This document shows, in pieces, positions 1-39,560 of a stretch of 39,560 nucleotides of DNA. The stretch is from assembly GCA_009903775.1 (NCBI GenBank), contig WYEM01000096.1, forward strand, positions 1 to 39,560. The letters are read 5' to 3'. The notes under the pieces are model-generated. The model did no database searches and was not told the DNA's origin. It saw nothing but the letters and a program-made list of their open reading frames with translations. Source of the stretch: Nitrososphaerota archaeon (GTDB lineage Archaea; Thermoproteota; Nitrososphaeria; Conexivisphaerales; Conexivisphaeraceae). The position numbers and the translations under genes were made by a program. The number at the start of each line of letters is the position of its first letter. Within the stretch, counting starts at the first letter, position 1.

Positions 1-869
1 CCCCTCTCGACGCGCACCACCTCGAGCCGGCCGTAGGGCTCAGGGGGGGCGGTGGCCCCGGCCCTCAGGCGCAGCCTCCTGCGGGCGAACTCGCTCGTGG
101 AGGCCAGGAGCTCCTCGTGACCCCAGGGCCCGTCGACCCTCGAGCGGTATATGGAGCGCAGCTCCTCGAGGTCCTTCGCGGAGTCCACGGAGCGCCAGAG
201 GACCTCGGGGTCCGGCTCGGGGCGCGCCCCCAGCCTCCCCGCGGACGCGAGCCTCGGGAAGAGGTCCTCCTCGAGCGAGGAGGGGACCCCGAGGTCGCGG
301 CCCCACTCCAGGAGCTCCGCTAGGTCCGACACGTAGTAGGCCCCGCCGTTTATGTAGTAGGGGAGCACGGGCTTCTCCCTGAAGCTCACGACGCTGGTGC
401 CGCTGATCTCCAGTATCCCGTAGGGGGACCTCATGGGGACCGCGAGCATCGTCACCAGGTGCCCGCCGCCCGTCGAAGCCAGGGACCTGAGGTCGGCGTC
501 GGTCACCACGTCCCCGTTCATGACGAGGGCCGGGCCGCGGAGCGACAGGCCCTCGATCGCGTTCCTCAGCGCCCCCCAGGTGCCCAGGGGGCGGGAGGGG
601 TCCTCCCTGGAGTAGAGGACCTCCATCCCGTTCCAGGAGGAGCCGTAGCGGCCCTCTATGAGCTCCCCCAGGTAGCCGATGAGCAGGACGACGCGCCTCA
701 CGCCGGCGGCGCGCAGGTCGCCCAGCTGCTTGTCGAGGATCGTGTAGCCCTCCCTGAGCTCCAGGAGGGGCTTCGGCACCCTCTCCGTCAGGGGCCTGAG
801 CCTCTTCCCCTGGCCGCCCGCCAGGATGAGCGCCAGGTCGACCGCGGGCGCGGGCCGGGATGGGGGCAT
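1..869 (-). CDS. Sugar-1-phosphate nucleotidyltransferase (partial, 3' end beyond window)
   Basis: The reverse strand stays open from an ATG at 869 to the left edge, so the C-terminus is missing. The N-terminus carries the nucleotidyltransferase signature LILAGGQGKRLRPLTERVPKPLL (about residues 13-35), followed by a GTWGALRNAI segment, the metal-site motif VMNGDVVTD and INGGAYYV, in the order usual for glucose-1-phosphate thymidylyl/guanylyltransferases. It would activate a sugar phosphate with an NTP for glycan synthesis in the cytoplasm. A TATA-like element at 895-904 lies about 26-30 bases upstream. The upstream remnant at 900-1062 resembles a GmhA-type isomerase, so a heptose-type guanylyltransferase is possible, but the exact sugar and nucleotide cannot be read from the sequence. 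Confidence 0.85.
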   Translation of the reverse strand, partial: MPPSRPAPAVDLALILAGGQGKRLRPLTERVPKPLLELREGYTILDKQLGDLRAAGVRRVVLLIGYLGELIEGRYGSSWNGMEVLYSREDPSRPLGTWGALRNAIEGLSLRGPALVMNGDVVTDADLRSLASTGGGHLVTMLAVPMRSPYGILEISGTSVVSFREKPVLPYYINGGAYYVSDLAELLEWGRDLGVPSSLEEDLFPRLASAGRLGARPEPDPEVLWRSVDSAKDLEELRSIYRSRVDGPWGHEELLASTSEFARRRLRLRAGATAPPEPYGRLEVVRVER

Positions 870-894
870 CCCGCGATGCCCCTTGATCGGGCCC

Positions 895-904
895 CTGAAT
901 TAAA
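895..904 (-). promoter_or_regulatory. TATA-like box for the nucleotidyltransferase
   Basis: The reverse strand reads CTTTAATTC here, an AT-rich island in GC-rich sequence. It lies about 26-30 bases upstream of the ATG at 869, as for leaderless archaeal transcripts elsewhere in this window. Confidence 0.45.
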
Positions 905-1062
905 GGAATCGGCGCCGCCCGCGCTCCAGGCACCCCAGGAGCTTCCTGAAGCTGCTCAGCTCCCGAAGGGAATCCAGATTCGATTCATCGGCACACTTAG
1001 GCAGCATGCGCTTCTCGTAGCGCTCGTGCTGCCTCAGGTACTCGCTGATCTTGAGACCTCCC
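900..1062 (-). pseudogene. Remnant of a helical protein, possibly the N-terminal part of a GmhA-like sugar isomerase
   Basis: One reverse frame reads a protein-like segment with ISEYLRQHERYEKRML near its start and LRELSSFRKLLGCLERGRRRFL just before a TAA at 900-902. The ending resembles the helix that precedes the GNGGSA loop of SIS-domain phosphoheptose isomerases, but the loop itself is absent. No start codon is visible upstream, because the frame is cut at 1064 by the repeated surface-protein block. About 50 residues remain. The TAA also lies inside the proposed TATA box of the next gene. The assignment rests on pattern only, so it is tentative. Confidence 0.3.
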
Positions 1063-1063
1063 G

Positions 1064-1743
1064 GCGCGATTTAACCTTATTGATCCATATAAAAATATTG
1101 GATTGAAATAACCACTCAGCCGGCGGTCGCCGTGGCGGTCGCGTTGGACGCGGGTATCGTCATCACCGTTATCCCGTAGCTCTGCCCGGCGATCGGTGTG
1201 ATGGTGATCGTGATCGGCCCCGCCGATCCCTCGGTGTCCAGGCGCGGCCCGAGCGTTATCGTGCCCTCGAACGTGAACGTGGCGCTCTGCCCGGGCCCCA
1301 GCGTGTAGCCGGACACGTTGAGGATCGGCGCGTGCTCCCCCTCGTCGGGGGCGTTGTGTGCCGCGTCGGAGTCGGCGAGGGCCGGCGCCGCCGCGGGCCA
1401 CCCCTGCGACCCACTGCTCATCTTGGAGCCGGGAAGGCCCGAGGAGGACGGCGGCGTGGAGTTCCAGCGCCACAGCTGGGTCGCGTTCACGAACGTGGTG
1501 CCGTTGGGCCCCGCTATGACGATGTGGTTCGGCCCGCTGCGGCTCATGTTCCCCCACCACTCATTCATCTCGTGATCGAACTCCTTCCCGTTGCCCTCCC
1601 ACTGCACGTTGAACTCCTTCGCCTTGGCGTGCGGCGGCAGGAACCACTTCGCCTCCAGGTGAGGCGCCGCCGCCTCGAGGGCGGGCACGAGCTGGGTGCC
1701 GTTCGCGAAGAACACCATGTGCATCCTCGCCGTGGCGCCGCTC
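1064..1743 (-). repeat. Partial direct repeat of the DUF4382-like surface-protein gene (copy of 10747-11455)
   Basis: This block matches 10747-11455 in long identical stretches and in the same orientation. It includes the last ~215 codons of the gene at 10804-12282, its stop and about 50 bases of 3' flank. The flank carries a T-rich tract (AATATTTTTAT on the reverse strand) and a GGTTAAATCG TATA-like motif. The homology stops abruptly at 1743/11455 (GCGCCGCTC in both). Copy and source differ most in one central segment (about 1310-1500), while both flanks are conserved. The signal peptide, the linker and the N-terminal domain are not present in the copy. Confidence 0.9.
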
Positions 1744-1832
1744 TGGACCCCCAGGAACATAGCGATGACCGCGGCGACCCTGATCCCGGCCCTCCAGCCG
1801 CTCCTGCTGGGCTGGTACTTCAGGAGGTACAT
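1116..1832 (-). pseudogene. Truncated C-terminal copy of the sequon-rich surface protein, fused to unrelated 5' sequence
   Basis: The 238-residue frame has two parts. Residues from about 31 onward match the C-terminal part of the protein encoded at 10804-12282 (MHMVFFANGTQLVPALEAAA at the start, VMTIPASNATATATAG at the end). Residues 1-30 are antisense to the gene tail at 1744-1953. By chance this antisense stretch reads like a hydrophobic export signal (AGIRVAAVIAMFLGVQSG). No TATA-like box lies about 26 bases upstream of 1832, so it is probably silent. The copy keeps about seven N-glycosylation sequons. It lacks the histidine-rich stretch of the full gene and carries NATQLWRWNST in its place. 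Confidence 0.75.
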
Positions 1833-1953
1833 CAGGAGCGCGGGGCTCCCCCCGATGGAGGCCCTGGAGATGTCATCGGTCGAGGTCCTGAGGCAGTTCC
1901 TCAGGTACTCTGGGATGATCCACCAGCTGATCAGGGGCGGGTACTACCGATGA
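1744..1953 (+). pseudogene. C-terminal tail of a truncated glycan-operon gene
   Basis: The plus strand encodes about 69 protein-like residues beginning WTPRNIAMTAATLIPALQ, with a short hydrophobic stretch and an ending LRYSGMIHQLIRGGYYR. Its TGA overlaps the ATG of the next gene (ATGA at 1950-1953), the usual sign of translational coupling in one operon. The 5' part is missing because the sequence switches to the surface-protein repeat at 1743. The family is not recognisable from this tail. The nearby genes suggest a membrane-associated glycan synthesis protein. Confidence 0.5.
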
Positions 1954-2953
1954 GGATACTGATGGTGTCGCCGCGGGTGACGGGAATAGGGGGTGTGGCT
2001 CAGCACGTCGGGAGGCTCATCGAGCTCCTGAGGGGGGACGGCCACGAGGTCGACGTGATATCGGTGGAGGGCACGCCGCACGTGCCCCTCAAGGGGCTCT
2101 ACAACCCGTCCTTCATGGCATCCTCCTACCTGAGCGCCCTCGCCCGCAGGCTGAGGGGGGAGGGCTACGACGTCGCGCACGCGCACAACTTCCCGGCCTG
2201 GCCGGCCGCCTCGGCCTCCCGCGCGGGCAGGAGGATACTGACCGTGCACGGGATCTTCTCCTCCCAGCACAGGGAGCTCCACGGGGCCCTGGCCGGGTCC
2301 GCCGCCGGGCGCCTGGAGAGGGCCTGGGCGAGGTCCGCCGACGCGCTGACCTGCGTCTCGCGCAGGGCGTGCGAGCACTACTCCAGGTACGCGAGGCGCG
2401 CCGTCTGGATACCCAACGCGGTGGATCCGGAGGCGATGCCGCGCGAGGGGATCACGATCGGGGACCCGCAGGTGGTCTACGTGGGGAGGCTCAGCAGGGA
2501 GAAGGGGGTGGACGTGCTCGCTGAGGCCGCGGGGCTCCTGCCCCGGGAGGTCACCCTGGTGATAGTGGGCTCGGGGGACGAGGGGCTCATCGGGAGGGCC
2601 CTGGGGCTCCCGAACGTCAGGTACGTCGGATACCAGCCGCACGAGGCGGCGCTCAGGTACATCAGGGGGAGCAGGGCTCTCGTGCTGCCCTCGAGGCAGG
2701 AGGGGATGCCGACGGCCGCGCTGGAGGCGATGGCGATGGGGTGCCGGTGGTGGCCTCCGACATACCGGAGCTGAGGGAGCTCAGCGAGAACATGGTCTTC
2801 TTCCGCGCGGGCGACCCCCGCGCGCTGGCGGAGGCGATCTCGCGCGTCCTGGCTGAGGGGTTCCCCCGGGCGGCGGCCGCGAGGGAGGAGGTCGAGAGGA
2901 CCTACTCGTGGCGCTCGGTCTACGCAAGGTACCTGGAGGTCTACCGCGGATGA
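1950..2953 (+). CDS. GT4-family glycosyltransferase (single frameshift near 2739)
   Basis: This gene codes for a retaining GT-B glycosyltransferase that would add a sugar to a lipid-linked or surface glycan in the cytoplasm. The N-terminal domain starts MRILMVSPRVTGIGGVAQHV. The C-terminal domain has VVYVGRLSREKGVDVL and the EX7E motif (EGMPTAALEAMAMG). At about 2739 the frame breaks in a run of four G. One extra G would restore GVPVVASDIPELREL and continue to the TGA at 2951-2953. It starts at an ATG overlapping the stop of the upstream tail and ends by ATGA overlap with the epimerase. The frameshift may be a real mutation or a homopolymer sequencing error. Without the repair, the product would stop at 2774 and lack the last ~60 residues. 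Confidence 0.85.
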
Positions 2954-3839
2954 GGATCCTGGTGACGGGGGCGGCGGGGTTCATAGGGTCGCGGCTGGCG
3001 GCCGCGCTCAGGGCGAGGGGGCACGAGGTGGTGGGGGTGGACATCAGGGGAGGGGTGGAGGTCGTCGACGTGAGGGACCTGGGGGCGCTCTCCGGGCTCG
3101 CCTCGCGCCTCCGCCCGGACGCGGTGGCCCACTTGGCCGCCCTCATAAGCGCCCCCGAGAGCCTGGAGAGGCCCGCGGAGTACTTGGAGGACAACGTGAT
3201 GGGGACCGTGAACGCGCTGGAGGCGGCTAGGAGGTCCGGCGCCGGGAGGTTCCTCTACTTCAGCTCCGTGGCCGTCTACGGGGAGCCGTCGGAGCTCCCG
3301 CTCAGGGAGGACTCCCCCCTGAACCCTGTGAAGCCGTACGGGCTGTTGAAGGCGATGGGGGAGGAGGCGGTGAGGGGCTACGGCAGGTTCTACGGGCTGG
3401 GGTACGTGATCCTGAGGCCGAGCAACGTCTACGGGCCGGGCCAGAGCCCGGAGTACGCGGGCGTGATCGAGTCGTTCGCGAGGGCGATCGCGGAGGGGAG
3501 GAGGCCCGTGATCCACGGGGACGGGGGGCAGACGAGGGACTTCGTCCACGTGGACGACGTCGTGGAGGCGGCGGCGCTGGCGCTGGAGTCCGGGGTCCGG
3601 GGGCGCACGTACAACGTGTCGAGCGGGAGGTCCATCTCGATCAACGAGCTCGCGCGCATCTTCGAGGAGGCCCTGGGGAGGGGGATCGAGTTCGAGCGCG
3701 GCCCCCGAGGCCCGGGGACATTTATAGATCTGAGGTGTCGAACGAGCTGATATCGAGGGAGCTGGGGTGGAGGCCCAGGGTGGACCTGAGGGAGGGGATA
3801 AGGGGGGTCCTGAGGGCGCACGGGGTGCAGCTGATGTGA
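2950..3839 (+). CDS. NAD-dependent nucleotide-sugar epimerase/dehydratase (single frameshift near 3703)
   Basis: This is an extended short-chain dehydrogenase of the UDP-glucose 4-epimerase family. It has the NAD-binding motif TGAAGFIGS at residues 6-14, FSSVAVYGE, the catalytic YGLLK (YxxxK) and the substrate segment RPSNVYGPGQ. The frame breaks in a run of five C near 3703. Adding one C restores the family-typical RPGDIYRSEVS and a tail ending GVQLM at the TGA at 3837-3839. Unrepaired, the protein stops at 3750 after 266 residues from this start. It is coupled to the GT4 gene by ATGA overlap. The exact sugar epimerised is not evident. Confidence 0.85.
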
Positions 3840-4781
3840 TCGTCGCGCCCCGCGCTCCACATGAAGCTGATCTCGCGCGAACTGGGCGTATATGGAGGCC
3901 AGCAGCCTGACTGCTGGGCTCCTCCTGAGCGAGGCGATCATCCATGCGAGATAGGCGGGCGTCGACGTGCGGACGCCCATCTTCCTCAGCCTGTGGAAGT
4001 TCCTCGCGCGATCGTATTGGGACCAGAACTCCTGATAGGGACCGTACCTCCGTGTGAGCAATGGGTGGTCGGAGATGTGCAGGACCGCGGGGCAGCGGGC
4101 GGGATCCCTGCACAGACAGGCGCGATAGCCGGAGATGACCGCGCGCAGCGCCAGGAAATCCTCGTAGTGGGCGCACCTCCTGCTGCCGCCGTAGAGCTCC
4201 GCCAGCCGCGAGCCGAGCACCGCCTCCCTCCTGAATCCCATGTTGGCGCCCACGAATCCGAGCGACTGGACGATCCTGCCCTCCGGATCGCATCTGGAGA
4301 AGACCTGCCCAGCTACTGAGAACGCGGCGCAGTAATCCTCGAGCCCGGCGATCGGCCTCCTGTAGAATGCCTCCCGGCCCGGGCGCCAGGCATCGCGCCG
4401 CGCGGACGGCGCGGGCTTCCCGTCGACGACGCGCGCGGGCACGACGACGCCGGAGATGCCGCCGCACCGATCGACGCGCCCGAAGAGCGACTCGTACCTC
4501 TCGATCCAGCGCGCGTCCGCCACGGCGTCGTCGTCCAGGAAGAGCACGACGTCGCCCCGGGAGAGCCTTATCCCCATCTCGACGGCCACCGCGACGTTCC
4601 CCCAGCGCTGCACTGCGACCCTCAGGGGCAGATCCCCCTCGTACCTACGCAGCACCTCCTCGGATCCATCGCCGGACGGCTTCAGGACCACCAGAACCTC
4701 GTCCGGGCGCCGCGACTGCCTCAGGAGGCTGTCCAGGGCCATCGGGAGGCTCCAGGCCCTCCTGTAGGTGGGGATGGCCAC
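3429..4781 (-). CDS. GT2-family glycosyltransferase with an unusually long antisense tail
   Basis: The N-terminal domain has AIPTYRRAWSLPMALDSLLRQ and the metal-binding motif FLDDDAVAD, typical of inverting GT-A (GT2) glycosyltransferases. A conserved HYEDF segment follows. The only near-end start is GTG at 4779-4781, preceded by GAGG. Recognisable protein ends near 3850 (IYAQFARDQ). Beyond that there is no stop on this strand until 3429, so the frame runs about 410 bases antisense through the epimerase gene. The true stop has probably been lost or shifted, although an antisense-extended product cannot be excluded. It is divergent from the next GT4 gene. Confidence 0.75.
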   Translation of the reverse strand: MAIPTYRRAWSLPMALDSLLRQSRRPDEVLVVLKPSGDGSEEVLRRYEGDLPLRVAVQRWGNVAVAVEMGIRLSRGDVVLFLDDDAVADARWIERYESLFGRVDRCGGISGVVVPARVVDGKPAPSARRDAWRPGREAFYRRPIAGLEDYCAAFSVAGQVFSRCDPEGRIVQSLGFVGANMGFRREAVLGSRLAELYGGSRRCAHYEDFLALRAVISGYRACLCRDPARCPAVLHISDHPLLTRRYGPYQEFWSQYDRARNFHRLRKMGVRTSTPAYLAWMIASLRRSPAVRLLASIYAQFARDQLHVERGARRSHQLHPVRPQDPPYPLPQVHPGPPPQLPRYQLVRHLRSINVPGPRGPRSNSIPLPRASSKMRASSLIEMDLPLDTLYVRPRTPDSSASAAASTTSSTWTKSLVCPPSPWITGLLPSAIALANDSITPAYSGLWPGP

Positions 4782-4862
4782 CGATATCCTCGTGCCAGCG
4801 CCACCGGTTCCCGCACCTCACATGCTGCCGCCGGAGGATCTTAATCCTTCAGGCGCGCGGCG

Positions 4863-4873
4863 GAAAGCTTACT
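4863..4873 (+). promoter_or_regulatory. TATA-like box for the second GT4 gene
   Basis: AAAGCTTACTT lies about 20-26 bases before the ATG at 4888, in the divergent spacer between two glycosyltransferases. This placement decides in favour of that start over upstream in-frame codons. Confidence 0.45.
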
Positions 4874-4887
4874 TGAATCCGCGGCGA

Positions 4888-6141
4888 ATGCCATGCGTGC
4901 ACGTGGCGATATTCACGCCCGCGGACAACTTGACCGGCGGAAATTATCGCACGTTCAGGATCCTCGAGGAATACCCCAGGGGGAAATACGCGCTCATGAT
5001 GCCCGGGGATGCAATCGAGAGGCTCAGGAGGGATTTCGGCGGGGTCCGCGTGGGGCGGCGGACGCTGTCGGAGATCCTGGACGAGGCGATCGCGCTTCGC
5101 CCGCTGGGACGCGCGTCGGCGCTGGGCTATGTCCGGTACGCGGAGTACGCCGCGCGGGAGGCCGCGCGCGCCGGCGCGGATCTGCTGTACTTCCCTCACG
5201 AGCACGCATACATGCCGCTCGGGTTCAGGTTATCCGGCGTCAGGTGGACCGAGCTGCTCCAGTTGACGCCGATCGTAGGTTCGCTCCCGCTGGACGAGGG
5301 GAGCGGCCTGCGGCTGTTCCTGCGCAACATGGAAGCCCGCGGCTATAGCCCCTCGAAATCGCTCAAGGGATACGCCAGGCTGAAGCTGATGGAGGCGGCG
5401 CTCAGGGGCATGAGGCTTCTCGCCGTGTCGAGGTCCATCCCGTACGAGCTGGAGAGGCTGGGGATCGACCTGGACGTCGCGGCGCTGGACCCCGGGGTCG
5501 GCGTGGACCCGTGCCCCGGGCGCGATCCCGGGGAGAGGGACGTGGACGTCGCCTTCTTCTCCAGGGTGACCCGCGATAAGGGGATATTCGATTTCCTGGG
5601 GGCGTTCGCGCTGCTGAGGAGGAGGGTGCCCGGGGCGAGGGGGCTGGTGATCGGCTTCGCCTCGAGCGAGGCGGGGGAGGCGGCGCGCGCCGAGGCGGGG
5701 CGCCTGGGGATCCTGGATTCCCTCGAATTCGCGTTCAACGCGCCGAGGCGGGATGTCCACGCGATCCTGTCGCGCGCCAGGCTGCTGCTATATCCGTCCC
5801 TGACGGACGCGTTCCCCCTGTCGCTGCTGGAGTCCCTGTCCTGCGGGGTCCCGGCGGTGGCGTACGACATACCGGCCATCAGGCTAAACTACAACACGCC
5901 GGCCGTGGAGAGGGTCAGGCCGCTCGACCGCGCCGGGATGGCGCTCAGGGCGGCAGAGATCCTCGAGGAGGGCAGATGGGAGGAGATGGGGAGGGCGGGC
6001 GCGGAGTTCTCGGGCAGGTTCACGTGGGAGGCCGCCCGGGGCGCCGAGTGGGACGCCCTCAGGAGGATCGCGGACGCTGATGATTCCCGAGGCGACCGCT
6101 CGCACCCCCTTCGCCCAGCAGCTCCCTCGTCGCCCTCCTGA
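4888..6141 (+). CDS. GT4-family glycosyltransferase
   Basis: A protein of about 417 residues with a GT-B layout. The N-terminal part reads MPCVHVAIFTPADNLTGGNYRTF. The C-terminal nucleotide-sugar domain has VDVAFFSRVTRDKGIFDFLGAF and DAFPLSLLESLSCGVPAVAYD, in which an Asp takes the place of the first Glu of the usual EX7E motif. It would transfer a sugar during surface-glycan assembly. The frame is open further upstream, but the ATG at 4888 matches the TATA-like box and the start of domain similarity. The last ~27 codons overlap the 3' end of the convergent epimerase gene by 83 bases and do not look conserved. Confidence 0.85.
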   Translation: MPCVHVAIFTPADNLTGGNYRTFRILEEYPRGKYALMMPGDAIERLRRDFGGVRVGRRTLSEILDEAIALRPLGRASALGYVRYAEYAAREAARAGADLLYFPHEHAYMPLGFRLSGVRWTELLQLTPIVGSLPLDEGSGLRLFLRNMEARGYSPSKSLKGYARLKLMEAALRGMRLLAVSRSIPYELERLGIDLDVAALDPGVGVDPCPGRDPGERDVDVAFFSRVTRDKGIFDFLGAFALLRRRVPGARGLVIGFASSEAGEAARAEAGRLGILDSLEFAFNAPRRDVHAILSRARLLLYPSLTDAFPLSLLESLSCGVPAVAYDIPAIRLNYNTPAVERVRPLDRAGMALRAAEILEEGRWEEMGRAGAEFSGRFTWEAARGAEWDALRRIADADDSRGDRSHPLRPAAPSSPS

Positions 6142-7042
6142 CCGCGCCCTCGGACCCCAGCCTGGGCCTCCAGCCGAGCCCCTCGATCCTCGAGACGTCC
6201 AGCTGCATGACCTTGACGTCCCCTATCCATCCCCTCCCCTCCGGCCCCCCGACCGGCCTCACCTTCACGCCCCTCAGCCCCATCTCCTCAATCACTATCC
6301 TAGCTATGTCGAGCACGCTGATGCGGTCCTCCGATCCCACGTTGTAGATGGACACCCTGTCCCGGGATCCATCGGCGCCGATCAGCATAGCATCGACGCA
6401 GTCGTCGACGTGGAGGTATGACTTGGACTGCGTGCCGTCCCCCAGGACCTCCAGCTCCCCCGGGTTCGACATGAGCTTCCCTATGAAGTCGTATATCACC
6501 CCGTGCCCGGACCTGGATCCCACGATGTTGGCGAGGCGGAAGATGACGGCCCTGAAGCCGTAGGAGTAAGCGTACGCCGATATCATCGCCTCCGCTGCGA
6601 GCTTGGTGGCGCCGTAGACCGAGATTGGCATCAGGGGGCCGTAGTCCTCGGGCGTAGGGATCGCCGACGGCTCCCCGTAGACCGTCGACGTGGAAGCGAA
6701 CGCCAGGACCCTGGCGCCGGACCTCCTGGCGTACTCGAGGACGTTGAAGGTCGCGAGCACGTTCCTCCTGTAGTGCCTCCCGGGGTCCGCGGAGCCGGTC
6801 CTGACCTCGGGGTCCGCTGCCAGGTGGTAGATGGCGTCCACGCTCCCTATGTCGGGGACTCCCTCCGAGAGGTCCGCCCTCAGGAACTTGAACTCGGGGC
6901 GACCCGCCCACCTGGACAGGTTCCCCAGCGAGCCCGAGGATAGGTCGTCTACTACTATCACCTCCTCGCCCCTCTCCATCAGCCTATCCACAAGGTGGGA
7001 GCCTATGAATCCGGCTCCCCCGGTCACCAGGACCCTCGCCAC
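6059..7042 (-). CDS. NAD-dependent nucleotide-sugar epimerase (UDP-glucose 4-epimerase family)
   Basis: An intact protein of 327 residues. The NAD-binding motif VTGGAGFIGSHLVD is at residues 6-19. ASTSTVYGE and the catalytic YGATK (YxxxK) follow, then FRLANIVG and SKSYLHVDDCVDAM. It probably interconverts NDP-hexoses or a related sugar nucleotide for the glycosyltransferases around it. It starts at GTG 7040-7042. A TATA-like box at 7064-7072 fits a leaderless message. It ends by an 83-base convergent overlap with the GT4 gene. It is the only one of three epimerase genes in the island without damage. Confidence 0.9.
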   Translation of the reverse strand: MARVLVTGGAGFIGSHLVDRLMERGEEVIVVDDLSSGSLGNLSRWAGRPEFKFLRADLSEGVPDIGSVDAIYHLAADPEVRTGSADPGRHYRRNVLATFNVLEYARRSGARVLAFASTSTVYGEPSAIPTPEDYGPLMPISVYGATKLAAEAMISAYAYSYGFRAVIFRLANIVGSRSGHGVIYDFIGKLMSNPGELEVLGDGTQSKSYLHVDDCVDAMLIGADGSRDRVSIYNVGSEDRISVLDIARIVIEEMGLRGVKVRPVGGPEGRGWIGDVKVMQLDVSRIEGLGWRPRLGSEGAVRRATRELLGEGGASGRLGNHQRPRSS

Positions 7043-7063
7043 GCTGATCCCATGCGCCGACCA

Positions 7064-7117
7064 CTCATAAACGTTCCAGGCGCGGGCGGCGATATATCAC
7101 GCCCTGCAAAGTTAAAT
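7064..7117. promoter_or_regulatory. Divergent promoter pair between the epimerase and GT2 genes
   Basis: Two TATA-like boxes face away from each other. CGTTTATGA on the reverse strand (7064-7072) lies about 26 bases before the GTG at 7042. AAAGTTAAAT on the plus strand (7108-7117) lies about 27 bases before the GTG at 7140. The equal spacing supports leaderless transcription of both genes. Confidence 0.6.
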
Positions 7118-7139
7118 TGCGGGCACGCGCGAATCGCGC

Positions 7140-8069
7140 GTGCAGCGGGAAAGCGGACTCCCGAGGGTCTCTGTGATCGTGCGTGCGTACAACTCGGAGC
7201 GGTACATCGGGAAGGCGCTGGACTCGGTGCTCGCGCAGTCGTACGCGGGGCCCATAGATATAATCGTGCTCTATGACAGGGGGACCGCCGACGGGACCGC
7301 GCGGGTGCTGGGCGCGTACGGGGACGTCAAGGCCCCCAACAGGAGCGTGGCCGTCGTTGAGCACGAGCACACGACGCCGTTCAGGGCGCTTCAGATCGGC
7401 CTGGAGCGCGCGCTCGGAGGTCCCTCTGATTACGTGGGATTCCTCGACAGCGACAACGCGATGGATGGGGCGTACCTGGAAAGGGCCATCGAGGCGGCCT
7501 CGAGGAGCGGGGCGACGTTCCTCTTCAGCGAACTTGAGCTAATCGATGAGGAGGGCCGGCCCCTGGGCCGCAGGTTCCCGGAGGTGCCGAGGGAGGATCC
7601 GTACGATGCCGCGCGGCTGATCAGGGGCAACTGGGTGGACGTCAACGGGATCGTCATTGAGCGCGGATGCGCCGCGGAGATCGCCGGCGGGCTCGCGCGT
7701 CTGTTCCACAGGTACTTCGACTGGATATTCGAGGACTGGCTGATGGCAATGCTAGCCTTCGACGCCTGCCGCCCGCTGTTCATCGATCATGTGAGGAACT
7801 ACTACAGGCACCACGGCGGGAACCTGACGTATGGCGTCGGCGGAGATCGCTACAAGGTGATGCTCAAGCTGGAGAGGGACCTGAAGACGCTGGCGGCGTA
7901 CGACGCGCTCGTGGAGATGGACGCCCGGCGGAGGAGGGCGTGGGAGATCTCCGCGCTCAGGAGGCAGCAGGCCCTCCTGCGCATCCTCGAGGGCCGGGGC
8001 GGCTGGACGATGAGATTCGTTAGTCTCGTCTCCCGGGCCGCAAGGAAGGCGGCCGAGCTGGGAGTGTAG
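7140..8069 (+). CDS. GT2-family glycosyltransferase
   Basis: A protein of 309 residues with the GT-A start VSVIVRAYNSERYIGKALDSVLAQ and the metal-binding FLDSDNAMDGAYL (DxD-type). Later it has ELELIDEEGRPLG and the conserved acidic segment FDWIFEDWLMAML. It would add a sugar from a nucleotide donor at the cytoplasmic membrane face. The GTG start at 7140 is fixed by the TATA-like box 27 bases upstream. It ends three bases before the TTG start of the flavoenzyme, so the two are probably co-transcribed. The donor and acceptor sugars are unknown. Confidence 0.88.
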   Translation: MQRESGLPRVSVIVRAYNSERYIGKALDSVLAQSYAGPIDIIVLYDRGTADGTARVLGAYGDVKAPNRSVAVVEHEHTTPFRALQIGLERALGGPSDYVGFLDSDNAMDGAYLERAIEAASRSGATFLFSELELIDEEGRPLGRRFPEVPREDPYDAARLIRGNWVDVNGIVIERGCAAEIAGGLARLFHRYFDWIFEDWLMAMLAFDACRPLFIDHVRNYYRHHGGNLTYGVGGDRYKVMLKLERDLKTLAAYDALVEMDARRRRAWEISALRRQQALLRILEGRGGWTMRFVSLVSRAARKAAELGV

Positions 8070-8072
8070 GAA

Positions 8073-9377
8073 TTGAGGGCCGTGGTGATCGGAGGGGGGT
8101 GGGCGGGCGCGCTGGCGGCGCGCGAGCTGGCCTGCGGGATGGGGATGGACGTCGTGATCGTGGAGTCCGCCGAGCGGCCCGGCGGGCTCCTGAGGAGCGA
8201 ATCGGTGAACGGATTCGTGTTCGACACGGGAGGGAGCCACGTGCTGTTCTCGAGGAATGAGGCCGAGCTGGGGGAGCTCCTGGGCGACAACCTAGCGGCG
8301 CACGAGAGGAGGAGCTTCGCGAGGCTCAGGGGGCATGTGGTGCCGTACCCGGTGGAGAACGGGATCAGCGAGCTGCCTGCCGAGCTGAGGGCCGAGCTGG
8401 GCGCGGGCCTCGCGGGGGCCCTGGCGAACCCCCCGCCGGATGGGTGGAGGCCATCGAGCTTCCTGGAGTGGATAGAGAGGACGTTCGGCGAACCGCTGGC
8501 CAGGGACTACATGATACCGTACAACAGGAAGATCTGGAAGAGGCCTCTCGAGGACATGGACGCCGGGTGGGTCCACATCCCGGGGAGGCTCCCCATCCCC
8601 CGCCTGGAGGACGTGTGCAGGGCGGTCGCCTGAATCCGCACGGTCGGCTACGCGGAGCAGTCCCGCTTCCACTACCCCGGGCACGGCGGCATCCAGGCGC
8701 TGTACGACGCGGCGCTGGACGAGGCCGCGAGGTGCGGGGCCAGGGTGCTGACCGGGGAGGAGGCGCGCACCATAGAGAGGAGGGGCGGCCTCTGGTCCGT
8801 CAACGGGAGGGTGGAGGGCGAAATCCTCGTTAACACGGCCCCCCTCGGGGACCTCGTGGGGATGCTGGACGCGCCGGGCGACGTGGAGATGCACGCCCGG
8901 GCGCTGGAGCGCAACGGGGTGATCGTTGTGGGCGTCGCCCTCGGGAGGGAGGCCCCGTCGGGCGCGCACTGGACGTACGTCCCCGACGAGGGCATCGTGT
9001 TTCACAGGTACGCTTGGATCAGCAACTACAGCCCGGAGAACGCCCCACCCGGCAGATCCTCGGTACTGGCAGAGATCACCGTGCCGCCCGGGGCCGAGGT
9101 GGACCTTGATGGCGCAGCACGCGAGGCGGTTGAGGGGCTGGTGGAGCTGGGGGTGATCCGCGAGGGCGACGTTCTGTTCACTAGGGCGTGGTTCCATGAG
9201 TACGGGTACCCCGTCTACTTGAAGGGCCACGACAAGCATAGGCGCGCGGTCCTCGATTACCTGAGCGGGCTGGGCATCATCAGCGTCGGCAGGTGGGGCC
9301 AGTGGCACTACTGGAACATGGACGCGGTCCACGGGAACGTGAAAAAGGAAATACGGAAACGCTTCCGGAGTTCGTGA
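8073..9377 (+). pseudogene. UDP-galactopyranose-mutase-like FAD enzyme with an in-frame TGA
   Basis: The first part has the FAD-binding motif VVIGGGWAGALAARELA and an ESAERPGGLLRSE segment, then FDTGGSHVLFSR and YMIPYNRKIWKRPLEDMDAGWV. A TGA at 8631-8633 interrupts the frame after 186 codons. The same frame continues with TVGYAEQSRFHYPGHGGIQALYDAA and ends with GRWGQWHYWNMDAV, as in UGM/protoporphyrinogen-oxidase-like flavoproteins of glycan clusters. No frameshift is needed, so this is a single-codon change. The start is a TTG preceded by GTAGG. A mutase supplying furanose sugars fits the context. The gene is probably dead unless the stop is read through or is a base-call error. Confidence 0.8.
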
Positions 9378-9381
9378 GGAT

Positions 9382-9760
9382 TATCATCGCGCGGGCCTAT
9401 CCAGAGATTCTCCGGCGCGGGCTGCGCGATGCCTCTCGATGCCAGCGGAGTCGTGCCTGTTGCCGCCGGGCCGAGGGTGGATCCCTCGATAACCGGGGAA
9501 TTCAGGCCCGGCGAGCTCCCTCAGCATCCCCACGATCTCAGCAGCGAGGTCGGCCTCCCCGTCCCCAGGTTGAAGGCCCCCTGCCCCCTCCCCAGGGCCC
9601 TGACGTTGAGCTCCGCCACGTCCTCCACGCAGACGAAGCCCCTCATCTGCCTCCCGCCCTCGAATATGACGGGCGGCCTCCCCGAGGTGCTCTAGGCACC
9701 GCCTGAACTCCTCGCGCGGATCCGCCCGAGGGCCCGGGCATGTAGTTGAGGATCCACGAT
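9382..9760 (-). pseudogene. Decayed nucleotide-sugar epimerase remnant
   Basis: The reverse strand encodes an epimerase C-terminal half in several frames. VIFEGGRQMRGFVCVEDVAELNVRAL and GAFNLGTGRPTS are typical of the UDP-glucose 4-epimerase family. The upstream part (DPREEFRRCLEHL) and the downstream part (AEIVGMLRELAGPE, then PRPGGNRHD) lie in different frames. No N-terminal NAD-binding motif is found. This remnant accounts for the stretch between the flavoenzyme and the ATPase, where no intact gene is present. Confidence 0.7.
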
Positions 9761-9777
9761 TGTAACGGTGGATCCTC
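9748..9777. repeat. Perfect 10-bp inverted repeat with a 10-base loop
   Basis: GAGGATCCAC at 9748-9757 is matched by GTGGATCCTC at 9768-9777. It sits between the epimerase remnant and the broken ATPase gene. It could form a hairpin, but there is no T-tract next to it and no proven role. Confidence 0.6.
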
Positions 9778-9788
9778 CGGCGGGCCCG

Positions 9789-10124
9789 TCAAAACATCTG
9801 AAGTAGGAGTAATCCTCGCCCTCCGGCCAGCCAGGCGACCGCCTCGCCGGCTAGCCTAGCAGCCTCCTCGGCGCCCAGGCCGCTCACCTCCTCCACAATC
9901 CCCTGGCTGGCGTTGTAGGTGACGGATCCCCTCCCGGTGTGGACCTTCACCCTGTGGCTGAAGACCCACCTCAGCCTCTCCGGGCTGACCCTGGCGCCCA
10001 GGCGGCGCTCATCCGGGGCGAGGATCGTGCCGAAGCTCTCGGATAGAGCGATCCCGCCCGCCACCCGGGGGACCTCGCATCCTGATGCCGATGAGACGAT
10101 CGACCGTATCTTGGTGAGGCTCAC
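9789..10124 (-). pseudogene. C-terminal fragment of the AAA ATPase
   Basis: A frame of 111 residues starts at a GTG overlapping the TGA of the preceding fragment. It reads SLTKIRSIVSSASG, then ILAPDERRLGARVSPERLRWVFSHRVKVH, and ends at GRGLLLLQMF. The middle resembles the part of AAA_21/OLD-like ATPases that precedes Walker B. The Walker B, signature and switch regions never appear. The gene therefore seems to have lost its 3' end next to the decayed epimerase. It could be a separate small gene, but it has no recognised domain of its own. Confidence 0.5.
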
Positions 10125-10728
10125 GAGCCCTCCGCCCTCACGAAGTTGGCGTTGGGCGGGAGTGAGAGGTATGCGGCGCCCGTCGGCTGAAGCTCCAGCC
10201 TCAGTATCTGGGGGAAGAGCGTGAAGATGGAGTACCTGGGGTCCAGCACGGGGAGGGACTGCACCTGGGGGACGTTCACGCCCGCCTGCCTCAGGCGCTC
10301 GATAGCGGCCCCGCTACAGTGCAGCTCGACGAGGTCCGCTCTCCTGCGCAGGCGGACGCCGCCGGCCCCGGGGTCCCCGACCGTCAGCTCCTCCTCCAGG
10401 ATCTTGAGGGCGTCCCCCGCCCCGTTCACGACGAACCTGTAATGGAACGGGACCCCGTTGGGGGCGCTCCCCTCGACGGCGAATTCCACGTTCCTCGAGG
10501 CGTCGTGCATGTGCACCATGTTCGCGTAGCCCCCCCCCAGTGGGCGAAGGGGTAGGGCGGCGAGCTCCGCGGCCGCGCCACCTCGCGCGCGAAGAGGAGC
10601 GCCTCCAGGAGGGAGCTCTTCCCGCTGCCGTTGGGGCCCACGACGACGTTCAGCTTGCCGAGTTCCACCCTGACGTCTCTCAGGCTCTTGAAGTTCTTAA
10701 TCGTCAGGGCGCGGTAATCGATCGGCAA
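10121..10728 (-). pseudogene. AAA_21/SMC-like ATPase, N-terminal part, frameshifted in a run of nine G
   Basis: The gene begins MPIDYRALTIKNFKSLRDVRVELGKLNVVVGPNGSGKSSLLEALLF, with an intact Walker A (GPNGSGKS). At 10530-10538 the coding strand has nine G. A tenth G would join this frame to YANMVHMHDASRNVEF, which continues to the TGA at 10121-10123. Such ATPases act on DNA or pair with nucleases in defence systems, but no nuclease partner is present. A TATA-like GGTTAAATC at about 10752-10760 lies about 26 bases upstream. That element is part of the 3' flank that was duplicated to 1064. Confidence 0.7.
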
Positions 10729-10746
10729 CGGCGTTTCTGTCCGGCA

Positions 10747-11455
10747 GCGCGATTTAACCTTACTGATCCATATATGGCAAAAATATTGGATTGAAATAAC
10801 TGCTCAGCCGGCGGTGACGGTCGCGGTCGCGTTGGACGCGGGTATCGTCATCACCGTTATCCCGTAGGGCTGCCCGGCGATCGGTGTGATGGTGATCGTG
10901 AGCGGCCCGTTCGACCCGCCGATGTCCAGGCGCGGCCCGAGCGCTATCGTGCCCTCGAACGTGAACGTGGCGCTCTGCCCGGGCTCGAGCGTGTAGCCGG
11001 GCACCATGGGCCCGGGTATCGGCCCGAGGTGCTCGTCGGAGTCGTGCATTGTGTTGGAGTCCGCGAGGGCCGGCGCCGCCGCGGGCCACTGCGACCAATT
11101 GCCCCTCCCGGAGCCGGGGAGGCCCGAGGGGGACGGCGGCGAGGTGTCTCCATGGCCCCCATGCTTTACGTTCTTCTCGTGTCCCTGATGGGTCACGCTT
11201 ATGATAGCCGTGCCGTTGGGCCCCGCTATGGTAATGTGGTCCGGCGCGCTGCGGCTCATGTTCCCCCACCAATCCTTCATAGTATGATCGAACTCCTTCT
11301 CGTTGCCCTCCCACTCAACCCTGAACTCCTTCGCCTTGGCGTGCGGCGGCAGGAACCACTTGGCCTCCAGGTGCGGCGCCGCCGCCTCGAGGGCGGGCAC
11401 CAGCTGGGTGCCGTTCGCGAAGAACGCCATGTGCATCTCAGCGGTCGCGCCGCTC
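10747..11455 (-). repeat. Source copy of the duplicated surface-protein 3' segment
   Basis: This stretch covers the 3' half of the gene at 10804-12282 plus about 55 bases of downstream flank. It recurs at 1064-1743 in the same orientation, about 9.7 kb away. The two copies bracket most of the glycan island. Confidence 0.9.
10776..10800 (-). terminator. Possible T-rich terminator after the surface-protein gene
   Basis: Just after the stop codon the reverse strand reads through an AT-rich tract containing AATATTTTTGCC. Archaeal termination commonly uses such T-tracts. The same tract, slightly altered, is kept in the duplicate at about 1084-1108. Confidence 0.4.
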
Positions 11456-12282
11456 ACCTGTATTGTGGCGTTGAGGTCCTCGGTCCTTATCGTCACCGGG
11501 GGCACGCTCAGGCTCCAGTTACCGTCGACGCCCATCCCGAGCACCTGCACGGGCACGCTCCCGCCGTTCCTCACCGTCACCGATATGATCGTCTCGTTCC
11601 CGGCGACGCGTATGACGGCGGAGGTCACGGTCACCTTCGCCGCGGAGCGCCCGAGCTCCTCGCGCAGCTCCTTGGGTATTTTGTGCACCGTGCCGGGCGG
11701 GGCCGTGTAGTTAAGGGGCACCGCCACCGCGGCGGGCGCCATGATGAACACCGGCTGGTCGCCCACGTATGCAACCGTCACGTGGGGCTGGAGGTCCACC
11801 AGCGCGCCCCGCGCGGCGCGGGACGCGTTCGCTATCGGTATCGTGAGGACGCCGCTCGGGAGCATCAGGGGGTACCTCGTGCCGTTGACCACTATTGACG
11901 CGTTCGCCACGTAGAGGCGGACCTCGTTCACGGTCGCGTTGGCCGGCACGCTCACCTGGGCGATAACCACGCTCAGGTTCTGGAGCGCCAGGAGGTCCAC
12001 GGTCCCCCTGGCGCTCGCGTTGGATATCCAGCCGTAGCCCTCGGCGTGGACCGCCACGCCGCTGTAGCTGACCAGCACCGCGCTCGTGCCGCTGGGCACG
12101 ACCGGCGGATCCGTCAGCGCGACCGCGTAAGCTATGGTGGTCGGGGCCGTCGAGCCCGTGGTCGTCGGGGCCGGAGAGGTCGGGGCCGGGGGCGCGGCCG
12201 CGTGCCAGTACGCGAGCGCGCCGCCGACCGCCGCGATCGCCGCCGCGACCGCCAGCACCGCCATCAGGGTCCTCGCGTTCAT
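10804..12282 (-). CDS. Secreted or membrane-anchored DUF4382-like surface protein, sequon-rich
   Basis: A protein of 492 residues. The N-terminus (MNARTLMAVLAVAAAIAAVGGALAYW) is a signal anchor. It is followed by a Pro/Thr-rich linker (about residues 28-48) typical of heavily glycosylated surface proteins. The next domain resembles DUF4382 and matches the layout of the shorter protein at 17282-17776. About 15 N-X-S/T sequons are spread along the chain. A histidine-rich stretch (THQGHEKNVKHGGHGD) lies before an Ala/Pro-rich segment. The ATG at 12282 is chosen over upstream in-frame codons because the signal peptide starts there and a TATA-like CTCATAAG lies at 12306-12313. It is probably exported and N-glycosylated. 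Its function is unknown. Confidence 0.8.
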   Translation of the reverse strand: MNARTLMAVLAVAAAIAAVGGALAYWHAAAPPAPTSPAPTTTGSTAPTTIAYAVALTDPPVVPSGTSAVLVSYSGVAVHAEGYGWISNASARGTVDLLALQNLSVVIAQVSVPANATVNEVRLYVANASIVVNGTRYPLMLPSGVLTIPIANASRAARGALVDLQPHVTVAYVGDQPVFIMAPAAVAVPLNYTAPPGTVHKIPKELREELGRSAAKVTVTSAVIRVAGNETIISVTVRNGGSVPVQVLGMGVDGNWSLSVPPVTIRTEDLNATIQVSGATAEMHMAFFANGTQLVPALEAAAPHLEAKWFLPPHAKAKEFRVEWEGNEKEFDHTMKDWWGNMSRSAPDHITIAGPNGTAIISVTHQGHEKNVKHGGHGDTSPPSPSGLPGSGRGNWSQWPAAAPALADSNTMHDSDEHLGPIPGPMVPGYTLEPGQSATFTFEGTIALGPRLDIGGSNGPLTITITPIAGQPYGITVMTIPASNATATVTAG

Positions 12283-12307
12283 CGCGGGAGAGGTCGGCCG
12301 CGGCCGC

Positions 12308-13486
12308 TTATGAGGAACCCGGTGAAACGCTCGTGAAACGGCGCAGGAACGAGGGCACGCGCACCTCCACCTCCCCAGCCAGGTCCCCCGGGCCCCCAAG
12401 CACGTACCCGTCGGCCCGGGAGGGCGAGATCCCGTAGTAGTCGGGCTGGACGGGCTCCGCTATCCCTCCCCTCAGGCGCACCCAGACCATCCCCCTCCTG
12501 GGCAGGTGGAGGGGCCTGGCCAGGCGGGCCCTCACCAGGGAGTGGGGATCCCCCCTGAGCCCCGCGGCCCTCGCCACCAGGGGGGCCAGGAGGAGCGTCG
12601 CACCGTTCAGCGCGGGGACGCGGGGGCCCGGGAGCACCACCACCGGCCTCCCCCCGACCACGGCGCCGCCGCTCCTGGCGGCGTCCGCCACGTCGAGGCC
12701 GCGGAAGATTGCCGATGGCCCCAGGGACTCGACCGCCACGTAGGTCACGTCGCGGGAGCTCGGCCCCGTCCCGCCCACCGTGACCACTATGTCCGAGCGC
12801 CCGAGCTCCTCCCTCAGGGCCGACGCTATCGCGGAGGGCGAGTCCTCCACTACCCCCGCGTTGAGCACCTCGGCGCCGAGGGCGGCCGCGACCGCCCCGA
12901 CCGTCAGGTACCTGGTGGTCCTCCCGGGCCCCTCGAGCGATATCTCGCTCCCCACGGAGATCACGGAGACCCTCGGCCTCGCGTGCACGCGCGCGAAGCC
13001 CCTGCCGAGGATCCCGAGGACCTCCAGCTCCACCGGGGTTATCTGGGTGCCCTCCCCCAGCACGACCTCCCCGGCCCTCGCGCTCGACCCCCTGGGCACG
13101 AGGTTCTCGAGGGGCCTCGGGCGCCTCCCCACCTCGACGCGGCCGCCGCGGGCGACGGCCTCCTCGGCCGGCAGGAGGGCCGCGCGGTCGTCCGCGACAG
13201 CGCAGCCCGAGTATGCCTCTATCGCCTCCCCCGGGGCGATGGACCCGACCCTCTCCCCGGGGCCGCAGGCCCCCGCCACGCGGGCGGCCCCCGGCCACTC
13301 CCCGTCCGAGCTCACTAGGTACCCGTCCCTGGCGCACACGTGGTCAGGCGGGAGGTCCGAGGGCGCCCTGACGTCCTCCGCGAGCACCCTGCCCAGGAGC
13401 CCCCACCCGACCTCCGCGTGCTCCCCCCTCCCCGGGGACACGGCCCCCAGGAGGACGCGCAGCGCCTCCTCGAGCCCCGCGGCCAT
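12308..13486 (-). CDS. moeA: Molybdopterin molybdenumtransferase MoeA
   Basis: A protein of 392 residues close to the MoeA family length. It catalyses metal insertion into adenylylated molybdopterin, producing molybdenum (or tungsten) cofactor in the cytoplasm. Visible features are LPPDHVCARDGYLVSS near the N-terminus, VPRGSSARAGEVVLGEGTQITPVELEVLGILG, and the MoCF-like core RVSVISVGSEI with DIVVTVGGTGPSSRDVTYVAVESLG. VVVLPGPRVPALNG follows. The stop lies 26 bases before the surface-protein start. The archease gene lies nine bases upstream of its start, so an operon with archease is likely. Confidence 0.92.
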   Translation of the reverse strand: MAAGLEEALRVLLGAVSPGRGEHAEVGWGLLGRVLAEDVRAPSDLPPDHVCARDGYLVSSDGEWPGAARVAGACGPGERVGSIAPGEAIEAYSGCAVADDRAALLPAEEAVARGGRVEVGRRPRPLENLVPRGSSARAGEVVLGEGTQITPVELEVLGILGRGFARVHARPRVSVISVGSEISLEGPGRTTRYLTVGAVAAALGAEVLNAGVVEDSPSAIASALREELGRSDIVVTVGGTGPSSRDVTYVAVESLGPSAIFRGLDVADAARSGGAVVGGRPVVVLPGPRVPALNGATLLLAPLVARAAGLRGDPHSLVRARLARPLHLPRRGMVWVRLRGGIAEPVQPDYYGISPSRADGYVLGGPGDLAGEVEVRVPSFLRRFTSVSPGSS

Positions 13487-13495
13487 CCTCCCACC

Positions 13496-13915
13496 TCACA
13501 GGTCCAGGAGGAACCTGACGCAGCGCAGCCCCCCGCACTCGCCCACGTACATCATGTGGTAGGTCACCGCCTTGACCTCCCTCCCCATCCCGTGCCTCGA
13601 GGGATCGTAGGGCTCCCCCCTCATGGAGGCGCGCAGCCGCCAGCGGCCCTCGTCCAGGTCCACGGAGAACCTCGCGTAGGCCACCCTCTCGACCTGGAAC
13701 CTGTCCAGGACGCACTCCAGCCAGCCGTACAGCAGCCCCTCCGCGTCCTCCCCCTCCAGCTCGCAGCTCCCCTCGACAGAGCCCCTGACCCTCCTCACGT
13801 CGAGCATCACGGACATCATAGCGCGGGCGGCGTTCGCGAACGCCTCGGCGAGGGTCCTCCCGTAGGCCTCCATCAGGGCGTCCGACGAGTGGGGCAGCTC
13901 CCTGTACCACCTCAT
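13496..13915 (-). CDS. Archease
   Basis: A protein of 139 residues beginning MRWYRELPHSSDALMEAYGRTLAEAFANAARAMMSVM. It then has an acidic middle (ELEGEDAEGLLYGWLECVLDRF) and ends VKAVTYHMMYVGECGGLRCVRFLLDL, matching archease in length and layout. Archease activates the RNA ligase RtcB in tRNA splicing and repair. The acidic metal-binding residues expected for that role appear to be present. Its ATG overlaps the stop of the upstream P-loop gene (ATGA at 13912-13915). RtcB is not in this window. Confidence 0.9.
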   Translation of the reverse strand: MRWYRELPHSSDALMEAYGRTLAEAFANAARAMMSVMLDVRRVRGSVEGSCELEGEDAEGLLYGWLECVLDRFQVERVAYARFSVDLDEGRWRLRASMRGEPYDPSRHGMGREVKAVTYHMMYVGECGGLRCVRFLLDL

Positions 13916-14937
13916 CCCCGGCCCCTCCCGCCGATCCTCTCCTCCAGGAAGGAGAAGAGCTCGTCCTCGTCGCGGAATATCCTGGTCGAGTAGTACCTGA
14001 AGAACGGGCTCTCCGGCCCCCTGAAGACGACGTAGACGTCCTTCGCGCCCGAGAAGGCGTGGGCCATCTCCGAGAGGACGCCCGGCGACATCACGGGCGA
14101 GTGGTAGTACACTATGACGAAGTCGCTCTGGTCTATCAGCTGGTAGTCCCTCGCCACCGTCTGGTCGTAGATGTCCTCCCTCACGGACTCCGCCTCGGGG
14201 CCCCCCTCCTCCAGTATCTCCATGTCCTCCACCTCCCCGGGGTCGAACACTATGAGCCCCCTCCTCCTGAGCTCCGAGGCGAACCCCCTGACGCGGTCGG
14301 CGAGGTCCGCGCCCTCCCCCACGTGCGTCATCGGGTAGCTCAGGTAGGCCTTCGGGGCCGAGGGGTCCTCCAGGAGCCTCCCCAGCGTCTCCGGGGGGTG
14401 GCCGGCGGGTATCACGAAGAACGGCTTCCTCTGGAAGTCCGCTATCGACTTCGTCAGGAGCGTCTCCTCGTCCCTCCAGACGAGCATGTCCTTCAGGCCC
14501 AGCCTCCCCCTCCACTGCGGGGACCCCTCGAGCCTCCTCCTCATGCCCGCTATCGAGTCCACGACGGTCGCGTAGACGTCGGGGGAGAGCAGGTTCAGGT
14601 AGTAGAAGTCGAACGCCTGGAGGAGGTGCCTCCTCCACCTGAAGCAGGCGTGCGTGCTCACGATCGCGTGGGACCCCCCCTCCCCCGCGCCCGAGCGCAC
14701 CTCGCCCAGGATCCTCTCGAAGACGGTCGTCCTCAGGAAGTTCAGGGTGGAGGGCGCCAGGTTCAGTATCTTCCCCTCCGGGATCTCGATCCCCAGGTTC
14801 CCGGCCGCCTCGAACATCATGGGGCCGACGTCGAACACCCTGACCTCCCTCCCCGATGCCCTGATGGCCTCCGCGGCCCTCGCTATGTACTCCCCCCTGC
14901 CGCTCCCGCTCGTGCCCGTGACGACGGCCCTCGCCAC
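13912..14937 (-). CDS. P-loop nucleotide-binding protein with nucleoside 2-deoxyribosyltransferase-like C-terminal domain
   Basis: A protein of 341 residues. The N-terminal half resembles an adenylate-kinase-like P-loop domain starting VVTGTSGSGRGEYIARAAEAI. The usual Walker A lysine is replaced by Arg (GSGRG). The C-terminal half (from about residue 190) has KAYLSYPMTHV, a VFDPGEVEDMEIL segment, YQLIDQSDFVIVYY and SPGVLSEMAHAF. This is the layout of nucleoside 2-deoxyribosyltransferase-like folds. It is translationally coupled to archease. The GTG start at 14937 has a TATA-like box (CTTATATCG at 14960-14968) about 26 bases upstream. Its substrate is unknown, and coupling to archease suggests a link to RNA or nucleotide processing. 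Confidence 0.6.
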   Translation of the reverse strand: MARAVVTGTSGSGRGEYIARAAEAIRASGREVRVFDVGPMMFEAAGNLGIEIPEGKILNLAPSTLNFLRTTVFERILGEVRSGAGEGGSHAIVSTHACFRWRRHLLQAFDFYYLNLLSPDVYATVVDSIAGMRRRLEGSPQWRGRLGLKDMLVWRDEETLLTKSIADFQRKPFFVIPAGHPPETLGRLLEDPSAPKAYLSYPMTHVGEGADLADRVRGFASELRRRGLIVFDPGEVEDMEILEEGGPEAESVREDIYDQTVARDYQLIDQSDFVIVYYHSPVMSPGVLSEMAHAFSGAKDVYVVFRGPESPFFRYYSTRIFRDEDELFSFLEERIGGRGRG

Positions 14938-14959
14938 GCCTGCGCCGTGGGCCGGGGCC

Positions 14960-15005
14960 CGATATAAGAGCGACGAGCCCCGGGGCGGCGCCGGAACCTA
15001 TTTCC
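14960..15005. promoter_or_regulatory. Divergent promoter pair for the P-loop gene and the phosphohexomutase
   Basis: On the reverse strand CTTATATCG at 14960-14968 is about 26 bases from the GTG at 14937. On the plus strand AACCTATTTC at 14996-15005 is about 26 bases from the GTG at 15029. Both suggest short-leader or leaderless messages. Confidence 0.5.
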
Positions 15006-15028
15006 CGGGGCCCCGGGATGCCGGGGCC

Positions 15029-16411
15029 GTGGGGATATTCCGCGCCTACGACATAAGGGGGATCTACCCGGGGGAGCTGGGGCCGGAGCTCGCCCTGAGG
15101 ATAGGCCTCGCGTACGGCTCCATAGCGTCGGGGAGGGGGGTCCGCGGGATCTACCTCGGAAGGGACGCCAGGCTGAGCGGGCCGGCCCTCGCCGCGGCCT
15201 TCTCCGCCGGCGCGATGGCCTCGGGGCTCGAGGTGGTCGACGTCGGGCTGGTCCACACGCCCCTGATCTACTGGCTCACAGCGAGGGAGGGGGGGAGGGG
15301 CATGGAGGGGGTCATGGTGACAGCCTCCCACAACCCGCCCGAGTACAACGGCCTCAAGGTCTCGCACGGGGGCATGGCCTACAGCTACGGCGACCTGTAC
15401 GGCGAGGTCGAGAGGGCCCTGGCGGGAGGGGGCCCCGCGCCCCTCCCCTGGGACCGCGCGGGCAGCCGCTCCCAGGAGGACCGCCTGGGCGAGTACCTGG
15501 AGGACCTCCTGGGGAGGGCCCCGCGCCCCGAGCGCGGGCTCAGGGCGGTCGTGGACTCGAGCAACGGCTCCTGCTGGTTCGCGCGCGACGCGATGCTCCG
15601 CGCCGGGATATCGGCCATGGCCCTGAACTCGGAGCCGGACGGCAGGTTCCCCCGCCATCCCCCGGACCCGCTCAGGGAGGAGGCCTACTCGGACGCCTCC
15701 GAGGCCGTCCGCAGGGAGGGGGCGGACTTCGGCGTGGTCTTCGACGGGGACTGCGACCGCGTGGGCTTCGTGGACGAGTCCGGGAGGCCCATAGGCGGGG
15801 ACGCGGCCGCCATGATACTCGCGCGCGACGTCCTCTCCAGGCGCCCCGGCTCCAAGGTCGTCCTCAACGTGATGATGTCCGGGGCGGTCGTGGACTACGT
15901 GCGCTCGCTCGGGGGGACCCCGATCATGGTCAGGGTGGGGCACCCCTTCATCCAGGAGGCAATGGCGGCGGAGGGTGCCGCGTTCGCCGCCGAGATAAGC
16001 GGCCACCTATACTTCTCGGACCACTACGGGTTCGACGACGCCCTCTACGCCGCCCTCAGGTTCGCGGCGGCGATATCCAGGGAGGGGGAGCCCCTCTCCC
16101 GCATAGTCGCCTCGCTCCCCAGGTACCACTCCTCGCCCGAGCAGAGGGTGCCCTGCCCCGACGACCTGAAGTTCAGGGTGGTGGAGGAGCTCAGGCGCAG
16201 GTACGAGGCCGAGGGGCTGAGGGTGATCCCGATAGACGGGGTCAGGGTGGAGGTCGAGGACGGGTGGTGGATAATCAGGGCGTCGAACACGGAGCCCGCG
16301 ATAGTCATGAGGGCGGAGGCGAGGGACGAGGGGGCCCTGGCCAGGATCTCCTCGAGGATGAGGTCCGACCTGGAGGAAGCCCTCCGCTCCCTCGGCACAG
16401 CCGGGCGCTGA
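15029..16411 (+). CDS. Phosphoglucomutase/phosphomannomutase
   Basis: A protein of 460 residues, the usual length for the alpha-D-phosphohexomutase family. It moves phosphate between C6 and C1 of hexose phosphates, linking central metabolism to sugar nucleotides. In order it shows FRAYDIRGIYPGELG, GRDARLSGP, the phosphoserine loop VTASHNPPEYNGLK, the metal-binding loop DGDCDRVGF, the sugar-binding GHLYFSDHYG and the phosphate-binding RASNTEPAIVMRAEA. The GTG at 15029 begins the conserved FRAYDIRGIYPG segment and fits the TATA-like box. The last 107 bases overlap the 3' end of the DUF429 gene on the other strand. It probably feeds the glycan genes of the window. Confidence 0.92.
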   Translation: MGIFRAYDIRGIYPGELGPELALRIGLAYGSIASGRGVRGIYLGRDARLSGPALAAAFSAGAMASGLEVVDVGLVHTPLIYWLTAREGGRGMEGVMVTASHNPPEYNGLKVSHGGMAYSYGDLYGEVERALAGGGPAPLPWDRAGSRSQEDRLGEYLEDLLGRAPRPERGLRAVVDSSNGSCWFARDAMLRAGISAMALNSEPDGRFPRHPPDPLREEAYSDASEAVRREGADFGVVFDGDCDRVGFVDESGRPIGGDAAAMILARDVLSRRPGSKVVLNVMMSGAVVDYVRSLGGTPIMVRVGHPFIQEAMAAEGAAFAAEISGHLYFSDHYGFDDALYAALRFAAAISREGEPLSRIVASLPRYHSSPEQRVPCPDDLKFRVVEELRRRYEAEGLRVIPIDGVRVEVEDGWWIIRASNTEPAIVMRAEARDEGALARISSRMRSDLEEALRSLGTAGR

Positions 16412-16928
16412 GGTGGACCTCGCCGTCCGGGGCCCTGACGACGAGGGAGCGGCCCTCGAGCGCCTCCATCGCGACCACCGCCGCGACCACCGCGTCCAGG
16501 GCGTCCCGGGACGCGGGGAGGGGGCCGTGGGCGACGCCCGCGGCGCCCAGGAGCTCGCCCACCCCGCGGCACCCGCTCGAGGCCAGGGCGCTCCTGGGGT
16601 GGGTCTCTATCGCCCTCGCCCCCAGGCGGCCCACTATCGAGATGGACCTGGCTGCCAGCTCCCTCATCCCGCGCCAGGCCGGCGGGAGGACCCTGTGGCC
16701 CATGCGGATGAGCTCGCGGTCCACCTCCCTGAGGGCACCGGAGGAGGGGAGGGAGAGGGGCGAGTCCACCGCCACGGCGTCCGCCCCGCGGAGGGCTGAT
16801 ACTATCTCGTCGTCGCCGGACAGGAGGGCCGCCCACTCGAGCCTGGGCCCGCCCCTCCCCAGGTCTATCATCGCGGCACCGCTCGGCCTCCTGGGGGAGG
16901 CCGAGGGATCGAGTCCCCCCGCCCTCAC
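16305..16928 (-). CDS. DUF429 family predicted nuclease-like protein
   Basis: A protein of up to 207 residues. The start GLDPSASPRRPSGAAMIDL resembles the RNase H-like fold opening of DUF429. ADAVAVDSPLSLP follows, then the family segment REVDRELIRMGHRVLPPAWRGMRELAARSISIVGRL and AIETHPRSAL. Asp residues at the ends of predicted strands fit a metal-dependent nuclease, but activity is unproven for the family. The C-terminal ~35 codons overlap the phosphohexomutase gene antisense and look unconserved, so the natural end may be earlier. The GTG start lies at the end of the DUF134 gene and was probably an overlapping GTGA junction. Confidence 0.7.
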   Translation of the reverse strand: MRAGGLDPSASPRRPSGAAMIDLGRGGPRLEWAALLSGDDEIVSALRGADAVAVDSPLSLPSSGALREVDRELIRMGHRVLPPAWRGMRELAARSISIVGRLGARAIETHPRSALASSGCRGVGELLGAAGVAHGPLPASRDALDAVVAAVVAMEALEGRSLVVRAPDGEVHLSARLCRGSGGLPPGRTSSSRRSWPGPPRPSPPPS

Positions 16929-17238
16929 CGGGGATCGCCCCCGCGAGGACGAGGGGCCTCCCCTCTATCACCATTCCTACCAGCTTCCTCCTGCCGCTCT
17001 CCACGAGCCTCCAGACGGTCCCCCTGGAGACGCCCATCATGGCGGCGGCCTCCTCCTGGAGCATCCCCTCGTAGTCGACGAGCCTGAGGGCCTCCAGCTC
17101 GTCCATGGTCATCACGATCGCGCCCGGGCCCCCCGCGTGGGAGGGCGCCGGGACGAAGGCCGCGTACCTGGGCGCGAACCTGATTATCCTGGGCTTGGGC
17201 GGCCTGCCCCTCCTCCATCCCCAGCCCGGCCCCGGCAT
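16924..17238 (-). CDS. DUF134 family helix-turn-helix protein (probable small frameshift at the 3' end)
   Basis: The N-terminus (RGRPPKPRIIRFAPRYAAFVPA) and MTMDELEALRLVDYEGMLQEEAAAMMGVSRGTVWRLVESGRRKLVGMVIEGRPLVLAGAIPG match the ~100-residue DUF134 proteins, which carry a sigma-70-region-4-like DNA-binding helix-turn-helix. The in-frame stop is only at 16045, running antisense-like through the DUF429 gene. One extra C in a C run near 16935 would create a TGA overlapping the DUF429 GTG start. I therefore end the gene there. The TATA-like TTAAATC at 17260-17268 is about 26 bases before the ATG. Its targets are unknown. Confidence 0.7.
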
Positions 17239-17259
17239 GGCCCGGGTGCGGCCCGGGCC

Positions 17260-17268
17260 GATTTAAGG
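17260..17268 (-). promoter_or_regulatory. TATA-like box for the DUF134 gene
   Basis: CCTTAAATC on the reverse strand lies about 26 bases upstream of the ATG at 17238, just past the stop of the small DUF4382 gene. Confidence 0.5.
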
Positions 17269-17281
17269 GGCTCGCCCGCCC

Positions 17282-17776
17282 TCAGGGGGATGGGACCTGC
17301 TCGGCCGTTATGACCGGCGACAGGATCACCCGGCCGCCCCCGGTCGTCACCAGGTGGGGCCCCACCAGTATCTCCAGGTCGGCCGTGGAGCCGCCCCGGA
17401 CGCGCAGGCCTCCCCCGATTATGGGGACCTTGAGGACGCCGCTGGGCACCTCTGCCGTCACGTTGACCGGCCCGATGGTGACCTCGGCGGACGCGATGAC
17501 GAGCCTGACCTCAGTGTAGTTGCCGGCGGGGACGCTCGAGGAGGCGAGGAGCTGCGGGGAGGGGGTCAGCTCCACGGTCCTCGTCGAGTTGCTCACGGTC
17601 ACCCACCCGCCGGACTCCGAGTGCAGCATCACGGAGGACACCGTCACGTAGACGGCGGCGTCCGGGTCGCCCTCCACGTAGACGTTCAGGGTCCCGCGGG
17701 AGTAGTGGTACCAGGCGGCCGCCCCCGCGGCCGCCACCACGATCGCGACCACTGCCGCTGTGAGCGCGCGGTTCAC
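17282..17776 (-). CDS. DUF4382 domain exported protein
   Basis: A protein of 164 residues. The N-terminus MNRALTAAVVAIVVAAAGAAAWYHY is a signal anchor. The rest is one DUF4382-type beta domain: VYVTVSSVMLHSESGGWVTVSNSTRTVELTP, AGNYTEVRLVIASAEVTIG, and PSGVLKVPIIGGGLRVRGGSTADLEILVGPHLV. The same pattern of strands (SYSGVAVHAEGYGWISNASARGTVDLL and so on) occurs in the larger protein at 10804-12282, so the two are paralogues. It probably acts outside the membrane, but its function is unknown. It starts at GTG 17774-17776, with a TATA-like CAAAGCTTAT at 17801-17810. Confidence 0.75.
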   Translation of the reverse strand: MNRALTAAVVAIVVAAAGAAAWYHYSRGTLNVYVEGDPDAAVYVTVSSVMLHSESGGWVTVSNSTRTVELTPSPQLLASSSVPAGNYTEVRLVIASAEVTIGPVNVTAEVPSGVLKVPIIGGGLRVRGGSTADLEILVGPHLVTTGGGRVILSPVITAEQVPSP

Positions 17777-17800
17777 GGGGGAGGAGGGGGAGGGCGGGGG

Positions 17801-17849
17801 ATAAGCTTTGCCTCCCCGCCATCATTAGATGATGAACTTAAGGATATAG
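17801..17849. promoter_or_regulatory. Divergent promoters for the small DUF4382 gene and the MFS transporter
   Basis: Reverse-strand CAAAGCTTAT (17801-17810) is about 26 bases before the GTG at 17776. Plus-strand GGATATAG (17842-17849) is about 28 bases before the GTG at 17874. Confidence 0.5.
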
Positions 17850-17873
17850 CGCCCCTCGGCGCGCCGGCCGCGC

Positions 17874-19133
17874 GTGCGGGGCGACCTCCACGGGCTCGCT
17901 GCGCTGAGCGTCTTCCTCTCGATGTTCCTCTGGGGGTTCGCCGACGCGATAGCGCCGCTCGCCACCCAGTGGCCCATGGTCCCGGAGGGCGCCTACGTCT
18001 ACATGCTGCTCGCGGTGCCCGTCGGGCTGGTGTCGGGCAACCTCGCGATGGGCCACCTGGCGGACAGGGTGGGCAGGAAGCCCGTGATGGTGGCGGCCCT
18101 CGCCATCTACGCGGCCGGCGCGGCCCTCGTAGCGCTCGCCGGCTCCTGGGCGCCGCTGGCCCTCGGGATCGCCCTCCTGGAGTTCTCGGTGGCCGGCGGG
18201 GACGAGCCCGCGATGCTCTCCTACCTGGCTGAGTCATCGCCGGCGCGCTCGCGCGGCTCCCTGATAATGCTGGCCTCCAACGGCGCGAACGTCGGGGCCG
18301 CCGCGGCGGCGGCAATCTCCATGCTCGCGGGCGGCGGCTTCGAGGGGCAGAGGCTGGCGCTCGCCGCGACGCTCGCGCTGGCCCTCCCGCTCGCGCTGGC
18401 GGTGAGGGCGGGGCTCCCCGAGTCGGCCGCCTGGCTGCGCGCGAGGGAGTCCGGGGCCGGGGCCTCGCTGAGGCGCGCCCTGGGCGGCGCGGCCAAGGCC
18501 TACTTCCTGGTCACGATAGCGCTGACCACCATCCTGACCTACGGCCTCGTGTCCTGGGCGCTCGCCCCCTACTTCTACCCGGGGATGGTCCCGCAGATAA
18601 TCCTGGAGTTCAACGCCGGGGCGGTGGCGGGCGGCCTGCTGGGCTACGCGATCGTGGACCGCCAGGACAGGCGCTCAGCCTCCCTCCAATACTACGCGGG
18701 CGGGTTCCTCTCGGGGCTCGCGATAGTCGCCCAGCTGGCGCTCCTCCCCTCGGCGCTCTGGGCCTTCGTCCCGCTCCTGATGATCAACGGCGCATTCACC
18801 CAGCTGACCTGGGGGCTCAGGCTCGTGATGGAGCCCGAGCTCTTCCCGACCGGCCTCAGGGCCACGTCCATAGCGATCATCAGGACCTCGGGGTGGATCG
18901 CATACGTCGCGTCCCTCTTCCTCACCGGCGGCTTCACGGTGGTCTCGTTCATGGCCTACGACCTGGCCCTCTGGGCCCTGGGGGTGAGCGGCGCGGCCGT
19001 GTGGGCCGCGGCCGGCTACGAGACGAGGGGGAGGGCGATAGAGGAGCTGGACTTCCGCGCTAGTCCTCGGCGATCGCCACGACCCTGGCGGGCGAGCCGT
19101 CCAGGCCCCTCAGCCTCAGGGGCATCACGATGA
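17874..19133 (+). CDS. Major facilitator superfamily transporter, sugar/metabolite symporter-like
   Basis: A membrane protein of 419 residues with about twelve hydrophobic segments. The cytoplasmic loop motif GHLADRVGRKPVMV lies after the second segment, as is diagnostic of MFS proteins. EFSVAGGDEPAMLSYLAESSPARSRG and ELFPTGLRATSIAI are typical of the sugar and organic-acid symporter branch. The GTG start fits the TATA-like box. The last ~24 codons overlap the convergent cyclase gene by 74 bases and are unconserved. Its place beside glucose-oxidation genes suggests uptake or export of a sugar or sugar acid, which is inference only. Confidence 0.85.
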   Translation: MRGDLHGLAALSVFLSMFLWGFADAIAPLATQWPMVPEGAYVYMLLAVPVGLVSGNLAMGHLADRVGRKPVMVAALAIYAAGAALVALAGSWAPLALGIALLEFSVAGGDEPAMLSYLAESSPARSRGSLIMLASNGANVGAAAAAAISMLAGGGFEGQRLALAATLALALPLALAVRAGLPESAAWLRARESGAGASLRRALGGAAKAYFLVTIALTTILTYGLVSWALAPYFYPGMVPQIILEFNAGAVAGGLLGYAIVDRQDRRSASLQYYAGGFLSGLAIVAQLALLPSALWAFVPLLMINGAFTQLTWGLRLVMEPELFPTGLRATSIAIIRTSGWIAYVASLFLTGGFTVVSFMAYDLALWALGVSGAAVWAAAGYETRGRAIEELDFRASPRRSPRPWRASRPGPSASGASR

Positions 19134-19767
19134 AGAAGGCGCGGGCCGACCTGCGCCCGCGGAGGACCTCCCCCAGGTTCGCGACCTCCTCCACTATCAG
19201 GACGCCGTTCGAGAGCAGGATCCTGTGGACCTCCGCCCCCGTGTCGGTTATCGGGCCCATCGAGGCGACCCTCTCCCCCCATCCCCCTATGCTGAGCCCC
19301 TCGGTGCCCACGAGCGACACCCCCTTCCCCACCAGGTACCTGGCGCCGTCCACCGAGAGGTAGGGCCAAAGGAACAGGTACCTCCTGTTGATCCCCCTGA
19401 GGGAGTCCCACCCGGTGTGCAGGAAGACCATGTCGCCCCTCCGCAGCTCCCCGTCGAAGGCGCGCAGGTCCTCCGCGGTTATCGGCTCCCCGTCTCCCTT
19501 GCCGGTGAGGTCCAGCACGACCCCCTCGCCCATCAGCCTCTCGAGCGGTATCGCGTCCACGGGGGCCCCGTCCTCGAGCATGTGGGACGGGGCGTCCACG
19601 TGGGTCCCGTGGTGGGTGTTCATGCGCAGCTCCCTGAGCCTGTAGCCGTCCACCTCCATCAGCTTGGAGTCCTCCACCGAGAAGCGGCTGTTCGTCGGCC
19701 ACGAAGGCATGCCGTGGTACATCTCGTGCGTCAGGTCTATCGCCCTGCGCCCCCTCAGGTCCATCAT
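19060..19767 (-). CDS. Cyclase family metal-dependent hydrolase (kynurenine-formamidase-like)
   Basis: A protein of 235 residues with the family's metal-binding motif HHGTHVDAPSHM (HxGTHxDxPxH) at about residues 52-63. It opens with RRAIDLTHEMYHGMPSWP. DMVFLHTGWD and VSLVGTEGLSIGGWG follow. Known members open amide or ring bonds, for example kynurenine formamidase and isatin hydrolase. It overlaps the glucose dehydrogenase stop by ATGA, so the two are translationally coupled. No separate gluconolactonase is seen in the window. A role in opening the gluconolactone made by the dehydrogenase is an attractive but untested inference. Confidence 0.85.
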   Translation of the reverse strand: MMDLRGRRAIDLTHEMYHGMPSWPTNSRFSVEDSKLMEVDGYRLRELRMNTHHGTHVDAPSHMLEDGAPVDAIPLERLMGEGVVLDLTGKGDGEPITAEDLRAFDGELRRGDMVFLHTGWDSLRGINRRYLFLWPYLSVDGARYLVGKGVSLVGTEGLSIGGWGERVASMGPITDTGAEVHRILLSNGVLIVEEVANLGEVLRGRRSARAFFIVMPLRLRGLDGSPARVVAIAED

Positions 19768-20840
19768 TGCCAGTCTATCACCGTCTTTATCTCCCCGGCC
19801 GGCCTCCTGGCGAGCACGTCCAGGGATTCCTCGGGCTTGACCACGCTCGTTATCATCGACTTGAGGACGCCGGGGTAGGAGTCCTTCCAGCTCGACAGGT
19901 AGTTGAGGGCCCTGATGTAGTGCTCCTTCGCGCCGTCCACGGTCCCTATTATCGTTATGTTCCTCTCCACTATGTCTATCACGTCCTGCCCGGTCAGGGG
20001 CTCGGAGCCCCCGGGCGCAGTGCCGAAGAGTATCGCGACGCCGTTCGGCCTCAGGGCCCTTATCCCGTCCATCGCCACCTCGGGGCTGCCCGTGGTCTCC
20101 ACGAAGACGTCGGACTGGGGCAGCTGCTTCGACCTGTCCTCGCGCAGGAAGTACTCCGCGCCCATCCTGGACGCGAGCTCCGCCAGCCTACCCTCGGGGT
20201 CGTGCCTGCTGAACATCTTCACGTCCATCCCGATGGAGGAGAAGAGCATGGCGAAGAGCATCCCTATGGGGCCCGCGCCCGCTATGGTCACCGTGAGGCA
20301 CGAGCGGGACCCGTCCCTGCAGTTGGGTATCGACCTCCTGGAGACGAGGTCGTAGACGTCGTAGGCCTTCACCACGTTCTTGAGCGGCTCCGCGAGGACC
20401 GCGAGCATCCCCAGGGACTCGTCGTCCACGCGCACCAGGTAAGTCGGGTCGTCCGTGAAGTAGTCCCTCATGAAGCCGTCGAGCCCCCTTATCCCCGCCT
20501 CCACGAAGTCCCCGTCGCTGCAGTTGTCCTGGCGGCCCACCAGGCAGTTGAGGCACTTCCCGGGCCTCCTGACCATGGGGACGACCAGCGACCCCTTCCT
20601 GAGCCTGGTGCCGGGGTCGACGTCCTCCACCCTGGCCAGGGCCTCGTGCCCTATTATGAGGTCCCCCGAGCCGGGCGGGGGCCTGGCGAAGGGGAGCTGG
20701 TTGTTCACGAGCCCCCTGTCGGTCCCGCATATGCCGGTGTAGAGGGTCCTGAGGAGGACCTCGCCCCTCCTCCTCTGCGGCTCCGGGACGTCCCTGAGCG
20801 CGGCCCCCGGCCTCCCCACCGTTATCGATATGGCCCTCAC
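19764..20840 (-). CDS. gdh: Glucose 1-dehydrogenase, medium-chain zinc type
   Basis: A protein of 358 residues closely resembling archaeal glucose dehydrogenases. It oxidises glucose (or galactose) to the lactone with NAD(P), the first step of the Entner-Doudoroff route. It shows LYTGICGTDRGLVN, the catalytic-zinc GHEALARVED segment, the cysteine-rich lobe (KCLNCLVGRQDNCSDGDFVEAG) and the nucleotide-binding GAGPIGMLFAM. TIIGTVDGAKEHYIRAL near the end matches the family. The GTG start at 20840 overlaps the glucoamylase stop by four bases, so glucoamylase, gdh and the cyclase gene form one operon. Confidence 0.93.
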   Translation of the reverse strand: MRAISITVGRPGAALRDVPEPQRRRGEVLLRTLYTGICGTDRGLVNNQLPFARPPPGSGDLIIGHEALARVEDVDPGTRLRKGSLVVPMVRRPGKCLNCLVGRQDNCSDGDFVEAGIRGLDGFMRDYFTDDPTYLVRVDDESLGMLAVLAEPLKNVVKAYDVYDLVSRRSIPNCRDGSRSCLTVTIAGAGPIGMLFAMLFSSIGMDVKMFSRHDPEGRLAELASRMGAEYFLREDRSKQLPQSDVFVETTGSPEVAMDGIRALRPNGVAILFGTAPGGSEPLTGQDVIDIVERNITIIGTVDGAKEHYIRALNYLSSWKDSYPGVLKSMITSVVKPEESLDVLARRPAGEIKTVIDWQ

Positions 20841-22789
20841 GCCCCGGCCCCCCGCGCCGCCTGTGATATCCCTTGCGGGACCCCGGAGATCCTCTCGTCC
20901 ATCTCCAGGAGCGCCAGTATGAGCTCCGCGTGGGACCAGGCGAGCGGGGACGCGGAGAGCGGCGACCCGTCGTAGGGGTTCACCTGCTCCGGGAGGACCC
21001 CGGACGCCTGGGCGTGGGAGGCCACCCAGCCCAGGGCCTCCATTGCGTGCGGCAGGTCGCCCACCCTGATGTAGTACCTCGCGAGCCAGAGCGTCGTTAT
21101 TATCCAGGGGTTGCCGGGTATCGAGGGGTCGTCCCTCACCCTCATGTACCCGTCCCCCTGGTACCTGGCGAGGCCGCCGACGCCCCTCACCCAGAGCCCC
21201 GACCTGAGCTGGCCGACCGTGGACTCGACGCGCGGGTCCCCCGGCTCCACGAGCCCCAGGAGCGGCACGGCCAGGAGGGCGCTGTCCAGCGTGAAGTCGG
21301 GCCGCCCGCCGATGATCGAGCGGGCGAACCTGCCCAGCTCCCTGGAGTAGAACTTGGAGAGGAAGGCCTCCCTCATCCTGGATGCGGCGGCGGTGTACCT
21401 GGACGCCCTGTCCTCCTCGCCGAAGAAGCCTGCCATCCAGGCCGCGGCGTTGAGCGCGGCGTACACGGAGGCCACCGTGAACGCGTGGACCCCGTAGCGC
21501 TCCTCCCAGAGGTCGTAGCTCTCCCTCGGGAGCCCGTCGTCCCCCACGAACCCCGCCATGAAGTCGGCCGCCCTCACGATCAGGCGCTCGTAGTACGGCG
21601 CCAGGAGCGCGACGTCGCCGCGCCTCCTGACGTACTCGCCGAGCGACCAGACGACCAGCGCTGTCTCGTCCTCCTGTATGTTCGCTATGGCGCGCCCGTC
21701 CCTCACCATCGGCAGCCAGGTGCTCGCGAGCTTCCCGTCCACGTAGTACTTGTGGTGGAAGTACCCCTCCTCGGATATCGAGGAGGCCATGAGGTCGAAG
21801 AACCTCGCCGCCATCTGGCTGTGGCCGGCCATGCTGAGCGCGTACGCCGCTATGGCGGCGTCCCTGGGCCACACGTAGTAATAGCCGTCCCTGTTCACCT
21901 TGAGCTGATCGCTGTCGAGCGAGGCCGCTATCCCGCCCACGGAGTTCACGTGCGTGGCGAGTATGAACAGGGAGCGCCTGAAGAGGTAGGGGTAATCCCC
22001 GCCCAGCCTGAGCGAGCGCCTGGACGACCAGTACGACCAGTAGTTGGACGTCCTCCTCAGCATGGAGGTCAGCCTGCCCCAGTCCAGGGATCCGCCCAGC
22101 GACGCCACGGACCCCATGTCCTGGCCGCACGCTATGAAGTAGAAGAAGGACTTGGAGCCGCGCGGCGCGAGGGCCGACGAGTACCTTATGACCGAGTCGA
22201 CTGAGCCGTTCGCGACCGGGTTCATGGATAGCTCCCCGTCCTCCGCGTCCTTCCACGTCCCGGCGAACCCCCTGTGGCCCTTCACGCCCACCGCGTACTG
22301 GTCTATGGTGCCCCCGTCCTCGCCGACCGCCGACGCCAGGAAGTAGCGCGCCCCCTTGTAGTGCAGGACCCCCCTGAGCGCCGGGTGGTAGATCCCCGTG
22401 TCGCCGATGTCGTTGCCGTAGATGTAGAAGTTCTGGTGCATGAACGCGGAGAACCTCCTCCCCGAGTCCGACAGGTTCCTCACGGTCACGAGCCTCGCGT
22501 ACACGTCCTCCAGGACGTCCACGAAGTCCCTGGTCACGACCTCGACGCCCAGCCCCGGGGGCGCGTAGACCGCCCGGGAGATCATCGTGTCCCCCTCGTA
22601 GTCCGTCTCCCTGAGCGCCGACCTGTCCAGCCAGCGGAAGGTCCCGTCCACCGATATCCCGAACATGAAGGGCTGCCCCACCGCGTGGTTGTCGCGGGCG
22701 GCCCTGGAGTAGTAGAAGTCCACTATCCAGTGGTTGGCGTCGAAGGCCACCAGGACCCGGCCGTTCCCCAGCGGGGTGTACCGAACCAC
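20837..22789 (-). CDS. Glucoamylase / glucan glucohydrolase, GH15 family
   Basis: A protein of 650 residues, the normal size of archaeal GH15 enzymes. An N-terminal beta domain (GNGRVLVAFDANHWIVDFYY) is followed by the (alpha/alpha)6 barrel. YYYVWPRDAAIAAYAL, the likely general-acid segment ESYDLWEERYG and the likely base segment LAWSHAELILAL are present. It would release glucose from the ends of maltodextrins or glycogen-like glucans. No signal peptide is visible, so it probably acts in the cytoplasm on imported or stored glucan. It is first in an operon with gdh and the cyclase. It starts at GTG 22787-22789. Confidence 0.92.
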   Translation of the reverse strand: MVRYTPLGNGRVLVAFDANHWIVDFYYSRAARDNHAVGQPFMFGISVDGTFRWLDRSALRETDYEGDTMISRAVYAPPGLGVEVVTRDFVDVLEDVYARLVTVRNLSDSGRRFSAFMHQNFYIYGNDIGDTGIYHPALRGVLHYKGARYFLASAVGEDGGTIDQYAVGVKGHRGFAGTWKDAEDGELSMNPVANGSVDSVIRYSSALAPRGSKSFFYFIACGQDMGSVASLGGSLDWGRLTSMLRRTSNYWSYWSSRRSLRLGGDYPYLFRRSLFILATHVNSVGGIAASLDSDQLKVNRDGYYYVWPRDAAIAAYALSMAGHSQMAARFFDLMASSISEEGYFHHKYYVDGKLASTWLPMVRDGRAIANIQEDETALVVWSLGEYVRRRGDVALLAPYYERLIVRAADFMAGFVGDDGLPRESYDLWEERYGVHAFTVASVYAALNAAAWMAGFFGEEDRASRYTAAASRMREAFLSKFYSRELGRFARSIIGGRPDFTLDSALLAVPLLGLVEPGDPRVESTVGQLRSGLWVRGVGGLARYQGDGYMRVRDDPSIPGNPWIITTLWLARYYIRVGDLPHAMEALGWVASHAQASGVLPEQVNPYDGSPLSASPLAWSHAELILALLEMDERISGVPQGISQAARGAGA

Positions 22790-22809
22790 GTGGTCGCTCC
22801 GGGCCCGCC

Positions 22810-22842
22810 TCTATTAGGCGTTTGCTGGCCCCCCTTAAATAG
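22810..22842. promoter_or_regulatory. Divergent promoters for glucoamylase and glycerate kinase
   Basis: Reverse-strand CCTAATAG (22811-22818) lies about 25 bases before the GTG at 22789. Plus-strand CTTAAATAG (22834-22842) lies about 26 bases before the GTG at 22864. One short spacer thus controls both ends of the same pathway, and shared regulation is possible. Confidence 0.55.
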
Positions 22843-22863
22843 GGGGCGGCGCGGGAGGGGACC

Positions 22864-24126
22864 GTGCCGGTGCGCAGGGAGGAGGTCCTGGAGGTCCTCA
22901 TGCGGGGGCTCGCGGCGGCGGACCCGGAGGGCGCGGTCAGGAGGAGGGCCTCCCGCCTGGGCGCCGCCAGCCTCAGGGTGCTCGCGTTCGGGAAGGCCGC
23001 CTGCAGGATGGCGTCCGGGGCCGCGGCGGCCCTCGGCGACCGCGTGGAGGAGGGCCTGGTGATAGTCCCCAGGGGCTACCCGTGCGGGGACCTGGGGGGC
23101 ATGAGGATCCTCGAGGGCACCCACCCGCTGCCGTCCCCCGAGAACGTGCGCGCGTCGGAGGAGGCGCGCGGGCTGGTGGGGCGCGTGCGCGAGGACGAGG
23201 TGCTCCTGGTGCTGATCTCGGGAGGGGGGTCCGCGCTGCTCGAGGTCCCCAAGGAGGGCGTCGGCGTGGAGGAGGAGGCGGCGCTCGTGGGGGAGCTGAT
23301 GAGGAGGGGGGCAGACGTGAGGGAGATCAACGCGGTGAGGAAGCACCTGTCGGAGGTCAAGGGCGGCCAGCTCCTCCGCGGGTTCAGGGGGCGCGCGTGC
23401 GTCTCCCTCATAGTCTCGGACGTCGTGGGCAACCCGATAGACGCGATAGCGTCGGGCCCGACCGCCCCGGACCCCACCACCTACTCGGACGCGCTGGGCG
23501 TCCTGAGGAGGTACGGCCTGCTGGAGAGGTTCCCCGGGGCCGCGCGCCTGCTCGAGAGGGGGGCCAGGGGGGAGCTCGGGGAGACGCTGAAGCCCGGGGA
23601 CCCCGTCTTCTCGCGCGTGGTGAACGAGGTCGTGCTGGACAACCGCCCGGCCCTCGCGGCGGCCGCCGCCGCGGCCAGGGGGCTCGGCTACCGCGCGCAG
23701 GTCCTCACCGACTCCATGGAGGGGGAGGCCAGGGAGGTGGGGAGGTTCCTGGGGTCCCTGGCCGCCAGGGGGGCCAGGAGGGCGCAGCTGGCGGGGGGCG
23801 AGACCACGGTCACCGTGTTGGGCGGGGGGAGGGGCGGCAGGAACCAGGAGCTCGCCCTGGGCGCGGCGCTCCAGGTGAGGAGGCTGGGTATGGCGGCCCG
23901 CGCCGGGGTCGGGGCGCTCGCCACCGACGGGGTGGACGGCAACTCCCCGGCGGCGGGCGCCGCCCTGGGGTCGGAGGACATCGCCTCGATGGACGAGGAC
24001 GGCGCCAGGGCGGCCCTCCGCGAGAGCGACTCGTACGGGTTCCTGGGGCGCGCCGGGCTGGCCGTGGTGACGGGCCCCACGGGGACGAACGTGAACGACC
24101 TGGCGGTGGTCCTGGTCAGGGGGTAG
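22864..24126 (+). CDS. Glycerate kinase, MOFRL type (probably 2-phosphoglycerate-forming)
   Basis: A protein of 420 residues of the class II glycerate kinase family. It has VLAFGKAACRMA, LLVLISGGGSALLEVP, LSEVKGGQLL, SDVVGNPIDAIASGPT, and the C-terminal MOFRL region with GGRGGRNQELALGAAL, ATDGVDGNSPAAGA and GPTGTNVNDLAVVLV. In archaeal non-phosphorylative Entner-Doudoroff metabolism it phosphorylates glycerate to 2-phosphoglycerate. That fits the dehydrogenase, dehydratase and aldolase genes nearby. It starts at GTG 22864 by the TATA-like box and is transcribed away from the glucoamylase operon. Confidence 0.92.
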   Translation: MPVRREEVLEVLMRGLAAADPEGAVRRRASRLGAASLRVLAFGKAACRMASGAAAALGDRVEEGLVIVPRGYPCGDLGGMRILEGTHPLPSPENVRASEEARGLVGRVREDEVLLVLISGGGSALLEVPKEGVGVEEEAALVGELMRRGADVREINAVRKHLSEVKGGQLLRGFRGRACVSLIVSDVVGNPIDAIASGPTAPDPTTYSDALGVLRRYGLLERFPGAARLLERGARGELGETLKPGDPVFSRVVNEVVLDNRPALAAAAAAARGLGYRAQVLTDSMEGEAREVGRFLGSLAARGARRAQLAGGETTVTVLGGGRGGRNQELALGAALQVRRLGMAARAGVGALATDGVDGNSPAAGAALGSEDIASMDEDGARAALRESDSYGFLGRAGLAVVTGPTGTNVNDLAVVLVRG

Positions 24127-24134
24127 CGCTGGCG

Positions 24135-24143
24135 CTTAAATAT
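24135..24143 (+). promoter_or_regulatory. TATA-like box for the AlaX gene
   Basis: CTTAAATAT lies about 26 bases before a TTG at 24166 and supports that TTG as the start codon. Confidence 0.5.
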
Positions 24144-24165
24144 CCGGGGCGCCCACGGGGGCAGG

Positions 24166-24957
24166 TTGCCCACGGAGCTCCTCTACCTGAACGACTCCTA
24201 CCTGAGGAGGTTCGACGCGACGGTCGTCAGGGCGGACCCACGGGGGGTCGTGCTAGACAGGACAGCCTTCTACCCGGGGGGAGGCGGCCAGCCGCCCGAC
24301 TCCGGTTACCTGATCGCGGGCGGGGAGCGCCTGCCCGTGGAGGGGGCCTCGATGGACGGCGACGAGGTCCTCCACGCGGTGCGGGGCCCCGCCCCTCCGG
24401 CGGGGGCCCGCGTGGTCGGGGAGCTGGACTGGGGGAGGAGGTACGCCCACATGAGGCTCCACACTGCAATACACCTGCTCGACGCGCTCCTCGTGAGGTC
24501 GGGCGCCGAAGGCCAGATCACGGGGAGCCAGATATACGACGACCGCGCCAGGGTCGACTTCGACTGGCCGGGCTTCTCGAGGGAGGCCCTCCAGCGCCTG
24601 GTGGATGAGGCGAACTCGGAGATAGGGAGGGGGAGGAGGGTGCTCGTGAGGTACCTGACGGGGGAGGAGGCCCGGGCGATCCCGAACATAGCCAGGACGG
24701 CCCCGGGGAGGGAGCTCCTGGGCAGGCTGGAGGTCGTCAGGGTCGTCGAGATAGAGGGGCTGGACGCCCAGATGGACGGGGGGACCCACGTCTCCGACAT
24801 AAGGGAGATAGGCCGCATAGCGGTGACACGGGTGGAGAACAAGGGAAGGAGGAACAAGAGGGTCGAGTTCACCCTGGGCCGATGGACCTTCCGCGCTCGG
24901 CCTCGGCCAAGGCATCGGCCATCCTGGCCACCTGCTCCGGGGCAGGCCTCTCCCTGA
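24166..24957 (+). CDS. alaX: Alanyl-tRNA editing protein AlaX
   Basis: A protein of up to 263 residues related to the editing domain of alanyl-tRNA synthetase. It removes wrongly attached serine or glycine from tRNA-Ala in trans. It has YLNDSYLRRFDATV at the start, TAFYPGGGGQPPDSG, the zinc-binding HMRLHTAIHLLDALL (HxxxH) and MDGGTHVSDIREIG near the end. Here an Asp precedes GGTH where alanyl-tRNA synthetases have Cys. The conserved part ends at KRVEFTLG (about 24880). The rest overlaps the broken flavodiiron gene antisense by 89 bases and looks unconserved. Confidence 0.9.
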   Translation: MPTELLYLNDSYLRRFDATVVRADPRGVVLDRTAFYPGGGGQPPDSGYLIAGGERLPVEGASMDGDEVLHAVRGPAPPAGARVVGELDWGRRYAHMRLHTAIHLLDALLVRSGAEGQITGSQIYDDRARVDFDWPGFSREALQRLVDEANSEIGRGRRVLVRYLTGEEARAIPNIARTAPGRELLGRLEVVRVVEIEGLDAQMDGGTHVSDIREIGRIAVTRVENKGRRNKRVEFTLGRWTFRARPRPRHRPSWPPAPGQASP

Positions 24958-25256
24958 ACGACTCCACGCCGAGGACGCGCAGGCCGGCCTCCCTGAGCGC
25001 GTTCTCCACGCGCCTGGCGGCGTTGGATCCCCACGCGTACGACACCATGGCCGCCGCCGGCTTGCCGGTGCCCTTCATCTTGGACCTGATGAGGTGGAGG
25101 ATGTACTCCATGCGGGGATGCACCTCCGAGTCGTACGTCGGGGTGGCCAGCACCATGGCGGACGCGGAGTTCGCCCGCGCGATGAATTCCTCGGGGCTCC
25201 CGCTGTCCACGTCGTTCGCCGCGAAGGAGCTGACGGACATCCCCCTCCTGACAAAA
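24869..25256 (-). pseudogene. C-terminal flavodoxin-domain fragment of a flavodiiron protein
   Basis: About 127 residues remain, from RRGMSVSSFAANDVDSGSPEEF to the TGA at 24869. LATPTYDSEVHPRMEYILHLIRSKMKGTGKPAAAMVSYAWGSNAARRVENALREAGLRV is typical of the FMN-binding flavodoxin domain of FprA-type proteins. The upstream part of the gene is replaced by the TnpB element. The matching N-terminal piece lies on its other side at 26563-26789. Compared with the usual ~400-residue protein, roughly 200 central residues are missing. The gene therefore lost sequence as well as being split. Confidence 0.8.
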
Positions 25257-25299
25257 TGAACGGCAAGCCCCGCCCTTCTTGGCGGGGATGGTGGGAATG

Positions 25300-25308
25300 G
25301 CTTAAAGG
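25300..25308 (+). promoter_or_regulatory. TATA-like box for tnpB
   Basis: GCTTAAAGG lies about 26 bases before the ATG at 25330. It favours that start over the in-frame ATG at 25312. Confidence 0.5.
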
Positions 25309-25329
25309 GCGATGCCCACATGCCTTCCG

Positions 25330-26562
25330 ATGCCCGCCGTGGGGTTCCGCTTCAGGGCTTACGCGGGCCAGCGGACGTTGGGGGCGTTAAAGGCCCAGTT
25401 GAGGCTGGCCTGCGAGGTCTACAACACCCTGCGGCGGGCGGACATCGATTTCCGCCGCGAGAACGGGAGGGGACTGAGCCTCACGGAGCTGAGGCAGCTG
25501 GCGCTGGACCTGAGGAAGCGGAACGAGGACTACCGGCAGCTCTACTCCCAGGTGGCTCAGGAGATCGCCGACCGGTTCTACAACGCCAAACGGAGGTTCC
25601 TCGAGGGCTCCGCGAGGAGGTTCCCCAGGGAGAAGAAGCCCCACAGGTACTACTCGTTGACGTACCCGCAGAAAGGCTGGAGGATACTCAGCGTCAGGGA
25701 GATCAGGGCGGGAAGCAGGAACAGGAAAAAGCTCATCACGCTGAGGCTGTCCCACCTGGGCACCTTCAGGGTCATCGCCCACAGGGACTTCCCGATGGAC
25801 GATGTGAGGAGGGTGGCGGTGAAGCTCGCCGGGTCCGGGAGGTTATATGTATCCTTCTTCGTCGAGGACTACGAGTTCCCGCGGCTCCCCGGGACGGGCA
25901 GGGCGGTCGCCATCGACGTCGGGGTGGAGAAGTTGCTCGTGACCTCCGACGGCGAGTACCTGCCGAACCCGAGGCCCTATGAGAAGGCACTCAAGAAGCT
26001 GAGGAGGCTGCAGAGGGAGCTCTCGAGGAAGAGGTTCCTCTCCCATAACTGGCTCAGGACTAAAGTAAGGCTGGCCAGGGCGCACGAGCACCTGGCGAAC
26101 CTGAGGAGGGACACGTACATGAAGCTGGGGAGATACCTGGCCGAGCGCTACGACGTGGTGGCCATGGAGGACATCGACGTGAAACGGCTGATCGGTGAGT
26201 CGAGCAGGGCGCTCAGGAGGGGCCTCCAGGACGCCGCCCTCGGCATGATGCGCTCAATAGTGAAGTACCAGGTCGAGAAGTACGGGAAGGCATTCCTCCT
26301 CGTCGACCCGAGGGACTCCTCGAGGGCGTGCGCGAGGTGCGGGTTCGTGAAGCATGATCTGAGGCTGGGCGACAGGGCCTTCGAGTGCCCGGCCTGCGGC
26401 TGGAGGGTCGATCGCGACTACAACGCGTCCCTCAACGCGCTGAGGAGGGCAGGGCGGGAGCCACCCGCGGCGCCTGTGGAGCTCCGCCCTCTACCCGCGG
26501 CCGAGGGCCGCGGGCAAGGTGGGGCAGTGAAGCAGGAAGCCTCGCCCTTCAGGGCGGGGTAG
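25330..26562 (+). CDS. tnpB: TnpB RNA-guided nuclease
   Basis: A protein of about 410 residues, the usual TnpB length. The RuvC-like catalytic triad is intact: Asp in [15 protein letters not shown], Glu in [12 protein letters not shown] and Asp in [16 protein letters not shown] zinc finger (CARCG then CPACG) lies between the last two. Upstream, [21 protein letters not shown] is the conserved helical region. TnpB proteins cut DNA next to a transposon-associated motif, guided by an RNA from the element's right end, and help the element persist. The product looks active. Its reading frame ends inside the right-end hairpin. Confidence 0.93.
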
Positions 26563-26580
26563 CTCACCCTGCGCGGGTCG
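26440..26580 (+). ncRNA. Predicted right-end guide RNA (reRNA/omega RNA) region of TnpB
   Basis: In characterised TnpB systems the guide scaffold overlaps the 3' end of tnpB and ends at the element's right end, with the guide taken from the flanking DNA. Here the 3' end of tnpB runs into the hairpin at 26541-26559. The guide would begin at about 26563 (CTCACCCTGCGCGGG), which is flavodiiron-gene sequence. The limits are inferred from the family, not from RNA data. Confidence 0.45.
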
Positions 26581-26789
26581 ACCACCTCCCGGAGGGCGTC
26601 GATGAACTGCTCCGAATACGCCCCCTTCCACGTGTCTATCAGCACGAAGCCGTCGGGCGCCCTCAGCAGGTAGGAGTTGTAGGTGATGCCCTCGGGGATC
26701 CTCCAGGCGGCCTCGAAGAACTCGGTCCTGTCGTCGAGCCTCAGGAGCCAGACGCCGTCGTCGATCTCGCGCACCTGATATTTGACCAT
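26563..26789 (-). pseudogene. N-terminal fragment of the flavodiiron protein
   Basis: The ATG at 26789 starts MVKYQVREIDDGVWLLRLDDRTEFFEAAWRIPEGITYNSYLLRAPDGFVLIDTWKGAYSEQFIDALREVVDPRRV, the opening of the metallo-beta-lactamase domain of FprA-type O2/NO reductases. The TnpB element begins just before the point where the HxExDH di-iron ligands should come, so none of the metal site survives. The frame runs on antisense into tnpB and stops at 26418. The promoter is still in place. Confidence 0.8.
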
Positions 26790-26807
26790 AAGGGGAAAAC
26801 TCCGCGG

Positions 26808-26818
26808 AATAATTTAAA
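26808..26818 (-). promoter_or_regulatory. TATA-like box of the broken flavodiiron gene
   Basis: The reverse strand reads GTTTAAATTAT about 26 bases before the ATG at 26789, in an AT-rich spacer after the KDG aldolase stop. Confidence 0.55.
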
Positions 26819-26834
26819 CATTGGGTAATTATTG

Positions 26835-27722
26835 TTAACCTGAGGAGCCCCGATCGTCCCCGATTATCCCGCGGACTGAGGAGAGCAGGGCCTCCGCCTC
26901 GCGCTCCCCGAGGGGCCTCAGGGGCCTTGGCAGGTACCCGCTCGGGCTCCTCCTCCCCATGACGAGGGCCTGGAACAGGTAGTAGTAGGCGGAGGGGAAC
27001 TCGAACGCGGAGAGCTCCGCCATGAGGCGCGAGAGCCTGGACTGCAGCTCGGGGGAGCCGGTGCGCCAGACCCTCCCCGGGAGGTCCGTGAAGTTGGAGG
27101 TGCCGCAGACCCCGCCGTGCGCCCCCAGGACCCTGGCGGGCAGCAGGAGGTCGTCCTGCCCCTCGTAGACGGGGATCCCCGGGAGCTCCCGGAGGTACCC
27201 CTGGAGGGACGCCAGGTCCCTGGAGCTGTCCTTCACGCCGGCGACGAGCCCCGTGGCGCGGGCCACCTCGGCCGCGGTCCCGGGCTCCACGCGGTTCCTG
27301 GCCATCTGGGGTATGTTGTAGATCACTATGGGGACGTCGGCCGAGCGCGCCAGGGCCGAGTAGTAGTCGGCTATCTCGCCCTGGCTGAGCTCCGAGTAGA
27401 AGGGCGGCACGGAGATCACTGCCGCGGCGCCCGCGTCGCGGGCCAGCCTGGCCAGCTCCACGGCCTCCTCCAGGTTCCCCCTGTGGACGCCGGGGAGCAA
27501 CGAGAGCCCGGAGGGGAGGCGGGCCGCGAACTCCGATATTAGGCGCGAGTGCTCTGAGAGGCTCAGGAGGTGGAAGGAGCCGACGGAGCTGGCCGGGAAC
27601 ACCGCCGCCGCGCCCGAGGACCTGAGGAACTCCAGCAGCTCGGATATCCCCTCGCGGTCCAGCTCGCCGTCCCTCAGCGGCGTGACCGCCGGCGTCACTA
27701 TGCCGCCCGGGAGGCGGGCCAT
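26835..27722 (-). CDS. kdgA: 2-Keto-3-deoxygluconate aldolase (DapA family)
   Basis: A protein of 295 residues with the TIM-barrel Schiff-base aldolase layout. GGIVTPAVTPL starts the chain. FPASSVGSFHLLS is the substrate loop, VIYNIPQMA carries the conserved Tyr and VAGVKDSSRD carries the Schiff-base Lys. In the archaeal Entner-Doudoroff pathway it splits KDG to pyruvate and glyceraldehyde. Its ATG lies inside the last ~24 bases of the aldehyde dehydrogenase gene. The gene order dehydratase, dehydrogenase, aldolase supports this assignment over dihydrodipicolinate synthase. Confidence 0.9.
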   Translation of the reverse strand: MARLPGGIVTPAVTPLRDGELDREGISELLEFLRSSGAAAVFPASSVGSFHLLSLSEHSRLISEFAARLPSGLSLLPGVHRGNLEEAVELARLARDAGAAAVISVPPFYSELSQGEIADYYSALARSADVPIVIYNIPQMARNRVEPGTAAEVARATGLVAGVKDSSRDLASLQGYLRELPGIPVYEGQDDLLLPARVLGAHGGVCGTSNFTDLPGRVWRTGSPELQSRLSRLMAELSAFEFPSAYYYLFQALVMGRRSPSGYLPRPLRPLGEREAEALLSSVRGIIGDDRGSSG

Positions 27723-29215
27723 CGGCGTCGCCCTCGGGAATAGGGGGGTATGACCTCCCCCTCCAGCGGGTTGGGGCCATAGTCGACGTAGACGTTCTTT
27801 ATCCTCGTGTACTCCAGCACGCCGTATATCGAGTTCTCGCCCGCCTGCCCGGACATCCTGAATCCCGTGTGATATCCCTGGGTGGCCTCCGGCCCCGGCA
27901 TGTTCACGTAGAGCTCCCCGAACTTGATCTCCCTGGCCGCCCTCATAGCGAGCGAGACGTCCCTCGTGAAGAGGTAGGACGCGAGCCCGTAGATCGAGTC
28001 GTTGGCGAGCTCTATCATCTCGCCGAAGTCGTCGCCCACCCTCATCGCGGGGAGCACGGGCCCGAAGATCTCCTCCCTGAACACGGCGGAGCTCTGGTCC
28101 CTGCCCTCCAGGATCGTGGGCAGGTAGTGGAACCCGCCCGAGAGCGGCTCCGGGAGCGAGGGGCGGCCCCCTCCGTGCAGGACCTTCAGCCCGTCCGCCT
28201 TCGCGCGCTCGACGAGCCCCGACACCTTCCTCAGCGCGCCCTCGTTTATGAGCGGGCCCATCTCGTTCCTCCTCGGGTCCCCGACCCTGAGGGAGGCGGT
28301 GAGCTCGAGGAACCTGCGCATGAACGCGTCGTACACGTCGCGGTGGACGAAGAGCCTCTCGGCGGCTATGCAGGACTGGCCGGCGTTCCAGTACTTGGCC
28401 CACATGAGCACGCGGGCCGCGAGCTCCAGGTCCGCGTCCTTCCACACCATGAACGGGGCCTTCCCGCCCAGCTCCAGTATCACCTTCGCCATGGAGCTGG
28501 CGGCGGACGCCATCACCTCCTTCCCCGTGCCCGTCTCGCCCGTCAGCGTTATCAGCGCCACCTTGCGGCTGGAGGTCAGCGCCGGCCCTATCGCGCTCCC
28601 CCTCCCCGTCACGAAGTTCAGCACCCCCCTCGGGAGGCCGGCCTCCTGGAACGCCCTGACGAGCCACTCGCCGGTGAACGGGGTGTCCGAGCTGGGCTTC
28701 AGCACCACGGTGTTCCCCGTGACGAGCGCCGGCCCCACCTTCCTCGCTATCATGCCGGCCGGGAAGTTCCAGGGGGTTATCGCAGCGACGACCCCGTAGG
28801 GCACGCGGTACTGGAATATCACCCTCTCGGGCTTCGTCCCCTCCACCACGTCGCCCGTTATCTTCCTCGCCATCTCCGCGTAGTAGGTCAACTGGTCCAG
28901 CACCCCGTCGACCTCCTGGGCGGCCTCCCTGGCGGGCTTGCCGACCTCGTCTATCAGGAGGTCCTCCAGCTCGGACCTCCTGGACCTTATGACCTCTATC
29001 GCCCTCCAGATGTACTTGGCGCGCTCGACCGAGGTGAGCCTCTCCCAGGCCCCCTGGGCCTCGTACGCCGCGTCGATCGCCCTGGCCACGTCGTCGGGGG
29101 TGGCGGAGGCGAACTGGCCTATGGGCCTCCCCGTCGAGGGGTTCAGCTTCTCGAGGAACTCCCCGCCCGAGGGGTTCACCCACTCCCCGTTTATGAAGAG
29201 GAGGGAGCGCCTCAT
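27698..29215 (-). CDS. NAD(P)-dependent aldehyde dehydrogenase, probable glyceraldehyde dehydrogenase
   Basis: A protein of 505 residues of the ALDH superfamily. It has TPWNFPAGMIARKVGPAL, GNTVVLKPSSDTP, LTGETGTGKEV, the catalytic Glu in LELGGKAPF and the catalytic Cys in NAGQSCIAAERLF. EIFGPVLP and the C-terminal YTRIKNVYVDY segment complete the fold. Placed between gluconate dehydratase and KDG aldolase, it most likely oxidises glyceraldehyde to glycerate, feeding the glycerate kinase at 22864. A semialdehyde or lactaldehyde role cannot be ruled out. It has its own TATA-like box at 29239-29246. Confidence 0.88.
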   Translation of the reverse strand: MRRSLLFINGEWVNPSGGEFLEKLNPSTGRPIGQFASATPDDVARAIDAAYEAQGAWERLTSVERAKYIWRAIEVIRSRRSELEDLLIDEVGKPAREAAQEVDGVLDQLTYYAEMARKITGDVVEGTKPERVIFQYRVPYGVVAAITPWNFPAGMIARKVGPALVTGNTVVLKPSSDTPFTGEWLVRAFQEAGLPRGVLNFVTGRGSAIGPALTSSRKVALITLTGETGTGKEVMASAASSMAKVILELGGKAPFMVWKDADLELAARVLMWAKYWNAGQSCIAAERLFVHRDVYDAFMRRFLELTASLRVGDPRRNEMGPLINEGALRKVSGLVERAKADGLKVLHGGGRPSLPEPLSGGFHYLPTILEGRDQSSAVFREEIFGPVLPAMRVGDDFGEMIELANDSIYGLASYLFTRDVSLAMRAAREIKFGELYVNMPGPEATQGYHTGFRMSGQAGENSIYGVLEYTRIKNVYVDYGPNPLEGEVIPPYSRGRRRWPASRAA

Positions 29216-29238
29216 CGATCTCCGTGGGCCGCCCTCCG

Positions 29239-29246
29239 ATATAAGT
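29239..29246 (-). promoter_or_regulatory. TATA-like box for the aldehyde dehydrogenase gene
   Basis: CTTATATC on the reverse strand lies about 26 bases before the ATG at 29215, in the 36-base gap after gluconate dehydratase. Confidence 0.55.
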
Positions 29247-29251
29247 GTGGC

Positions 29252-30451
29252 TCAGGGGATCCTGGACGAGTCCCCCTCGATCCACGTGCCCCTCACGACC
29301 CACACCGGCTCCCCGGGCACCCTCTCCTCGAGGCCCTCCGCCCTGTGGGACTCCAGCACGTCCTCCCTGACCTCCACGCCCAGCCCGGGGCCCCGGGGCA
29401 CCGCGTGGTGCCCGTCGACCACCCTCATGGAGTCGCCGACCAGGTCCCTCTTCCACCGCGGGAAGAAGTCGTAGAACGTCTCCTGTATCATGAAGTTGGG
29501 TATGGTGGCGTCGAGCTGCAGCGTCGCGGCGTTCTGGATGGGGCCGAACGCGTTGTGGTAGGCCATCCTGACGCCGAAGGAGTCCGCGATGGCCGCTATC
29601 TTCCAGGCCTCCGTTATCCCCCCGACGTTCGTCACGTCCACCTGGAGGAAGTCGACCAGCCCCTCCCTCAGGTACTGGAGGGCCTCCTCCTTGTTCAGTA
29701 TCCTCTCGCCCAGCGCCACGGGGACGCGCGCCGCGGCCCTGTACCTCCTGAGCCCCTCGAGGTCGTGCGGGTGGACGGGCTCCTCCATGAAGAGCGGGGA
29801 GTACTTCGCCAGGGCCTCCGCCACCCTGATCGCCGACTCGTACCCGAACCTGCCGTGGTGCTCTATCATTATGTGCACGTCCTCGCCCACTGCCTCCCTG
29901 ACCGCCGCGACTATCCTCGAGGCCCTCTCGATGCCCGCGCGGTCTATGTAGTCGTAGTAGCCCCCGAAGGGGTCGAACTTCAGGCCCCTGTAGCCCATCC
30001 CCACCACCCTCTCCGCCGCGGCCGCGAACTCGTCCGGGGTCCTGCAGCCGCCGTACCACCCGTTCGCGTAGGCCAGGATCCTGTCGCGGTGGAGGCCCCC
30101 CAGGAGCTCGTGCACGGGGGCGCCGAGCTCCCTCCCCTTGATGTCCCAGAGCGCTATGTCGAGCGCGGACAGCGCGGCCGTGGACTCTATGGAGCGGTGG
30201 AGGTAGAAGTCCTCCATCATCCAGCGCCTGTGGATGGACTCTATCGCGTGGGCGTCGGAGCCGACCGCGACCGTGGCCAGGCGCCTCACCGCCTCCACGA
30301 CCTGGCCCGTCCTGAGGGTGGGGACGGCCTCGCCGTACCCGACCGCCCCGTTCGACGTCTCCACGCGCACGAGCACCATCAGGGACGCCCAGGTTGCCGC
30401 GGAGCCCCTCTCGCCTATCACCAGGGGCTCCACCCTCGCTATGGTGGCCAT
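29252..30451 (-). CDS. gad: Gluconate dehydratase (enolase superfamily)
   Basis: A protein of 399 residues matching archaeal gluconate/galactonate dehydratases. It removes water from gluconate to give 2-keto-3-deoxygluconate. The capping domain starts ERGSAATWASLMVLVRVETSNGAVGYGEAVPTLR. The barrel has GLKFDPFGGYYDYIDRAG, IEHHGRFGYESA, FMEEPVHPHDLEGLRRY, ALGERIL and AYHNAFGPIQNA, the metal and acid-base residues of the family. FPRWKRDLVGDS and EPVWVVRGTW close the chain as in Sulfolobus relatives. The ATG start is supported by a TATA-like CTTTTAG at 30475-30482. Confidence 0.93.
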   Translation of the reverse strand: MATIARVEPLVIGERGSAATWASLMVLVRVETSNGAVGYGEAVPTLRTGQVVEAVRRLATVAVGSDAHAIESIHRRWMMEDFYLHRSIESTAALSALDIALWDIKGRELGAPVHELLGGLHRDRILAYANGWYGGCRTPDEFAAAAERVVGMGYRGLKFDPFGGYYDYIDRAGIERASRIVAAVREAVGEDVHIMIEHHGRFGYESAIRVAEALAKYSPLFMEEPVHPHDLEGLRRYRAAARVPVALGERILNKEEALQYLREGLVDFLQVDVTNVGGITEAWKIAAIADSFGVRMAYHNAFGPIQNAATLQLDATIPNFMIQETFYDFFPRWKRDLVGDSMRVVDGHHAVPRGPGLGVEVREDVLESHRAEGLEERVPGEPVWVVRGTWIEGDSSRIP

Positions 30452-30474
30452 GGGGCCCCGGGGCGGGCCGCCCC

Positions 30475-31505
30475 CTAAAAGGATTGCCGCCTCGGCGCCG
30501 CGCGTCGAGCATCACGCGGCCGTCCCTGTCCCCGGAGGACAGCTCCTCCAGGGCCCTGCGCGCGTCTCCCAGGCCGTGGACGCGCCAGACGCGCGCGCTC
30601 AGGCCGCGCGAGGCCGCTATGGAGAGCAGCTGCCGGAGCTCGGACCTCGTCCCCCCGGTGGTCCCGACGATCGAGATCTCCCTCGAGTAAATGGCCCTCA
30701 CGTCCAGGGGCACGACCTCGCCCGTGAGCGCGCCGTAGGCCACGAGCCTGCCGCCGGGGCCCAGCAGCCCGATCGACCACGGGGCGGTCCCGGAGCCGAG
30801 CGCGTCGACCACGACGTCCGCCATCGCGCCGCCGGTGAGGGCCGAGACCGCCTCGGCCGCGGACTCGGGGTCGACAACCTCGTCGGCGCCCATGTCCCTG
30901 AGCCAGGCCCTGGGCCTCCTGGAGATCGCTATCACGCGCGCCCCCATCAGGCGGGCCAGCTGCACCGCGAACATGCCGGTGTTGCCCGAGGCCCCCACGA
31001 CGACCGCAGTCTCGCCGGCCCTGAGGCCGGCGGCGCGGAGGGCGTGGTACGCTGTGAGCGCGGAGACCGGGAGGCTCGCCAGCAGGTCCCAGTCCAGCCG
31101 CGCGCCCACCCTGACCACGGAGGCCTCCGGCACGACCGCCAGCTCGGCGAAGCCGCCGTTCGAGGCGACGCCCAGGACTCCCCCGACGCGGCACAGCATC
31201 TCCCTCCCCGAGAGGCACATATCGCAGCGGCCGCAGAAGATCCTGGGGTAATCGATCACGACGTCGCCAGGCGAGATGCCCTCCACGTCCCGGCCGACCT
31301 CCTCCACGACCCCCGCGAACTCGGCCCCCGGTATGTGGGGCATGGGCCGCGGGCTCCTCGCGCCCACCACCGTGAGGCGATCGATGGGGTTCACGCCGGC
31401 GCGCTCGACCCTCACCAGCACTTCGCGCGGCCCGGGGCGGGGCGCCTCGACCTCCCTCACCTCCAAGTTCTCCAGGCCCGGCCTGTCGAACACCGCGGCC
31501 CTCAC
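30475..31505 (-). CDS. Zinc-type medium-chain alcohol dehydrogenase (probable 3' frameshift)
   Basis: About 340 residues of the MDR superfamily. It begins VRAAVFDRPGLENLEVREVEAPRPGPREVLVRVERAGVNPIDR. IPGAEFAGVVEEVG follows, then the structural-zinc lobe CGRCDMCLSGREMLC and the nucleotide-binding VVVGASGNTGMFAVQLA. The conserved part ends RDGRVMLDAR near 30505. The first frame has no stop for several kilobases, while a neighbouring frame gives a TAG at 30475-30477. I therefore place the end there, with a shift near the C-terminus. It may reduce an aldehyde or oxidise an alcohol in the same sugar pathway. The substrate is unknown. Confidence 0.75.
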
Positions 31506-31527
31506 GCCGGGCGCTTGGCGCGGCGGC

Positions 31528-31625
31528 GTTTAACCGTTCGCGGGCGGCGCCCGCGAAAACCGGGGCGCAAACGCCGGGAAGAGGCCATTTTCAGGCGCGG
31601 CGGACGCGGGATAACGCCTTAAAGG
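31528..31625. promoter_or_regulatory. Divergent promoter region, alcohol dehydrogenase and aminotransferase
   Basis: The reverse strand has GGTTAAAC at 31528-31535, about 26 bases before the GTG at 31505. The plus strand has CCTTAAAGG at 31617-31625, about 26 bases before the ATG at 31648. The 140-base spacer holds no other recognised feature. Confidence 0.5.
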
Positions 31626-31647
31626 CGAGGGCCCCGCGAGCCCCGAC

Positions 31648-32760
31648 ATGGAGGTCGAGAGGCCGCTGCTCCTGACGCCGGGCCCGACGATCCTGCACAG
31701 GTCCGTCAGGGAGGCGCTCGCCGGCCCGCAGCTCTCCCACGACTCACCCGAGTTCCTGGAGGTCCTGGGGAGGCTGCCGGGCATGGTGAGGAAGGTCGTG
31801 CGCTCCGACTCCGCGCGCGTTGCCCTGGTGACCGGGTCCGGGACCCTGGGCATGGAGATGGCGATGGCGTCGCTGCTCTCCAGGGAGGACAGGGTCCTGG
31901 TGCTCGAATCGGGGTACTTCGGCAGCAGGCTGGCGGAGATAGCGCGCATGTACGCGGGGTCCGTGGACGTCCTGAGCGCGCCGCCGGGGCGCCTCGTGCC
32001 GGCGGACAGCTACAGGGCGGCCCTGGAGACCGGGAGGTACCGCGCGGTGGCCGTGACCCACGTGGACACGGCGACGGGGCTCGAGTGGCCGCTGGAGGAC
32101 CTCGCCAGGGCGAGCCGCGACGCCGGGTCGATACTCCTGGTCGACGGCGTGAGCAGCGTGGGCGGCGCGAGGCTCGAGATGGACAGGCTCGGCGTCGGGG
32201 TCCTGGTGACCTCCTCCCAGAAGTGCCTGGCGGCCCCCCCGGGCGTGGCCCTCATAGCAGTCTCGGAGGAGGCCGCCCGCGGCCTGAGGGATTCGGGGTC
32301 CCTCTACATGGACCTCAGGAGGTGGATCGAGGTCTCCGAGTCCCCCGGCAGGTACCTGTCGACGCCGGCCGTCAACCTGTTCGTCGCCCTGGAGCGGGCC
32401 CTCGAGATAGTGCTGGAGGAGGGGATGGAGGCCAGGTGGGCCAGGCACGAGTCGAACGCCTCGTTCCTGAGGGACGAGATGTCCAGGAGGGGCATGCGCG
32501 CCATCGCCGAGGCGCCCTCCCCAACCGTGAGCGTGTTCGACCTGGCGCCCCTCGGGATCGACGCGCTGTGGCTCAGGAGGGAGCTGTACGAGCGCCGCGG
32601 CGTGTGGACGGGTATCGGCGTCGGGCCGAACAAGTCGAGGCACATCAGGGTGGGGCACATGGGGAACGTCTCCAGGGCCCACCTGGAGTTCTTCCTGGGG
32701 GCGCTGGACGAGGCCCTGGCCGGCCGCGCCCGCGGGCGGCGACGGCCGAGGATAAAATGA
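31648..32760 (+). CDS. Class V aminotransferase (alanine/serine-glyoxylate type)
   Basis: A PLP enzyme of 370 residues. It has LLTPGPTILHRSVREAL at the start, VTGSGTLGMEMAMASLL, THVDTATGLEWPLEDLA, the Asp of LLVDGVSSVGG and the PLP lysine in VTSSQKCLAAPPGVALI. The C-terminal domain ends with GPNKSRHIRVGHMGNVSRAHLEFFLGAL. Members transfer amino groups between alanine, serine or aspartate and glyoxylate or pyruvate. The precise pair cannot be read here. The start is fixed by the TATA-like box at 31617-31625. An AT-rich stretch follows the stop. Confidence 0.88.
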   Translation: MEVERPLLLTPGPTILHRSVREALAGPQLSHDSPEFLEVLGRLPGMVRKVVRSDSARVALVTGSGTLGMEMAMASLLSREDRVLVLESGYFGSRLAEIARMYAGSVDVLSAPPGRLVPADSYRAALETGRYRAVAVTHVDTATGLEWPLEDLARASRDAGSILLVDGVSSVGGARLEMDRLGVGVLVTSSQKCLAAPPGVALIAVSEEAARGLRDSGSLYMDLRRWIEVSESPGRYLSTPAVNLFVALERALEIVLEEGMEARWARHESNASFLRDEMSRRGMRAIAEAPSPTVSVFDLAPLGIDALWLRRELYERRGVWTGIGVGPNKSRHIRVGHMGNVSRAHLEFFLGALDEALAGRARGRRRPRIK

Positions 32761-32794
32761 ATTTAAAATTAAATAAAATTAAATCCTAAGGGAA

Positions 32795-33247
32795 TCAGGC
32801 GCCCAGGGGGCCTCGGAATCTGCCGTACCTGCGGCCGCCGCCCCTGCGGGGCGGGCGGTCCTCGTACTCCTTGTCGGAGAGGTTGTTCTCCGTGTTCACC
32901 TCGCCCTCGAATGGGGTGTCCGAGACCTCGAGGATCCCGTACCTCCCCACGTTCAGGCGCATGTGCCCCCTGAATAGGTTGACGTAGCCGTTCCTCAGCG
33001 CCACGGTGCTCCCGACCTCCACCTTGTCTATGTCGTCGTCCCAGAGCGTGAGGTATATGCTCCCGGTCTCGTCGCCCAGGAGCACCTCCGCCACGCGGTG
33101 AGGCGAGCCATCCCTTCCGGATGAGACCTCCCTGACGGACCCCTTGGACACGACCTTGCCCACGACGTTTACCGAGCGCGAGTTGGGCTTCAACTCGCCT
33201 ATCTTGACGTCAACCGGTTCGTTGAACCGGTTGAAATCGCGCTGCAA
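32795..33247 (-). CDS. Single-stranded DNA-binding protein, Sulfolobus type
   Basis: A protein of 150 residues with one OB fold and a flexible tail. IGELKPNSRSVNVVGKVVSKG, AEVLLGDETGSIYLTLWDDDID and FRGHMRLNVGRYG match crenarchaeal SSBs closely. The C-terminal tail is acidic and then Arg/Gly-rich (RRGGGRRYGRFRG). It coats ssDNA during replication and repair. The start is TTG at 33245-33247 with an upstream AAGGTAGG Shine-Dalgarno-like element. A strong TATA-like CTTTAAATATAG at about 33284-33295 implies a short leader, unlike most genes here. Confidence 0.9.
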   Translation of the reverse strand: MQRDFNRFNEPVDVKIGELKPNSRSVNVVGKVVSKGSVREVSSGRDGSPHRVAEVLLGDETGSIYLTLWDDDIDKVEVGSTVALRNGYVNLFRGHMRLNVGRYGILEVSDTPFEGEVNTENNLSDKEYEDRPPRRGGGRRYGRFRGPLGA

Positions 33248-33284
33248 TTGTACCTACCTTCTCTTGCCTGAGAGGCGAGGCTAC

Positions 33285-33296
33285 TATATTTAAAGG
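33285..33296 (-). promoter_or_regulatory. TATA-like box for the SSB gene
   Basis: This strong AT-rich box (CTTTAAATATAG on the reverse strand) is about 43 bases from the TTG start, leaving room for a leader of about 15-20 bases with a ribosome-binding site. Confidence 0.6.
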
Positions 33297-33308
33297 TTTC
33301 CCGGGAGG

Positions 33309-34580
33309 CTATCGGTCGCCCTCGGAGCTCGCCCCGATCTCCCGGGGGCTCGCCTCGAGCGCCCCCCTCAGCCGCTCCAGGAGCTCCGCGTCGCCGCGCC
33401 TCCCCAGCTCCCTCAGCATCTCGATTATCGGCGCGGACACCTTGTTGACTATGGCCTTCGTCATGGCGTCGAGGACTTCCCTCCCGTCCTCCATCCCCAG
33501 GATCCTGAGGGCGCGCTCTAGCTCGAGCTCCCTCACGCGCTCCGCCCTCTCCATGAGGGACCTTATGACGCCGTCGGCGATGGCGCCCATCAGCTGCCCC
33601 TCGAACCTGCCGGCCTCCTCCATGACGATGGATGCCGCGCGCTCCGCCTCGGCCGCGCGCCTGAGCCTGTTGTCCTCCGCCAGGTCCACCAGATCGTCTA
33701 TCGTGAGGACCTGGACCGTGGGGCGGGCGGAGGGGCGCTCCACCGCCCTCGGCACCGATACGTCGAGGATGAGCAGGTCGGACGCGGGCATCATGTCCTC
33801 GGTTATCACCGGCGAGGGCGAGGAGACCGCCACTATGGCGGCATCTGCGGACGCCAGCGCCCTCCTCAGGTCCTCGAGGGGGATCGCCCTGTAGCCCAGC
33901 CTGGAGGCGAGGGACGCCGCCCTCCCGAACGTCCTGTTCGCTATCGTAACGTCGGAGAATCCGGCGTCCCTCAGGTAGGAGGCTATCAGGGAGCCCATGT
34001 GGCCAGCCCCTATCACGAGGAGGCGGGAGCCCGGGCCGAGCCTCCTCGAGATCATGTCCACGGCCAGCCTGGCGACGCTCACGGACCCGCGGGACACCCC
34101 GGTCTCCGTGCGCACGCGGCGGCCGACCCTCACGGCGCGCTCGAAGAGCATCCTCAGCATCGGCCCGGCGGATCCGGCCTCGATCGCGCGCTCTGCCGCG
34201 TCGCGCACCTGGCCGAGTATCTCGTGCTCGCCGACCACCATGGACTCGAGGCCGGAGGCGACCCTGAACAGGTGGACCACGGCATCGAACCCCGCGAGAG
34301 CGAACGCGCCGCCACCGCCCCTGCGCCCGATGATCTCCCTGAGCCTGGCGGCCTGCGCCATCGGGTCGCGCGAGCGCGAGTACAGGTAAACCTCGAAGCG
34401 GTTGCACGTCTGGAGGATCGCGACCTCGTCCGCGCCCAGCTCCTCCAAGAGCCTCGTGGCGGCGGCCCCGGGGTCGGGCTCCTGGAGCGCCGAGAGGACC
34501 TCGGTCGAGGCGGAGCGGAAGTCGACGCCAACGCACGCGTAACCGTCTATCGGGGAAGGGCGCCCCCCTGCCACGGCCAC
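33309..34580 (-). CDS. hemA: Glutamyl-tRNA reductase
   Basis: A protein of about 423 residues that reduces Glu-tRNA to glutamate-1-semialdehyde, the first step of tetrapyrrole synthesis. The catalytic-domain start CVGVDFRSASTEVLSAL is followed by the nucleophile motif ILQTCNRFEVYLYS, the MVVGEHEILGQVRDA segment and the NADPH-binding VIGAGHMGSLIASYL. The C-terminal dimerisation helices end the chain. I choose GTG 34578-34580 because a TATA-like GTTTAAGC at 34601-34608 is about 26 bases upstream. The frame is open further, but that stretch is not conserved. The other haem genes are not in the window. Confidence 0.92.
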   Translation of the reverse strand: MAVAGGRPSPIDGYACVGVDFRSASTEVLSALQEPDPGAAATRLLEELGADEVAILQTCNRFEVYLYSRSRDPMAQAARLREIIGRRGGGGAFALAGFDAVVHLFRVASGLESMVVGEHEILGQVRDAAERAIEAGSAGPMLRMLFERAVRVGRRVRTETGVSRGSVSVARLAVDMISRRLGPGSRLLVIGAGHMGSLIASYLRDAGFSDVTIANRTFGRAASLASRLGYRAIPLEDLRRALASADAAIVAVSSPSPVITEDMMPASDLLILDVSVPRAVERPSARPTVQVLTIDDLVDLAEDNRLRRAAEAERAASIVMEEAGRFEGQLMGAIADGVIRSLMERAERVRELELERALRILGMEDGREVLDAMTKAIVNKVSAPIIEMLRELGRRGDAELLERLRGALEASPREIGASSEGDR

Positions 34581-34600
34581 GGCGGTGCGAGCGAGGACCT

Positions 34601-34790
34601 GCTTAAACGCGTTTGCCCGGAGGCGCGCAGTGCCGGCCAGATGGGGTTTCGCCCCATGAGGGACGCGGCCCCGCACCCCCGCGTTCGCATCCTCCTTCCA
34701 TCACCGGATGCCCCGCGCCGCTCCCGGGCATTCCGGGGGCTCGGGCCGGGGCGCCGCCGCGGGACATGCCCAGCGCAATACGCATATATT
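34601..34790. promoter_or_regulatory. Divergent intergenic region, hemA and the endonuclease IV-like gene
   Basis: The 234-base spacer has a reverse TATA-like GTTTAAGC (34601-34608) for hemA. It also has a plus-strand GCATATATT (34782-34790), about 26 bases before the TTG at 34815. Between them ATGGGG and CCCCAT (about 34641-34657) form a small 6-bp hairpin. I see no tRNA or coding frame in the rest. Confidence 0.5.
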
Positions 34791-34814
34791 GAGGGGAGCG
34801 CGCGCAGCACCGCC

Positions 34815-35690
34815 TTGAGCGTCGCCCCGAGGCCGGACTCCCTGAGGTTCGGGCCCGCCGGCATACCCATCTCGTCGCCGAGGCGCACCGCGGAGGACGG
34901 GGTGATCCGCGTCGCCGAGATGGGCCTCGGCGCGATGGAGCTCGAGTTCGTGCGCGGCGTCAGGATGAGCGCTGAGGCGGCGGCGCGCGTCAGGGAGGCG
35001 GCGGGGTCCCGCGGCGTCCTCCTGACCGTCCACGCCCCATACTACGTGAACCTGCTCTCCGATGACCCGGGGAAGGTCGAGGCGTCGATCACTAGGATAA
35101 TGGAGTCCGCGCGCGTGGGGGCGTCGGCGGGCGCCTGGTCAGTGGTGTTCCACGCCGGGTACTACGGGGGGCTCGGCCCCGCCGATGCTGTGAGGCGCGT
35201 CAGGGAGTCGCTCCTCAAGGTGACGCGCGCCCTCGGGGACGAGGGGGTGAGGATCTGGATCAGGCCGGAGACCATGGGGGGACTGGCGGAGGTCGGGGAC
35301 CTCGCGGAGGTCATCGACATCGTGGACGGGATCGAGGGGGCGCTGCCCTGCCTGGACTTCGCGCACATGTACGCCAGGTCGCTCGGCTCGATGAACTCGA
35401 GGGACGCGTTCAGGGAGGCGCTGGCGCTCTTGGAGAGGAGGCTGGGGAGGGAGGCGCTCGATAACTTTCACGCGCACATGTCGGGCATGGAGTACGGGCC
35501 GAGGGGCGAGAGGAGGCACCTGCCCCTGGAGGAGTCCGAGTTCAGGTGGCGGGAGGCCCTGGACGCCCTGAGGGAGTTCGGCCCGAGGGGCGCGCTGATA
35601 TCGGAGTCCCCGCTGCTGGAGGAGGACGCGCTCCTCATGATGAAGCATTACAGGGGGGGCCGCCGGGGCAGGAGAGGAGCGAGGAGATGA
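34815..35690 (+). CDS. Endonuclease IV-like TIM-barrel protein (AP endonuclease family 2)
   Basis: A protein of 291 residues. LRFGPAGIPIS opens the barrel, and LTVHAPYYVNLLSDDP is the Nfo-type strand 3 motif. Metal-ligand candidates are the His of VVFHAGYY, the Glu of RPETMGGLAEVGD, Asp and His of CLDFAHMYAR, His residues of NFHAHMSGMEYG and the Glu of LISESPLLEEDALLM. Such enzymes cut DNA at abasic sites in base-excision repair. The start is TTG 34815 by TATA spacing. The 3' end overlaps the M20 peptidase gene by 56 bases on the opposite strand. Confidence 0.85.
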   Translation: MSVAPRPDSLRFGPAGIPISSPRRTAEDGVIRVAEMGLGAMELEFVRGVRMSAEAAARVREAAGSRGVLLTVHAPYYVNLLSDDPGKVEASITRIMESARVGASAGAWSVVFHAGYYGGLGPADAVRRVRESLLKVTRALGDEGVRIWIRPETMGGLAEVGDLAEVIDIVDGIEGALPCLDFAHMYARSLGSMNSRDAFREALALLERRLGREALDNFHAHMSGMEYGPRGERRHLPLEESEFRWREALDALREFGPRGALISESPLLEEDALLMMKHYRGGRRGRRGARR

Positions 35691-36942
35691 GCAGGGCGTA
35701 GACCCTGGCGACGGTCATCATCTCGGACACGCTGTTCCTCTCGTCGGCCGCGTGCGCGTAGGAGTCGTCGCCGGGGCCGTAAGTCAGGGCCTCCACGCCC
35801 GCGAGCTGGAAGTACCTGGTGTCGAGCCCCCCGGGGCAGACCGTGAGGCGGGGCGGGGAGCCCGTGACCTCCCTCACGGCGTCCGAAAGCGCGCTGGCGA
35901 GCCTCCCGCGCGGGTCGATGACGGAGGGGGGAGAGCGCGAGGTCACGCGCAGCTCCACGGAGTACCCGGCGGACCTCAGCGGGGCGGACGCCCTCTCGAG
36001 CGCCTCGCGGAGCTCGCGCTCGGCCTCCTCCAGGCCCTCCTCGGGTATCAGCCTCCTGTCGACCGTGAAGGAGTAGCGCCCGGGCACGACGTTCACCTTG
36101 GCGCCGCCGGAGACCGCGCCGCCCAGCGTGACCGTGGGCGCCGCCTCCCTGGGGTCCGCGAATGGGTAGGAGCTGCGCCTCGACGACAGCGTGGAATTGA
36201 GCTCCTCCGAGAGCGCCATGGCGAGCCTCGCCATGCCGTCGAACGCGTTGAGGCCGAGCCAGGGGGTGGACCCGTGCGCCTGCCTCCCCCTCACCTCCAC
36301 CTCCGCCCACAGGTTGCCCTTGTTCCCTATCCACACGTTCCCGGAGCCGCTCGCCTCCGGCACCACCACGTAGTCCGGGGAGACGAGCCCGGCCTCCACC
36401 ATGTACTTGACCCCGGTCTCGCCGCCGGTCTCCTCGTCGGGCGTGAAGGAGAGCTCGACGGTGCCGAAGTCGCCCGCGCCGGCCATGGCGGCGGCCTGCG
36501 CCGCCAGGATGGCCGCCGCCATCCCGCCCTTCATGTCCACGACCCCCCTCCCGTAAACCAGGTCGCCCTCCACCGACAGGCGGAACGGGTCCCTGCTCCA
36601 CCCCTCGCCGGGCGGCACGACGTCGTAGTGGGAGTTGAAGTGGATCACCGGCCGTCCCGAGCCGGCGCGCGCGATCACCACGTACCTGGGGTGGTCCGCG
36701 TGCTGCGGTATGTACCTCTCGAGGTAGTCCCTCGGGACCTCCACCACGCTCACATCGTAGCCCGCGTCCTCCATTATGGAGTGCAGGACCTCGACCATCT
36801 CCCCGTAGGACTCGCCGGGCGGGTTCACGGTGGGGACCGCGACCAGCCGCCCGAGCACGTCCAGGAGCCTCGCCGCGCCCAGGGATTCCAGGTGGTCCAG
36901 CGAGGCCCTCCTGAGGTCGGCGCAGTATCCACACGAGGCCAC
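35635..36942 (-). CDS. M20 family peptidase (ArgE/DapE type)
   Basis: A protein of 435 residues. It has LVAVPTVNPPGESY, the zinc-ligand segments HFNSHYDVVPPGEGW and GRGVVDMKGGMAAAI, the catalytic Glu pair in SFTPDEETGGETG, and a dimerisation domain with QAHGSTPWLGLNAFDGM. GDDSYAHAADERNSVSEM carries the last metal His. It would remove an acyl or aminoacyl group from an amino acid or small peptide, as acetylornithine deacetylase or succinyl-diaminopimelate desuccinylase do. The substrate is not evident. It starts at GTG 36940-36942, with a TATA-like CGATTTTAG at 36965-36973. Confidence 0.9.
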   Translation of the reverse strand: MASCGYCADLRRASLDHLESLGAARLLDVLGRLVAVPTVNPPGESYGEMVEVLHSIMEDAGYDVSVVEVPRDYLERYIPQHADHPRYVVIARAGSGRPVIHFNSHYDVVPPGEGWSRDPFRLSVEGDLVYGRGVVDMKGGMAAAILAAQAAAMAGAGDFGTVELSFTPDEETGGETGVKYMVEAGLVSPDYVVVPEASGSGNVWIGNKGNLWAEVEVRGRQAHGSTPWLGLNAFDGMARLAMALSEELNSTLSSRRSSYPFADPREAAPTVTLGGAVSGGAKVNVVPGRYSFTVDRRLIPEEGLEEAERELREALERASAPLRSAGYSVELRVTSRSPPSVIDPRGRLASALSDAVREVTGSPPRLTVCPGGLDTRYFQLAGVEALTYGPGDDSYAHAADERNSVSEMMTVARVYALLISSLLSCPGGPPCNASS

Positions 36943-36964
36943 GCCGGATCGCGGGGGGCGCGGG

Positions 36965-38497
36965 CTAAAATCGTTTGCCGGATACCGGCGCTCGGGCCGC
37001 CGAGCCCGCGGCGGGCGCTCGCCCGTACCGGGACAGGGAGTACATGAGGGCCGAGAACTCGGCGGCGCCCGCGGACACCATGGAGGCGATCCCCAGGAGC
37101 TCGGACCCCGTCGCGTGCAGGACCGCGTAATAGATGCCGTAGGGCACGCCCACCAGGAGCGATATCAATATGAAGTTCAGGACCGCCTGAAGGGTGCTCA
37201 GGGATCCGCCCTCCCTCAGCGTCCTCTCGAACATTATCCCGGCCGCGGGGATCGAGCTGGCCGGCGCCAGGACCCCGGCCAGGAGCGGCGCTATGTAGGC
37301 CGGCCCCACGCCCCTGAGCGCCATCGCGGCGGAGAACGTGCCCTCGAAGGCGTAGTAGACCACCAGGAGCAGCAGGATCTTCGGGAGCGCCATGCTGACC
37401 CTGGTGACCGGGAGCGTCCTCATGGCGGCCGCCCCCCGGACCTCTATCGCGTAGAGGGAGTACGGGATGAATATCGTGAAGTAAGCGATCTCTATTCCGT
37501 AGTACGCGGACATCGCCCTCAGGACGCCCGGCGGAGCGTTGTACGTGGTCACCATGAATACGACGAAGAGCACGAACGGAACGACCAGCATCGAGGCCAT
37601 CACGGACCTGGCGGACATCTGGATGTCCGCCCTCAGGATGGCGAGCGTCCTGGACCTGATGATCCTCCATCCTCCCCTCACCCTCTTGGCGATCGCGGCC
37701 GGTGAGCTGGCGTGCAGTATCCTGAGGGCCGCGGATGGGAGCCTCGTGTACGCGTAATACCCGAGGAGCGCAGCCCAGATGGCCGTGGACGCTGCCCCGA
37801 TCGGAGAGCAGATGAACGCGCCGGATGCCAGGGGCAGGAACTCCAGCGGAGCGTACCTCGAGGCGTCGATCCCCGCGAAGTACGCGGGACTTATCAGGAA
37901 TATGAGAAATATCAGCGGCAGGAGGGCGGACAGCGCCCTCATGGCGTACGACTTCGCCTGGGACTTGGAGGCGGATGAGAACGCGAATATCGTCGCCTCT
38001 ATCGCTATGATGGCCACCTCTATCCCGAAGACCACGCCGAGGAACGGGTATGGCGCGCCGACTATCGCGGAGGCGAGGGCCGATCCGGCCAGTAGGGCCA
38101 CCAGTGGATAGTCGATGAGCGACATGAAGGCGCGGGCGAACATCCGCTCCAGCTCCCCCTCGTCGATGGGCAGCAGGTAGAGCGCGTCCCTCATGTACGA
38201 GGATCCCTGCACCGCGTAGGAGGCCGGCAGCAGGTTCGACACTATCAGTAGGCCGCCCCATCCGAAGTAGATGAGCATCATCCCGAGCGGCGCCGCGCGC
38301 TCGAACCTGAGCGCGAACGAGTACCCCACGATGACGATCAGCCATATCGAGCCCAGGGCGTATTTCATCGTGTTCGCCCTGGACACGGACCTCACGGGAT
38401 TCGTGGGCCCGAAGCCGCTCTGCCGAGAGGCCGTGTATCCCTGGTAGAGTATCTCCCTGGCCAGTGCCCTCTCGAGGGTCAGCCTCCCCCCGCGCAA
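36965..38497 (-). CDS. ABC transporter membrane protein
   Basis: A protein of 510 residues with a run of about 10-12 hydrophobic segments, for example SIWLIVIVGYSFAL, ALLPLIFLIFLISPAYF, SMLVVPFVLFVVFMV and ILLLLVVYYAF. An N-terminal cytoplasmic stretch of about 45 residues precedes them. Its start (TTG 38495-38497) comes one base after the ATPase stop, so the two form an exporter operon. The sequence alone does not show the substrate. ABC-2 type exporters of this layout move lipids, drugs or peptides. Confidence 0.8.
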   Translation of the reverse strand: MRGGRLTLERALAREILYQGYTASRQSGFGPTNPVRSVSRANTMKYALGSIWLIVIVGYSFALRFERAAPLGMMLIYFGWGGLLIVSNLLPASYAVQGSSYMRDALYLLPIDEGELERMFARAFMSLIDYPLVALLAGSALASAIVGAPYPFLGVVFGIEVAIIAIEATIFAFSSASKSQAKSYAMRALSALLPLIFLIFLISPAYFAGIDASRYAPLEFLPLASGAFICSPIGAASTAIWAALLGYYAYTRLPSAALRILHASSPAAIAKRVRGGWRIIRSRTLAILRADIQMSARSVMASMLVVPFVLFVVFMVTTYNAPPGVLRAMSAYYGIEIAYFTIFIPYSLYAIEVRGAAAMRTLPVTRVSMALPKILLLLVVYYAFEGTFSAAMALRGVGPAYIAPLLAGVLAPASSIPAAGIMFERTLREGGSLSTLQAVLNFILISLLVGVPYGIYYAVLHATGSELLGIASMVSAGAAEFSALMYSLSRYGRAPAAGSAARAPVSGKRF

Positions 38498-38498
38498 C

Positions 38499-39245
38499 TC
38501 AGAGCGCCTCCGCTATCTCCCTCACCTCCTCCTCGGCGTGTATCGCCCTGAGGAACGCCTCCTCCAGCGAGCCGGCGCGCGCCTGCTCGATTATCGACCG
38601 GGTCGTGCCCTCCATCACTAGCCTCCCCTCGTTCAGTATGCCTATCCTGTCGCAGATCCTCTCGGCTATCTCCATCACGTGCGTCGAGAACAGGACCGCT
38701 CCCCCCTCCCTCCTGTGGTTCTGGATCACCTCCTTCAGTATCCTGGCGGACTTCACGTCGAGCGCGTTGAAGGGCTCGTCGAGCACGAGGAGCCTCGGCC
38801 TGTGCATGAGCGCCGACACTATGGCGACCCTCTGCTTGTTCCCCTGCGACAGGGTGGCTATGTAGGATCCCAGGTGCTCGCTGAGCCCGAACGCCTGCAC
38901 GAGCGCCTCGATCCTCCTCCCGTCGACCCCCCTCACCGAGGCGACCAGCTCCAGGAACTCCTTGACTGTGAGCGCCTCCAGCAGCGCCGGCGTCTCCAGC
39001 ACCGCGCCCACGTGGTTCAGGAGCTCCCCCCTGGGCCTCCCCATCCCCATGAGGTCGACCTCGCCCTCGTAGTCCACCAGGTTTACCACGGCCTTTATCG
39101 TGGAGGTCTTCCCCGCGCCGTTGGGGCCGAGGAGCCCGTAGACCTCGCCGGGCTGCACCTGAAATGATATGCCGTCGACCGCCACCTTATTGCCATACCT
39201 CACCCTCAGGTTCGAGACCCTGAGCACCGGCACGTCTATATCCAA
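38499..39245 (-). CDS. ABC transporter ATP-binding protein
   Basis: A protein of 248 residues. All ATPase motifs are present: Walker A GLLGPNGAGKTS at about residues 37-48, a Q-loop region before VGAVLETPALL, signature LSQGNKQR, Walker B RLLVLDEPFNALD and the switch His in LFSTHVMEIAE. It is of the ABC-2 (CcmA/DrrA) exporter type. It powers the membrane protein encoded immediately downstream. The start is TTG 39243-39245. A TATA-like AAATTTAAGACG at about 39272-39283 suggests leaderless expression. Confidence 0.92.
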   Translation of the reverse strand: MDIDVPVLRVSNLRVRYGNKVAVDGISFQVQPGEVYGLLGPNGAGKTSTIKAVVNLVDYEGEVDLMGMGRPRGELLNHVGAVLETPALLEALTVKEFLELVASVRGVDGRRIEALVQAFGLSEHLGSYIATLSQGNKQRVAIVSALMHRPRLLVLDEPFNALDVKSARILKEVIQNHRREGGAVLFSTHVMEIAERICDRIGILNEGRLVMEGTTRSIIEQARAGSLEEAFLRAIHAEEEVREIAEAL

Positions 39246-39271
39246 CCCCGACGCACCTGCGCGCGCGGCAT

Positions 39272-39283
39272 CGTCTTAAATTT
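39272..39283 (-). promoter_or_regulatory. TATA-like box for the ABC exporter operon
   Basis: The reverse strand reads AAATTTAAGACG about 27-38 bases before the TTG start at 39245. Confidence 0.5.
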
Positions 39284-39386
39284 TCTAGAAAATTCCGGGT
39301 GGTGGGCGCCAGTCCGATGCTATGGCCCGGATGCGCGGAGCGGCGCCGCTCAGCGCCGATGTCGCCGCGATCAGTTCCAAATGATA

Positions 39387-39421
39387 GTGAAACGGCAAAC
39401 CTCGCCCTTCAGGGCGGGGAG
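39387..39421. mobile_element. Lone IS605/IS1341-type end (relic)
   Basis: GTGAAACGGCAAAC leads into a hairpin of CTCGCCC and GGGCGGG arms around TTCA. The hairpin (39401-39419) is identical to the right-end hairpin of the tnpB element at 26541-26559. No tnpB lies within the window on either side. It is either a relic or the edge of a very short non-autonomous element. Confidence 0.7.
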
Positions 39422-39560
39422 GGGGTCAGATCTACCTCTGGGGGCGGAAGCGCGGAGTACCGTATGAAGCCCCTGATCCACCTCTGGCCCGGCGGCGTAT
39501 CCACGCGCGCCGGAGGATCGATCTCCCATTTATCGTTGCCCGGAATTCCGCGCCGCCCCT
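39409..39560 (-). pseudogene. 3' part of an unidentified gene ending inside the insertion-sequence end
   Basis: On the reverse strand one frame enters from the right edge and reads GNDKWEIDPPARVDTPP, then GQRWIRGFIRYSALPPPEVDL, which looks like real protein. It then runs into the IS hairpin and stops at a TGA (39409-39411) formed by the hairpin itself. The natural C-terminus was therefore probably cut off by the insertion. The family is not recognised. Confidence 0.45.

Follow-up and report, generated by a model that had tools for sequence, protein, structure and literature searches.

A gene for a membrane-anchored surface protein with a DUF4382 domain appears, from comparison of its copies and relatives, to be diversified by recombination. 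We give a probability of roughly 0.6 to the reading that a repeat near one end of the window (the whole 39,560-nt stretch of DNA that was analysed) is a truncated duplicate produced by a rearrangement, and that this copy (C), the complete gene (A) and a third copy (B) have exchanged segments through conserved blocks. Recombination is favoured because the differences between the copies are clustered, a third copy exists, and that third copy is a patchwork of the other two. Copy C is more probably a side product of a surface gene prone to recombination than a built-in switching cassette.

The window corresponds to contig C112, one of 117 in a bin of 1.45 Mb that is about 80% complete, and A, B and C are grouped by their membership of this one incomplete bin. 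The comparison set contained one genome per species; G001 (complete, one contig of 1.59 Mb) and G002 belong to the same genus as the source. Feature coordinates are collected in Table 1.

Table 1. Positions of gene A, copy C and neighbouring features in the window, and of related 3' ends in G009 (VR, variable region; GT, glycosyltransferase)
Feature	Position	Strand	Description	Basis
Possible C-terminal gene remnant	904-1062	-	about 50 aa, ISEYLRQHERYEKRML...RRRFL, at 3' edge of C	open frame, GC3 0.81
Copy C	1064-1743	-	repeats the 3' part of gene A and ~50 nt of its 3' flank; truncated at the 5' end	81% identity, E 1.5e-204
C 3' flank	1064-1115	-	past the stop codon; common to A (10747-10803), not to B	alignment
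C conserved 3' block	1116-1312	-	91% to A	alignment
C VR2	1313-1367	-	45.5% to A; B is A-like here	alignment
C spacer block	1368-1455	-	89% to A	alignment
C VR1	1456-1497	-	NATQLWRWNST; 59.5% to A; B is C-like here, 93%	alignment
C conserved 5' blocks	1499-1743	-	88-91% to A, to the truncation point	alignment
GT2 fragment	1744-1953	+	last ~65 aa, cut at 5' edge of C	51% identity to end of G019 GT2
GT4-type GT	1950-2774	+	frame broken near end	Pfam
Part of glycan cluster	3624-7091		duplicated within the bin, on contig C104 (95% identity)	similarity
Gene A	10804-12282	-	complete; 492-aa DUF4382 protein with a hydrophobic N-terminal anchor/signal; beside moeA	PF14321 and gene order
A VR2	11001-11055	-		alignment
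A VR1	11141-11209	-	His-rich THQGHEKNVKHGGHGD, within a stretch of excess A/T third positions	alignment
Duplicate 3' end in G009	L054 (G009 C42) 2782-3076			
Duplicate 3' end in G009	L055 (G009 C8) 2890-3188			

Copy C repeats the 3' part of a DUF4382 gene

The protein of gene A scored 38.7 bits against PF14321 (DUF4382) in a Pfam profile search, for which the curated cut-off is 25; no Ig family was found. Its C-terminal half, which carries both variable regions described below, ends in ...ASNATATVTAG. Single-sequence structure prediction reached a pLDDT of 36, no relative with a solved structure was found, and a search of a defence-gene library gave no match. As the gene adjoins moeA here and also in G001 and G002, A holds the ancestral place. 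The adjacent gene for an ATP-binding protein (10121-10728) appears to be divided between two frames and is probably frameshifted. Nearby, 17303-17767 encodes another DUF4382 protein, a small one of about 165-180 aa that is conserved across the taxonomic order; its gene has a dS of 0.13 between G001 and G002 and is not hypervariable.

The earlier note had described C as a direct repeat of the end of gene A, and a similarity search within the bin bore this out: C aligned with 10747-11455 at an E-value that rules out a chance origin. A repeat search resolved the match into blocks of 96, 91, 81 and 86% identity. The copy spans approximately the last 44% of gene A, starting near codon 277 and including the stop, together with some 50-60 nt of 3' flank. 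It lacks the first ~276 codons and the upstream region, and with them the N-terminal anchor and the DUF4382 domain; gene A is complete, so that C is a start-less partial copy of the kind represented by pilS of Neisseria (see Discussion). We considered the 3' flank as a structured recombination signal and rejected the idea, its predicted fold being not unusual (z 0.12).

The reading frame of C is intact over 216 codons, and its indels relative to A are all multiples of three. We count this against our preferred reading, because a long-dead fragment need not keep its frame. The open frame also raises the idea that C is expressed as a short gene. The minus-strand ORF that contains it (1116-1832) is open to an ATG at 1832, beyond the truncation point, and includes a hydrophobic stretch, GIRVAAVIAMFLGV, which could serve as a new leader. 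This extension, however, is antisense to the plus-strand glycosyltransferase fragment, which has homologues in G019 and G009, so a genuine signal sequence there is very unlikely; moreover, the ~60 nt of upstream sequence common to A and the copy on contig C60 are absent from C. Expression as a short gene is therefore highly improbable, and C most likely yields no surface protein. The earlier description of the copy as lacking a signal sequence thus stands with respect to both the parental anchor and the extension, while for its description as promoterless the loss of those ~60 nt is the part that was seen. We infer that C is silent.

Differences between A and C fall into two patches

Base-by-base alignment placed the differences in two patches, VR1 and VR2, rather than evenly along the repeat. 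The conserved ends and divergent centre of the earlier description were recovered, as were the His-rich stretch in A and its counterpart in C, but the single middle patch was not: VR1, which also contains a 27-nt gap, is separated from VR2 by a well-conserved spacer. Blocks around the two regions are 87-91% identical, giving the pilS-like pattern of variable segments between conserved ones. Both regions may form exposed loops. Around VR1 of A, third positions are A or T in 14 of 50 codons, against 31 of 443 elsewhere (p 3e-5), which fits import of foreign sequence.

A third copy is a patchwork of the other two

The 3' end of copy B occupies the last bases of contig C2 (36348-36814 of 36814). 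Contig C60 terminates in another 5' end; the 173 nt that match A there, ~60 nt of them upstream of the start, are 95% identical. The two ends may belong to one gene broken by the assembler, which would then probably be complete. Downstream, B departs from A and C immediately past the stop codon; the flanks of A and C match, which places the origin of C at the A locus. Beyond A, B and C, no further partial copies or cassettes were found in the bin (~80% complete).

Across the part common to the three copies, 53 sites unite B with A to the exclusion of C and 24 unite B with C to the exclusion of A; B alone differs at 13, and all three differ at 7. These groupings are sharply local. In VR1, B sides with C at all 15 two-way A/C sites and with A at none, while in VR2 it sides with A at 28 of 29 and with C at one (Fisher p 7e-11 for VR1 versus VR2); clustering as strong arose in 0 of 200,000 shuffles. 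By the criteria of the earlier note, this pattern favours recombination. Identity within the shared tracts is 93% (B and C in VR1) and 94.5% (A and B in VR2), short of the exact tracts left by a pilS-like donor, so no donor-recipient pair is seen among the present copies.

Because B sits at contig ends in a fragmented bin, and contig C104 duplicates part of the window at 95% identity, we weighed misassembly, or a second strain within the bin, as the source of B or C. We find this barely credible: C is internal to a 39.6-kb contig with its own flanks, and B has private bases and flanks of its own. B as an assembler chimera of A and C is ruled out by 20 bases peculiar to it. In the 20 kb to the right of gene A (12400-32300), nothing but an insertion element is present a second time in the bin, so strain mixture is not a general explanation. 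That element (25265-26575) occurs in the bin in many full and partial copies of 81-96% identity; its ends carry GC-rich hairpin-like repeats, and similar 34-nt repeats lie near 25254, 26526 and 39386.

Partial duplication followed by divergence without exchange, with VR1 and VR2 changing fast by mutation, indels or outside import while C decays, is a somewhat unlikely account of the same data. The three-copy pattern would also result if the ancestor resembled B and a single burst of change had struck VR1 in A and another VR2 in C, the aberrant third positions at VR1 of A are what import would leave, and C is surrounded by other gene fragments. It needs, however, two separate local bursts, one per copy, with nearly unchanged flanks on either side. 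Equally fast change of VR1 and VR2 in all copies is rejected (p 2e-9), since it would give private changes in each. The synonymous differences between A and B are patchy, and C has kept its frame, both of which tell against divergence of this kind. We infer that exchange, rather than lineage-specific bursts, produced the patchwork.

Copy C lies in a broken glycan-biosynthesis cluster

At its 5' edge, C abuts a GT2 glycosyltransferase fragment (GC3 0.94) that has lost its first ~250 aa; the homologue in G019 is 318 aa long and precedes the same GT4 gene. The remnant at the 3' edge matched no Pfam family. Part of the cluster recurs as a 3.5-kb duplicate in L068 (contig C104, 1304-4778), beside which fragments of a GT2 and of an epimerase gene are joined. 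The decapitated GT2 gene at the edge of C and the duplicate with its GT2-epimerase fusion together place C within a duplicated and broken glycan-biosynthesis cluster.

The DUF4382 gene is replaced in sister genomes

Between G001 and G002, dS is ~1.0 along the entire DUF4382 gene, whose products are 65% identical, against a dS of 0.09-0.19 for nearby genes, and nucleotide identity falls from ~95% in moeA to ~70% from the start of the DUF4382 gene onward. Fast protein evolution alone would leave dS unraised, so these values point to replacement of the whole gene by a distant allele. Recombination at this gene is therefore well supported independently of C. The mosaic in B and the dS contrast between the sister genomes give the locus the local mosaicism of a surface gene diversified by recombination.

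Gene order on the 3' side of the gene differs among all three genomes of the genus (G000, G001 and G002). The end of contig C60 carries NUDIX and tRNA-Pro genes, which flank the opposite side of the gene in G001, and the next G001 neighbour, a 124-aa gene, is found on C2 in the source genome, 7 kb from B. Elsewhere in the taxonomic order, G009 has two copies of the 3' end of the homologous gene, 98% identical but followed by different sequences, one of the two at a contig end, and G011 has an extra copy over two contigs.

These genomes bear on the proposal of the earlier note that C is a silent storage cassette, whose variable segments gene conversion would transfer to the expressed gene and so vary the surface. 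Several features suit such a donor: the missing N-terminal part, the conserved blocks that flank variable ones, the intact frame and the patchwork third copy, together with the extra 3' copies in G009 and G011. Those extra copies, however, run to contig ends and may for that reason be whole genes. The donors kept in relatives that a pilS-like system would show are also missing, with one partial copy in the ~80% complete bin and none in the complete G001, which has a single DUF4382 gene of this type. Frequent copying should give identical tracts rather than the 93-95% found, and the 5' edge of C marks a chance break within a glycosyltransferase gene. With no cassette in G001, no identical tracts, and C lying in a scar of truncated genes, the storage role is unsupported and we regard it as improbable.

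Discussion

We propose that a rearrangement in the glycan-biosynthesis cluster would have left behind a 5'-truncated copy of a hypervariable, membrane-anchored DUF4382 surface-protein gene, making at least three copies: A complete, B spread over two contig ends and probably complete, and C partial. Ectopic homologous recombination among them, with the conserved blocks as homology arms, would then have reshuffled VR1 and VR2 between those blocks. At best, copy C could serve as a passive source of variable sequence.

Recombination between gene copies is a well-known source of surface-gene diversity in bacterial pathogens; to our knowledge it has hardly been described in archaea. Our locus resembles the dispersed paralogues of bacterial surface genes that recombine ectopically, in having mosaic paralogues, one of them truncated, at rearrangement points. 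It differs in its archaeal host and in having no known host-immune pressure; pressure from viruses or grazers is a guess. DUF4382 proteins are, as far as we know, little studied. The DUF4382 (PF14321) protein HVO_1030 of Haloferax volcanii is glycosylated and secreted, and is listed with a lipobox (PMC8241124). Gene A shares the domain and an N-terminal hydrophobic segment with HVO_1030 but has in addition the C-terminal half that carries VR1 and VR2.

The nearest archaeal precedent in kind is the VARTIG modules of Thermococcales (arCOG07710), in which recombination is held responsible for the hypervariability of the C-terminal part of a secreted protein (Makarova et al. 2021, PMC8416519). Both cases combine a hypervariable C-terminal part with recombination and shuffled gene order. 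In VARTIG loci it is strains and species that recombine with each other, not copies within one genome, and the proteins are large Ig-domain proteins with varied downstream genes; neither DUF4382 nor truncated copies are discussed (PMC8416519). With a DUF4382 domain, no Ig family and a host that is presumably not one of the Thermococcales, gene A falls outside that group.

In Neisseria, pilS consists of arrays of many partial copies that are frequent donors to one expressed gene, pilE (PMC3899283). The locus described here shares with them 5'-truncated copies and variable segments between conserved blocks, but has one partial copy, no array, no exact donor tract and no counterpart in the sister genome. 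We accordingly think it unlikely that dispersed full and partial DUF4382 copies form an archaeal system of surface variation in which C is a silent donor and VR1 and VR2 are exchanged through ectopic gene conversion.

The A/B/C locus offers a concrete, sequence-level archaeal case from a lineage of which few members have been cultured. Even if C is only debris, the locus would still record a surface gene that has been replaced and reshuffled repeatedly.

Follow-up and report, generated by a model that had tools for sequence, protein, structure and literature searches.

The DNA stretch analysed here (the window, 39,560 nucleotides) is contig C112 of a metagenome-assembled genome (MAG) of 1.45 Mb, which consists of 117 contigs and is 79.84% complete. 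On its reverse strand, the gene of a flavodiiron protein (FDP), an enzyme that removes oxygen or nitric oxide, is present in two pieces, and the space between them is filled by a TnpB element on the forward strand, whose DNA is abutted by the N-terminal FDP piece at 26567/26568 (Table 1). The original prediction had placed the split FDP gene and the TnpB element at the right coordinates, and its claim that the element splits the gene was borne out by the comparison with G001, a complete genome of the same genus, which holds the closest FDP homologue found and was used as the main reference for residue numbering. Both pieces belong there to one protein of 398 aa with ODP (di-iron) and flavodoxin matches. 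The N-terminal piece matched this intact protein with E=6.5e-28 (62% identity) and the C-terminal piece with E=2.7e-35 (56%), so the identity of the gene as an FDP is not due to chance. The 150-aa ORF listed for the C-terminal piece starts inside the element, and the real FDP homology runs from near 25252. The FDP gene and an alanyl-tRNA editing (AlaX-like) ORF are convergent, and their 3' ends overlap by about 90 nt (24869-24957). Across the window, Rfam gave no match at gathering scores and the tRNA scan found no tRNA. A search of the genome_contigs collection with the TnpB protein gave 84 pattern matches, of which 0 were confirmed, and the records of the window's own genome may be absent from that collection.

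Table 1. Features of the interrupted FDP gene and of the element inside it (window positions)
Feature	Position	Strand	Remark
FDP C-terminal piece	24869..25252	-	Begins near residue 279 of the G001 homologue, within the flavodoxin domain; 56% identity and alignment
TGAC, presumed family-2 target motif at the boundary of FDP and left end	25249..25252	+	TTGAC precedes the family-2 copy on contig C42
5' arm of the left-end hairpin, of family-2 origin	25253..25279	+	Right limit uncertain by a few bases
Family-1 TnpB element, left hairpin loop to right end	25280..26567	+	Near-full copies on C89 and C20 are 92% and 90% identical
tnpB ORF, start codon uncertain	25312..26562	+	Pfam OrfB_IS605 and Cas12f1-like_TNB
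Right-end hairpin	26539..26560	+	Element terminus TAGCTCAC at 26567
FDP N-terminal piece	26568..26789	-	Equals residues 1-75 of the G001 homologue; 62-65% identity and alignment

Fourteen FDP-like proteins (L002-L015) were obtained from the 13 of 60 relatives that gave matches to the N-terminal piece. Each of these aligned homologues is a single gene with one open frame of 396-433 codons, and among them no intact relative was seen in which the two pieces are separate genes. In the alignment, the window has no counterpart to residues 76-278 of the G001 protein, a loss of 203 residues or 609 bp, in agreement with the earlier estimate of about 200 missing residues. The missing segment includes the H-x-E-x-D-H motif (H83, E85, D87 and H88 of the G001 protein), and the removal of the di-iron site had been recognised correctly. 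In this enzyme family, these residues and later ones are the iron ligands. The N-terminal piece ends 7 residues ahead of the motif (residues 83-88) and the C-terminal piece starts within the flavodoxin match (260-373), both as described before. The di-iron beta-lactamase-like domain expected of an FDP, with H-x-E-x-D-H and further ligands, is lacking, and the flavodoxin domain is left with its C-terminal part alone, which gave an FMN_red match (E=3.2e-06). Judged from these alignments, the window gene is a broken member of the FDP family.

The element in the gap is assigned to family 1 of the TnpB elements in this genome. By homology its protein has kept the RuvC and zinc-finger residues of IS605-type TnpB, and it matched the solved TnpB structures 8bf8 and 8h1j, while an alignment is shown for 9yyg only. 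Subterminal hairpins are predicted at both element ends, as in IS605-type elements: the DNA fold of the hybrid left-end hairpin had z -2.38 (5 of 200 shuffles equally good) and that of the right-end hairpin z -1.73 (12 of 200), and for comparison the family-2 left end on C42, folded one base short, folds weakly (z -0.60). The sequence (C/T)AGCTCAC was present in 11 of the 14 right ends listed. An 11-nt direct repeat, TCCTCGAGGGC, occurs at 25598-25608 and 26317-26327 of the window, and some family-1 copies lack the approximately 719 bp between the two repeats, which is a common internal deletion to a non-autonomous form. This deletion joint was found by pattern on C11 and C45; for C29 and C48, only overlapping alignments indicate the same boundary, and the family-1 copy on C16 is cut at another place. 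At L059 two family-1 fragments (C48:13289-13715 and 13748-14024) lie in opposite orientation, 32 nt apart, and one of them is truncated at a sequence similar to the right hairpin, ATCAGGGCGGG.

On the right side of the element, the antisense strand of the FDP gene carries TTTAT followed by C or T at the position of the family-1 right-end join in 5 of 5 homologues (L002-L006). This site falls in the Ile-Lys-Tyr codons (residues 76-78), and because these codons are conserved the five homologues are not independent. TTTAT occurs 8-13 times on that strand in three AT-rich homologues and twice in L006 (53% GC), whereas the G001 gene (63% GC) has a single one in 1197 nt, so the gene of the same genus carries the weight of this comparison. 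TTAT was also seen upstream of 9 of the 9 other family-1 left ends listed, with the full TTTAT in 4 of them, at varying distance from the hairpin and in counts made without a shuffle control. The window copy of family 1 has no TTAT on its left side. An insertion 3' of a short target motif, here the TTTAT of the empty site, is characteristic of IS605-type elements, and by sequence the right junction fits an ordinary family-1 insertion.

The left junction was different. Positions 25249-25269, i.e., TGAC and the following 17 nt, are identical to the left end of the family-2 element on C42 (21/21) and match a hairpin scar on C20 at 17/21, compared with 10-12/21 for six family-1 left ends and a maximum of 14/21 in 500 shuffles of the C42 left-end region. 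The match to the two other family-2 left ends tested was no better than chance (C32, 10/21; C72, 13/21), and the window left end is therefore one variant within family 2; C42 is the only full family-2 copy with a left end of this type, and the C20 scar has it less well. A 16-mer from the window left end occurs three times in the genome (reversed-pattern control, 0); the other two sites correspond to one family-2 element of full length and one scar, and no further copy with the hybrid end was seen in the genome. Past the hairpin loop, positions 25281-25341 agree with family 1 at 40-51/61 and with family 2 at 29-32/61, the latter within the shuffle maximum of 33. The switch between the families sits in the loop of the hairpin that is common to both, and the left end of the window element, as read from these comparisons, is a hybrid with an outer part of family 2 and the rest of family 1.

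The element on C42 encodes its own TnpB. Its host ORF reads to TTGAC and can resume in frame after GGGTCAG, to a stop; two of the four shifted joins tested (-1 and +2) are also open, and the in-frame reading gives weak support to the ends of the C42 element without proving them. Of 22 family-2 left ends, 18 have TGAY in the 22 nt that precede them (10 of the 12 scars, 8 of the 10 longer copies), whereas TGAY occurred in 9.4% of 6000 22-mers drawn at random from these loci. At the point of the left junction, TGAY was absent from the homologue stretches compared, and the target is visible in the window sequence only.

It is likely that two TnpB elements had entered the FDP gene before recombination between their left-end hairpins deleted the DNA between them. 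Such a history, with two insertions and a single hairpin-to-hairpin deletion, accounts for the junctions on both sides, for the 609 bp (203 codons) that are missing and for the hybrid nature of the left end. An IS605-type element of family 1 would have inserted in the Ile-Lys-Tyr codons, 3' of TTTAT, and one of family 2, either complete or reduced by then, would have inserted 3' of TGAC near residue 279 in the same orientation, placing two families with different target motifs in one FDP gene. Recombination or replication slippage between the similar left-end hairpins of the two elements would then have removed what else there was of the family-2 element and some 609 bp of the FDP gene, di-iron motif included, together with the TTTAT and the outer left end of family 1. 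A dead gene would remain, occupied by a TnpB element whose left end is hybrid. The join lies within the hairpin common to both left ends, which may reflect a deletion that joined two copies of a repeat. The former co-residence of the two elements, the order of their insertion and the molecular route of the deletion are what we infer from this arrangement; among the genomes compared, none was found with both elements still in the FDP gene. The earlier view of an insertion that came with, or was followed by, a deletion holds as far as the deletion is concerned, but it assumed one element, and the left end is that of another TnpB family.

Other histories were weighed against two insertions followed by a hairpin deletion. 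One is that a single element, with a left end that was already hybrid, inserted at TGAC and that a later deletion on its right side stopped at the element boundary and TTTAT. The left junction alone does resemble a normal insertion of the family-2 type, and the left ends of family-1 copies vary ahead of the hairpin (C20 differs), so the hybrid could predate the insertion. However, the right junction would have to hit by chance both the exact end of the element and the sole TTTAT of the G001 gene on that strand, and the hybrid end was seen in no other copy among the sites of the 16-mer; we regard this history as unlikely. An artefact of assembly, in which two repeat copies of the element from a mixed-strain metagenome were joined, has some ground, since the MAG consists of 117 contigs and contains repeated elements as well as strain variants, but both flanks come from the same gene in the correct order and strand, and the hybrid hairpin would presumably need reads of its own, which makes an artefact quite improbable. 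It is very hard to believe, finally, in a single family-1 insertion at TTTAT with an ordinary one-sided deletion and family-2-like bases that arose by chance: the right junction fits family 1, and of the four left ends of family 2 compared with the window, two fail to match it, yet the C42 match extends over all 21 positions including the motif, and the shuffles never exceeded 14.

Related deletions and scars were found elsewhere in the genome. The family-2 hairpin pattern, with up to 2 mismatches, gave 31 matches (reversed-pattern control, 1), and 30 loci were examined. Rule-based sorting assigned 12 of the 30 family-2-like sites to hairpin-only scars of about 50 nt, a class whose right-end condition was also satisfied by 102 of 3000 random 50-mers, and 10 sites to the left-end context of longer copies (6 with a TnpB-type leader and 4 with the leader of a short derivative). 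The remaining sites were family-1 right ends (2 of 30) and others (6 of 30, the window included). Contigs C32 (L127, 1-5850) and C26 (L128, 1-6211) hold a full-length element and an approximately 50-nt scar, respectively, at the same site, and their flanks are 99.2% identical over 4,068 nt and 95.4% over 348 nt. The C32 element is 1.5 kb and full length, with a tnpB frame that is apparently broken into two ORFs. Since a few bases differ between the C26 scar and the ends of the C32 element, the scar did not arise from that copy by a recent deletion, and it may go back to an older one. The presence of two such nearly identical contigs within one MAG shows a strain mixture in the bin.

The window itself carries a solo hairpin scar of family 2 (39386-39429, forward strand, 44 nt) after TGAT (39382-39385), with the terminus GGGGGTCAG. 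Short family-2 derivatives of about 190 nt by alignment, with no room for TnpB, were seen at L100, L107, L110, L113 and L116; they keep the left hairpin, in some cases a TTTTAA-like stretch, and the region adjoining the right end. This last part is where the guide RNA of TnpB would lie, and the short derivatives could be stand-alone guide RNA units with flanking host DNA as the guide.

The mobiliser of these elements was searched for with PF01797, the Y1 transposase TnpA, which had a match in 9 of 21 genomes searched and none in the MAG (80% complete) or in the complete G001 genome. TnpB matches numbered 24 in the MAG and 2 in G001, yet neither has a Y1 transposase match. A serine recombinase, the candidate mobiliser of the IS607 type, was represented in the MAG by one PF00239 match just over the cut-off (E 4.5e-5).

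The original prediction had also suggested that the loss of the enzyme may reflect the habitat and had proposed a search for a second FDP gene. This search, with the intact FDP as query, returned only the two window pieces and weak matches, so that the MAG, at 80% completeness, yielded no second FDP, with one weak ODP-domain match on C7 (E 1.8e-6, domain positions 2-80) as a possible exception. ODP-domain matches on C92 were rejected as a second FDP because they come from two 351-aa proteins of the beta-lactamase fold without a flavodoxin domain in Pfam. A second FDP may be encoded elsewhere in the genome, about 20% of which is missing. The FDP is patchy among the relatives: matches to the N-terminal piece were obtained in 13 of 60, and in 6 of the 19 genomes of the order (G001-G019, several of them incomplete). 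With a gene so patchy in the order and a MAG of 80% completeness, absence is common and the inference to habitat is unsupported, as nothing ties the loss to the habitat. The loss in the window is in itself one more patchy absence of FDP.

The significance of the locus lies rather in how the sequence was lost. Two TnpB elements that share a hairpin can remove host sequence permanently, beyond the interruption of a gene, and since this sequence is gone for good, a later loss of the element cannot restore the FDP gene. The hybrid suggests that element ends are exchangeable between TnpB families with different target motifs. It is a more tentative idea, and one we think rather doubtful, that the hairpin core shared by different TnpB families is a genome-wide substrate for deletion and end-swapping in this lineage; if true, it would turn elements into solo scars, remove the host DNA between neighbouring elements and create new left ends, possibly with a new target motif.

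Recombination between two copies of an insertion sequence can delete the DNA between them. The proposed history of the window locus is similar in that two similar elements would have been involved and the intervening DNA lost, but only a short hairpin, not the whole element, is shared here. In Haloquadratum walsbyi, a TnpB element of 1500 bp is reduced to a 52-bp form of termini only by deletion between the palindromes of its ends, and pairs of strains show both forms (PMC3119063). The near-terminal palindromes of these IS605-type transposons and PATEs act as direct repeats, much as proposed for the window; in the deletions described there, both repeats belong to one element (PMC3119063), whereas here two TnpB families were probably involved and host DNA was lost. 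Among the decayed IS200/IS605 loci of Halanaerobium hydrogeniformans, an ends-only copy is described and recombination between elements is inferred (PMC7290912). Those loci are like ours in the TnpB ORF, a hairpin at each end, insertion 3' of a motif of 4-5 nt and decay to ends only, and they differ in that one element has an intact tnpA (PMC7290912), whereas the search for a Y1 TnpA gave no match in the MAG or in G001. Within the part of the literature covered, no account was found in which host DNA is lost through a deletion that joins elements of two different TnpB families. The decay seen at this locus is clearly of a known kind, to which it probably adds a deletion between two TnpB families that takes host sequence with it.
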